Source of the DNA: Epinephelus fuscoguttatus
Lineage: Eukaryota > Chordata > Actinopteri > Perciformes > Serranidae
Direction of reading: 5' to 3'
Assembly (NCBI RefSeq): GCF_011397635.1
Contig: NC_064771.1
Coordinates: 13,889,379 to 13,953,378 of the forward strand
DNA length: 64,000 nucleotides
Position 1 is the stretch's first letter, and each line of letters opens with the position of its first letter. The translations under genes and the position numbers were made by a program. The notes beneath the pieces were generated by a model, which saw only the letters and a list, made by a program, of their open reading frames with translations, made no database searches and was not told the origin of the DNA. Below, piece after piece: positions 1-64,000 of the stretch.

Positions 1-784
1 AATTTGGCTGGATCCGAGATGCTAGCATTGCATTACGCTCCACGGTTAGCCTTGGGCATGTTGAGGAATATCTACAAACCACGTTCAATGTCTTACTGCA
101 CAATAATGAGGTCACATGCAGGTGCAACCACACTCAAGCATGTGTACTCACTCAACAAAAAAATCCAAAAATCATTGGATAAAAAGCAAAGGGATTGTCA
201 GAATTGTCCTAAATTTACTTTCCTCAACTTTGACAACTTCTTATTCTAACCCGATGATTGCCTGATGTTTAAAACTATTCACGATCTCGCACCCTCTCCT
301 CGTAGAGGATGCCTGGCCTATCAAGGCAGTGGCAGTAGGACCAGAGCGTCTGCTAGGGGTGGCTGGGTACTGAAGTTCAGAAAGGCCTCCTTTGGTCAAT
401 CTGCTTTCCTGGTAAATGTATTGAGGAATTTTTATAGGTGGCATAATGGCATGAAATTCCTACCTTGAAGAGGCAGTGTAAAAGGGGCAATTGAAGACTC
501 TGTAAGCCAACCTTAAACTCCGGCTTAAGTCAGCACAAAAGTGTCATCAACAGTATTTGCCTCTACATATTATATATCATACTGGCTTTTAATTTTTTTA
601 TTTTTTTTTGTTACAGTGTTGGACTTTTATTTATTGTGCTGTCTAATGTGTTGTATTTACTGCTCTGTTTTTTATATATACTTGGCAAGGGACAACAGAT
701 GCAATTAGCTGCAGGCTAACTCTAGTGAAATTATTTTTAATCGTGTGCTGTCCTTGCAAAAATAAACAATAAATAGAATAAATC
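1..784 (+). mobile_element. 3' end of a non-LTR (LINE) retrotransposon, degenerate
   Basis: The left edge reads as the decayed tail of a LINE on the plus strand. Positions 265-460 give a short open stretch in the style of the C-terminal end of fish LINE ORF2 proteins (LAPSPRR, then RASARGG, then FRKASFGQSAF), followed by an AT-rich 3' UTR. Near 690-775 there is the 'ggcaagggaca ... gtccttgcaaaaataaac' ending typical of fish LINE tails, then A/T-rich tail repeats to 784. The element is cut by the window edge and carries stops, so it is not functional. The LINE assignment rests on the tail structure and the protein pattern; the clade cannot be named by eye. Confidence 0.55.
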
Positions 785-2917
785 AAACTGAAGTCTGTTG
801 GGTAATGGCAGTGTTATTGTCCCATAAATAAAGTGTCTCATTGAGAAGTCTCTAACAGTAATGTATTTTTAGCTACTCCAGTGAGAGTACAGGCAGCAGT
901 AGATGGCATTGTTAGTTTGTTGGGTGTTTTGTTTCAGTGTCTAGCAGGGCTCTTTGACTTCTCAGTCTCATTTTGTGACTTTCCAAATCAGACCAGGATA
1001 TGACTGATACTCCAAGCACTCCACAAACTCTTTTCTTTGCCTTCCTTGCTAGCTGTATAAATACTGATTGAAATTGTTTGTTGCCTCTGACAATCATTAT
1101 CTGCATTACATTGATACCTCATACCAGTGTTGTTTTGTTTCAAGAATAAGAAATGCAGTAAAGTGCTGTTTTTCCCTGCTGGTGGTGATAAAGTTTTATC
1201 TACAAAGATGACTCCCTTCATCATTGCCTTGATGAAGTGTTGAGTGGACCAGATCACAGGTTGCTGGCAACACGTGTAGCAAAGAAAGCATGCGATGTGT
1301 TGACAGGGTGCGCTTGTTAATATTACTTGTAGTTGCACGTTACAATGTTGATGATTGACTTCAAGTGTGTGCTGTAGCAGAATGATATGATACTACGCCG
1401 ACCTACCCAAACCACTTTTTACCCTCTATTGCCGAGCACACCTCTGACTCTAGTCGTGTGTTTACTGGTACGTGTCTGTGCCGTGTGCCTGCGTTACCCT
1501 TTGATGAACACATGGTACTTGTTGCCTCGTGCCATTAAAAGAGCAGTCTGGGGCAGAGCAACACGCAGCGCCTGCCATCTGGATCCGCTCTTTGATTCTG
1601 CTGGGGCAGCTCCGATGTTTATCCCACAACGCCCTGTCAGCCGTGACAGTTGTTTGTTCCTTTCATAGCCTCCTTTCTCTCTCTCTCACTTGTTCACCCA
1701 CCCGCGTTCACCCCAACACACATACACACATCGCATGTAGTGCTCTGACTGTTGGAATCTTGCCGTCACTTCCTGTGTCTTGTCTTTTGCTCTCACCAAT
1801 TGAAATCCATTTACCATCAGATTGATAGTTTGGCTTATGGGGCTTTTTGTTTTTGTCATTTAATACATGCTTTTTATATATGTGATTTTTTTTTTTTTAT
1901 TTAATGCCATAAACCTTCAAGGAATCAGCAATCCCCCGAGATGTATATATAAACGCTTCAAGAAATCAAAGCCACAACAGAAGCAAATATTCATTGCAGT
2001 AGCTGTGATGCTGTGGTCAGGGAGGTACCTACATAAACAAAGATAACATAGCATGTAGTACAAGACCATTATCTGCCCAGAGTGTCAGTAAATTGACACA
2101 TCAATCAAACCATAATCTAGTTATCTATTTTTATACTCAGTGCCTAAAGAGTCCTGAAAGCTTCTATGTGCACAGTTGATTGATTGTTATTCTGAGAGTC
2201 TCTTCCCTCAGATTGCAGCTTGATGCTCCATTAAAGCTGTTTATTCATCAGCGCTAAGAGTTTCTATTGTCTCTGCACGGAGGATCCACTTCCATTGTCA
2301 TAGAGACCACTGCAGGTTTTTCCTAGCAACCCGCAAACATCAAATCAGACCTCGATGCACCCTTGAGTGTCGGCTAGTTTCATTCAGGCATCTTTAAGTG
2401 GCACTTATCATCTGGTTTATTCTGCACTTATCTTCAAACACACCTCTTCATGCTACATCAGTGTCTGGTTCGGCACTGTGCGTGTATGTGTTTTTATTTG
2501 ATTATTTTTGAATGGGTTTTCATTTGCAAGCATAATACTGAATTAGTTTGTTGTAGTTTCTCCCCGGCTTTTTAAAATGTATTCCTTTTGAATTGATTCA
2601 GTTTTTTTGGGGGGTTGTTTTTTAATCTTGTTTGCTGTAATATTATATCTTTTTTGTTTGTTTTATGTTTAGAAAAAGTATTTTACATTTTCATTGACAG
2701 AAGTTACTTTTTTGGAATAAACACTGGAAGAGAGACTGAGGCAGAAAAGACTTCCTACAATAACTCACTGAAAATTAGATATAAAAGACATTACACAACT
2801 GAACATATTATTCAGTGTCAATCTTTTTGGTGTGCAGGGTAGAGGTTGAATCCTGCTGGATCATCTCTTCAAGTTGCATGTGTGATATTTATATTAGCTC
2901 CTTTTTGTCTCCTGCAG
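785..2917. other. Non-coding stretch upstream of the putative mrtfb 5' exon
   Basis: No exon with matching splice sites and coding signal was seen. The short open frames at 1387-1825 fall in CT-rich, low-complexity DNA (CT repeats near 1675-1690 and CA repeats near 1720-1730) and do not resemble a known protein. It could be intron or promoter-distal DNA of mrtfb. Confidence 0.5.
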
Positions 2918-3016
2918 GTTTGACTCCATGGCTTAGCGTGACTCTTGACAGCAATTAACCCGGACGTCTCTTGCCCCCCCTCCCCCCACCCCCCTTGCTG
3001 TCCTCTGCTACTTCAG
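2918..3016 (+). other. mrtfb: Putative non-coding 5' UTR exon of mrtfb
   Basis: A strong acceptor (T/C-rich tract, then cctgcag|gt) lies before 2918 and a good donor (cttcag|gtaggc) after 3016, bounding a 99-bp segment with no long reading frame. It contains a minimal upstream ORF, Met-Ala-stop, at 2928-2936 and a C-rich run at about 2973-2994 that is G-rich on the other strand. Its position and strand fit a 5' UTR exon spliced to the coding-start exon at 8479, but no transcript evidence is visible, so this is inference. Confidence 0.4.
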
Positions 3017-6000
3017 GTAGGCATGAACTCACTGACTGAAGGAGTATTATTGTTATTGACTCATCAACAGTTGTGGGTATAATGGGGTATAATTATCTGG
3101 TTATCAGTGAGGTGTATAAACTACACTGCAGACTGAAGTCTCTACGCACAGTGACCTACTGAGGGACGGCTGACTCATATGAACTGTCCAAATGCGCATC
3201 GGCAGATCCACATTATAAACGTCTGGTGTACAAAGTGTCTGTATTGTTAGTGCACTGCACCAACAATAGATTTTTAAAGGCCAATATATTTGTGATGGTT
3301 TGGCAAAAGCCAATTAATCGGCCGATACCCCCCACCCTTGAAAAGTTTTTTTGTCTGTGTCAGAAATCAACTAAACATCTAAGTCAAAGTAATACATCAC
3401 TAAATAAATATATGTATCTGGAACTGAACTGTGAAGAATTGAAGGGGGACTAATTTTTTATCTTTTGAGCTTTCATTTTTCCTCAGATTCAACCTTAGAA
3501 TCTCACCATTACTTTGTGTATGTAACTGCATGTAAAACGGGGATCAAAGATGGGCAGTATGTCTTTTAGTTGTATTTGAAATCTTGTATTTCAGATAATT
3601 TGAGTGTTTTGTAATTGGTAAAAAAAAAAAAAAGAAGATTTAATTGTATTTTTGTAATTTTGCAATTTCGAATACTCAAAATACTTCCTCAGTGAGTCAT
3701 AAAACATAAAAACCGAGACTAGGTTAAAACCTATTATATGGCTGGACTGTGTATGAAACACTGAAGGCTTGTAATTTAAAACAGGAAGTGGTGGCATTCA
3801 CTCAATCACAGACTATAGCTCTAGTGCGAATAGCGCCGAAACAGCTGTTGCAATCCAGACTTAATGTGAATACATGTTACAGTACACTGAGACATAGTCA
3901 CACAACAGAAGGGACCTGCAATGTCTGGAGTAGTACACTCTGATCAGCTCCTTTTTGCTTCACATTTAACACAACTCTCCCCTCGTCAGCTCCGGTCGGT
4001 GATGTATGTTCATGCAGGACTGGTGGAGGCAGCCAACGTCCACATCATAGGCAATTTCTGCCAAAAATAACAGTTTGTAAAGCATCTGATCGCGCCGATT
4101 AATCAGCCAAACTGATGAATGGGTTGACTTCTACTTTGATACTCTTGTCACATCTCTGCAGCTAGGCGCCGTCTCACTCCCTCTTCATCTCCTTTCAGTT
4201 TTTGTATCCATACAAATAAAGTTACATCCAGTAACTATTGCTATGGACAGAATGTTACCAGCAGAAACACTGGGTCCGTTCTTGCAACTTTTATACGAGA
4301 TTGTGATGTTTATTGCGTCAATAATATGCAGTCTTACTTTCAGCACACAGCACCATGCCCTCATTGGAGCAGCTCCAGTCTGCGTTCATCTTTGCCTATA
4401 TGTGAAGCCTTAAGTGTTGATAGGCTCCGACTCGTGATGTGTAACCTGTTTCAAGGCTATAAAGTGGCAACTGCAGGCAGGTGGCTTTAGAGCCAAAGTA
4501 GGGCATTTTTCAATTAATTCATTTTACTGGCTATTTGATTTGAAATAGATATGTGGTAGTCAATGTGGATATTGCGGCAGGCAGCAACAAACAATCTGTG
4601 TTTGTATACTTCTTCATGGACCTTTATGTGAAACTAATATTATCAAACTTCCTTTTCAAGATCTACAGCTTGGATCACTTTATCCTATCAGACTAAAATG
4701 CTAAAGTTAGTGACTTTATCTTTTATGTGATCCCAATCAAAATGTGGAGCACATAAAGTTGGATAATTTAACTAAGGATATTAGTTCTGCATGAAGGGCC
4801 AGATACTTAAAAAGGGAATTAAGTGCTGTTTATTCTTCTGTCACAGTTTGTGTTCCAGCTCTTTGTTAGAGAAGGAAGATTATTCTGCAGTGAGGAGTGA
4901 AATGTAGTACCTGGGTGGCTGATGTTAAATTTCATTGCTTAATGACCTCCTACTCTCACTGAAAGACAACCAGAGAGAGATGAATACCACGATGACCAGA
5001 GTCAGTGTTCGTAAAGTCCCCTTTCTAACAGCCCAGAAAAGGCCTTGCGCCACAGGATGCACAGTTTGGTTGTAATCTATGGGAAGTGCTTACATGCTAC
5101 AGAGCAGAGACTGGTACATCACTCATGATGTTGTTACTGGAGATCTGTTAATGCACTTCTGTCACAGAAAACCACTGAGGTTGAACATCAAGGCCTGAAT
5201 AACGTCTGCAGCGTGGCGTTTTAGTGGCACTTCATCATCATTAAGGGCCCAGAAGTGGCTGTGGGTCAGGAGCCACGTTTTACAGAGTAGGGTAATTTTG
5301 CAGTCGTCACCAGATTCAACATGCACCAATTCAGATTGCCAGTAAATGACAAGTGAACTGGAGTTGACTCTCATGTTAATACTTGATGTCTGATTATGGG
5401 GCTGAATGCACATTCCCAAAATGTCACAGACATAGCAGCTAACAGTTACTAGAAAGTACACAGGAAGTCTTAAAGACAGGGGTTTCAGGTTTTAAGCTGC
5501 GACTGTGAAATAATTACTTGTAGTCACTCAATGTATGATGGTCCGACTACCAGGTATAGACAAACAGCACCAGTACTCTGTATATTTATGTAAAGGTAGC
5601 CCAAGGAAAACCTTTCTCGTTTATGGCTAGGGCTGATTTAGATTAATCATTTATTCATTGATTGTTAAAAAAAAAAAAAAATAGGAGAAAATAAGGTGGG
5701 ATAATTGTGGAAAAAATGCAAAAATTCATTTTTTTTAAAAAAAAAGACAGTGCAACAACTCTGGTCTGATTTTTTTTTTCTCCACTTACTTGAAGGAATT
5801 CCAGCACATAATCAGCAGCTCATTTAGGTTTTCTCTTAATCGTTCTCCCCACTTTCTATTACCACAGCAGGGATCAGCAATGAAGGAAAGCCCACGCCTT
5901 GGGCATGTAACATGCCACGTCGGGCTAGTAAATCTAGAAACTCATTTGCCCAATCAGGCAAGTGGGAAAGAATGATTAAACATGTCTTTTTTCCCCCGAG

Positions 6001-8478
6001 AAAATGGCGGTGGGTGACGAAAACCTTAATGAGCTGAAGTCCAGGCGAGCATTTCAATTATCCTGGAAACAGGAGTTTAGCTGAGTGGCGTCAGACGATA
6101 TTGGTGAAACTTCAACTCTGTATTTGCTGCAAGTTTGAGAGCAAGCAGAGTAAAATGGGGTCAGTTTTAATGACAGTTAACTTTAGTCTTTGTTGTTATT
6201 TGCCAGGGGAATTTCCTGGGTTTGAGGACATTTGGGGCTTAGCTGGAGGGATCCGCCCCTTGGAAATTTTTTTGATTAACAAGCTCTATTTTGATGCTTT
6301 TGTATGCACTCTGACACCTTATTTACAATCAGAGTACAAGTTTAAACGTTTACCAGCTGTAACATTAAAGTGATGAACACATAAATACATCAATAGTCAA
6401 ATTATATTGTATATTGTATATGTGACTTGCTTTGTCAAAAGCAGTCAGAAAGTCACAGTGGCTCATTTCTAGATAAATGTGTTTATACAACATCTCAATT
6501 TGTTGCCTTTTTTTTCTCTCTTAGATTTTAAATAAAGTCTTGGCTCTCACAATATGAAACTCTTATCACCAAATTCAAACAATGAATACAGTTTTTAAGT
6601 TTGTAAAGGATGGCAAGCTAGCAGCTAACACTTGTCAGCTCGACTCTGGTCGACACTCAGCACACTTGTCCCTCCCTCCCTGAAATTATGAATGAAAGGC
6701 CTAATATTATAGAAACAAAGCAAGGCCTGGGACAGTTGTTTTTTGTCTAATTTTTAGATAAACAAAGTCATGGCTTTCAGAATAATTACTGGCTACTGGC
6801 TTGTCGGCGTAGCATCACGCATCAAAATACAAGTGTTGTATTTACTTTTGTCAATATGTACATGCCACACAACCTTAGCTTGGTTAGATTCTCCATTGTT
6901 CAATCTGGTAGGTCATTTTAACCATGAGCACCAAAGTATAATTCATTCAGATTCACCAGCATGGTAAACAGGAGAGATGAAAAAGCTGAAACATAAGGTC
7001 ATAAGGTCAAAATGTGTGCCACCAAATGAATCCTAATGACTGTTAATCCACGTTGTGAGTATTGTCATGTGAAGTCCATTGCTAACTGTATGCTAACGTC
7101 ATTCGTCAAATGGACCACAGCTCTACCAACATAAACTAGTTCCTCAGCTTCCTTCACAGTTTTGTTGGGTTTGCTTGTTTTTGTCACCTTACTGGCTATA
7201 AGATATAAGTGTCCCCAAGCTTTTCTGAGCATTTTTCACCCTGGGGCAGCCCCTGCAGTACAGCATGCGCTCCCAGTTTGGCAGGCCACTGAGCTCTGTC
7301 ATGTAACATCTTTGTGGCCACCATACTGCTCTCGTTCCTTCTCTTTTCATTCAAGATGCAGACCTACAACACTTTCATCTTCTTCAGTCGCTATGAACTG
7401 CTCAAAGTGGAGAGCTATTTGGGGCTAAAGAAAAAATCTTTGGGGCTAAAGCCCAGACTGCCCAGGCTAGGCAACGCCCATGTTATTCGCTAACCACTGA
7501 TGAATATAACAATTAGCAAACGCTGAACTCAGTACAGGAATATTACTCATTGAGGACGACCATTTTTGGTGTAAACTAGAAACTAATAAAGCAGAACAAT
7601 GAACAGCTTTATCTCTAGCAAAAAGTCAGTGTGTATGTGGGTGAAAGCATATTTCACTAGCACTCAATGACAGAGCTTTTCATAAAGATGATGATATAAT
7701 CTTTAAAAGCAGATCAAGAGATGATGAAACATTAAGGGTTTAGGATTTGTTGTGTTTGGATACATGACATGTCATCAGCACTCAGCAACCAGTCTCTCAT
7801 AGTCCCCTAGTCTCCCTGGAACGTCTAATGCCTTTGGCACTTGAAGGACCTACAGGGAGAAATAAAAGCAGCCATAGGAACACAGTGGTCGTCAGCCAAA
7901 AGCAACACATCGGGGTGGTTAGTAAAGAGTGCTTAGGTCCTGGAATGACTAGATGCGGGTGCTGCTGAAGAGCGATAAATAGCATGCATGTTCAGACTGA
8001 GCACTCTGTCATCTGCTGGGTAAGAGGCTGCTGGGAAGCCATGGATACTAAACTGTTTGTTTTGCTCCCCGAAATGTTTCCGTTCCCCCTGTTTGAAACC
8101 GCCACAGCGACGTCATATTCCAGATTATGAAGCCTGTCTGAACAGAGAGAACATTCATGCACACGCTGGCGTTGTTTCTCACGAGTAGCGGTTTGAAGGC
8201 GATTATTCGGCATAATAGCCAACCCAGCTCGTTTAATGAATAATTTGGGCTGCCACTGAGCTCTTCCAGATGGCCCAAATGAAATGCCACCCTTAGCATT
8301 TCACCAGTTGGGTGAAGTAGTCATACCAACAGGATGATGGTTATTATTCTGAATTACTGATGTTCATGAGGAGCCCACAAGATCCTTGAGTGACGTATTC
8401 CAGCTGTTGAGTTCTTCAGTGAAAGGCAGTTACTGCATTTCCCTCCAACTCCTCACTCTTTTCTCTTCTTGTTTCTAG
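3017..8478. other. Probable first intron of mrtfb; no gene seen
   Basis: This 5.5-kb AT-rich stretch holds poly-A/T runs (for example 3618-3634 and 5668-5682) and scattered short open frames without homology signal. No coding exon with paired splice sites was recognised. The acceptor that ends it is the T-rich 'cttcttgtttctag' at 8465-8478. Confidence 0.45.
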
Positions 8479-8566
8479 TATCCGCACAGGTAGCAGCGAG
8501 ACACAAACCCCAAGGGACGGTGACCCATACCCCCCCTCCCTGTTGCTTGCCTTCCCCTCCTGAGGC

Positions 8567-8723
8567 ATGATGGAGCTTCAGGCTTGTCACGGGCAGCTAG
8601 GAGCAGAGGGGGATTGCGAGATGTCGAGTCTGCTGATGCCCAGTCCCCAGAGCGAGGCGGTGACCCATGAGATGGAGGAGCTGTCGCTGCAGCCACTGCC
8701 TCCACTCAATGAACGCAAAAATG
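8567..8723 (+). CDS. mrtfb: mrtfb coding exon 1 (start codon; N-terminal acidic leader)
   Basis: The exon proper begins at 8479 after a polypyrimidine acceptor and ends at a GTGAGG donor (phase 1). It encodes the leader shared by the long MRTF-B isoform (PSPQSEAV, ELSLQ, LPPLNERKN) and runs into RPEL1. Two tandem ATGs at 8567 and 8570 are both usable; there is no ATG in the 88 bases of exon before them. Confidence 0.88.
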
Positions 8724-11700
8724 GTGAGGATATGATGGCTGCACAGGCTTGTCGTGGCATGCTAGGGCTGGAGACACATGAAACAGGCCGTGATGAAAGA
8801 GTGACCAAAAAAGATTTCTATTTTCAAAATGCTCAGGCAGTAGGATGAACAAATGACACCATAAAAAGGCGGAAGAAAAACAGTGAGGAAGAAGATATAA
8901 AAATAAGTTATTCTTATTAGTCACAAAATAAAAAATGTACAGGCAGTTAAAATGAGGATGATGTGTCTCCTTAAACACAGCCACTGAAATTGAGTGATGG
9001 AATTCAGTTTTGTTTATGAAGCACCACATCACAACAAAAGTTAGATTCTGTACTTCAGTAGTAAAAAAAAAAAAGCCCTGCATTCAAAATGTTACTTAAG
9101 TAAAAGTATTTAAGTGTCACCAGGAAAATGTGCTTAAAATATTAGTTGTCTCTGCAGTAAAATGTTCCCAGTCAGTATTTTACTTTTATATATTACTGCT
9201 GCATTCATGTATGTTGCATTTTACTGCCGTAGATGTTTACGTTTTTGCCAAGCTGAACTCCTGTATATACTGAGGGGCAGCGTAATCTACAACAGTGTGT
9301 CATATTGTGTAAGATCATCACATGTTTGTAGCTTGGCTGTCCTGTCAGAACCACAAACCTCTAAAAGGTTTTCATGGTTTCCGAAAAACAGGCCTGTTTT
9401 CAGCTTTATGATGATGCATTTTCCAGCTGATCCAGGCTTTTTTTTGTTGTTGTAATACTTTGTTTTTATTGTTTCCCAGCACAAAAACATGACATAAGAC
9501 AAAAGGGTACAAAAAACCAACACAAAAAACATATGAAAAATTCTAGTTTGCCCTGTCTTATGAAACCTGTTCATCCCTGTGACATATGCAGTTACTCAGT
9601 TGTCCATCTCTCTGGACATCACTCCTCCTGAGCTCCTTACCTATGAGTTAACAGTTCCATATATCATATATGTCATTCACAATTTTCAGCCAGTCATCTT
9701 GTGTTGGTGTTTCTGCCTCGCACCATCTCTGCATGACGGCCTTTTTACAAGCTGCCAACAAGATTTTCAGTAAATATGTCTTCTCTCAATACAGTGTCTC
9801 CTGTCATCTTGACAAAATACAATACCATACACGATCAAGGTATTCTAATGCTAGGTGCTCTTTTTACCATCTTTTCTTAAAACAAAATCTATAAAATCAA
9901 TCAGTCTTTGTGCAGCACTTTGCATGGAGCACCTTGATTGGCTGTTAAACACTACAGGAAACAGTAATGTCACTGCTAAAATAAGATGACAAACTCTATG
10001 TCGCAGCTACACATATAAATAAAGCTGACACAGTAAAAACGAAATGAAAGGTTTTCTAAAAATCTGATTCTGCAGTCGAGCCCTCGGCTATTTGAAATGA
10101 CTCAAGTAAAATACATGCACCTTGGATTTGTACTTAAGTACAGTACTTGAGTAAAGATAGTTAGATTCCACCACTGGTGACACGAAAGTCCACAAAAAAT
10201 AGCTTAATAGTTAATATATGTATGATGACATTATGCTCTCTACATTATTTGCAACTCCTCCAACATGCTGACACTTACAGCAGCCCTGTTTAACCTTAAA
10301 TAACCTTTATGCATAGATGGCCTGCACACTGTTAATGTATGTACACATGCACACAGGCACATACTGCATAAATAAATTCTATTGAGTTCAAAATGGGTCA
10401 TTAAAGTGAGTGAAACTTCCATCAGCGTTTCTTTTGTGCAGTGCACAACAAAATAATCATCATGCGAGCCAGCCTCCATGTTAGTTTCTCATTACCCTCA
10501 CGATGTTGGTGTTGTTTTGGCAGCCACACGGGACTGACTCAGACACTGATGGATGGGTACATGATTACCAGGCTTTAGGAGTGGGTTAACTTCACTGCTG
10601 CCTTTGCCAGTTCCTAATCATGGCTTTAGATGGTGTAGGGAGATCAGTTCAGCGCAGTCACTGTGATATTGATCGCCGCAGTCACAAAAATGTAATTTGT
10701 CAGATAGCAGTGAACAAGCGCAAGGTGCTGAGCCAGAGCTGTGGATTAATCACGTTTTGGATAATAGTAGGATTTTGTGCCGCTGTGCACGGTGGCTGCT
10801 GCTGTCTGCGGGAGAGCGCAGTAAAACGTCTCAACGGTGGAACATTTTTGTGGAATGTCAACAACAGTAGTAGCACCCACTCATCATCTCGGCTTTTGTC
10901 ATTTCCCTTCTAGTGAGAACACACACCTCATACTTTCCACCCTCTGAGCCATCCCCCAGCATTTTGCCAACCGCCGAGTCCCCTCTGTCGTATTGGTTTT
11001 AACATGCAGGTGTTAATCTGTCTACCATCATGACAGGTCTGAGTGTCTAACACCACTTCAGTTGTGTGTGGCAGGACACTGTGGCTCAGAGAGCCGGGGG
11101 AGGGGGAGGAGTGCTGCTCTGTCAGCAAAGTGGGAGGTCAAGACTTGGGGCTGTGAGTTTGTTGTGACAGGCAATGAGAGTCTGGCCAGTGAAAGGTAGC
11201 TCATTATGTGAAATCAATAAGGTTACTGATAACAGCAAAAGTCTGCTAAGAGGATAAAGGAGTGCACAGCAAAAAACACAAGAGAGTCAAACGTTTCAGA
11301 GTGAAATAGGATGATTATCGGCTGTTCTCCAAAGTAGGAGGCAAACTTACATCCACAGCATTTTCCGAAGTTTATAAATAGCCAGTGTTGCCTGTAATTA
11401 ACTCTAGAGTCTCACTCTTTAAAGAAAATTGTTTGTTGAGTAGCTGCTCTCTCTGTTGTGCAGGAAGTCCATCGCAACTGTGCTCTTGTATTTGATTTAT
11501 TTTTGGAATTCAGTCTTTAGTCAGACGTGCAAAAATAGGCCAGAGTCACGGGTGGGTGCACACAGTCCTCCCCGTCCAGTATTTAACACTCAGTGTTTGC
11601 AAGTTCTGTTTCAAGTCAGAAAGCTGTCAGTCTTCATTAGAACGTCTCACACACATCACAGGCTGACCCACTGGGAGGTCTCTGGCTGTCTGATAGTGAT

Positions 11701-14700
11701 AATGTCAGATTATTTATTCTGTTAACAGGGTAAAAAAAATAACTGGGGCAGTGGTGTCAATTTTGTTTTCCTTGTACTTTAATCAGGCCGCTTTAAGGAA
11801 GTAGTGCAGCATTTTGGGAATATGCTTGTTTGCTTTCTTGCTGAGGGATAGATGAGAAGATTGATAGCACCCACCCCTTTTAATATAAAGCAAGAGAGTT
11901 AGCTTAGCATGTCCAAAAGTAACAAAATCCACCTACCAGCACCTGTAAAGCTCATCAGTTAACACTTTATATCTTGTTTCTTCCTACAAAAAAAACTTAT
12001 CCAGATAGAGGATGTCTTAAGGGCTGACGTTAACTACACAATCATCTAATCGGAGCCCAAATTTGATGCTAAAGCTACCTGTTGTGGCTAGCCCCCTTCA
12101 CTGACCTCGATATAGTGTAGAAAGTGCAAATCAGCTACAGTATCATTGTCATTGTATCCCAGCTGAAGCAGAAACTAAATTGATAAGATGTTCCCCCATT
12201 TTGGCAGCAAGTGAACTTAGACCTGGAGGTATGACATCAGTTGGAACAAAGGATTTCGTTGGGCAAACCTTTATAGCCAAGTGGAAACCCACTGAAATCG
12301 ATATCCTTCTGAATAATGTTCCCTTGCACAAATGTTCCGCAGGGGTGTGCATGCATTCATAAGAACCCACAAAATCAGTTTGTGTAAGTTTTGTGCAAAT
12401 ATTTTGGACGAAAGTCTGAGCTTTGTGTGAAATGGCTTTAACAGGGTTATGTGCGGGACTCTGTATTGGCTAAATGCAGTAACTTCCTGGAGTCTTTACT
12501 GGTGTCTGGAAACCTCATGGTGATGTTTTTACACTTTGGTTTTTGTACTGATTAAACAAGTGAGATGTAGCATGTTAATTAGTGATCTTAAGAGCTGCTG
12601 GTTGGTGGATTTTGTTACCTTTGGGCAGCTGTTTCCTTCTGTTTCCAGTCTTCATGCTAATCTATGAGAGCTGGGCATAGCCTTAGCTTCATATTGAACG
12701 GACAGATTCGAAAAAAGTGTTCGTTGTCCCGTCTAACTCTCGACAAGAAAACAAAAAATGTCAAACTATTCCTTTAATTAATGCATCACGTCTGTAGAGA
12801 TGTGATTTCTGGTTCTTAAAGTACCACTGATTTCTCTTTTACCACATTCCATCAGCCATGTGTGGTCAGCTTGTGTCATATTTGCATTATTGAACAAGGC
12901 GTAAATCCACTTCTAGATAGTATTAAAAATCTCACGTATTAACTGCAAGTGAAACATACATTTTTCTGTTAGCCTGTGTTTCCCTCATTGACCCGCTAAC
13001 TGCGTGCCTGTCTCTGTGTGCATAAACAGCTCAGTCATGTCATCCACCTCTCGCCTCATTCTGCATAGGTCACAGGTCAGCATGTGTTCGTCAGGCTGAG
13101 CAGCATTTCCCGGAGGAATTGAGGACAATGCAACTGACTGGAAGTCTATATATATCACCTTAAACAAACATGTCCCTGCTGCATATCTTCCTCCAGCTAT
13201 GTGCCGAGTGTAGTTGGGTCAGAACGGTTCATTTCTTTTAGGCAGGTATAGCTTCTGTCCAGCAAGCCCTGCAAAATGTCTGTACAAACAGGAGCCAGAT
13301 CGATTTCTGTATACAGTTTGTTAATGTTTTACCACAGCTCTAACTGGAATTAAAGCTGCAGCATTTCAGAGTATGCAAAAGGTTATGACATAATGTATGA
13401 CAGCTTTGTATAGCCATGAAGTTGATGTTGTTGATCATTGGTCTTACCCTGGTCGAATAAGTTGCACTCAGTTTCTCAAGTAGGTGAGGCCAGCTGTTTC
13501 CTGTTAGAGAAGGACAGCTTGTATTTCTTTGTAAGTTTTGACACATCCTTTCCTGTGAATGCAGAAGTGGCCTGTGGTCAGTATTTAGTTTTTTAATGTG
13601 ACTCGTCCTTATCAGGCCCACTGTCAAAACAATATGAAAGCTACAAAACACGTGTTGTTGTCTTCTCAGATTGACGATACATGTGTTATCGCCCTTTGTC
13701 CTTAGTCAGTGCTGACTCAGACTCTTTACCGTTCCCCAGTAGTTACAAGGAACCAATGTAGACATCACATCAGGCTGTGCTGGGATTGCCGACAGCGAGC
13801 AAATAAGCCATCCTAAACGGGCTGAGTGAGAGAGGGAAGTATTTGTGGAGGGGTAGGAGGGGTTGTAGCCTTGCAGTAAAAAAAAAAAAAAAATCAGGGA
13901 GGGAAAGAGGGTTAGAGGACGGGCCCAATGTTGCTCCTCTAATTCGTAGTCACATCACATCATTCAGTTCATCTTTTTGCACCGTGGCTGAGAGAGGATA
14001 TCACTATAAGCTACATGTTTCAGGCTTTCATACAAAGGCTGTCACCTTGCGATCAAATGGCTTAATCACTCCGTTGTATTTTGGACTGCTCCGTAGGCCA
14101 GGACTCTCTCTCTCAGACAATGGCCTGTGTGGAGGTAGAGACACCCAGTGACTGCTGCATTGGGTTCAGAGAAGGTGAGCACTCTTCTCTGTTGTAGCAG
14201 GTTAGTGGGCTAATGGTGTTGGCAGCTTGTCCTGGAGTTCTGGAAATGTGGTGGGTCAATAAAACCTCTTTTATATACCTAGTGTTTTGGTGGTGGGTGT
14301 CCGTCTTTGTTTCTCTTGTGAGTGCCCTCTGGCGTTGTTTTGGTTTTGGGTTGCAGTGGTCCAAATGTTAAAGCAGCAGGATTGTGAGCACATAATTACA
14401 GCCTGTGAAATGTCATACCCTGGTGAAGAGAGTTTACTGGGAAATGGAATGAAACACCATCTCGTCCTTTTACATCGACTGAGGATTGAAGATGCACTAG
14501 GTAGCGCAATGTTTGAATTACACCGTGACTTTCGGGGGAGCCCTATCCGTCAGGGGTGGGAGGGTGTTGTGCTCATGCATGTGCACACATGAATGCACCC
14601 GCCTATGTGCAAAAACATACTTGCAATACATTTCAATTCATATAGAGAATATTAAGCCTGGGACAACACAAAACAAAAGTAAAAGCAGAAGTATTTATTT

Positions 14701-17700
14701 GTACAGTGCTTTTTTAATGGCATAGTAAACATGCCACCGCACAGTGCACAGGCAGTGGTTTGTATTACTTTTTAAATACACTAGCCCTGAGCCGTACTTG
14801 CATGGGACTAATATTAACAGGGGACCTTCCCTTGTCAGTGTTTCAAGTGCTGTTTTACTCACATTTATTGGCATTATACCCCAGATATATGATAGGAAAA
14901 TGTTCCGTACTGCATGCTGCTATGCATGACATCCATCGTATTCCAAAATTTAGCCCTTCTGATAGTTTACTCTTTCTGTGAATGGGTCTCCGTGCAGTGT
15001 AGCGAGACAAGCCTCCTGAATTTGCACCCAGAAAGATGTCAAAACTTTAATTCGTAATTGCCAGCGCCGCCTCTACAATTCTCAGCTAGGAAAGAGGCAG
15101 ATAGAAGGTGCGGAGAAAGCAAAAATTGTGCAAAAAAACTATGTTAAACCAATGTTTAAACGTGATATCTGCATTTGATGTCATAGGGAACATAAGTTGT
15201 GGTGGATTTTTTATTTGATAAATTACAGAAATGGCAGATTAAAACACGATTAAGATCACAGACGCTCTCTGCAATTATTACAAATTACTAGAGGTCCCCA
15301 GGTAATACATGTCCCATGCAAATAGGGCTGTAGGCTGCATCCCATGACATTGATTATGGTAAATTGTTTGCGCTAATAAACAGACACGTTGACAAGAGCT
15401 TTACTGTCAGCCTATTATGTATTTCAAGAACCTACATACACAAGAAAATATCAAATTATGGAGGGAAAAACTGTGACACCAAAAATGAAGACACTTCACC
15501 TCTGATTGACAAGTACTCGTTGCCTTCATTGGTCAGGTTGGTTAGGTTTAGTCAAGAGGAGTGAGATTGATAAGGGGTAGGGTGAGAATGTCAGGGTAAA
15601 CCAGTCAGAGACAGCGTAAGGCAGGTCATACCTTAATCATCCTAGGAAAAATAAATTTGCTTTCTGGGGATCCGAGCTCCCGTACCTCGCACGTATTTCG
15701 GACCCTGCTCTCAGGAGCGAAGTTATTATGTAACAAGATAGGACTGACTGTCTGGAGCTAAAGTCTCCTCGTCAGGCTTTTAATGTCAGCTCAGTAATAG
15801 CTGATATGTGCACTTCTGTTTGTAGGGTAATTTTCATCCTGTGTGCAAAATGCCTTTATACAATGACGTTATTGTATGTTGTCAGCTTAATGACTAGAAA
15901 GCAGGATATGAGTGATGTATCAGGGTTGGCAGAGGTTAGTATGTGGTTACCTTCTCTTCTTCCTTAGTTCTTCCCTATTTTCCCTTTTTATTTTTATATT
16001 CTACCTCATCTGGTTAATCTTCTGTCAGCTGTTTTCCCTCATTTTTCCTATAATGTTTTTCCTCTTTTTTTCTTCTTAACATTACAATCAACATGCCTCT
16101 GCTTTTCTTTTATAATTTTTTTTTTTGCTTTTACTTTTTCAGTCCTGCAGTTAAGGCTTCAGCAAAGGCGAACCCGGGAGCAGCTGGTGGACCAGGGCAT
16201 CATGCCACGTGAGTATCAACGCTGCCAGTTGTCCATCAGTCAGCAAAAAAAAGCTGATGTGGTGTGGGCGGGTGTATGATAACAAGCTGGGACCCTGATA
16301 GCTGAAATAATAAACATGTTTGTGCTTTTTAAAAAGAAATCCAGATCATCTGTCCTTAAAAAAATTGTGCTCAGACCTGATGAAAATGTGATGTGTTGCA
16401 GCTCTGAAGAGCCCGGCAGCTTTCCATGGACAGATTCGCAGCCTGGAGAGAGCCAGGGTAAGACACCCAGTTTGGAAATAAAGTGATAACTGTGGATTTG
16501 AGAAGTAATAATGCACTCCTGGACTGTTGTGTTGCTCAGTGCAGCAGAAGCAGAACAGGGCATGGAAGCTGAGATGGTTTATTGACTGTCCGTCTCTCTC
16601 TTCAGACTGAGAATTTCCTCAAGCACAAGATCCGCAGTCGTCCAGAGAGAGCAGAGCTGGTCAGGATGCACATCCTGCAAGGTACTGGTGATTCTCATAT
16701 GCACGTATTGTATTATCTAACGTTCCTTGTGGACCAGCATAAGAGAATTTAAATGGGCTACAGACACAGCAAACAAGAAATCTACAAGCTGACATCATTC
16801 AGTATGATATCAACTATGTGTGACATGTTTCAATCAATTAATCAAACTTTATTTATATAGTGCCTTTCATACATCAAAAATGCAACCCCAAAGCGCTTTC
16901 TCTGTTCTTCAGAGACTGGAGCAGAACCGTCACTACAGGCCACCCAGATGAAACTGAAAAGGGCCCGGCTGGCTGACAACCTCAACGAGAAGATTGCTCA
17001 GAGACCCGGCCCCATGGAGCTGGTGGAGAAAAACATCCTGCCGGTGGATTCCAGCGTTAAACAGGCCATCATCGGTGAGAGACAGGAAAACAGTGATCGT
17101 CAAGTGACTAATGTTGCCGTATTAGACAGCCAGTGCTTGTACAGCATTTCTGCTTTAATGGACACTGTTAGGAAGAGGTCATTTTTTGATGGGCCCTGCC
17201 GGGAATTGGAGAGGAATGATGATAAAAGATGTGTTTTACTGGCAAAGAGATAAAAACAATGTGAGTGGTTCAGTGCTGGAATTTTGTTGCTGTCATGTCT
17301 TAGTGGGTCAGGTGAATTACCCCAAAGTGCTGGATGAAGACAGCAGCGATGCCCTGTCCCCAGAGCAGCCGGCCAGCCAGGAATCTCAGAGCTCTGTCCC
17401 CTCTCCTGGGGAGAGCAGAGTGCCAGAGACGCCCTCTCCAGTCCCCGCACCACTACCACCACCAATACCCAACACCATACTGCAGGTCAGACACAGGGCT
17501 TGCTACACTGGTGTTTGTACATGCCTGCCTTAATAGCCCCAGGTTTTTCTAACTACATAACATTGTTACCATTATTATTGGACTCTGCAGTGTTTACAAG
17601 ACGTTAGAGGTTTGCTTTGCAGTTTTAAGTGTCGCTTTCCTGTGCTTCTTCAGGCCTTCCCAGTTGCCACACAAGTGATCTCGACCATTGAGCAGCCCGT

Positions 17701-20700
17701 GGGCCGCCCAGCTGTCACTCCGGCACCGCCAGTCACCACAGCTGCTCCTTCAAAACCAGGCCCAACACTGGTCAAAGTAAGGACTCCTTACTCTCTCTCT
17801 TTTTATTTGCTGACTCGTTTGAACGATTGATGTGCATGTGCATCTATGCTTTTTTATCTCCATCAGATACATGGCACATGTAATTGTGATGATACCGTTG
17901 TTGCTATAGTTGCATCTGTTTACATTAATGACACCAACAATTACTGATGACCTATCAGGGTCTTGAAGGGAAAGACTTTAACCACTAACCCTCATAATTC
18001 TGTTTCCAGGAGCAAATGGGCACATAAAAGCGAGGAGTAGTGGTACAAATAAAAGACTTAGGTTTCGCCTAAATATGATATCACCTCTTACTGTGATATC
18101 TGAATCCTGTGGAAAAAACTTTTCCCTGTTTCCTCCCACAACAGCAAAGCCAGCAGAAGTCTCCCTCAGAGAAGAGCCGCAGTAAGAAAGGCAAAGAGCC
18201 CAAGTCGAGGGTGAAGAAGCTCAAGTACCACCAGTATGTTCCCCCAGACCAGAAGCAGGAGGCCAGCGAAGCACCCATGGACTCTTCCTACGCCCGACTG
18301 CTGCAGCAACAGCAGCTGTTCCTGCAGCTGCAGATCCTCAGCCAGCAACAGCAGCACTACAACTACCAGACTATATTACCAGCACCACTCAAGTACGTAT
18401 ATGAAACATTAATAAGAAAACATTTGCAGTTGTATTGTTTTATTACTGCTTTGGCTTGCTTTCATAACCCTATGTAAAAAAACGCCTGAAAGCAGGATAC
18501 AGCAGATACTGCTGTTTTCAATGACCCAGAGGGCCATTAGCTAGTTTCCAATAACAACTCAGCGTCTAATCATATAATAACTAACAGGATGTTGTTTCAC
18601 CAGCAGCTGTTTACATAAATGTCCTCACAGCGCGGCATGGCAGAGCTCCCTTTGAACCGCTGCACTGAGGTTTGGATGACTGGCTTTGTTAGTGAGGCGC
18701 AGGGCTCAGGATGGATGTTCTGTTCATATTGGGAACACATTTCCTCTTTCTCTTTCCTGCCTTTCTCTCTCTTCAATCATCTCTCCAATAATACTCCTTT
18801 GTCCACCTCTTCCTCTTTTTTTGTTTCTTTTTTTGTCATACAGAAGTAGTGCAAATTATTTCCTTAAAAATAATAATGATTTTTGTGTTTCTCTCTCACT
18901 ACAGGCCCGTGGCCGAGGGTCAGAGCAGCAGCGCCGGCAGCCTGCCAACCTCCATCGTGGTGTCCTTGCCCACTGCACCTCCACCTCCCCCTGTGACTCC
19001 GGCTCCGGCTCGTCCAAACAACACGCTTTCGAACCGCAAGCCAGGAGTCTTGCCTGCCAACCTGGAGGAGATGAAGGTATTTGGAAACCCACTTGTACCA
19101 GCAAACCCCTCACCCATGTAGCCTGGAACAGCATGTCCCAGCAGCCTCGAAATCAAAGTAGCCTAAAGGGAGAAATTACCCTTTTATGGGCCCACTCAGC
19201 TGTAGAAGTGAACTGTGTCGCAGCCAGTACAAGAATGTTTTCATAGGAATCTGATAACTCCACAAAAGATCCAACAAGGTTCTGTTAAGTGTTGTTAAAA
19301 ATATTGATTTATTGATACACATCAGTTCTGAATATTTGAAATGTTTCAGTACTTATTTTCCACAGTATTGACACACCGCTCTCATCTCTCAAAAGAGCTG
19401 ACACACACGTACCGCAGTGCCCCCATAGCACCGCCTCCTCTCACTCTTACTTACTGCTAATGCACATCGAACATTTCCCACTGCTGCTGCTTCACAGTAA
19501 AAGCATTTAACATTCATAACACAGGTTGAAAGGGGTCACAGGAAATGCAGTGTGTTTGTCAGTGAGCAATCTTTCATCAAAAATGCATCTACAAAACAAC
19601 ACAACCATCATTTTCAGCATTTTTTGACAGTGGATCAGTTTGAAAAATTACAGGCAGTAATGGAAGAGTCATGAGCAGCCACAGTAAGTTGTTAGATGAG
19701 GAGCTGCAGGCGGCAGACAGGCTAAGTCCAACCTAGCGAGGTTATGGTTAAACCAACTTTCACTTTGACTGCGTCCTGCTGTCCACAGACTGTAGTGTAA
19801 ATTAAGTCCACGGTTGCTCACAGAATGATGGTGAAAAGTCAGTTATTCCCTGACGTCTTTATTAAGATGCCAGTAGTTTGTTTTGCTGCCCCCAGAACTC
19901 CCTGCTCAGAAAGCAGGAGAAACCACCAGCCTCGTTCTGTCCAACCATAACTAATCTAAGAGCACCAGTAAAGCTTGCTAATTAACTCATGAATTATATA
20001 TACGTTAACAGTATTTTGCTGTTTAATGCATGCAAACATGTTATAAGTTGTGGTTTTATTTTAGCTTATGTGCAGGACTATTTCTTTGCAGAGATCAGTG
20101 ACTTCCTTGAGACTTGGTGATGGTGGTTGCTCCACTAAAGTCACTCCAGGAAGTGCCTGGCCCAGTCAGAAATAGTCCTAGTATAAGGTCAAATTTTGTG
20201 GTGCTGGACCACAGATTGTTTTTAAAGTTTGGACTGAGCCTGGTTAGCTGTTTTCCCTGCTTCCAACTGGCTGTAGCCTCAGAAAAAAGGCCAACGTTTT
20301 GAACTTTTCCCTTAAAATCAGCTGCACTTCTCCTCTTGTACCCTTCCAAATTGATGATATGATAATATTTGTATTTTTCCAGGTTGCTGAGCTAAAACTG
20401 GAGCTAAAGTTGCGTGGCCTCCCTGTGTCGGGAACAAAGACTGATCTGATAGAAAGACTGAAGCCTTTCCAGGAAAACCACAGCACCTCTGCTCCTGCAA
20501 GCATTCCCGCCCCAGCCACTACCATCCTGTCCTCCGTACCCATGGAGGTCACCACCACTACCACCCCTGCTATAGTTCTTCCAGTCCAGCAGGTGGCTAA
20601 AGAGAGCACTAACCCCACACCCCCAGTCTCACCCATCCCCAATGATCGCTGCGCCCCCCAGCAGGATGTAGGCATGTCTGAGGCTCCTTCTGAGACACAA

Positions 20701-23584
20701 ACGGTGAGCTCTGGCTGGGCAGGTCCACAGTCCTCACCTCTCCCCTCTTTCCAAGTCCCAGAAGAAAAGGACAGGCGGCTCCATGAGAAGGAGCAGCAGA
20801 TAGTGGAGTTGATGAGGAAGCTGGAGCAGGAGCAGAAGCTGGTGGAGGAGCTGAAGATGCAGCTGGAGGTGGAGAAGAGAGGCCAAGGGGGCTCCCCTGC
20901 CGAGTCTGCCATGAACCCTGTTCCTACCGTCCTGAACTCAAATGTAGTGAAAGTGGAGGGTGCAGTGCTGTCAAACTGTTCATCCACTGGTGCTACAATC
21001 CCCAACTCCATCCTGGGCTCCCAGACTCTCTCCACCCTGCCAACTGTGGTCAAGCTGGAGGATGTGACGGTTTCTTCTGGCAAGCCGCTCCAGCTCCAGA
21101 CCCAAACCCAGCTCATCACCCAGATCCAGTCCCAAGCCCAGCCCCAAATAACTAACAACCCACAGCTGCTCTCCCAGTCACAGAGAAGTCCCAAACTCCA
21201 GCCACAGTCCCAACCAGCAGCCCCCAGCCTGCAGCAGTTCTTCATCAGCCACCGTGGTGGAGTGTCCCAGGTGCTGGGTCAGCCTCAGACCTTGTTAACC
21301 ACGACCGGCCAGGCTGGAACTCAGATCCTCCTCCCAGTCTCACTGCCCAATAACGCTACTGCAATCCAGCTGCCAAGCACCACTGTCAGCCTGCAGGTAA
21401 GTCTGGAACAAAGTAGAGTGACATCATGTGTTGTGACGTCTGTTAGAGAACTGTTTACCTGCCTCAGGGGCTTACAAATGAGAAAACTATGTGTAGACTC
21501 ACAGTTGTGTTCTTAAACTCCTTCCTCTTGTCATAGCCTGTCCTTCAGGCCACAAACCTGGTGCAGGCCTCAGTTCCTCAGCTGAAAACCACTACGATGG
21601 AGACGGCACCCAGCCAGCACTTAACCAACCAGAACCCATTGCTGCAGGTCAGTCCCGCCATGTGGTTAGTCGCATTTCTGTGAGGACACTGTGCCGCAGT
21701 GACTTTTACTAAACCCTTCATTTTGCCTTGGCTGAAACAATAATACTTATGTGTCACTGTCACATGACAGTAATGTGCCCTGTAGTGGTGGTAATTTGAG
21801 AGGCACTGTTGGAGCTGACGTGAGCACGGCTGACGACGATCCAATATCATTCCTATTAAAGGAATGCTTCACCCACAAAATAATTATTTGTATATTAATT
21901 GCTCACCCTGAGTTTTATTGAATTCACTATGAAATGGTAAATTAAGTAAATTTACTGTACTTAAAAATAAAGTGGGGTTTTTTTGGTTTTTTTTGAAAGT
22001 CACTTGCAGTCCATTCTGAATGAACCCGCGACCAATTTTTGGACCGTGACCCACCAGCTGAGAACCGCTGCTTTAATCTATTTTTTACTAACTAATATAT
22101 TGTTGGACAGATGCCCCACTTGCTGTATCTTCAGTTCCTCCTTTAAAACGACTCTTAAGATTTGACTCTGTCTCAACAGACTCTGACTGTGTGCAATAAC
22201 ACTACTGGAGTGGAGAACCAGAACAGGCCTGAGATGAACACTCAGTGTTTCCTGAGACGCTCCCCAGATAACAGGGTCTCACCACGGGCTTCACCCAACC
22301 ACCACATCTCCAACGGACCCCTCAATAAGGTATTAGTGCTGAGTTATTAACATTTGGTTCAAGCTGTCCTAGTTGCTTCTGTTGACGGTTCTTAATCCTG
22401 CCTGACTGGATTTTCTCCGTCTCTGTCTTATTACTCCAGTCTCCCTCTCCTCAGCCCACCTTCATCCTTCAGCCCACCTCCATTGTTGCTCAGCCTCCCA
22501 AGACAAGAGAGCCTCCCCGCTACGAGGAGGCCATCAAACAGAGCCGCAACATGCACGTCAACAGTGTTTCACAGGTAAGACACACACACACACACACACA
22601 CCCAGCACCGCTGTATCCTTCAGAATACAAAACAGCACGAACACGTGAGAGACTATTTTCGGTGTTCCACCCTTGAGAAATTGTTTTGCTTTTGGCGAAC
22701 AGCCTCGAGTCTCTTAACCTCGTTGACTGTCTTCTCAGGTTCCCACGGCAACCAGCCAGCAGATGGATGACTTGTTCGACATTCTCATAGAGAGTGGAGG
22801 TAAGGAGGTGTACAAACCCACAGCATTCTGTTAGTATGAGTGAGTTAAAAACAATCTAGTCTCAGGCAGACCGCTGTGTAGGCTGCAGCGTTTTCAGTTT
22901 GGTGACAATACAGCTTATGTTACGTCACATCTTACAGTTGAACGTGCAATGTGTAGTGCAAATAAGGGGGTTTTTGTTGATCAGTGGTATGGAAAACATT
23001 ATTATAACAATTCCAAGACACCTTCATTGGTTGAACTTTCATAATAATCTATGTTTTTATCCCCTCCTCCAGAAATCACTCCCTTCATCCAGCAGGACTC
23101 TCCCGTGTCTCTCACTAAGACCATCCCGGTCACAGCAAACATCTCCACCCTGCCAGTCAACACCGCCCTCTCCAGGCCACCTCCACAGGTCCAGGTGGCT
23201 CCCCCGGCCACCCTGAGCCCGGCCGTCGGCCCCAGCCTGCCCAGCCTCTCCTCCCTCGCCACAGACAATCAGCTCGAGGCCTTCCTGGAGGGCACGCTGG
23301 CCGAAACAGCGCCAGCATCAGACCCACGCACACGGGGCCTGATGGAGGAGCTGCAGGCCCAGCTGATGGAGCAGCAGCCCTACTCACCCATGGACACATC
23401 TGAGCTGTCCTTCTGTGATTCTTCCTCACCTTCCTCCCTCAACATGGGCCTGTCTGACCCAGGCCTGGACAATATGGAGTGGCTGGACCTCACCATGCCG
23501 CCAGGTCCGGCTGGGGCGCTCACGCCACTGGGGATCCCGACGGACTTCCTGGATACACAGGACCTGCAGCTTCACTGGGATTGA
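8567..23584 (+). CDS. mrtfb: Myocardin-related transcription factor B (MRTF-B/MKL2), SRF co-activator, 15 coding exons
   Basis: Coding exons: 8567-8723, 16143-16208, 16402-16457, 16606-16681, 16913-17074, 17304-17485, 17654-17776, 18145-18392, 18905-19076, 20383-21396, 21537-21647, 22180-22329, 22440-22574, 22739-22799, 23073-23584. All junctions are GT-AG, all phases agree, and the product is 1074 residues, close to mammalian MRTF-B. Domain order: RPEL1 about 51-78, RPEL2 about 94-118, RPEL3 about 135-162, basic region about 284-302, glutamine-rich 325-345, SAP about 410-445, coiled coil about 541-581, PPxY 864-867, acidic C-terminal activation domain. In this family the RPEL motifs bind G-actin and hold the protein in the cytoplasm; Rho-driven actin polymerisation releases it to the nucleus to co-activate SRF. 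MRTF-B rather than MRTF-A is supported by ILPVDSSVK, HYNYQTILPAP, ELKLRGLPVSGTK and the DNMEWLD C-terminal motif. The start is the first ATG in exon 8479-8723, followed at once by a second in-frame ATG. Alternative upstream first exons cannot be excluded. Confidence 0.95.
9040..10178. mobile_element. Dispersed fish repeat of the 'acttaagtaaaagta' type (MITE-like), probably disrupted
   Basis: The left end (tagattctgtacttcagtag ... ttacttaagtaaaagtattt, about 9042-9111) and the right end (tttgtacttaagtacagtacttgagtaaag ... attccaccactgg, about 10126-10178) match the two ends of a repeat common in fish introns. The DNA between is unrelated AT-rich sequence, which suggests a later insertion. There is no coding capacity. 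Recognition is from the end motifs only. Confidence 0.45.
11791..12778. repeat. Inverted pair of a MITE-like fish repeat (ends TTTAAGGAA ... TTCCTTTAA)
   Basis: The first ~210 bases (from 11791: gcattttgggaatatgctt, then gctttcttgctgag, agtaacaaaatccacc, taccagcacct) reappear as a diverged reverse complement in 12540-12778, which ends in aatgtcaaactattccttt. The outer ends therefore form long inverted repeats around a ~530-bp unrelated centre. No transposase frame is present. The structure fits a non-autonomous DNA transposon or two opposed copies. Confidence 0.6.
16143..16208 (+). CDS. mrtfb: mrtfb coding exon 2 (RPEL1)
   Basis: It encodes VLQLRLQQRRTREQLVDQGIMP, completing RPEL1 with the end of exon 1. 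The acceptor is the end of a long T-rich tract (ctttttcag|tcctg) and the donor is CCAC|GTGAGT. RPEL1 has the degenerate form usual for the first MRTF repeat: RTREQLVDQGIMP keeps the ...L...GI.P end. Confidence 0.93.
16402..16457 (+). CDS. mrtfb: mrtfb coding exon 3 (RPEL1-RPEL2 spacer)
   Basis: A 56-bp exon encoding LKSPAAFHGQIRSLERAR, the conserved linker between the first two actin-binding repeats. Flanked by gttgcag and GTAAGA; phase 1 in, phase 0 out. Confidence 0.93.
16606..16681 (+). CDS. mrtfb: mrtfb coding exon 4 (RPEL2)
   Basis: It encodes the second RPEL motif with the consensus core KIRSRPERAELVRMHIL. The acceptor is ctctcttcag and the donor GTACTG (phase 1). Confidence 0.94.
16831..16899. 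mobile_element. SINE/repeat tail fragment ending 13 bases before an mrtfb acceptor
   Basis: The stretch 'caatcaattaatcaaacttt', then atttatatagtgcctttcat, then caaagcgcttt is the end motif of a very common fish retroposed repeat. Only ~70 bp remain. The exon-5 acceptor AG is at 16911-16912, so the end of the fragment abuts the polypyrimidine tract of that splice site. Confidence 0.6.
16913..17074 (+). CDS. mrtfb: mrtfb coding exon 5 (RPEL3)
   Basis: It encodes the third RPEL motif (EKIAQRPGPMELVEKNILP) preceded by the basic helix MKLKRARLADNLN. Acceptor ttcttcag, donor ATCG|GTGAGA (phase 1). Confidence 0.95.
17304..17485 (+). CDS. mrtfb: mrtfb coding exon 6 (acidic/serine-rich linker)
   Basis: It begins VGQVNYPKVLDEDSSDALSP and continues as a Ser/Pro-rich linker (EQPASQESQ, then a proline-rich tail). 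This block is shared by MRTF-A and MRTF-B just after RPEL3. Acceptor tgtcttag, donor CTGCAG|GTCAGA. Confidence 0.92.
17654..17776 (+). CDS. mrtfb: mrtfb coding exon 7 (proline-rich linker)
   Basis: A 41-codon, in-phase exon ending PSKPGPTLVK, matching the segment that precedes the basic region in MRTF-B. An exact multiple of three, so it could be skipped without a frameshift. Confidence 0.9.
18145..18392 (+). CDS. mrtfb: mrtfb coding exon 8 (basic region and glutamine-rich region)
   Basis: It encodes the lysine-rich block (EKSRSKKGKEPKSRVKKLKY), the YHQYVPPDQK motif and the glutamine-rich stretch YARLLQQQQLFLQLQILSQ. In this family the basic region contributes to nuclear import and SRF contact, and the Q-rich region also takes part in SRF binding. 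Acceptor cacaacag, donor CTCAA|GTACGT (phase 2). Confidence 0.94.
18905..19076 (+). CDS. mrtfb: mrtfb coding exon 9 (linker before SAP)
   Basis: It encodes a Ser/Pro-rich linker ending RKPGVLPANLEEMK, the conserved lead-in to the SAP domain. The exon ends in phase 0 at ATGAAG|GTATTT. Confidence 0.92.
19077..20382 (+). other. mrtfb intron with a repeat fragment
   Basis: This 1.3-kb intron carries, at about 19960-20110, a diverged copy of the internal part of the repeat listed at 11791-12778 (shared pattern ttatgtgcaggact ... cagtgacttcct). No exon was seen. It splits the SAP domain lead-in from the domain body. Confidence 0.6.
20383..21396 (+). CDS. mrtfb: mrtfb coding exon 10 (SAP domain, coiled coil, Q-rich segment)
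   Basis: The largest exon (338 codons). It opens with the SAP domain (VAELKLELKLRGLPVSGTK, then DLIERLKPFQ), a helix-turn-helix DNA-binding fold. Residues about 541-581 form the leucine-zipper coiled coil (EKEQQIVELMRKLEQEQKLV, then EELKMQLEVEKRGQ) used for MRTF/myocardin dimerisation. A second glutamine-rich tract lies at about 20-22% of exon length from the 3' end (TQTQLITQIQSQAQPQ). A sumoylation-type VKxE motif (VVKVEGA, VVKLEDV) occurs twice, similar to the VKxE motifs of mammalian MRTFs. Confidence 0.95.
21537..21647 (+). CDS. mrtfb: mrtfb coding exon 11
   Basis: A 37-codon symmetric exon (phase 0-0) of low-complexity Ser/Thr/Gln sequence between the coiled coil and the activation domain. 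Acceptor gtcatag, donor CTGCAG|GTCAGT. Identification rests on splice sites, phase and position; the sequence is weakly conserved in the family. Confidence 0.8.
21860..22090. mobile_element. Repeat fragments in mrtfb intron 11
   Basis: 'attaaaggaatgcttcaccc' with following 'aattgctcaccctgagtttt' and 'gaccgtgacccaccagctga' are motifs of dispersed fish repeats. The fragments are short and non-coding and are bounded approximately. Confidence 0.4.
22180..22329 (+). CDS. mrtfb: mrtfb coding exon 12
   Basis: A 50-codon symmetric exon. The NGPLNK ending parallels the 'QNGPNTPNK' segment of mammalian MRTF-B just before the PPxY motif. Acceptor tctcaacag, donor AATAAG|GTATTA. Confidence 0.82.
22440..22574 (+). 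CDS. mrtfb: mrtfb coding exon 13 (PPxY motif)
   Basis: It encodes KTREPPRYEEAIKQ, the conserved PPxYEEA motif of the MRTF C-terminal half. Acceptor ttactccag, donor TCACAG|GTAAGA. The intron begins with a CA microsatellite (22580-22601) only five bases after the GT. Confidence 0.92.
22580..22601 (+). repeat. (CA)n microsatellite directly behind an mrtfb donor site
   Basis: About 11 CA units immediately after the GTAAGA of exon 13. Likely polymorphic. Confidence 0.9.
22739..22799 (+). CDS. mrtfb: mrtfb coding exon 14 (QQMDDLFDILI motif)
   Basis: It encodes TSQQMDDLFDILIESG, an acidic/hydrophobic motif invariant in MRTF-A and MRTF-B activation domains. Acceptor cttctcag, donor GGAG|GTAAGG (phase 1). 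Confidence 0.94.
23073..23584 (+). CDS. mrtfb: mrtfb last coding exon (C-terminal activation domain)
   Basis: It encodes EITPFIQQDSP, the SRPPPQVQVAPP segment, SPMDTSEL, DNMEWLDLTMP and the terminal FLDTQDLQLHWD before TGA at 23582-23584. All are hallmark segments of the MRTF-B activation domain. The exon is noticeably GC-richer than the surrounding introns and UTR. Confidence 0.95.
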
Positions 23585-26500
23585 CGGACGGATGGGTGGA
23601 TGACAGAAAAAGAAAGCGTGGGGAGGTGGCAGAGCAGATGAGCCAGGAGTGGATGGATGAAAAGAAGAAGACTGACCACCACAGAGAGGTTGAGTTTAAA
23701 ATATGAATGAGCACCATACCACTCTTACAGTACATCCATACCATCTGTAATATTCCCACTATTCTACAGTAAGAGATGCTGTACAGGCAGTGCACTGATT
23801 CAAGTTGAACTACAAGCAGGAGTTTGCACAGCTTTAAAAAGGCTGGCTGATCAGCCACAAAAACGTCATCACTAAGGTGATCGTGGTCACCCGTCGCATT
23901 AGTGATAAGGGATTTTAAACAGAATTTTACAGTGTCTGATGTCACGATTTTTAATGAACAAAGACGAGGAGACAGAGCCAAATGAATTCTGGTAGCATGG
24001 ACTGTTTGTAAATACTCTTTAAACCACACTAAAACAGCGTCTCAGACAGCGTCTACACAGTATTGACGGTTGATATCACCCGTTTATTCCTACTGGAGGT
24101 TTGGCTGGTCGGCTTTCAGTGTGAACACTGCGCCTCAACAAAACATTTAAGAGAAGGCCTTTGTTCCGCCGAAGCATACTGTGCCATAGGAGGTTATAAA
24201 AGCTGGTTGTTAGAGCACAATAAACATGTCGCTCTAAATGACAGGTCGCTTACTACAGATGAAATCTAGCCGTAATAAAGAAATGAAAGGAGCTCTTAAT
24301 AAAAATCCACACAATGCTAGTGCGTCATGTCAGTGCAGCCTCCGCTACTGACCACTCCACCTGGAAAAGCTTAGAACAAACCAGTCTGAGTCTGACGTGC
24401 TGGACAGTTGTATCTGTTTGTCCCCTATATAATTGAAGCCAGACGCACTCAGTCAGTCACTGAGCTAAAGGGATTCCTAACTGAGAGCCTCACACCGGTC
24501 CAGTCAACCACATACTGTACATTACGCATTTGCTGACTAATCTGATACGTCCTATCAGATGTGACTGTTTCTCTCTGATCTAACACGACCCCCGCGGTCA
24601 AGCTGACGAACCAATGACTCTAAAGAACAAAGACTCCAGTCGAACAACGACCTGCGTGAGAGCTATGCACATAAGAGGCGGAGAGATCCGACGCTGCGCC
24701 TCCTTCACCTCAGAACAAAGGAAATGTGAACTTTGCATATCCAAGGTGATTGTCAACGGGAAGTGATCGATATGATTGGGATCATGTGGCCAATCGCTCC
24801 AGAGATACTGCAGTTGTTGTCCAAGTATCTTGTTTTGAATGTAACTTTGAAAAATGGGACTTCACTCACAAAGTTGGCAGCTTTTTTTTTTTTCTTCTTC
24901 TGATCGTAAACTGAGATCAAACAGTGGAAAGGGAACAAACATCAGTTTATGAGACGTGCAGATGCACAGTAGAAGAGGTGTGAGCTGCACGTCCTATCAA
25001 GGAATTAAGATGTCTGAGCTTTATATTTAGCTGTCCTAGAGTATCCCTGCACTTTGTCTACGTGTGTTTGTGTGTCTATATGTGTGTGTCAAGGTGGGAA
25101 ATTACTGCAACACTAGCCAGTAAACATGGAAGTTGCCTGTAGCTGATGAATTCTTCTTTCACAGCCTGTTTATCAAGTGACCAACCATCATTTGGAGGAA
25201 TCAGAATATTCTAAAGTAATATTTGGCTGGTTAAAGAGTCTAACTCAGCTACTGCAGACAAAGTTAGTTTCCTCACCAAGTGTGTGTGTGTGTGTGTGAG
25301 AGGGAGAAGCAAGAAAGTATGTGTGTCTGTCTGGATTTGTCTTCCCGTCTTCTGCATGTCCACCTGTGTCTCTGTGTGCATGATTGTTTAATCTCTGGGC
25401 GGCTTCGAGCTCCTTCTCAGCCGTCGCCCCCAAGTTGTCTGAAGAAATTTGCAAATATCTATGAAATCAAATCATTCGCTATCCAGTCAACATATTCCGA
25501 ACTCTTCAAAAGGCTTCTGATGACTGTTTACTGTTTTTATCCGTGTCGTTCAGTTGGTGTCCTACAGTCAAATAAACGCACAGACACCTTCGAGGTGTGA
25601 TCCGCAGTGAAGAGGGCTTAGCTACTTTTTAAAGCCTCACAAAATCTAGATGTTTATTTTTACCGGATTGCATCAAATCCCCCGCGCTGTTTCTTTGAAA
25701 TCTAAATATTGGGTAACTGATTTAGCGTCACCTTTTGGGATATTTTTTTGGGGTTGATGCAGTCTTACTGTACGGCACTTTGAAATAAGATTGCTTTTTT
25801 TAAACCATCTTTTTTTAGTTACTTTACATTCACAGTTCATTTTAACCACTTAAATCTGTCATTACGTCCATGGGCTTTAGAGGGCACTGCCTCTCTTCTG
25901 TTGGGGCTCATTTCCACTTCCAACTGTGGGCACTTCAGGGTCATTTCCAGCAGGAAACACATTTTAATTTTCAATTTTTCTTGCTTTTTAAATCTGTATT
26001 TTCTGCCTGTGTGATGCTGATTTGCTGTTCACCAGCAATAATTTGGTGGCCTGAACAAACTGACTGAGAGCCCTTTACGTCAACACTGTCTTGTCAGAGT
26101 GGTGCTCTTACTGCTGCAGTTACACATTGTATCATCAGATCAGGCCAAATCCTAACCATCTGAACACCTGAAAGAGTCTAGCCAAATACTGCACAAACCT
26201 GCCCCTGGGCTTTGTCGTATTTCAGTTACTTTCCTACAAACTTGTGTTAAACCACCTGTTCAGAGATGACCTCATCGTCTTGGTCCCTTGTGATACCTGC
26301 TTGCAGGTGTAGTTGTATTTCCTCTTTTTACCGCATTGCTGGGAGTGTTAGATCTTACATAGGATGAAGAGTAAGAATCACTAGCTGATTCATGTGTATC
26401 CTAGAAGACATGACAAGTTGATGGTGTTTTTATTTCCTTCAGTGTGTCAGCTTTAAGGCTGTCACATTTGATATTTTGTTGCCAAATAGGCAGTGGAACA

Positions 26501-27400
26501 TATTCTCACATTTTGTTAATTTTCTCACGTTTTTTTGTATTTATCACTTCTTTTCTTTTTTTAGGGTGAAGATGAAAAGAAAAAAAAACATTTAATCTTG
26601 TTTTATGTAAAATCTGTAAAAGAGGATTTCATGTGTATATTTTCGGTTTGCAGAGTTGTTTTTTCCATTTTATTTTTCATATCAGACATACACAAACCTC
26701 TTGGCTTCACGTGTATGTGATTTACGCTCAATGTGACACCACTCAGCGTTGGCAGTCGCAGTTGCTGACTGGCCAGACAGGGACAGCTAAAAGCAATAAA
26801 GGCTGCTCTCCCTTGATATACTGTACTGTATGTCAGATCCTGCCTTGATTTTATTAATGTAAGAACCTTTACTACAGAGTAATACAGTTTATAAGTTCAA
26901 AGGCACTTAATATCTGAGTGGTTTGTTTGAATAACCCTCTTAATGTAGAGATATGTGGAGGCACCATCAGTCTGAAGAACCCCTAAAGGTTCCTGTCAGC
27001 TTCTTTACTTCCATAGTTGGGGTTAACAGGTGTATCGACTTCTGCTTGTCCTCATTCACCCGCACATTTATCATCATGTTAGCATTGTACATTATTGCGA
27101 TGGAGAAGCTGAACTTAAGAAAGACAAGACAAGACATTTCATTCAAATCAGTGTATTTTGGGGACATTTACATCCGTCATCGTAGCCGAGTGTCCTCTCT
27201 GTCTCCACCACCCATGCCATGCCTCTTGTTGTTTGTATGCCATATGTTTTGCACATTGTGTACATATTTATATAGATGTAATGCATATTTTTCTACATGT
27301 GTAACATCCATGGGTTCTCTATTTTGTAAATACTCAAAAAGATGTATATAAGTACTGTATGCCTTTATGTGTCAATAAAATTTGGTGTACTGTGAACGCC
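23585..27400 (+). other. mrtfb: mrtfb 3' untranslated region
   Basis: From the stop codon to just past the AATAAA at 27374-27379 there is 3.8 kb of AT-rich DNA without introns or a credible ORF. It contains a GT repeat (25281-25298), several U-rich runs and four Pumilio-type UGUANAUA sites: one at 24007-24014 and three clustered at 27259-27266, 27325-27332 and 27343-27350. A long 3' UTR is usual for MRTF-B. Earlier AATAAA sequences (for example 25569-25574) could give shorter isoforms. Confidence 0.7.
27374..27379 (+). promoter_or_regulatory. mrtfb: Canonical poly(A) signal of mrtfb
   Basis: AATAAA followed within ~25 bases by a GT-rich element (tttggtgtactgtgaacg). It is the last canonical signal before the dispersed repeat at 27438. 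Confidence 0.75.
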
Positions 27401-27437
27401 TCTGCAGATGTTGATTACAGAATAAAGTACATTTTTA

Positions 27438-27533
27438 TGTCTCCACGCCAGCAATAGACGCTGCTGGAGGCATTGTGTTTTGGGTCGTCCATCTGTCCAT
27501 CCGCCCCATTCTTGTGAATGGGATATTTGTGAA

Positions 27534-27564
<31 letters not shown>

Positions 27565-28135
27565 CAAATTTGGCACAAACATTTGCTTAGAGTGAAGGAT
27601 AATTTCATTAACATTTGGTGTTCGAAGGTCACTGTGACCTTGCCACTGTCTCGTTTTGTAAATGCGATTTCTCAAGAAGGACTTGAAGAAATTTCCTCAA
27701 ATATGGCACAAACGTCCACTTTAAGTCAGGATTAACTAAGTAGAATTTGGTGTTCAAAGGTCACTGTGACTTTATGTCTGTCTTATTTTGAGAATAAGAT
27801 ATCTCAAGAAGGCCTTGAAGAAATTTCCTCAAATAAGACACAAACGTCCACTTGGATTCAAGACTGAACTGATTTGAATTTAGTGGTCAAACGTCACTGT
27901 GACCTCACTGTTTTTGGCCATAACTCAAGAGCTCATCTGCTAATTATGACAAAATGTCACACAAAAATCTAACAGGTTGTAATGATGAAGTGATGTCATT
28001 TTATAGCCAAAAGGTCAATTTCACTGTGACATCACAATGTTTTGCAAAAACATTTTTATATGTCTCCGAAGAATGGGAGACATTTGGTCAGATACTGAAT
28101 TGGTGAAACTAATCTTGGGTGTCCACCTTTAAACT
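27438..28135. repeat. Dispersed fish repeat with internal ~100-bp tandem units
   Basis: It starts with ccacgccagcaatagacgct and repeats a unit containing 'aagaaggacttgaagaaatt', 'tggcacaaacgtccact' and 'ttcaaaggtcactgtgac' about three times (near 27675, 27800 and 27890). A 24-base poly-T run sits near 27541-27564. This family is scattered through percomorph genomes. It lies between the convergent 3' ends of mrtfb and the LITAF-domain gene. Confidence 0.7.
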
Positions 28136-28434
28136 GTGCTGACCGTATAGATCTTCTGTGCTGCCACATCCAAGCATTCATGTTTTCACACACCTGACTG
28201 GTTCACGGAGGCATAAAACCTGAGAGGCTGTAATTCGAGTTTTATATAATGTCACAAACAACATATGAAACAACTGGCAGGAGCACAGAAACAGAAGAAT
28301 TGAGTAAGCACTACATTTGAAGTGTGTTGCAGCTTACAGTGTATCAAAACAGTTCTTTGTTGCGTTATAGGCCATGTTTGCATATCAACAGCGATTTGTT
28401 TCCACTTTCCTCTCAGATAACATATTCCCAGAGT

Positions 28435-28440
28435 TTTATT
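28435..28440 (-). promoter_or_regulatory. Candidate poly(A) signal of the LITAF-domain gene
   Basis: TTTATT on the plus strand is AATAAA on the minus strand, about 480 bases after the stop codon at 28921. It would give a 3' UTR of ~0.5 kb ending short of the convergent mrtfb end. No competing signal is closer. Confidence 0.5.
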
Positions 28441-28920
28441 TCAATATACTTGACCAAGGAAACCAGACACAAAGTTCAGTAGACTGTTGACAAAGCATGA
28501 TACTGTGTTATAATAAACAGGACTTGATCATTTTAAATGGAGGGATTAGTTTGGAGTAATTTGTATCTGAAACATTGACTACTGGAGATATTAATAAAGT
28601 GAGGAGTGTTTTGAATGGCAGTGTTTGCATTTGCGAACTCAGCTCAAATCCATGTTATGCAGATATTCTGGTAGGTAAAGTTTCACAGTGTGCAAGTCAA
28701 ACATGCATTAAGAACAGTAGGTTTTCCTCAAGTTATCTGAGCCTTTGTGCCATTTGCACTGACAGCGTAGTCGACTCCAGGCACATTGCTGAGATCAGTT
28801 GTGGAGTCAAACAACTGAGTCCCAGACAGCTCCATGACCACAGGAGTTGGTCACTAAAGCACATAGGCCGTGGATCGTACTGTACAAAGCACAGTAGCTG
28901 TTTAAATAGCAGCCTTTAAG

Positions 28921-29029
28921 TCAAAACGGCTGTTGGATGTGAATGTTTTCCTGGCACCGGGGACACTGGTGGTGGACGTTCTTTGTACGCCTCATAAAGA
29001 AAGGGATTAAACAGCAGCCTGCAACACAC
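28921..29029 (-). CDS. LITAF-domain gene, last coding exon
   Basis: Read on the minus strand from 29029 after the acceptor ttcacag. It encodes CVAGCCLIPFFMRR, then VHHQCPRCQ, ending IQQPF and TGA at 28923-28921. The H.CPxC zinc half-site is the diagnostic second half of the LITAF domain. Confidence 0.85.
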
Positions 29030-32000
29030 CTGTGAAGGAAGGAAGAAAGAATAGGGATGTGAAAGATCAAAGTTCAAAGTACAAGTAAGTGTGTTTTACA
29101 AAATGTCCACCCACTTCGTTAAGACTACTTTTAACTCTGCAGTCTGTCAGGGTAAAAATTTCGACAGTAAATCAGGTCCAAACAGACGTACCCTGCCAAG
29201 GTGCACAGGCAGCAAATCATCCACGCAGCCTCGCCCACTTTGCTGCTGGTTTCTGTGAGGACGACCTCTTCACAGAATGGACACTTGGTGACCATTGGTG
29301 TCCAACCCAGACTGTCAACTAGCCCACGAGATAGACAGAGCACACTGTTACTGTCTCAAAAGATATTCAAATACAGACAAATGCATGACTGCTGGGGTGA
29401 AATCACGATCCTGCCCTCTGTTATACACCCCCAATAATCAGAAAGTATCAAATTGTCACTTCCAGTAATGTATTGATCATAATAAAGACTGGGCTGGAGC
29501 CTATCCCAGCTGACATCGGGCGAGAGGCAGGGTACACCCTGGACAAGTCGCCAGACTATCACAGGGCTGACACATAGAGACAAACAACCATTCACGCTCA
29601 CATTCACACCTACGGACAATTTAGAGTTATCAATTAACCTAGTCCCCAATCTGCATGTCTTTGGACTGTGGGAGGAAGCCAGAGTGCCCGGAGAGAACCC
29701 ACGCTGACACGGGGAGAACATGCAAACTCCACACAGAAGGGCTCCCACGCCCGGGATCGAACCGGCAACCCTCTTGTGGTGAGGCAAGAGTGCTAACCAC
29801 CACACACGTCACGTAAAAATAAAAACATCATAGTAAAGCATGTCATGAAAAGTTGACTGAGAATGTCATACTATACCATGTCATAATTTTTTTTAAAAAC
29901 ATCATAGTATAGCATGTTGTGAAAAAAATAAAAAGTCAAACTTATGTCATGAAAAGTTGAAAAAAAGTCAAACTTTAGAATGCCACAAAAAATTGAATAA
30001 AAAAGTCATACAATAGTTTGTCATAACAATTTAATATAAATATTATAGTATGGGATGACATAAAGATAATATATAAAAACATCATAGTATAGGATGTCAT
30101 GAAAAAAATACAAAATTCACTATAGTATGTCATAGAATGTAATATAAATTGTCATAGAATAGCATGTCATACAAAAAAATTAATAAAAAAGTCATACTAA
30201 AGTATGTCATAAAAAAATAAAAATGTCATAGAATAGCATGTCATGAAAAATGTGATAAAACAATGTCATAGTGGAGCATATCACAAACAAAGGTCAAAAG
30301 AACAGCAAAGTATAGCATGACATAAAAATATTATAGTATAGTATGACATAAGAATATTATAGTATAGTATGAAAAAATATAGTATAGTATGACATAAGAA
30401 TATTATAGTATAGTATGAAAAAATATAGCGCAGCATGACATAAGAATATTATAGTATAGTAAGAAAAAATACAGCACAGCATGACATAAGAATATTATAG
30501 TATAGTATGAAAAAATATAGCACAGCATGACATAAGGATATTATAGTATAGTATGAAAAAATATAGCACAGCATGACATAAGAATATTATAGTATAGTAT
30601 GAAAAAATACAGCACAGCATGACATAAGAATATTATAGTATAGTATGAAAAAATATAGCACAGCATGACATAAGAATATTAAAGTATAGTATGAAAAAAT
30701 ATAGCACAGCATGACATAAGAATATTATAGTATAGTATGAAAAAATACAGCACAGCATGACATAAGAATATTATAGTATAGTATGAAAAAATACAGCACA
30801 GCATGACATAAGAATATTATAGTATAGTATGAAAAAATATAGCACAGCATGACATAAAAATGTTATAGGATAGTATGACAAAAATATCACAGTATAGTGT
30901 GTCATAAAGACATAGTATAGAAGAGTATATACTATGACTTGATTTTCAATTTTGAAAAACATACTATAGTATGATGTTTTTATGCAATTTTTGACGACAT
31001 ACTATAGTATGACTTTTTTTGCAAATTTGAACGACATACTATACTATGATTTTTTTGCAATTTTGAATGTCATACTATATACTATGAAGTTTTTATGCAA
31101 TTTTCAATGACATACTATAGTATGATGTTTTTATGCAATTTTTGACGACATACTATACTATGACTTTTTTTGCAAATTTGAACGACATACTATACTATGA
31201 TTTTTTTTTGCAATTTTAAAGGACATACTATACTATGACTTTTTTTGCAAATTTGAACGACATACTATACAATGATTTTTTTTTTGCAGTTTTGAAGGAC
31301 ATACTATACTATGGCTTTTTGCAAATTTGAACGACATACTATACTATAATTTTTTTTTTTGCAGTTTTGAAGGACGTACTATACCATGAATTTTTTTGCA
31401 ATTTTGAATGTCATACTATATACTATGACGTTTTTATGCAATTTTGAAGGATATACCATACCATGACTTTTTTTTTTGCAATTTTGAATGTCATACTATA
31501 TACTATGAAGTTTTTATGCAATTTTGAAGGACATACTATAGTATGATGTTTTTATGCAATTTTGAAGGATATACTATACCATGACTTTTTTTTTTGCAAT
31601 TTTGAATGTCATACTATATACTATGACGTTTTTATGCAATTTTAAATGACATACTATGGTATGATTTTTTTATGCAATTTTTGACGACATACTATACTGT
31701 GATTTTTTTTCTTGCAATTTTGAAGGACATATTATACTATGACTTTTTTTTGCAAATTTGAACGACATACTATACTATGATATTTTTTTGCAATTTTGAA
31801 GGACATACTATAGTATGATGTTTTTATGCAATTTTGAAGGACATACTATACTATGATGTTTTTATGCAATTTTGAAGGACATACTGTACTATCAGTTTTT
31901 TTGCAATTTCGAACGACATACTATGCTGTGAATTTTTTTGAAATTTTGAAGGACATACTACACTATGACCTTTTCTTGCAATTTTCAATGACATACTATA

Positions 32001-35000
32001 CTATGATGCTTTTTGCAGATTTTAACAACATACTATACTATGATTTTTTTTCAGTTTTGAAGGACATACTGTACTATGACTTTTTTTTGCAATTTTGAAT
32101 GACATACTATACTGTGACGTTTTTATGCAATTTTTAACAACACACTATAGTATGATGTTTTTATGCAATTTTGAAGGACATACTATACTATGACCTTTTT
32201 TTTGCAATTTTGAATGACATACTATACTATGACGTTTTTATGCAATTTTGAACGACATACTATACTATGACTTTTTTTGCAATTTTGAACGACATACTAT
32301 ATTGTGACGTTTTCATGCAATTTTGAACGACATACTATGCTGTGAATTTTTTTTGCAATTTTGAACGACATACTATACTAAGACCTTTTTTTTGCAATTT
32401 TGAATGACATACCATACTATGACGTTTTTATGCAATTTTGAACGACATACTATAGTATGATGTTTTCATGCAATTTTGAACGACATACTATGCTGTGAAT
32501 TTTTTTTTGCAATTTTGAACGACATACTATACTAAGACCTTTTTTTTGCAATTTTGAAGGACATACTATACTATGACTTTTTTTTGCAATTTTGAACGAC
32601 ATACTGTACTATGACCTTTTTTTTGCAATTTTGAATGACATACTATATTGTGACGTTTTTATGCAATTTTTAACAACACACTATAGTATGATGTTTTTAT
32701 GCAATTTTGAACGACATACTATACTATGATTTTTTTTTTGCAATTTTGAAGGACATACTATACTATGACCTTTTTTTGCAATTTTTAACAACACACTACT
32801 GTACTATGACTTTTTTTTTGCAATTTTGAATGACATACTATACTGTGATGTTTTTATGCAATTTTTAACAACACACTATAGTATGATGTTTTTATGCAAT
32901 TTTGAAGGACATACTATACTATGATTTTTTTTTGCAATTTTGAACGACATACTATAGTATGATGTTTTCGTGCAATTTTGAAGGACATACTATACTATGA
33001 TTTTTTTTGCAATTTTGAACGACATACTATACTATGACTTTTTTTCAATTTTGAAGGACATACTATACTATGACGTTTTTTGAAAATTTGAACGACATAC
33101 TATACTATGATTTTTTTTGAATTTTGAAGGACATACTATACTATGATTTTTTTTTTGCAATTTTGAACGACATACTATACTATGACTTTTTTTCAATTTT
33201 GAACGACATACTATACTATGACGTTTTTTGCAAATTTGAACGACATACTATACTATGATTTTTTTTGAATTTTGAAGGACATGCTATACTATGACATTTT
33301 TTTGCAATTTTGAAGGACATACTATACTGACTTTTTTTTGCAAATTTGAATGACATACTGTACTATGATTTTTTTTGCAATTTTGAAGGACATGCTATAC
33401 TATGACGTTTTTATGCAATTTTGAACAACATACTATAGTATGATGTTTTCATGCAATTTTGAAGGACATACTATACTATGATTTTTTTTTGCAATTTTGA
33501 AGGACATACTATACTATGACGTTTTTTGCAAATTTGAACGACATACTATACTATGATTTTTTTGCAATTTTGAAGGACATACTATACTATGACTTTTTTT
33601 GCAAATTTGAATGACATACTGTACTATGATTTTTTTTGCAATTTTGAAGGACATGCTATACTATGACTTTTTTTGCAATTTTGAAGGACATGCTATACTA
33701 TGACGTTTTTATGCAATTTTGAACAACATACTATAGTATGATGTTTTCATGCAATTTTGAAGAACATAATATACTATGATTTTTTTTTGCAATTTTGAAG
33801 GACATACTATACTATGATTTTTTTTTTGCAATTTTGAAGGACATACTATACTATGATTTTTTTTGCAATTTTGAAGGACATACTATACTATGACGTTCTT
33901 ATGCCATTTTTGACGACATACTATACTATGATTTTTTTTTGCAATTTTGAAGGACATACTATACTATGATTTTTTTTGCAATTTTGAAGGACATGCTATA
34001 CTATGACGTTTTTTGCAATTTTGAAGGACATACTATACTATGACGTTTTTATGCAATTTTGAACAACATACTATAGTATGATGTTTTCATGCAATTTTGA
34101 AGGACATACTATACTATGACATTTTTTTGCAATTTTGAAGGACATACTATACTATGACTTTTTTTGCAAATTTGAATGACATACTGTACTATGATTTTTT
34201 TTGCAATTTTGAAGGACATACTATATACTATGACGTTTTTATGCAATTTTGAACAACATACTATAGTATGATGTTTTCATGCAATTTTGAAGGACATACT
34301 ATACTATGATTTTTTTTTGCAATTTTGAAGGACATACTATACTATGATTTTTTTTGCAATTTTGAAGGACATGCTATACTATGATTTTTTTTGCAATTTT
34401 GAAGGACATACTATACTATGACGTTTTTTGCAAATTTGAACGACATACTATACTATGATTTTTTTTTAATTTTGAAGGACATACTATACTATGACTTTTT
34501 TTGCAATTTTGAAGGACATGCTATACTATGACGTTTTTATGCAATTTTGAACAACATACTATAGTATGATGTTTTCATGCAATTTTGAAGGACATACTAT
34601 ACTATGATTTTTTTTGCAATTTTGAAGGACATACTATACTATGATTTTTTTTTGCAATTTTGAAGGACATACTATACTATGATTTTTTTTGCAATTTTGA
34701 AGGACATACTATACTATGATTTTTTTTGCAATTTTGAAGGACATGCTATACTATGACGTTTTTATGCAATTTTGAACAACATACTATAGTATGATGTTTT
34801 CATGCAATTTTGAAGGACATACTATACTATGATTTTTTTTTGCAATTTTGAAGGACATACTATACTATGATTTTTTTTGCAATTTTGAAGGACATGCTAT
34901 ACTATGACGTTTTTATGCAATTTTGAACAACATACTATAGTATGATGTTTTCATGCAATTTTGAAGGACATACTATACTATGATTTTTTTTGCAATTTTG

Positions 35001-38000
35001 AAGGACATACTATACTATGATTTTTTTGCAATTTTGAAGGACATACTATACTATGACGTTTTTATGCAATTTTGAACAACATACTATAGTATGATGTTTT
35101 CATGCAATTTTGAAGGACATACTATACTATGATTTTTTTTTGCAATTTTGAAGGACATACTATACTATGATTTTTTTTTGCAATTTTGAAGGACATACTA
35201 TACTATGACGTTTTTATGCAATTTTGAACAACATACTATAGTATGATGTTTTCATGCAATTTTGAACAACATACTATACTATGATTTTTTTTTGCAATTT
35301 TGAAGGACATACTATACTATGATTTTTTTTGCAATTTTGAAGGACATGCTATACTATGACGTTTTTTGCAATTTTGAAGGACATACTATAGTATGTTGTT
35401 TTAATTGAATTTTGAAGGAACTACTATACTATTAAATTTTTTTGCAATTTTGAAGGACATACTATACTATGATTTTTTTTTTTCAATTTTGAAGGACATA
35501 CTATACTATGTGGTTTTTTTGCAATTTTGTATGACATGATATTCTATGTATTTTTTTTTCAATTTTGAACAACATACTATAGTATGATGTTTTCATGCAA
35601 TTTTGAAGAACATAATATACTATGATTTTTTTTTTGCAATTTTGAAGGACATGCTATACTATGACGTTTTTATGCAATTTTGAACAACATACTATAGTAT
35701 GATGTTTTCATGCAATTTTGAAGGACATACTATACTATGATTTTTTTTGCAATTTTGAAGGACATACTATACTATGATTTTTTTTTAATTTTGAAGGACA
35801 TACTATACTATGACATTTTTTTGCAATTTTGAAGGACATACTATACTATGACGTTCTTATGCCATTTTTGACAACATACTATACTATGACTTTTTTTTGC
35901 AATTTTGAAGGACATACTATACTATGATTTTTTTTGCAATTTTTATCAACATACTATAGTATGATGTTTTTATGCAATTTTGAAGGACATACTGTACTAT
36001 CAGTTTTTTTGCAGTTTTGAACGACATACTATACTAAGACCTTTTTTTTGCAATTTTGAAGGACATACTATACTATGATTTTTTTTGCAATTTTGAAGGA
36101 CATACTATACTATGATTTTTTTTTGCAATTTTGAAGGACATACTATACTATGACATTTTTTTGCAATTTTGAAGGACATACTATACTATGATTTTTTTTG
36201 CAATTTTGAAGGACATACTATACTATGATTTTTTTTGCAATTTTGAAGGACATACTATACTATGATTTTTTTTGCAATTTTGAATGACATACTATACTAT
36301 GACGTTTTTATGCAATTTTTAACAACATATTATAGTATGAGGTTTTTATGCAATTTTGAACGACATACTATAGTGTGATGTTTTTATGCAATTTTGAAAG
36401 ACATACTATACTATAACTTTTTTTTAAAAAAATTTGAACAACATACTGTACTATGAATTTTTTTTTGCAATTTTGAAGGACATACTATACTATGACGTTT
36501 TTTGCAAATTTGAACGACATACTATACTATGATTTTTTTTTAATTTTGAAGGACATACTATACTATGACTTTTTTTGCAAATTTGAATGACATACTGTAC
36601 TATGATTTTTTTTGCAATTTTGAAGGACATGCTATACTATGACGTTTTTATGCAATTTTGAACAACATACTATACTATGATTTTTTTTTTAATTTTGAAG
36701 GACATACTATACTATGACGTTCTTATGCCATTTTTGACAACATACTATACTATGACTTTTTTTCAGTTTTGAAGGACATACTATACTATGACATTTTTTT
36801 GCAATTTTGAAGGACATACTATACTATGACGTTTTTTGCAAATTTGAACGACATACTATTCTATGATTTTTTTTTAATTTTGAAGGACATAGTATACTGT
36901 GACATTTTTTGCAATTTTGAAGGACATACTATACTATGATTTTTTTTTAATTTTGAAGGACATACTATACTATGACATTTTTTTTGCAATTTTGAAGGAC
37001 ATACTATACTATGATTTTTTTTGCAATTTTGAAGGACATACTATACTATCATTTTTTTGCAATTTTGAAGGACATACTATACTATGACTTTTTTTTGCAA
37101 ATTTGAATGACATGCTATACTATGACTTTTTTATGCAATTTTGAAGGACATACTATACTATGACTTTTTTATGCAATTTTGAACGACATACTATACTATG
37201 ACTTTTTTATGCAATTTTGAAGGACATACTATACTATGACTTTTTTATGCAATTTTGAAGGACATGCTATACTATGACTTTTTTTGCAAATTTGAACGAC
37301 ATGCTATACTATGACTTTTTTTATGCAATTTTGAAGGACATACTATACTATGACTTTTTTTGCAAATTTGAACGACATGCTATACTATGACTTTTTTTAT
37401 GCAATTTTGAAGGACATACTATACTATGACTTTTTTTTGCAAATTTGAACGACATGCTATACTATGACGTTTTTATGCAATTTTGAATGACATACTATAT
37501 CACGACTTTTTTTGCAATTTTGAATGACATACTATACCACAATGTTTTTATGCCATTTTCAATGACATACTATACTATGACGTTTTTATGCAATTTTGAA
37601 GGACATACTATACTATGATGTTGTTATGTCATGCAGTAGGCATGGGAACTACTGGAACTTTGAGAGTGGTGCCAATCAGGTTATTACGGCCCTGCATGAC
37701 TGATACTGTAATTAAGTATGTAGCTTACCTGGAACAACTGGGCCTGTTGGTGTTTCAGTCACAGGCCTAGCTTTTACTCTCTTCTCTGCTGTCCTGTCCT
37801 CCTGCTGGGGAGGTGGCAGAATGTAGATCCCCCCACGGGGTGTCTCAGTTTTATAAAGAGCGGGACCTGCATCCTGTTGACCTGATTTAAAACATGAGCA
37901 GTGTCATTATAGATGCATTAGAAACATCTTCATATAAAAAAGGTTGTTCTCACACAGTAAGCAGGGTTGCCATTACTGAGCTACTGACATGTTAAGTTAC

Positions 38001-39125
38001 TTAAAGCTGCTTTAAAGTGATAGGACTCTTCAAGTAAGCTACATTTTACAGTGATGAAAAGTCATAATTTTAAACTCTAATATTCAGTGAAAAAAGTGAA
38101 GACATGCCTTCATTCGCTCTGAGCTTTGAGCGTTTTCCCTTTTTCTCCACCTCCTCCTTTTTAACCACCAGTTCCTCCAGTTCCCTCTGGATGGCCTCCA
38201 GCTCACACAGTCGATCACTGTCCTCACAGGTCACTGACGACACAGCATGGGAGAGCAAGTTTACATCGCTGAAACAGACCTATACCATGCTGTACCTGTT
38301 ACCTCTTTTTAATCATCAGAATGTAGCCAAGAGGTGTTAGGCAAGTCAATATACAACTGAAAAATGAATAATACTTTTAGTTAACTAAAATGAAATAGCC
38401 TATGAATAATAAATACAAAGCGTTCATTTTACTCTTCTGTTTATCTGCCTTCCTTTGACTCAATATGTTTTTTTATCCCTGGTTTTTGTTTCTCTTAGGT
38501 CTTAGCTCACTTTTGATATTTTATTTTATGTTGTTGTGTGTGTGTGTGTGTGTGTGTGTGTGGCCAGGGGAGATTTTGGCACCTCTCCTCCTGCCTATTG
38601 TTGGGCCACTGAATAACAGACACACCAAAAGTACAAGGCAATTCATCAGCAATCTAGCAATGATTAAAAGAATTGTATTTTTTAAAAAAAATGTGGCACA
38701 CAAAATGAGTGTCTTCTAATTTGTACTTTTTTTTCCATGTGAAGTGTTTCACACTCGTGATATAGAATGTTTTTAAATTAAATGTTTAAATGCAAAATGT
38801 ATTATGTGTATGTAATTGGGAAGCACTTATTTGAGTAGACTGACTCACTTTCCTCCGTACTCTCGTCACCACTGTCCCCTGCCTTCTTCCCGAGGCGCTG
38901 CATCTTCAGCAGAAGGACACGTCTGTTGTGAAGCTGCTTTATGCGAAACTCGATGGCCTGCGCCGGGGGTCTGCTCCCTGGCTCAAAGGTCCACTGGTTG
39001 AATTCAGGCTGGGAATAAGATTCAGAGTAATGCTGCTCTTGTTCTTGGTCCAAACCGACGCCTGTGTTCAGCTCGATGCTCTGTGTCTGCCTGTAAGACA
39101 GAGGATGCACCTCACCCTGTGACAT
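28921..39125 (-). CDS. LITAF-domain protein with N-terminal coiled-coil region, five coding exons
   Basis: Minus-strand coding exons: 39125-38849, 38233-38108, 37881-37729, 29318-29192, 29029-28921. Phases agree at all four junctions and give 263 residues plus a stop. Residues ~55-126 contain two charged helical segments (AIEFRIKQLHNRRVLLLKMQ; DRLCELEAIQRELEELVVKK) expected to form coiled coil. Residues ~140-185 are proline/charged with GGIYILPPP. Residues ~190-254 are a LITAF domain: CPFC at 198-201, a hydrophobic Cys-rich segment (AAWMICCLCTLAGCVAGCCL), then HHQCPRC at 247-253. In this family the two Cys pairs bind one zinc ion and the hydrophobic helix embeds in the cytosolic face of endosomal/lysosomal membranes. 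LITAF and CDIP1 have PPxY-rich N-termini; this protein does not, so I give no symbol. Intron 2 is GC-AG; intron 3 contains the satellite. A possible upstream non-coding exon would splice at 39139. Joining the exons across the satellite is inferred from phase and domain logic. Confidence 0.72.
29192..29318 (-). CDS. LITAF-domain gene, exon 4 (first zinc half-site and membrane segment)
   Basis: It encodes DSLGWTPMVTKCPFCEEVV and AAWMICCLCTLAG, splitting the LITAF domain inside the hydrophobic segment. The donor is GG|GTACGT (phase 2). Acceptor: GGGCTAG at 29321-29319 gives the phase needed by exon 3; another AG at 29313-29312 would not. Reading the exon alone from an internal Met would lose the N-terminus, so the joined model is preferred. 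Confidence 0.8.
29480..29805 (-). mobile_element. tRNA-derived SINE in intron 3 of the LITAF-domain gene
   Basis: On the minus strand the element starts with a pol III A-box-like TGGTTAGCACTCTTGCC (29799-29783) and a B box GGTTCGATCCC (29763-29753). It then has the body found in countless fish loci (ctttggactgtgggaggaag and aactccacacagaagg on the plus strand) and ends near 29480 at the 'ctggagcctatcccagctga' tail. It lies in sense with the host gene, just outside the satellite. Confidence 0.75.
29815..30930. repeat. AT satellite, left arm (A-rich orientation)
   Basis: Diverged monomers of the pattern aaaaagtcatagtatagcatgtcat run from the SINE edge to about 30.3 kb, followed by the homogeneous 46-bp sub-array (separate entry). 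The consensus is the reverse complement of the monomer in the right arm, so the two arms face each other. No gene is present; a 63-codon minus frame at 30771-30962 is repeat read-through. Confidence 0.85.
30300..30860. repeat. Homogenised 46-bp tandem sub-array
   Basis: The unit 'cagcatgacataagaatatt' + 'atagtatagtatgaaaaaat' + 'atagca' recurs at exact 46-bp steps: starts at 30431, 30477, 30523 and so on to about 30845 (ten copies, plus two variant copies before). Copies differ at only a few positions, mainly tatagca versus tacagca, which implies recent amplification compared with the diverged monomers around it. Confidence 0.9.
30931..37630. repeat. AT satellite, right arm (T-rich orientation), 37-38-bp monomer
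   Basis: About 175-180 copies of a monomer of the form gacatactatactatga + T-run (6-10) + gcaattttgaag. Length varies mainly by the T-run. Variants include a 'gtttttatgcaattttgaac' type and a palindromic-core type (catactatagtatg). From about 33.4 to 35.7 kb a two-monomer module (gacgtttttatgcaa ... gatgttttcatgcaa) returns at multiples of the monomer, forming higher-order repeats. The array ends at 'gatgttgttatgtcatgcag' near 37635. It has no coding function. Confidence 0.93.
37729..37881 (-). CDS. LITAF-domain gene, exon 3 (proline-rich linker)
   Basis: Minus strand, after acceptor taaatcag at 37882. Frame 3 alone is open and encodes LYKTETPRGGIYILPPPQQE and a Lys/Thr/Pro tail ending GPVVP. 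The donor is CCAG|GTAAGC (phase 1). The other two frames stop, which supports this reading. Confidence 0.72.
38108..38233 (-). CDS. LITAF-domain gene, exon 2 (coiled coil)
   Basis: It encodes DRLCELEAIQRELEELVVKK followed by EEVEKKGKRSKLRANE, a heptad-like amphipathic helix. Acceptor cgtcag at 38234 and phase-1 end at GAAG|GCATGT, a GC-type donor. A GT donor four bases further on would break the frame into exon 3. Confidence 0.72.
38535..38562 (+). repeat. (GT)n microsatellite in intron 1 of the LITAF-domain gene
   Basis: Fourteen uninterrupted GT units between exons 1 and 2 of the minus-strand gene. Confidence 0.95.
38849..39125 (-). CDS. LITAF-domain gene, exon 1 (start codon)
   Basis: Minus-strand ATG at 39125-39123, encoding MSQGEVHPLSYRQ ... 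then AIEFRIKQLHNRRVLLLKMQ and an acidic end GDSGDESTEE. Donor GAAA|GTGAGT (phase 1). An acceptor-like tgtttcag ends at 39140, 14 bases upstream of the ATG, suggesting a preceding non-coding exon. Confidence 0.7.
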
Positions 39126-39139
39126 CCTGCTTTAAAGAC

Positions 39140-40128
39140 CTGAAACAAGTTTTTTGAAGCAGTTTTAACCACGTCCCGAATCCTTAAACTCAGTGCAAAC
39201 CAGGAACCAAAAAAAACAGCCCAAAAACACCTCCAAACCAGAATCCAAGTTCTTCCAGGTAAGGCTAGACTTCAAGGCTCTGTTTTTCATTTGCAGCACA
39301 GTCAAATAGAAATCTGGATGATGTCAAATGTTTCCAGCATTTCAGTCTTCTCTCAAAAATATTCTAGAAAAATAAATAAAAAGTTCCAAGGCCTTGTTAA
39401 ACAGACTTATCCGAATGATATGTTCTCATCATCTGATCAGTCTTGGCTCATGACACTGAAAGTAGCTGTAACACAGACGTCACTGAATATGGTTCATACG
39501 GTTCCAGTGACCTAAACAAATTGCACAAACAGATGAGGTTGTAAAACATGCAAATGTTGTCAGCGTGGAACACATAGAGGACAATGGACAGTAGCTGGAG
39601 CTTCACAGGAAGACTGCAGCATAATACAGTATTTTTCACAGAGTGTGGGCATAATTTAGGGAAATAAAGTTCTGTAAGCAGGGTTTTTGTTTCATCTTCA
39701 TGTCTGTGGCTCAAAATATAACACAATGTACAGTAGTGAAAGCTGACCTCAATGAAAGGGTCAGAGTTCAACTTCAAATTATTTATTGTATTTATTTAAG
39801 ACATTTTAGGCAAGAGATTTTAGACAACTTGTGCTGCGGAGAGGGGTGAAAAGAAAGACGACATTAGACATATTGGCTACCTGGGTGATGTCAAATCAAC
39901 AGCCAGCAGGAAATAAGTGATAAGAAGTTCACCAGATAATGCAACACGAAGAGGGAAGTAGACCAATGATATCACTGCCAGTAAAAGTGTAGCTATATTA
40001 ATCAATAGCATAGGTCCCTGCAGTCTAGACAAACAGTCAGCACGCAGACAACACAAGTTAAAAGCCGATAATGGACTGAATGCCAAGGCATCAAACTAAA
40101 TATGGGGCTACAGCCACACTGTGCAGCA
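39140..40128. other. Upstream region of the LITAF-domain gene; no gene seen
   Basis: Presumed 5' intron or promoter of the minus-strand gene, followed by AT-rich DNA. No CpG-rich promoter block or second exon could be identified with confidence. Confidence 0.5.
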
Positions 40129-40130
40129 TA

Positions 40131-41758
<1,628 letters not shown>

Positions 41759-41795
41759 TACATGAAACAAGGATCACTGCCTTACCGAAACATTC

Positions 41796-43102
41796 TTAAA
41801 GGTCGAATGTGTAGGTTTTAGGGGGATTTATTGGCAGAAATGAAATATAATACAATAAGTATGTTTTTTTTTTTTTAAGTGTATAAACCAACACATTCTC
41901 ACTCTGACCTCATCACAAATTGACATGCTTGGGTGTGTATACACTTCCGTTTTCACACACTACGTCAGCGCAACATCGCAAATTGACTTTGTTTTTCCCT
42001 TCGACAACAAACACATATGGTTGGGTTTAGGAAAAAAGAACAGGGTTTGGCTTTAAAATCTTACAGGACACGAACACCACTCTCTTGGGTGAAAGTCGGT
42101 GTTTGTTGGACCCCTCCACCACCCATCCACCGTGTGTCATGCCAACTTTAAAGCACGCCTTTTTTCATTGGTTTCTGATGCTGCAAGTCACTGCCCGAGC
42201 GCCGGATTTCGACAACTTCGGAGTGAGACCGGGCTCTATAACCACCTGACAAAAGGAATAATCATCTCATTCTAAGGAAAGAAAACATAATGATTGGGCT
42301 ATTATTTGCTTGAATCGCTGAATTCAACAGGCAGGCATCTATATTGGACAGGCCTTTGTCTCCAGTTCCTTTAACATAAACTGTTGCTCAGCAAAGATGG
42401 AAAAACTGATCATTTTGTTTTTGAACCAGTATGAGTATTACTTGTATAAAAATCAGGCTTCAAATAACATAATATATGTGAAATGTTATGACACTTGTTT
42501 CACGGCCCCAGAGGATAACAGCACCCAGCCTACTGGCACAACACCACTTTGTTCTGTTAAGACAATATTCATAACTTGGATTAATGTTTGTGAGAAACAC
42601 TTTTGATTCTTTTGATCAGTGGACCCTTACGGACTAAAGGAATATAAATAACTTACCAGGTAATCGAGCTACACCGGGCTAGTAAAAGGGACTGGCCATT
42701 TAATCGGAACTAGGCTTTTAACTGAAGTTTTAGGGTACATCTGCATGGGGAGCAAGTCCTTGTCCACAAAGTCTGCCATGTTGCAACGGCATGTTTCTAC
42801 AGTAGCCCAGAACAGACAAACCAGACTCTGGCTCTATATGGCAATTTGAGTTTTCGCATCACTTCAATCACTGTAGTTAGCAGCCTCTCTGCTTCAGTGT
42901 TCTTACCAGTTTAAATCACCAGGTCCATTTATTGTTGAAGAATCCTCTGTGGATATTGCGGCTCCCAGAAAAAACCTCCTGAACAATGAACACTGAAGGA
43001 ATCCTAACTGGGAGTTCACACTCAGCACATAGAAGTGTCAGCTGGCAGCAGTCTGCAGTTCCCACCACTAGATGTCACTAAATCCTACACACTGCTCCTT
43101 TA
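41796..43102. mobile_element. Non-autonomous DNA transposon with TTAAAGG...GTGTAGG termini, interrupted
   Basis: The left end ttaaaggtcgaatgtgtagg + ttttag and the right end, reversed (taaaggagcagtgtgtagga + tttag), are imperfect terminal inverted repeats. Internal motifs such as tggcagaaatgaaatataat, gccatgttgcaacggcatgt and ccaccactagatgtcacta are familiar from this fish repeat family. About 41880-42240 differs in character (gggtgtgtatacacttccgt, caccctcttgggtgaaagtc type) and looks like a second repeat nested inside. No open frame of note. Confidence 0.6.
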
Positions 43103-46100
43103 CATGTATACTCTGCAGGAAGTGTTGGCTTCTGTTTGCAAACAGGGTCAGCAGTTAAAGTGAAAGCCAATCCCATCTTTGTCCACTTAGCTTTTTGCCG
43201 CTCTATGTCTGCGTTTTTTCGGCACTGTGTCTGTGAACTTCTTGCTTATGGTCTGGCACTTGGTTGCTACCTTTTATTAGGTCCTGACCAAGCCTGTGTG
43301 CTGTTTCTGGAAATGTCCCAAACATAGCTAAATAAGAAGAAAATAAGACAATGCAGGCAGAGGGAAGGGTCTTTGCAGATAAATAGACCTCCACACTTGA
43401 AGGGGGTCACATGTAATCACTGAGAGGGATTACTTCTGTATGAGCCTATACTTTGTTTTTTCTTAAGGAAAAACCCCACAGAGTATACTTTTAAAGCAAA
43501 AGGTACAAATGGCATTTAGAATTAATACATAACTCAGGTGATAACTGTACTCACAATTTGTACTTCAAGCATAGTCATCAGGAAATTCACTGTGAGTAAG
43601 ACAGACAAAGGAATGCAGCTTGGCGTCATTTGACCAACCTAGGTTGACAGGACAAGTAATACTCTCAATCAGAGCTAAAAGAGTACACTTTGTGCACTTG
43701 GACTTTGCCAGGACAGAACAGACAGCAGAGACACAGTTGAGCCTTTTGTACAGGATAATTTCACCTGTGTTAGTATCTACTAAATAAATGAAATCCCACT
43801 TAAATTATTGTTTATACAGGGACAGTTCATGCCTTTTTCTATGTCCCCTGGAAGCAATCAGGAAGCAACCAGTTCTTAAGGAATAGTTTGGATTTTTTTT
43901 AACTTTACCAATTTACCTTGCTGTTGGACAGCCCCCTTTACTATTTTACCTCGCAGAACACAGGAGTTTCTGGTCTATCACTGCCTTGATCAGTTAGTTT
44001 GTGTCATCGTGTGAATTTGGTGTTTTAAAGAGTTAGTTCATCGGGCAAAAATTAATTTCTTCCTATGGCAATTACACAATTAAACAAGGCATGGGCAGGG
44101 ATGTGATGTATATAAATTATTACCCAATGAGCAGTGCATCTTAAGCAAGGGCTAAATTTTATTGGTTCGACTATTTTTTCTAGACTATTTAGATTATTTA
44201 TTCTGTGTGTATATGTGTAATTGATGTGTGATATGTCTGTGTACTGGCAACTCCTGTGTTCTGCAAGGTAAAATTACTGTTTTTGTCAAAGGACTCTGGT
44301 GTCTTCAAGTTCCTCTGTCAGGGCTGTCCAGTAGCAGTACTCCTGCCTGCCTCTCCAAAGTGACAGCATGCCAACCACTACCTGCTGAAGGTAATACATT
44401 GACTATGGTTAAGTACCTGTACTTTGATGCTGATAGTTCATTAGTCAATGATTAACTAATGAACGAAATGAATAATAATACATAAAAATACATAAAGAAC
44501 TGTTAATTAGTTGTGTTTATATTTTTTTCAATGAAAGTCCAATACTCTCAGCTGCCAAAGGCCATGGCCAGACTCTAGACATAGGTAAATCCTTATGTCA
44601 CAGTTGGTTATTGGTCTAAAAATAACATGCATCCTTGTGGTGTTTGGTAGCACACAGCGTACTGGCCTGTTCAACTGTGAAATGTGGCAGTTGGCCCAAT
44701 AAGACAGTAGCCGGCCACCGTAGCATCAATAAAGCCTGGAGCTAGTTTACAACATCCGCAGAGCAGATGCTGTCTGACCCATATTCCACACACAGAATTA
44801 TTCCATACATATACATCAATCGCAGTGAAAAGGGTTGGCGTACAGATAAGGAGTGTATTTCATAAGCCTTATCTGTGACCTCTTTTAATTTCCGATGTCT
44901 TTTTATACCATGTAACAGTCTGATAAGGTGTTGTCATCAGTGTTTATTCACATTTCTATGGCACCACGAGGTTATCTGGGTCACTGTACTTATGCCAGTA
45001 AACACAGATGTAGGAGGTGAACAAGAATTAGGATTATATATTTGTACATGTTTTAAGCCTTTTCAGCAAAAAAAAAGGAGAGCAGAATTTAAAAAGGATG
45101 TGTTGTTGTTCTAGCAGCTGACCACTAGATGTCACTCTCTCACACTAAAGCAGCAGGTCAGGCCTATAGAGGATTATGTCCTCAGTTTTCAGGGCTGACG
45201 TCATCAGTCCTGCAGTGGCAGACCTCCATCCCTCCATCAACTCATCTATTCTTTCATTCATCCCTCAGTGCGTGTACCAACCTGAAATATTAAGGAGCTT
45301 TGCACACGCTTCATATTTTTCTTTCCTTCTCTCCTTCCAGTTTTAAGACTCACCGTTTGTGTGTGGGTGTGGGTGTGTTAGATGCCTAAGATCAAATAAC
45401 CTTAAAGTATGTGTGTGCACCACCTGTCAGGGTATTAGTCACCAAGGGGAGGATACACACAGTCATTGATGGTCAATGAGTTTCATTATTCAGCAGCAAA
45501 AAGTTCTCACGTATCTTTAGACAATAGTCTTACTGTCATAGAGTAAATGTTTAAATTTGTACCAACTTTGCCTCTTAAACGTGTTACTTACAGCGCTGGC
45601 TCCAAGAGTTTTCAGGATTTGCACACTATCCCCCAGTCCAGAGGTTTATTCACCCAAAAATATTTACCTGCTCAGCAATACAGTAGAAAAGTATAGTGAA
45701 TATAGTAAGATATCAAGCACCTTAAAGGCCAGATATTTTTCTCAAGAATAGGTGGAGACCAAAACGGAGATAAAAGTGAGCGTTAGACTTATAATCGCCA
45801 GGTGGCCAGAGACACAACTCCAAGTGAATGGTAATGTAACTGCTGGTAAAGTAGAAAAGCAACTGCAAACATGTTGGACATATCAGCTTTATAATGTGAT
45901 AGTCACTGTAGTGCTCACAGCGTGTTTAATTAACACAGCTAGTAACAAATCAAAATAACGTTACTTGTAGGCTGTCAACATTTTTCAAAATAATTTTATT
46001 ATCGAACACTGATTTTCCATAGTTAATCACATTTTCAATCACGTTTAGAATTCCATTATTTTGCAATTCAAAACAGTTTTGAAATCGACATTAACAAGGT

Positions 46101-46567
46101 GAAGCAATTCTTACCAAAGTGCAATGCAAGTGCAAGTACAATGTTGACAGGTCAGTTCCCACCCATTTAGCCAGCATGGTAGCTAACTTGTTCCATTTAA
46201 CTTTATCCACACTTCTGTAGTGATTCACATACTCCATGGCAATGCCATTGCTCATTGACATCAGTCTGATTAGCTGCACCTGTGTGATCAGCTCCTGGAT
46301 GGGTAGCTCAAACTTTAAGTGCTTCAGTGATAGTTTAATTCCATTTGACACAAAGTGCATATTACTCTTGATTTGTCAACTGAGTCATCTGGAAAGTTTT
46401 TTTAAGTGAAAGAAGCCATTCAAAAGTGCAATGGTGTCATTATTTTCCATTACTGTGGCAGCAGAAAACAGGAAGTTGCAGTGGCGTCTTGACTGCAAGT
46501 GAGGGTGCGTTGAGGGGTCAAAGTAGCAGCGAGAGATTAACATGGTTAAAAAGATAACACATAATGT
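43103..46567. other. Gene-poor interval; no gene seen
   Basis: AT-rich DNA with occasional repeat-like phrases (for example ttaaggaatagtttggattt at 43877, gaccactagatgtcactc near 45121). No exon pairing, RNA gene or intact element could be supported. Confidence 0.5.
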
Positions 46568-47031
46568 TCAGACCATAGACTCTATAAAAAAGATGGACAA
46601 CATGACAGCTCCCCAGAAGTGAAGCCAAAACAACTCAGTCGCCTCCTGGTGGCTGGATGCAGTACAGGTCATAAAGCCCACGCCCAGCATGTTCACGGAA
46701 AGGACATGGGCCAAACTAAAAAGTCAAAGTACACATAGGTTCTTATCATGCTGTTGTCATTCAAGTGTTCGTTTTTCTTATAGATTTGCTTTTAATTAGA
46801 AATTCAATACTATAAAAATTGGGTTTCACGTCATGATTGGCAGCTATGTGTGCCAATTGGTGTGCTCATTATAAATGGTTCTTCTCATGATTGGTTGGAT
46901 GGGTGTTTGTGCAGGACCTGGAAACTGCAGAGATCCCTACTGTGCAGACTCTGGCTCCAAATGACACCACCAGCTCAAGACGGCAGCGACCATATCCGGG
47001 GTATTTTGGCTTTAAGTCTATGGTTTGGACC
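46568..47031. mobile_element. MITE-like element with (A)CCATAGACT...AGTCTATGGT ends
   Basis: The left end 'ttcagaccatagact' and the right end 'agtctatggtttgga' are inverted repeats. Between them are gaagtgaagccaaaacaact, tcgcctcctggtggctgg and caagacggcagcgaccat, common fish-repeat phrases. 464 bp and non-coding. Confidence 0.6.
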
Positions 47032-49525
47032 TTAATTGCATTGCGATTAACATGCTAATGCCGACAGCCCTAACTGCTTCTGAACATACTGTAGTATAAA
47101 CAAACATAAACACTCTTGTCTTCTGGTTTCACTGTGTTAACATGTCCATATACAGTACATTCTATATTTATGCACATGTTGTAGGCCTACTGTGTTTCAA
47201 TATGCATTACAACAAGCAAAAGAGACTGGATATTAGACTTCTCCAGTGGGCCAGAGACATGAATCAAAATGAATGCTGTGAGAAAGCAACTGTTTGCTAA
47301 CATGTTCAATATATAAACCTTATAACGTGATTTATGTGGATACTGTGCTCACAGCTTGCTTTTCCCAAGTGGCCAGAATTAAATAAAGACACATTTTTCA
47401 TAAAAGAACAGCCAGTTGCTAACCTTACTGGCAGGCGTTAGCTTGTGAGCTAACATGTTAATGTTTGCAAGCAGCACACTGAGCTCGTAAACAGGAAAAT
47501 GTAGCTCAAAATGAAAGTAAGGTCTTAATACTGTAATTATTCATGACACAGCACAGATGTTTGAAACACTAAGACGCTTCACACAGTGTCGGAGCAGCCC
47601 TCTATATCCCCAGCCATAACAGTGGGCTGTTACATAACCGATACACAGAGCTGCTCCATCAAACGACTTAATCTTTCACTATAAAATACCTCAGTGCAGT
47701 GATATATAGGTCAGTCTGTGTTTACTAGCTGTACTGTTACTGTATAGTAGAGGAGACAGATTTTAACACACTCTGCTGTCCTGTGTGTCCACCAGGCAGC
47801 ATGTTTCACTGGGTCGCTCCCTCCCAGAGGACGTCTTGCTGATGATGACATACAGTTGCTGAGAGGGTTGCCTCATCCCGGATTAGTGTGGGTGTGTGTG
47901 TGCGTGTGTGAGGATGTGTGTGTTTGTGTATTCCTATACTTATGAGGACCAAACTATGTAGAAGTATGTTTTAAGTTTTAATTTTAAACATACTTTTACC
48001 ATTATTTTACTGCCATTTCTTTGCAGTTGTACGTTAATGTAGGGTCATGACTTGTGCTTAAGATCACCATCGGGCACAGATAAGGATGGCTGTGACGAAC
48101 GTCATCATGGCAGATACTCATGAGTGTGGTATGACAGTGTGTGTGGATGTTCCTGTTCTCTTGTCTGAACAAAAGCATTGTTAAAACCACTTCCTGTGCA
48201 GCAGCTTGCAGCTGGACTCTGACTAATAGGAGGAGAATTTGAATACACACACACACACACACACACAGCAGTTGCACTCATGGTCTCTAACACGTTGGCT
48301 CAATATGAGTGGCAGCAATGATGTCATCAAACTGGGACAGTTTTTTTTTTTCTGCCGGGCAGGGCAGACAGGCGAGATCACTGCACCACTCAGGCTGATC
48401 AGAGTGGAGGAGAGGGAGGAGGAGAAGTGTGTTTATGTAAGGGGACAAGTAAGTGAGAGAGGAGAGAAACATAAAGGGAAGAAGAGAGGAGGTGAACAGA
48501 GGAGGAGAAGGAGAAAAGAGGACGAGAGAGGACGTCAGGAACACTGCCAGCATGCAGGTCTAATATGAAAAACGATGTCTGCAGCAGCAGCGACAGGCGA
48601 GGGAGGATGGATCCAGTTCTGCATCAGAGACACTACATCACATTCCCCACAGACGCCTATCTGCACACGAGTTATGTTCACACACATATCGCTGCTGTAA
48701 ATCATCTGTTGCAACGAAAGGGGTTATGTAATAGAGTTTGCCTTTAAATCTCAACGTGGCATCATTCAGCTGTAAAAATTCAGAGATTAAAACCGCACCT
48801 CATTGTTGTGCCTCGAACGCATCACAACAAAGATAAATCACGGTGACAAATCACAAGAGTTTCCTGGGGTGGTACCACAGCGTGCCTCCCTGCAGGGTGC
48901 AGGCTCATTTTTCTCAGGTGGATTGACTTGTCAACACACCTGCACTCGCTTCTGCTCACAGGCCCTGTTGAACAAGTTACATATAGTTTTTCAACATGTG
49001 TGAGCCACTAACATGGGGATCCTGACATGTCTGTAGTGAGATCATTCATCTACATTGAATGTAAGAGACAAGGTTATTGCTGAGAAGACTCTTCCACTTG
49101 GTTAAGTGCTTTGTGGCGTTAAACAGCAAGAGGGTTCTGTTTTTCCAGTGTTATGTCAGTCTTCAGGGATAATGCTGGCACTATTTTTAAACCTTTAGCC
49201 GTGCTAGCAGCATTGCTCTAGAGATGGCAAGTAGTCAGTCTCACTGGAATATCTTATCATCAAGTATAGACTGGCATATTTCGTACTGACATTCATGGTT
49301 CCCATGCTGAATGCTAATGACTTTAGTGATCCCCTGACTTTTGTACTTTTCTCTGAAATGTCTCAACAGCTATTGGATGGATTGCTATGAAGTTTGGCAC
49401 AAGCATTCATGTCTCTCTCAAGATGAATTGCAAAACTTGGGTGATTTTTTAACATTTCTTCTAGTGCCGTCATCAGGTCAACATTGTCCAACGCTTTGGT
49501 TTGTGACCAATAACCTGCAAACTTA
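47032..49525. other. Gene-poor interval with simple repeats
   Basis: It contains a GT-rich run near 47885-47930, a (CA)n microsatellite at 48245-48268 and a polypurine tract at 48440-48537. No coding exon found; the 109-codon frame at 48239-48568 is purine-repeat translation. Confidence 0.5.
48440..48537 (+). repeat. Polypurine (A/G) tract
   Basis: About 100 bases with few pyrimidines (gagagaggagagaaacataa, gggaagaagagaggaggtga and similar). Such tracts can adopt triplex structure; no function is evident. Confidence 0.7.
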
Positions 49526-50204
49526 GGCCCAATCCCAATACCCCCCCTTGTCCACTACCCCTTAGCCTTTGGCCCTACCCCTAGCCCTTGGCCCTCAAAA
49601 TGAAGCAACGAAAGGTAGCGGTAGAAATCTTTCCCTAGGAATTGGGACACCACTCACTACGTCACTGCGTCGGTTACGTTTTTAAACAGGAAGCTGCAAG
49701 TCATCTATATTTCCAACCAGCATCTACAATGGAGTCTCATTCATCCTACCAATCACGTTTGCCACATTCATCATGCTTCGTCTGATGAATGACAGACAAC
49801 AGGGGACTTCTGCTAGCTAGCTGACCAGCTAATATTATGAGGCAGCATAGTTATACTAGCTGGTGTGTTATTGTGATGTGAAAAGTCTGACAATTTTGCA
49901 GAACAGGACAGATGAGAGACACCAGATAGCTAACAAGCAACCTGACGACGGTAACGTTAGCTATGTATGAACTTTTTTCCCCGTCTCTTGCTTGGTGGTA
50001 GCCATGATGACGTCTACCCCTCGCTGGCAAGTCAGCATCTGAAATCCCTCGCTCCGAAGGGCTAGTTTCATACCCACTAACCCTCGTTATGCCCCCTACC
50101 TTCATACAAAAATGAACTGGGACATCACTACCCTTTGCGGGAACGCGCAAATGTAGGCTAGGGCCAAGGGGTAGGGCTAAGGGGCGGGGGTATTGGGACG
50201 GCCC
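49526..50204. mobile_element. Long-TIR non-autonomous DNA transposon (GGCCCAATCCCAATACCCCC ends)
   Basis: The left end ggcccaatcccaataccccc followed by ccttagcctttggccctacc is mirrored at the right end by ggccaaggggtagggctaag then ggggcgggggtattgggacg gcc. The inverted repeats extend well over 40 bases with mismatches. 679 bp; the 135-codon minus-strand frame inside has no recognisable transposase motif. Target-site duplication is not clear by eye. Confidence 0.7.
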
Positions 50205-50676
50205 ATAATGACCCTCTCTCAGCCTCAGCTGTACTTTGTGTGTAATGCTAATAAGCATTTATGCTAACATGCTAACATAGATGGTAATCATCATACCTGC
50301 TAGCATCAGTTGGCACAGTCATTGTGAGCATTACGTTAGCATTTAGTTCAAGCCCTTTGGTGCGTAAGTGCAGTCTCTCAGAGCCCCTGGCATGGCTAGA
50401 GACTTTCAGTTACGTTCATCCTGTTCAACAAATCTCGCTAAAAGCTAAACTAACATTTTTTTGTTCATTTCTCAATACTTACCAACTTCCCAACCCAGTC
50501 TGTGGCACTCAGCCTCCAGCAAACTTGTGCCTCCTGATGTACATCTTAAAAATGAGTCACAAACACTTAAGTACTTCATTTTCACAATTTTAGAAGATAC
50601 ATAAATGATTTTGCTAACTCAGACTGCTAAAGCCTCATAATAGCTTTGGCATGTGAGTTCTGGCTTTAGACCAATT

Positions 50677-51680
50677 TTAAAAAGACAGTTACCTAAAATG
50701 AAAAAATATATATATTTTCAGTCTTACCTTTAGTTTTATTTATAAGTCTAAATTGTTTTGGTGTGAGTTCTTGAGTGTTGCAAATATTTGCTGTAGAGAT
50801 GTCTGCCTTCTCTCCAGTTTAATTAAACTAATTGGCTCTCAGCCTGTAGTGCTCAAAGCACCAAAAGCGACATTTAAACTCAACAGCAATGTCTCTTTCC
50901 ACAAATCATGACCCAGTTACTCAAGATAATCCACAGACCTTGTTGTGAGCAGTTTCATGTAGGAACTATTTTTTTTCTACTGAACTACATCTGTCAACTG
51001 AATTACCACGTAAAAGGAAGAGTGCATCTACTCATGGACAAGAGGCTTGTGACAATGTGAGATGTGAATATTAACAGCTTTCTCCTCAGCTAAGCTATAA
51101 AGTTAGCTCGCTCAAAAGTTCTAGGTGAGCTAGCAGTAGATACACGCTTCCTTCTGCACAATAATTTGGTTGGTGAGTGTGGTTTGGTAGAAAGAAAATA
51201 GCCAAACCACACTTGCCAACCAAATTATTGCGCAGAAGGAAGCGTGCATCTACCGCTAGCTCACCTAGCACTTTTTTTTAGCAAGCTAACGTTATAGCTT
51301 AGTGGAAGAGGAAGCCATTAATGTTCACATCTCACACTGTTACAAGCCTGTCGTCCATGAGTAGATGCACTCTTCCTTTTGCGTGGTAATTCAGCTGGCG
51401 GGTGTAGTTCAGTAGAAAGAAAATAGTTCCTACCTGAAACTGCTCACAACAAGGTCTGTGGATTATCTTGAGTAACTGGGTCATGATTTGTGGGAAGAGA
51501 CATTGCTGTTGAGTTTTTATTTTTTGGTGCTTTGAGTGCCTCAAACCGAGTGCCATCTAGTTCTATTATATTCAAGAGAAGGCAGACATCTCTATGGCCG
51601 ATATCGCGAGAGTGATAAACAGCACTATAGGTAAGAGGAATCATATGTGTTTTTCATTTCAGGGTGAATTGTCCCTTTAA
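50677..51680. mobile_element. Fold-back element: ~1-kb imperfect palindrome
   Basis: The left arm (50677-51187) and right arm (51202-51680) are reverse complements over most of their length, around a 14-base purine loop at 51188-51201. Matching landmarks: gatgtctgccttctct/agagaaggcagacatctc, tgacccagttactcaagata/tatcttgagtaactgggtca, cacgcttccttctgc/gcgcagaaggaagcgtg. The outer ends resemble TTAAAGGGACAATTCACC termini of a known class of fish MITEs. No open frame shows a transposase. Confidence 0.85.
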
Positions 51681-52070
51681 ATATGTAAACTTAACCTTGA
51701 AGTTTGGGAAAATGAGGATAAAATGATGGGCAAAACATGTACTGGAATTGTGCAGGCATAAAAGTCTTGGGTTTGGAAACAAAAATAAACATCAGACAGC
51801 GTTAATGAATAGCTGATATGCTCACACTGAATGTGATGGCGCACACAATGTGGAATAATGATTCGTCCATCATGAAAGCAATCCAACGGAGAGAATGGGA
51901 AATGTCTGCTCACTCGCATTCTTCTGCAGATAATATGTACATTGTTATTCATATATTTATATATCTAAGTGCCGGAGTTGTTAGTTGCATGTTTGCATAC
52001 ACCCCTCAAGCTGTCTTCTTCTTTGCATCCTATTTTTCTTTGATGTACACTGTCGGCGCTTGCTTGCTGC

Positions 52071-52119
52071 AATGGCCTGATTCCCCACAGGGATCATTAA
52101 TGTTTCATCTAATCTAATC
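52071..52119 (+). mobile_element. Short LINE-like 3' tail remnant
   Basis: 'gattccccacagggatcatt' followed by (atctaatcta) resembles the 3' end of fish LINEs (ccc-ac-ggatca, then short tandem tail). Only ~50 bp are recognisable. Confidence 0.4.
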
Positions 52120-53155
52120 GAACCCCTGCTGTCACCACAGAGCAGCCTCGCAGTCGAGACACCAGCGCAGAGCTGCAGAGCGGGATTGTAACACAAAATC
52201 CTGTTTGAAGTAAAGCAGACAACGATAAGCTCACACTCGGTCATAAGAATTAAACTGACTGTAAGGGAGGAGCGTGGAAATATGATAATATGTCAATTTA
52301 CCAAGCAGCTGAACGGCTGGTGATTAAATTTGAGGCTTTAATACTGAGTGGCACACATCTGTGGCACAAAGGGTTAACAGCCACATCCACAGTTCCTGTG
52401 TGAACATCTGTGGCTGTGATGTCCTGCAGTGTAACAACCTGCTAATTCACCTGTAAATCTGTTTTATGGCTCGTTTCTCCTCTCCGTCTTTTGAAAATCT
52501 CCTTCCCTTCACATTCCAAGCTCTCTGTGAAGGAGTGAAAGAGTTAGAGACAGACAGAAAGTGAGAATGAGAGCGATCATGTGCATGGAGGAGTGTCTGC
52601 AAAGACGGAGGAGGGAGGGGTGATGTACAGAAGAAAGACAGAGGGAAGTGAAAGGGAGAGACAGAAACGGAAAGGAACACTTTGATGCATGTTTTTAAAA
52701 GGCCTGTCTGACCTGTTTGTGCTCTCACACACACCTACTGACTGATGTTGTACTGACATGTGCATGATGTCCACACGCACACACAGACCATGCATCATGT
52801 TGGTTATATGACTCTCTTCCCAACAGCACTGCATGACATGGGAACAGAAACAGCATGTGTCTGTCTCTGTCACTTCCCCTGGTGGTCAGTGGTCTCTTTA
52901 TGGTCACACATACGTATGCACTCACACAACTTCCCTGTTTCTAGTCTAAGAGTAATGTATTGTTTTAGCACTAGTGTGTGTGAGTGCGTGTGTGTGTGCG
53001 CGGCAGCTAAGTCCGGTGCTAATGCGTCCAGCCAGGCAGCACTGATACAACAGTGAGAGCAGAGATAAAGCCGGCTTTGTGTCCAACTCAGGATCTCGGC
53101 CACAGAGTGGCTGAAATGGCACACAGCCATTGTCACAGGTTCACTGCGGTCATGC

Positions 53156-53156
53156 A

Positions 53157-53188
<32 letters not shown>

Positions 53189-53190
53189 CA
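53156..53190 (+). repeat. (CA)n microsatellite
   Basis: Interrupted CA run followed by a GA-rich patch to about 53206. Confidence 0.95.
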
Positions 53191-54044
53191 GAGAAAGAGA
53201 GAGAGGGCTGGTGTCACCAACACTGGCTGAAACCACAGATTATAAAAGGTGCAATTGCTACACTGTTTAACATCAGTGAATCATTGCCATATTATTTTGA
53301 GACATTGATATAATCACTGTAAACAAACACGGCCGTCCATCCTGGCTGACTGGCAGCCTCTAATGGCTTCTTTTACATTGTGTGCCACTAGAACAGATTT
53401 CACAGGAAATGTGAGGGATTGTATCATTAAACAAAACACAAAGACTGCTGTTCTTCCACTGTGAATGATGCTTAAAGATGCATTTACTGTTTGTTTTTTT
53501 TGCCACTTGAGGGCAAGCAACAAGCTGTAAATGCTGCGTTGACATCTCGTCGCCTCGTGAAGTCGATTGTGTTAGCAAACCATTGCCTATTTACACATAC
53601 GACAAATACTGTATGAAGCAACATTAACACTGATTTGAAATCATGTTTCTGGCCAATATCAACACTCCTTATAGCTCAGTTTTGGTATACCATACCATAA
53701 TGCTGATCTTGAGGCTTTAGAATGGGAGTCCACAAACAATCGTGGAAGGTTATTAGGGCATGTTAGTGAGGGCAAGTGTCTACGTAGCATTTTTCTTCAG
53801 CAGAAAAGCAGTGGGAGGGCACTGGGGAGCGCTTCATCCCAGCACTTCATGAAAAAGTGCTCCCAGTGCTCTTTTTAATGACATGGTATGCGTGGGTGTG
53901 TTTCTATGACAACAGTATTGACACTAACATTAGCTAGGTAGCTAACATAATGCTACCATTAACAGAGGGTTTGATACACAGTTAAGAACACGCTTACAAT
54001 GCGACACTCAGTGTCTGGTCATTTTGCTCCCACATTTTTTTGTC

Positions 54045-54700
54045 TTTGTTGACCTGTTTACGGGTTGGGGGAGAGTTACTGACTCAAGCGAGGGAGTTCA
54101 AGTTTCTTGGGGTCTTGTTCACGAGTGAGGTTAGAATGGAGCGTGAGATGGATCGGCAGGTCGGTGCGGCTTCTGCAGTGATGCGGGCGCTGCGCCAGTC
54201 CGTCGTGGTGAAGAGGGAGCTGAGCCGCAAAGCTTTCGATTTACTAGTCCATCTACGTCCCAACCCTCACCGCTGGTCTTGAGCTCTGGGTAGTGACCGA
54301 AAGAATGAGATTGCAGATACAAGCGGTGGAAATGAGTTTCCTTCATGGGGTGGCTGGGCTCTGCCTTAGAGATAGGCTGAGGAGCTTGGACATCCGGAGG
54401 GAGCTCGGAGTAGAGCCGCTGCTCCTTCGCGTCGAGAGGGGTCAGTTGAGGTGGTTCGGGCATCTGATCAGGATGCCTCCTGGGCACGTCCCACTGGTAG
54501 GCGGCCCCGGGGCAGACCCAAAACACGCTGGAGGGATTACATATCTCGTCTGGCCTGGGAACGCCTTGGGGTCCCCCAGGAGGAGCTGGAAAGTGTTGTT
54601 GGGGAGAAGGATGTCTGGGGTGCTTCGCTCGGCCTGCTGCCCCCACGACCCGGCCCCGGATAAGAGGATGAAAATGGATGGATGGATGGATGGATGGATG
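54045..54700 (+). pseudogene. LINE reverse-transcriptase C-terminal remnant, copy 1
   Basis: Conceptual reading in more than one frame gives EFKFLGVLFTSE, MEREMDRQVGAASAVMRAL, VVVKRELSRKAF, then ELWVVTERMR, AVEMSFLHGVAGLCLRDRLR, LRWFGHLIRMP and RPRGRPKTRWRDYISRLAWE. This is the conserved C-terminal region of a non-LTR retrotransposon ORF2 very common in fish. Frame changes and a small deletion (after the 'SRKAF' part) show it is dead. The 3' end is a (GGAT)n tail at about 54671-54700. 5'-truncated, as expected for LINE insertion. Confidence 0.88.
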
Positions 54701-56675
54701 TTACGTTTTTTGACTGATATATCATACAGTAGCTCATTGTCACATTAGCAGGCAGTTCTAACAGTCACAATTCCTCCATCAAAGCATCTTCTTTTTGTCT
54801 CAGACAGAACAAACAAGAATCCAAAACCAGGACCACAGCTTGAGACAGGTTGAGTGATTGATGCGCCGTCATTAAGACACACAGCTGCTCATTTTCCGAG
54901 TCATTTCTACCAGCTCTGAACTTTGACTGCCGCTGACTTGGCGTGATGCATAGTTCCTTTCAAAAGATTCAAAGCTTTGTTATTTGTTCTTGTCCCCTAA
55001 GTCCTGTCCAGCATCCCTTCGGCTGTCCGTTTCTGTAGTATCAGACAAAATCCCTTTGAAACATCGGCTGATTAATTTCACGCAACAGTGTTTTTCCACG
55101 ATGTGAAACCTTCATTCAGTTGGCACTCTGTCGTTATATATCGCAATTATTTCCTTTTTCACCTAACTTTTTCTCAGTCTGACTCATATTGTGCAATGGG
55201 TGTGTGTGAATGTGTGTGTGTGTGTTTCACCTCTCCCACTTCCTGCTGCTAGCTGCAGCCTGTCCGGTGCAGAGCTGGAGCCTCCACCTGTGGAGAGAAC
55301 AGGGGGGGAAGGTGACGTGCCAGGTTACAAACGCACCCAATGTCACTTTGTTCGTTCTGCTCCTCTGCACACCTCCACACAATGCGCAGTGTCCTCTGTC
55401 CTGCAAGCACCCTGTCCATTTCTACAGTTGTTTCAAACAGTGTACTAATCTAATGGCTATGCATAGTGTTGCCTCATGCCGACACCAGTTTACAAGCCTA
55501 GTTTTCTAATCCATGATAATGACTGAACGGTACAAACAGGACCATCCATTTAGACTGGCAGGCTCTAATGGCTTCTGAAGTACATTTTAAATGGTGATCA
55601 CAGGCCCTTTTTAGGCTAGCTTCTGCTCCCTATAGCCTCAGCTAAACTTGTATTTTCTCTTTTATCTGTCATTCTAAAAAGCCGGACCATAATACTTAAG
55701 TTTTTTGTCACCATCTACTTCTCTACTTGATTGTTAAACTTGAGCTCCTTATCGTTTTAACAAAGATAAAATCGTATTTCTGTTGTTAGCATTGACGAAC
55801 TAGCTCATTGGCCACACAGGCCTCTTTTGAGCCTATACCTAGCATACCATGCTGTCTTTGTGCTCAACTTGAGCCTTAAAATTGTAATCATTGAATTTTT
55901 TAAATTATTGTTTCTCCAAATTCAATTTTTACTTGCTGTTGCTCAAGATTCAAGCTCAAGTAGGGCAAAATTTGCTATCAATAAGACAAAAAAAATAGTG
56001 AAAAATAGCCCTTGGTAACAGCCAGTGTGTATCCATACGTAAAATAAAATGAAACTTTAACTGGACTGTAATTTTTTAAATATGTCCTGTGGACAAAAAC
56101 AAGGTCTGTGTTCCTTACCAAAACAAATCGTGCATACCCCTAAATCGTGCACTGTTGACATCCATGTTTGCTTGCTAGCGGTCTTCTTCGTCACTGCTTT
56201 TGTTGGCACATTGCTACACTTGTTGGTGCATTTCTGCCACCAACAGTCAATCAGGAGAGTAGCCAGAGACCATCACATGGGTGTCGCCACTGGCCCGCCT
56301 CTTTAGGAGATGAGCAGTAGTTCCGATTCCACCCATTGCAATGGGAAAAGTGAAAGTAAGTACAGATTATGATCAATTCTTTGGTCCCATAGTCACCAAA
56401 GTAAATACTGGACCCACTTTTCACAAGGCACAAATCTTCCAAACATTCTGACATCAAAATGGCTTTTTCAGACAGACATATCAGGCAAAAAATTAACTTC
56501 TTTCTGGACATGTATCTGTCTCAGTAACCAACTCTCACAAGATCTGGTAATAGAATCTCCTCTTTCTGTGGTGCCGAACCGTCGGTCCGGTTTGACTGGA
56601 GTGCTGCTGACATATTTTTCCAGCCGGATAAACAGAAATTTAAAATGACTTATATGTGAAACCGTAAATTCAACC
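54701..56675. other. Gene-poor interval; no gene seen
   Basis: AT-rich DNA with a GT run at about 55199-55225. No exon or element end supported. Confidence 0.5.
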
Positions 56676-56683
56676 GTAAATTC

Positions 56684-57621
56684 TCCGAGAACCGTCACCT
56701 TACCGTGGTGGAGGAGTTTGAGTGCCCTAATGACCCTAGGAGCTATGCTGTCGGGGGCATTTTGCCCCTGGTAGGGTTTCCCATGGCAGATTGGTTCTGG
56801 GCGAAGGGTCAGACGAAGAACGGTTCAAAAGACCCTTCATGATGGATACAAACAAGGACACGTGTACCCAGCCTGGAGGGTTACCGGGGCCCCGCCCTGG
56901 AGCCAGGCCTGGGGTTGGGGTCCGTGGGTGAACGCCTGGTGATTGGGCCTTCGCCCATGGGGTCCCGCCGGGCCCAGCCCGAACCGGCTACATGGGCTCG
57001 TCCCCCTGCAGGCCCACCACCCGGTGGTGAGGGTAGGATGGAGCGGGAGATTGACAGGCGGATTGGGGCGGCGTCAGCAGTGATACAGGCGCTTAACCGG
57101 TCCGTTGTGGTGAAGAGGGAGCTTAGCCAGAAAGCGAGGCTCTCGATTTACCAGTCGATCTATGTTCCAACCCTCACCTATGGTCATGAGCTCTGGGTAG
57201 TGACCGAAAGAATGAGAGCGCGAGTACAAGCAGCCGAAATGAGTTTCCTCTGCAGGGTGGCTGGGCTCAGCCTTAGGGATAGGGTGAGGAGCTCAGACAT
57301 CCGGGAGGGACTCGGAGTAGAGCCGCTGCTCCTCCACATCGAGAGGAGCCAGTTGAGGTGGTTCGGGCATCTGGTAAGGATGCCTTCCGGACGCCTCCCT
57401 TGGGAGGTGTTTCGGGCGTGTCCAACCGGGAGGAGACCTCGGACCCGCCCCAGAACACGCTGGAGGGACTACATCACCTGGCTGGCCTGGGAATGCCTCT
57501 GGGTTCCCGCGGAAGAGTTGACGGAAGTGGCTGGGGAGAGGACTGTCTGGGCTTCTTTGCTGAGGCTGCTGCCCCAGCGACCCGGACCCGGATAAGCGGA
57601 GGACGACGAGTACGAGTACGA
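56684..57621 (+). mobile_element. Internally deleted LINE, copy 2 (5' end joined to 3' end)
   Basis: Positions 56690-57010 match the 5' leader typical of this LINE family (accgtcaccttaccgtggtg, gagctatgctgtcgggggca, ggtagggtttcccatggcag). At about 57030 the sequence jumps directly into the ORF2 C-terminal region, skipping the endonuclease and most of the reverse transcriptase. The tail is a short gagtac repeat at 57608-57621. The 8-mer gtaaattc at 56676-56683 and 57622-57629 is a candidate target-site duplication. Confidence 0.82.
57027..57597 (+). pseudogene. LINE ORF2 C-terminal fragment within copy 2
   Basis: It stays open and reads MEREIDRRIGAASAVIQALN, VVVKRELSQKARLSIYQSIY, VPTLTYGHELWVVTERMRAR, LRWFGHLVRMPSGRLPWEVF and WRDYITWLAWECL to a stop. 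It is better preserved than copy 1 but lacks the catalytic reverse-transcriptase motifs, so it cannot function. The upstream open frame from 56915 is LINE leader read-through, not a gene start. Confidence 0.85.
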
Positions 57622-57629
57622 GTAAATTC

Positions 57630-59170
57630 AAAGTTAAAACTGAAATAAAACTCAAGTTTCTTTGTCTAATAATACTATTATTGTTATTATTAAGCTATTT
57701 TTGGAGGGGGGTATATAGGGTTTTGAATTTGCGTCATCCATCCACACGACATTTACAACACTTCCTAACGAGTTCGGGGATAAGCAGGAGAGGAGACTAC
57801 ACCCACTAAGGAGACCGATAGGTATACCTTTTAATACCACTGTTGCAGATTGTAATGCTTTACCTTTTGTCATAGAGCATCTTTGGAATAGTGTGAACAG
57901 CGCTCCTTAAAAACGAAACAAGGTTCCACTGTTAAAAATATTGCTCTACAGCACTACTAGTGGTCAGAAACTCCAGAGGGCACCTTTAAGTAATTTTCTA
58001 AGTTCTTCTAGTTCTGTTTTAATGTTAAATATGGGCTGTAGAGCACTTAAACTGATTTTATAACATCCCATCTTGTATCTTGAAATGAAACGAGGCCAAA
58101 AGAGGCTGGAAATCTTCTCAAGTGTTTACTGAAAATACAGTTAACATCTAAATTGAGGTCAAACACATTTACCAATGGTAAACCCCAAGTGCCCTACAGC
58201 AGCTTGCTAATATAGCAATGTTTACACATGAAGCGAGACAGGTGTACTGATGGTGGGCCATCTGTGAGGCAGTTATGTCCACACCACCCAGTGACCCAGA
58301 AAACAATGTCCTGCTTTTGTGTGAAGGATAGATAAATTGAACAGAGCAGTTATCGCTCCACAACAGCATACTAACAGTTGACACGTTGATGATAGAGGCT
58401 GCGTTTTCTCATCCTCTTTTAATGCAAGTAGATTCAGTCATGTAATCTGATGAATTAAAATGTAGATAGATGGTGGCAGTTCTTCCCAGCAAAGTGCTGA
58501 CTTCAGAATATGTTGTGTTTTGTTTAAATCAGTAGTTTACTGGAAGTAAATAGAAGAACTGAGTACTTAACATTAGCAATTAAACAATTCAAAGATGTTT
58601 TTTGGGAAAACTATGAAGGGAAATAAGTCAGAATCAAGCAACAATGGCCTTTGGACCCCATCTACTGCCTTCATATCACACTGGGCCATGCTGTGCTGCT
58701 CTTGGACGAACCCTGTGTTTATTACTATTCCTGTTCCCACATAGTTCGCTGCACCGCATCACCCGATGCCAAGCTGTCGGCATTTGCTGGACCTCACTGT
58801 CGCAGCTCAAAGATTGGCAAAGCAGTGCACACAATCAGCAAAAGGAATCTGCTTTATTTCCTGTAGAGGAGGAAGGAGCCAGGAGGTGAGCCGAGGACAT
58901 CGAGAACTCTGTGACCCGTCTTTTATCACCACCACCACGACCACTGCCGCCATTACCACTGGCATGTGTGGTGTGTGTGAGTGTGGTGCGTGTGGACAGC
59001 TGGCGTTTGTTTGTGTTTACATCTGAAGAGAAGTGAATTCAGGGAGGCGAAGATAGCAATGGCCGCAGAGCCGAACTCTCTCTTTCAAAAGCTTTTCTGT
59101 CTCTTCTCTGTTTCGGCTTTCATCTCTGGCCCCTCTCACTCCAAAACATCAGACAGACTTCTTAGTTCTC

Positions 59171-59227
<57 letters not shown>

Positions 59228-59500
59228 CACGGAAAAAGACAGAGGTTTGTTCAACATGACTTTGTAGTCTGGCTGGGTGACTGTATTAAATCCGCCTGGC
59301 TGAGAGGTAGCCAAGCGTGAGATTATGATGCATCCATCTTCCCACTGTCATTATTTAACACACTGCTCTGGTGTCTCTACTTCTCACACACACACCAATG
59401 CTCTGACTTTATGTCTACAATATGACTAAAATGTCATATTCAATCAACGCGTAAGCCGATATACTCACGCTACAGTAAACCATGCCGCTTAGGTTGACAT
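57630..59500. other. Gene-poor interval; no gene seen
   Basis: AT-rich DNA with the (GA)n run listed separately. Short open frames at 58644-59026 show no family resemblance or splice pairing. Confidence 0.45.
59173..59222 (+). repeat. (GA)n microsatellite, ~24 units
   Basis: Uninterrupted AG repeat followed by a G-run; likely polymorphic. Confidence 0.95.
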
Positions 59501-59504
59501 ACAA

Positions 59505-61497
59505 TATTTATTTAGGTTCACAAAAATGATAAGTTAATTATCAGGTAGTCCACAAATATTGTGGGAATGGTCTCATACAGTCATACAAGTGGGGAAACAT
59601 ACATGAGAAACCATTTAGGAACAGGCCCACCCAGAAATGCTCTGATTTAACCAAATAAAGTATGAAGCATGGAAAAAGGATGAACTCAAACATTAGTCTA
59701 AATAATAAAAAAGGAAGTTGCTTATTTATTCATTATTATATCCATAATTTCCCCATTTTTTTTTGCTTTTAAAAAAAGACCGGCTATTCAAAATATCTCT
59801 TCTCACTTTTCTTGTATCGAATGAAAAATAATTCAAACAGGACAAACTAAAAAAGGGGCAGACCCTGTATTTAAAATATTGCCGTATATCAGGGTCATCC
59901 CTGAACTGTCCCTCAGCAGTATCAATGGACCAGGGACCGGTCAAAACTAGAGACCTAAATGTTGTAAAAACCCCTCTGGAGGACAGTATCTGAGGGTGTG
60001 TATAGATTATATATATGAAAGTAGTCTGTAGTGTCCCCAAATAGCCTGCAATGGGCTTCCCGAAGCTGCCCCACACCCATTGTCTTCTCTTAGTTTCTCA
60101 TATCCGACAAAACACGTAGTCTAATTTTATTTTTACAGTGAGACACTGCTGATTTGTTGAGAAACGCACATCTGTTGCATCTCTATTCGATCTGGGAATG
60201 AGACCCACCATCCCGCCCTCGTCTCCAACTCAACCCCCTCCCATAAACATGTCTCAACCTCATGTATGTTTGCTACAAAAGATGTTACACGTTATGAACA
60301 CATCATGCAAAGTGGCAATTCTGTTTACAAAGATGGAGTAGTCGTGTTTTTTTCCTCTCTTTTAAATCTGTAGCCGTTTTAGCTGCGTTTGATTCTTTCC
60401 CAAAACAAAAAACTGAAGTCCCACCCATATTCAAAACCTCCTCCCTTAACCTTTCAACAAAAAACAGAACAATTAGCATTATAAACGATATTATATTAAA
60501 CCATGATTTCTCATTTTTCTTGTAATAACCCAAATCTCTAGGAAAAAGAAAGTATACAGTGGACAGCTGTAGTCTGAGTCCAGGTTTAAAACTATGTCAG
60601 GAAAAGCCATTGCAGCAAGGATCAGTTAGCATAAACCAGAGTGGCTGCTGCCTTTAAGAAAAAACCTTTAAAAACGTGTCCTGTGGCGGCAACGGTTGGT
60701 TTAAGAAGAATCCCTGATTGGCTGAAAGAAGTCAGGTGACCACCAGGTGAGGTAAGAAAAGTCCCACCTTTGACGATGGGGATGACAGTATGGAGGTGTT
60801 TTCCTCTAAACGCTAATATGTGTGTGTGTGTGTATTTGTGTATGTGTGTATTTGTGTATGTGTGTGTGTATACATTTTTGATTAAAAACTGACCACCCGC
60901 TCACATGCGTACACACTCACACTCAAGTGCGTGTTGATTTTTGAGTCAATCTCAAAACACTGCATTGCAAGTTCCTCTCTCCTCATGCAGCACAGACAGT
61001 TGCAGAAACACAGAACACCAGTGGTGAAAAAACACTGGCTAAAAAGATGGAAAAAAAAGAAACTAAACAAAAAATAAACAGAAAATTAAGTTTGCTGCCT
61101 TGAATGTCCTTGAACATCACATAGAATCCTTGGGCGTGACAATTTTTTAAAAATTTCTGTTTTTTTAGTTCAATAATATTTCTTTTATCTATGCATTTAC
61201 TTAGGAAAAACTAACAAAGATTTCAGTTGCTCTCCTCTCTTATTACTATGTGTGTGCGTATCTTTTTTTTTTCTATTTTTGTATTGACGTTTGCATTGGT
61301 TTTTCTCCTTAAATTGTCCAGTTTTTCTTGGTTTGCGTAGTTTCCATCTCTTTTCGCATCCATACGTCTTTTGGGAAAAAGAAAAACCCATTTCTACCCA
61401 TTATCATCTCCCACCCCTCCCCGCATTCAGCAACCCCCCCGTTCCCCTCCCTCCCTGGGGTGGGAAAGGGGGGGGCGTTTCAGTCCCATGCTGCCCT
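59505..61497 (-). other. ubald1: Probable ubald1 3' untranslated region
   Basis: Downstream (minus strand) of the ubald1 stop there is ~2 kb with no ORF. Candidate AATAAA signals on the minus strand lie at about 59724-59729 and 59505-59511; the true end is not determined. It includes GT repeats (60818-60871) and U-rich runs. Confidence 0.4.
60818..60871 (+). repeat. (GT)n-rich microsatellite, interrupted
   Basis: Tandem GT with TATTTGTGTA interruptions, inside the likely ubald1 3' UTR. Confidence 0.9.
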
Positions 61498-61821
61498 TCA
61501 TCTCTCAGCCTCCATCGCTACACTAGCCTTCTGCTCAGCGCCTGCGTGAGGGTTCACGCCCGTGGGCCAGGCGGGGCAGGGCTGCGTGGGGGGCTGCCCC
61601 TGAGTCCAGAGTCCCTGTGGAGGTTGCGGCACATTAGGTACGTTTGGTGAGAACCCCCAGTTGCCGACCTGGGGGGGCGGGGGGGAGGTGGCCATGGAGG
61701 CGGCCATGGGACTGCCGCCGCTGCCGCTGTTGAAGCTCTCGGACGCCTTCAGCCTGGAGAACATGGTTAACGCGTCCGGGAAGTTGGGGGGCGTCGCTGG
61801 TGTGTTGGCTGGGGTGCACAT
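61498..61821 (-). CDS. ubald1: UBA-like domain-containing protein 1 (FAM100A), last coding exon
   Basis: Read on the minus strand from 61821 after the acceptor cttcatccccag, the exon is open for 107 codons to TGA at 61500-61498. It begins MCTPANTPATPPNFPDAL and continues MFSRLKASESF, MAAS, a proline/tryptophan-rich stretch and the terminal AMEAER. This is the C-terminal half of UBALD1, which in vertebrates follows an N-terminal UBA-like domain (the MDELRHQVMINQ region) encoded by earlier exons. Those exons are not in the remaining 2.2 kb, so the gene is cut by the right edge. The KASESF and AMEAER segments favour UBALD1 over UBALD2. The cellular role of the family is poorly defined. The ATG at the exon start is internal to the protein, not the initiator. 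Confidence 0.9.
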   Translation of the reverse strand: MCTPANTPATPPNFPDALTMFSRLKASESFNSGSGGSPMAASMATSPPPPQVGNWGFSPNVPNVPQPPQGLWTQGQPPTQPCPAWPTGVNPHAGAEQKASVAMEAER

Positions 61822-61830
61822 CTGGGGATG

Positions 61831-64000
61831 AAGAGGGAAAGACTTTTTTTTAAACACACATTTTTTAAACATGCCTAGTCCACTTCTACTTCAATTACCA
61901 GCTTTGATACAAGGAGTAAAGAAATCAATTTTGATTATCAATGATTTATCAAAATTCATTTTCCCTTAAAAAATACCCAAAATTCACTGGTTTCTGCTTC
62001 TTAAATGTAAAACCTGGCTAGTTGCCTTTGTCATTTATGATAGTAGCTGCTCTTTTAGCCGTGGGTTATTTTGTACTTTGAGGATAACAGCAAAATGCAA
62101 CCTGTCTCGTAGCTGCACCACATTCTGTTTTATTTAGACTGTTACCAGTGGATACAGTGGCATGTTTTTGTTTTCTATAAAGATATCTTCCGGTATAACT
62201 GTTGGTTATCACTGTAAATAATGAGGCTACAAAGACACAACAGAGTGACACAGAAACCTGCTTGATCAAACTCTGATACTGCTGTAGTGGAAAAAACATG
62301 TTCTGATTAAACTGAGGCAGTCATCTTCAAGAAAATGGGCTCACTAAAAATAGTGTTACAGTAATATGGTTTTAAGTGTATGCCAATTTCAAGGTCGCAT
62401 AGAATTCACAGGAAATGGCTGAATTTGCATAAACTGTTGCGATCACAACACTAACTGATCACTTCTGCAATGTACAAAATGGAGTACAGCACACGAGGCA
62501 GTTTCAACTGTTTAAAGGCGGACATCACTTTAAAGGAAGCAAACTGTTTTGTATATCTGAGGGAGAATTTAGGGGAATCCCATGCACTCTCTGCTCCCCC
62601 AGAGGGTCCTCATGATGACATTACAGTACTTTGTTTACATCCACTTCCTGTTCCAACTATAATACGCCGTCCAATTTGATCTAGCAGGCTACATGAACTT
62701 TATCAGCTAATCTTGCTTTCTAGACACACAAGCAAAAACCACATGTGGACACACACCATGTCTCCTTGGCTTTAATATATCCCCTGTGCTCTAACCTGTT
62801 CCGACCCTGCTTTGTGCCAGCGCTGTTATTGTTCTGCTGCCAGGAGTTCCTTTAGTGGCCCACCCCGAGCACACACCATACACGCCTGTGCCAAAAACAA
62901 CACTCGACGTACCACCGTGCAGCTAACAGCCCATGTGAACAACATGTTTGGCTGCTCAGAAATAGTAAGCCTTCATCATCGTCACCCTTCTCATACACTG
63001 CTCCATGGCCTGCTTCCTCTTCGGCGTCCCCCGTCCGTTTGTGACCAGGAAAACAACAACCTGCTGTATTCCATAGGGAAGCAGAGGTGGAGCCATGTTT
63101 TTAGCCTGGAGGCTTGTCATCTAAAAATAAGAGCCTGAGCTGAGAGGCCAACAGGGCAGGCATCTACACGACAAAATAACCCTAAATCACCAGGACACAA
63201 CAATGGAAGAAAACAGCTTGGCAACTCAAAGGATTGTAAAATGCCTACCTTACACTAGCCGACATGGTAACAACTTTTAAAAGACTAAAGTCTGACAGAT
63301 TTAAAAACAATGTGAGTTTTTAGTCTGAGACTTTAAGACTTTGCCAAGACTGGGGTTCTTGCAGGGTCACGGTTTGAAAGACTACAGCAATGTTCCTTTT
63401 GAGTTTATTTCCTATCCTGCTCCAGGTGGAAAAAATTATACTAAACTCCCTTCACGAAATATGACATATTAACAATTCCTCCTGTTTTAGCAAAACCACT
63501 TAACTCTAGAAACACGATAAAACGTGTCATACTTTGAGAGCATTCGTGTCAGTTCTGCATCAATATCTGCGTGGAGATCATGGGAATGAGAGGTGAACTG
63601 TTTCAAAGATTAAGATTTCTCACTAAAATAAGTGCCGACTGGTGGATCAGACACACGCCGAATTGAACATGGACTAAAGAGGACTCCACGACTCCACCAG
63701 TTCTCAGAGAAATAAGACTTGTCCATGTTCTTGCACCTCTCCAGAGTCCCCTCCATGTTTACTGCCTGGTCTGTTGCTTCCTTTTTGGTGCTGGAGAGAG
63801 TGCACCTATTGGCTGTTGAGAATCTCATCATTGAACTTCAGTATTTGCACGAGCCAAGACTAAAAACTTATGAAAACATTAAACATGTTTGATTTTTATT
63901 GGAACATTAAGATGAGAAAAGGACAGCTCAAACTGGCCACCTCACATCAAACAATCAACTGAGTAAAACCCAGTGAAATCGCTTGACACGTTGTTTGGTG
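61831..64000 (-). other. ubald1: ubald1 intron (to the window edge)
   Basis: No UBA-like exon could be found on the minus strand here, and short frames (62066-62299, 63610-63831) lack family motifs. The stretch is therefore read as intron, continuing beyond 64000. Confidence 0.6.

Follow-up and report, generated by a model that had tools for sequence, protein, structure and literature searches.

Gene model on the minus strand of the C20 window

The window analysed here is a stretch of 64,000 nucleotides (C20:13889379-13953378) from a genome that was searched over 1.05 Gb in 26 contigs, and it holds, next to an MRTF gene, what is very likely one five-exon LITAF-type gene whose front end is predicted from sequence to be helical and in part coiled-coil-like. 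The features on which the following rests are listed with their positions in the window.

38849..39125, minus strand: coding exon 1, with the ATG, a start rich in Q, E and S, and a predicted helix at residues 55-83
38108..38233, minus strand: coding exon 2, a coiled-coil-like helix, ending in the GC donor AAG/GCATGT
37729..37881, minus strand: coding exon 3, with the GGIYILPPP linker and the phase-1 donor CAG/GTAAGC
29319..37728, minus strand: intron 3, 8410 bp long and largely satellite
30928..37622, no strand assigned: 38-bp satellite array of 177 copies in intron 3, the same family occurring on many other contigs
29192..29318, minus strand: coding exon 4, with the first zinc knuckle (CPFC) and the first half of the hydrophobic anchor, acceptor in phase 1 and donor in phase 2
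28921..29029 including the stop, minus strand: coding exon 5, with the second half of the anchor and the HHQCPRC knuckle
28435..28440, minus strand: AATAAA, a possible poly(A) signal some 480 bp past the stop of the LITAF gene and the sole one in 27900-28920
15968..23581, plus strand: MRTF gene, tail to tail with the LITAF gene, with RPEL Pfam and MKL1 chain matches
61501..61890, minus strand: last exon of a UBALD/FAM100-type gene, located by tblastn with a UBALD1 sequence

The initial annotation had proposed five minus-strand exons with fitting splice phases, the third and fourth lying 8.4 kb apart across satellite DNA. Both points are borne out, as the joined exons give a 792-nt coding sequence of 263 amino acids with its stop at the end, the phases after exons 1-4 are 1, 1, 1 and 2, and the array at 30928-37622 lies within the 8410 bp of intron 3. 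The frame used is the sole stop-free sense frame in exons 1-4, while in exon 5 two sense frames are open, and the GC content of the exons (0.50-0.55) stands against that of the introns (0.27-0.38). Codon scoring, trained on a small set consisting of pieces of the neighbouring MRTF gene, places the used frame best of six in exons 1-3, best of the three sense frames only in exon 4, and not best in exon 5; despite these weaker scores exons 4 and 5 both carry the Pfam match described below. As the open frame of exon 1 starts two codons ahead of the ATG, no longer in-frame start is hidden just upstream. Intron 2 opens with GC, a detail absent from the initial annotation; GC donors are a known minor type of splice site. 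On its coding strand intron 3 has no AATAAA and eight copies of ATTAAA, seven of them inside the 38-bp array.

The satellite itself is dispersed: a 301-bp piece of the array has 393 or more matches, spread over many contigs. We take the satellite for a passenger of intron 3 that lies outside the logic of the gene. Beside it in the same intron are a 46-bp array (12 copies, 95% matches) and a diverged 37-bp array, the two arrays together occupying 30332-30887 and 29894-30271, and outside the arrays the segment at 29480-29815 (minus strand) resembles what we take to be a common fish interspersed repeat. Elsewhere in the window a 132-bp tandem repeat (2.2 copies, 27613-27905) lies between the MRTF and LITAF genes, and a Tc1/Sleeping Beauty-type transposase is found on the plus strand at 40413-41536, where HTH_Tnp_Tc3_2 matches at 1.9e-25 in 40413-41303 and a second overlapping open frame extends to 41536.

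The LITAF domain and its relatives in the genome

A C-terminal LITAF domain ending in HHQCPRC had been recognised from the letters, and it is confirmed by the Pfam family zf-LITAF-like (PF10601), which matches residues 192-259 with 67.3 bits (E 1.3e-18) against a curated cut-off of 23.8 bits. The layout is CPFC ... MICCLCTLAGCVAGCCLIPFFM ... HQCPRC, in which MICCLCTLAGCVAGCCLIPFFM is the hydrophobic stretch; this is the hallmark of the family, a hydrophobic segment (about 22 residues) set between CxxC and HxCxxC. The zinc residues and the anchor are intact, and every exon is open and free of frameshifts. The domain is split by a phase-2 intron (donor AGG/GTACGT, acceptor TCACAG/G), as in other LITAF loci of this genome. 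No PDB chain matched at E up to 10, NCBIfam gave a single sub-threshold match (16.3 bits vs a cut-off of 36), and six peptide patterns run against viral contigs picked out 9 stretches, none of which was confirmed as a relative.

We count no fewer than 12 LITAF loci in the genome, obtained by grouping 23 exon-level matches by hand: the window gene on C20, five loci on C3 and six on C19. Eleven of the 12 have, at the same position in the domain, a phase-2 donor that satisfies a simple consensus rule; the twelfth, a C19 locus to which we return below, has a weak phase-2 donor (GG/GTATAA) that is used in its model. The phase-2 acceptor of the last exon passes in 10/12 loci, the exceptions being L011 and L013. 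Each of the 12 loci has one or more phase-1 acceptor candidates ahead of its first domain exon under a lenient rule applied without a shuffled control, with further candidates at seven loci, five of these also in other phases. If this reflects the family, an upstream coding exon ending in phase 1 is to be expected before exon 4 of the window gene, and exon 3 does end in phase 1, as exon 4 requires.

In a domain tree of 14 rows, two of them human domains and the others the 12 loci, L021 groups with human CDIP1 (100/99) and L011 with human LITAF (88/88), and the window gene groups with neither. Two further observations concern the other loci: L010 (C3:30568281-30568603) has a stop codon inside its LITAF domain, lies about 10 kb from the open copy L009 and is a possible pseudogene, and L017 and L018 (C19:31772580-31785584) have near-identical domain exons, likely the result of a recent tandem duplication.

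The N-terminal region

The initial annotation had described about 185 residues of charged coiled coil ahead of the domain, which overstates the case: the coiled-coil-like part comes to about 21 residues, or some three heptads, within one of two predicted helices. Single-sequence AlphaFold2 predictions give one helix for exon 1 alone (residues 55-83, mean pLDDT 65) and one for exon 2 alone (at about residues 99-133, pLDDT 82). A simple custom heptad score peaks at residues 103-124, a value reached by 0/300 whole-sequence shuffles and 30/2000 within-segment shuffles.

The proposal that this is a divergent LITAF architecture holds, as PPxY and P[ST]AP are absent and the predicted helices stand in their place; PPxY, P[ST]AP and PPYP have no match anywhere in the 263-residue protein. 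In a scan for PPxY or P[ST]AP across the genome, several PPxY motifs occur in a proline-rich stretch upstream of the domain at 2/12 loci (L013 and L021, the latter being cdip1), a single candidate at 3/12 (L009, L014 and L016), and none at 7/12, including the window gene and the C19 locus, which makes a weak contrast given that 1.6-8.4 kb of upstream sequence was scanned for each of the eleven other loci. As a protein query, exons 1-3 matched no other place in the genome with E up to 10, and the genome protein search, an indirect look in this respect, yielded no retrocopy showing the spliced order. A Pfam match of the N-terminus to DUF3381 (13 bits vs a cut-off of 25) was judged a chance coiled-coil match and set aside. 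In the literature, covered through titles and the openings of abstracts and with most subscription journals outside that coverage, we met no coiled-coil LITAF protein in fish.

A compact paralogue on C19

What weighs most for a single gene is a second gene of the same genome, L020 (C19:18766355-18768730, minus strand), which carries helical exons and LITAF domain close together. This locus, modelled as is the window gene, has five coding exons with phases 1, 1, 1 and 2 in a span of 2.4 kb; exons 1 and 2 are helix-like, exon 3 encodes the linker KIFYVEPPP in the place of GGIYILPPP, and exons 4-5 encode the LITAF domain. Its intron 3 is 1.4 kb long, and with Tandem Repeats Finder the locus yields no array. 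The claim that the five window exons form one gene is therefore upheld by a paralogue in which, on modelled exons, both halves are adjacent, in the same order and with identical phases, and without a tandem array. The initial annotation would have counted orthologues with the halves as separate genes against its model; the comparison was made with this paralogue, and there the halves are together.

At the level of sequence the resemblance is more modest. The C19 protein has 204 amino acids, compared with 263, and an N-terminal part of 119 residues, compared with 185. The domain of the window gene is identical to that of the C19 copy at 31/71 positions, the highest of the 13 rows compared and one residue above L014 and L018 (30/71 each), and the C19 domain is identical to the human LITAF domain at 32/72; the two fish genes pair in the domain tree with low support (63/28). 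For the N-terminal parts the joint similarity score was reached by 5/2000 shuffles. Taken singly, neither exon 1 against exon 1 (447/1000 shuffles) nor exon 3 against exon 3 (151/1000) is significant, and window exon 2 resembles C19 exon 1 (2/1000) better than C19 exon 2 (20/1000). In genome searches at E up to 10 neither protein retrieves the N-terminal exons of the other. Both do have a heptad segment in exon 2, that of the C19 copy peaking at residues 63-84 (9/300 and 14/2000 shuffles), with a near-equal score at residues 7-28 in its exon 1. The evidence for homology of the two N-termini is weak, and charged helical segments can look alike by composition alone. What carries the case for a duplicate is therefore position, the number of coding exons, their phases and their order, more than the letters of the sequence.

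Neighbourhood of the two genes

The window MRTF gene is presumably of the MKL2 type, judging by its third RPEL motif, and the C19 copy likewise lies tail to tail with a second MRTF gene, to which the window MRTF exons show identities of 76% for the third RPEL exon, 64% for the basic region and 46% for the C-terminus. The neighbours identified next on C19 are presumably SNRNP25, represented by the sole PF18036 match in the genome, and cdip1 (L021), some 11 kb away from the C19 copy. We considered whether SNRNP25 ends in exons 1-3 of the C19 gene and dropped the idea, since what we take for the SNRNP25 tail (GIRNRDEV...) lies upstream of them at L020 9759-9896 and the PF18036 match farther upstream than that tail. 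The notion that the window gene is cdip1 itself, suggested by its UBALD neighbour, was likewise abandoned once cdip1 was found on C19. UBALD matches occur at two genome sites, the window and C19:8.955 Mb. Globins are found on C20 at 14.11-14.13 Mb, 0.16-0.18 Mb beyond the window. The globin clusters of C19, at 21.4 and 30.1 Mb, are distant from the LITAF gene at 18.77 Mb, which counts against the duplicate reading.

For comparison with published teleost maps we take f100a to be UBALD1. One such account places mkl2b, snrnp25, polr3k, cdip1 and mgrn1b, among others, in the aanat2 region (PMC4730296), and a second places shisa9, mkl2, f100a, rhbdf1 and globins in the aanat2' paralogon (PMC4259306). 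The C19 and C20 regions fit these paralogons in the genes looked at (mkl2, snrnp25, cdip1, UBALD and globins). This fit makes duplication of one older gene, together with the genome, the best reading of the LITAF pair.

Discussion

Teleost genome duplication is the simplest reading of the window gene and the C19 gene, and it would make the layout with a helical N-terminus older than that duplication. The strongest competitor makes the window gene a duplicate, on C20, of cdip1 or of another LITAF paralogue, with helical exons that it gained independently of the C19 gene. The weak N-terminal similarity, the low tree support with a lead of one residue in domain identity, and the presence of cdip1 some 11 kb from the C19 copy all speak for such a history; on the other side, the window domain is identical to that of cdip1 at 26/71 positions, below the 31/71 shared with the C19 copy, the two models agree in coding-exon number and phases, and both genes sit tail to tail with MRTF, so that we regard independent gain as unlikely.

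A decaying or unexpressed gene copy is less probable still. It would account for the poor codon score in exons 4-5, the non-standard GC donor and the satellite-filled intron, and is opposed by exons that are all open and free of frameshifts and by zinc residues and an anchor that are intact, in contrast to the C3 paralogue L010 with its stop in the domain. Least of all do we credit a split into two adjacent genes, with exons 1-3 as a small coiled-coil gene and exons 4-5 as a LITAF gene of its own. The distance of 8.4 kb across satellite DNA between the halves and the lack of any match to exons 1-3 in the rest of the genome (E up to 10) lend it some appeal, but the C19 copy shows the complete order with every phase in a span of 2.4 kb, exon 4 starts in phase 1 in a family with a phase-1 acceptor candidate in 12/12 loci (lenient rule), and intron 3 is without an AATAAA.

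The reading that we prefer, taken jointly and with a probability of about 0.78, is that of one gene for a 263-residue LITAF-domain protein with a helix-paired N-terminus, which originated before the duplication beside MKL2 and received its satellite later. In terms of history, the gene would have arisen before the teleost genome duplication beside an ancestral MKL2 gene, both duplicates would have been kept, on C19 and C20, and the dispersed 38-bp satellite would later have inflated intron 3 of the C20 copy.

As to mechanism, LITAF and CDIP1 are described as monotopic endosomal proteins with both ends cytosolic that support curvature and tubule scission, and LITAF as binding zinc (PMC5095921, PMC5142333, PMC8353527). 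By analogy with these accounts, CPFC and HQCPRC of the window protein would form a zinc ribbon, as published for LITAF/CDIP1, that inserts the intervening hydrophobic stretch into the cytosolic leaflet of endosomal membranes and leaves both ends in the cytosol. Because the zinc residues and the anchor are intact, the same membrane attachment is likely here. An N-terminus without PPxY or P[ST]AP would not recruit NEDD4-type ligases or TSG101 by those motifs, and from their absence we infer, with helix and heptad predictions as the basis, that the N-terminal helices may pair or oligomerise, with themselves or with another LITAF-family protein. Such pairing could concentrate the curvature-supporting anchors.

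A broader proposal is that these genes belong to a third LITAF subfamily of vertebrates that predates the teleost genome duplication. In it a coiled-coil module for oligomerisation would take the place of the N-terminus that recruits NEDD4/ESCRT, and mammals would have lost the subfamily with the break-up of the MKL2-CDIP1 neighbourhood. We put this forward tentatively and at somewhat less than even odds. If true, it would offer a natural separation of membrane curvature from ubiquitin-ligase recruitment. A natural relative in which the anchor is kept and PPxY/PSAP are replaced by helices would help to assign function to the anchor as opposed to recruitment. The window gene is also a case in which satellite fills an intron while the reading frame stays intact.

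Among known systems CDIP1 (locus L021) resembles the window gene in that a phase-2 intron interrupts its LITAF domain at the corresponding position, and is unlike it in its proline-rich N-terminus with PPxY motifs and in a domain identical at 26/71 positions. LITAF/SIMPLE shares the C-terminal zinc ribbon and hydrophobic anchor and differs in its proline-rich N-terminus with PSAP and PPxY (PMC5095921, PMC5142333); the human LITAF domain is identical to that of the window gene at 23/71 positions. Some moth LITAFs and the LITAF homologues of aquatic-animal viruses lack PPxY, as does the window protein, so that its absence alone is not new, yet these are characterised as short (PMC13113599), whereas the window protein has a long, predicted-helical N-terminus.
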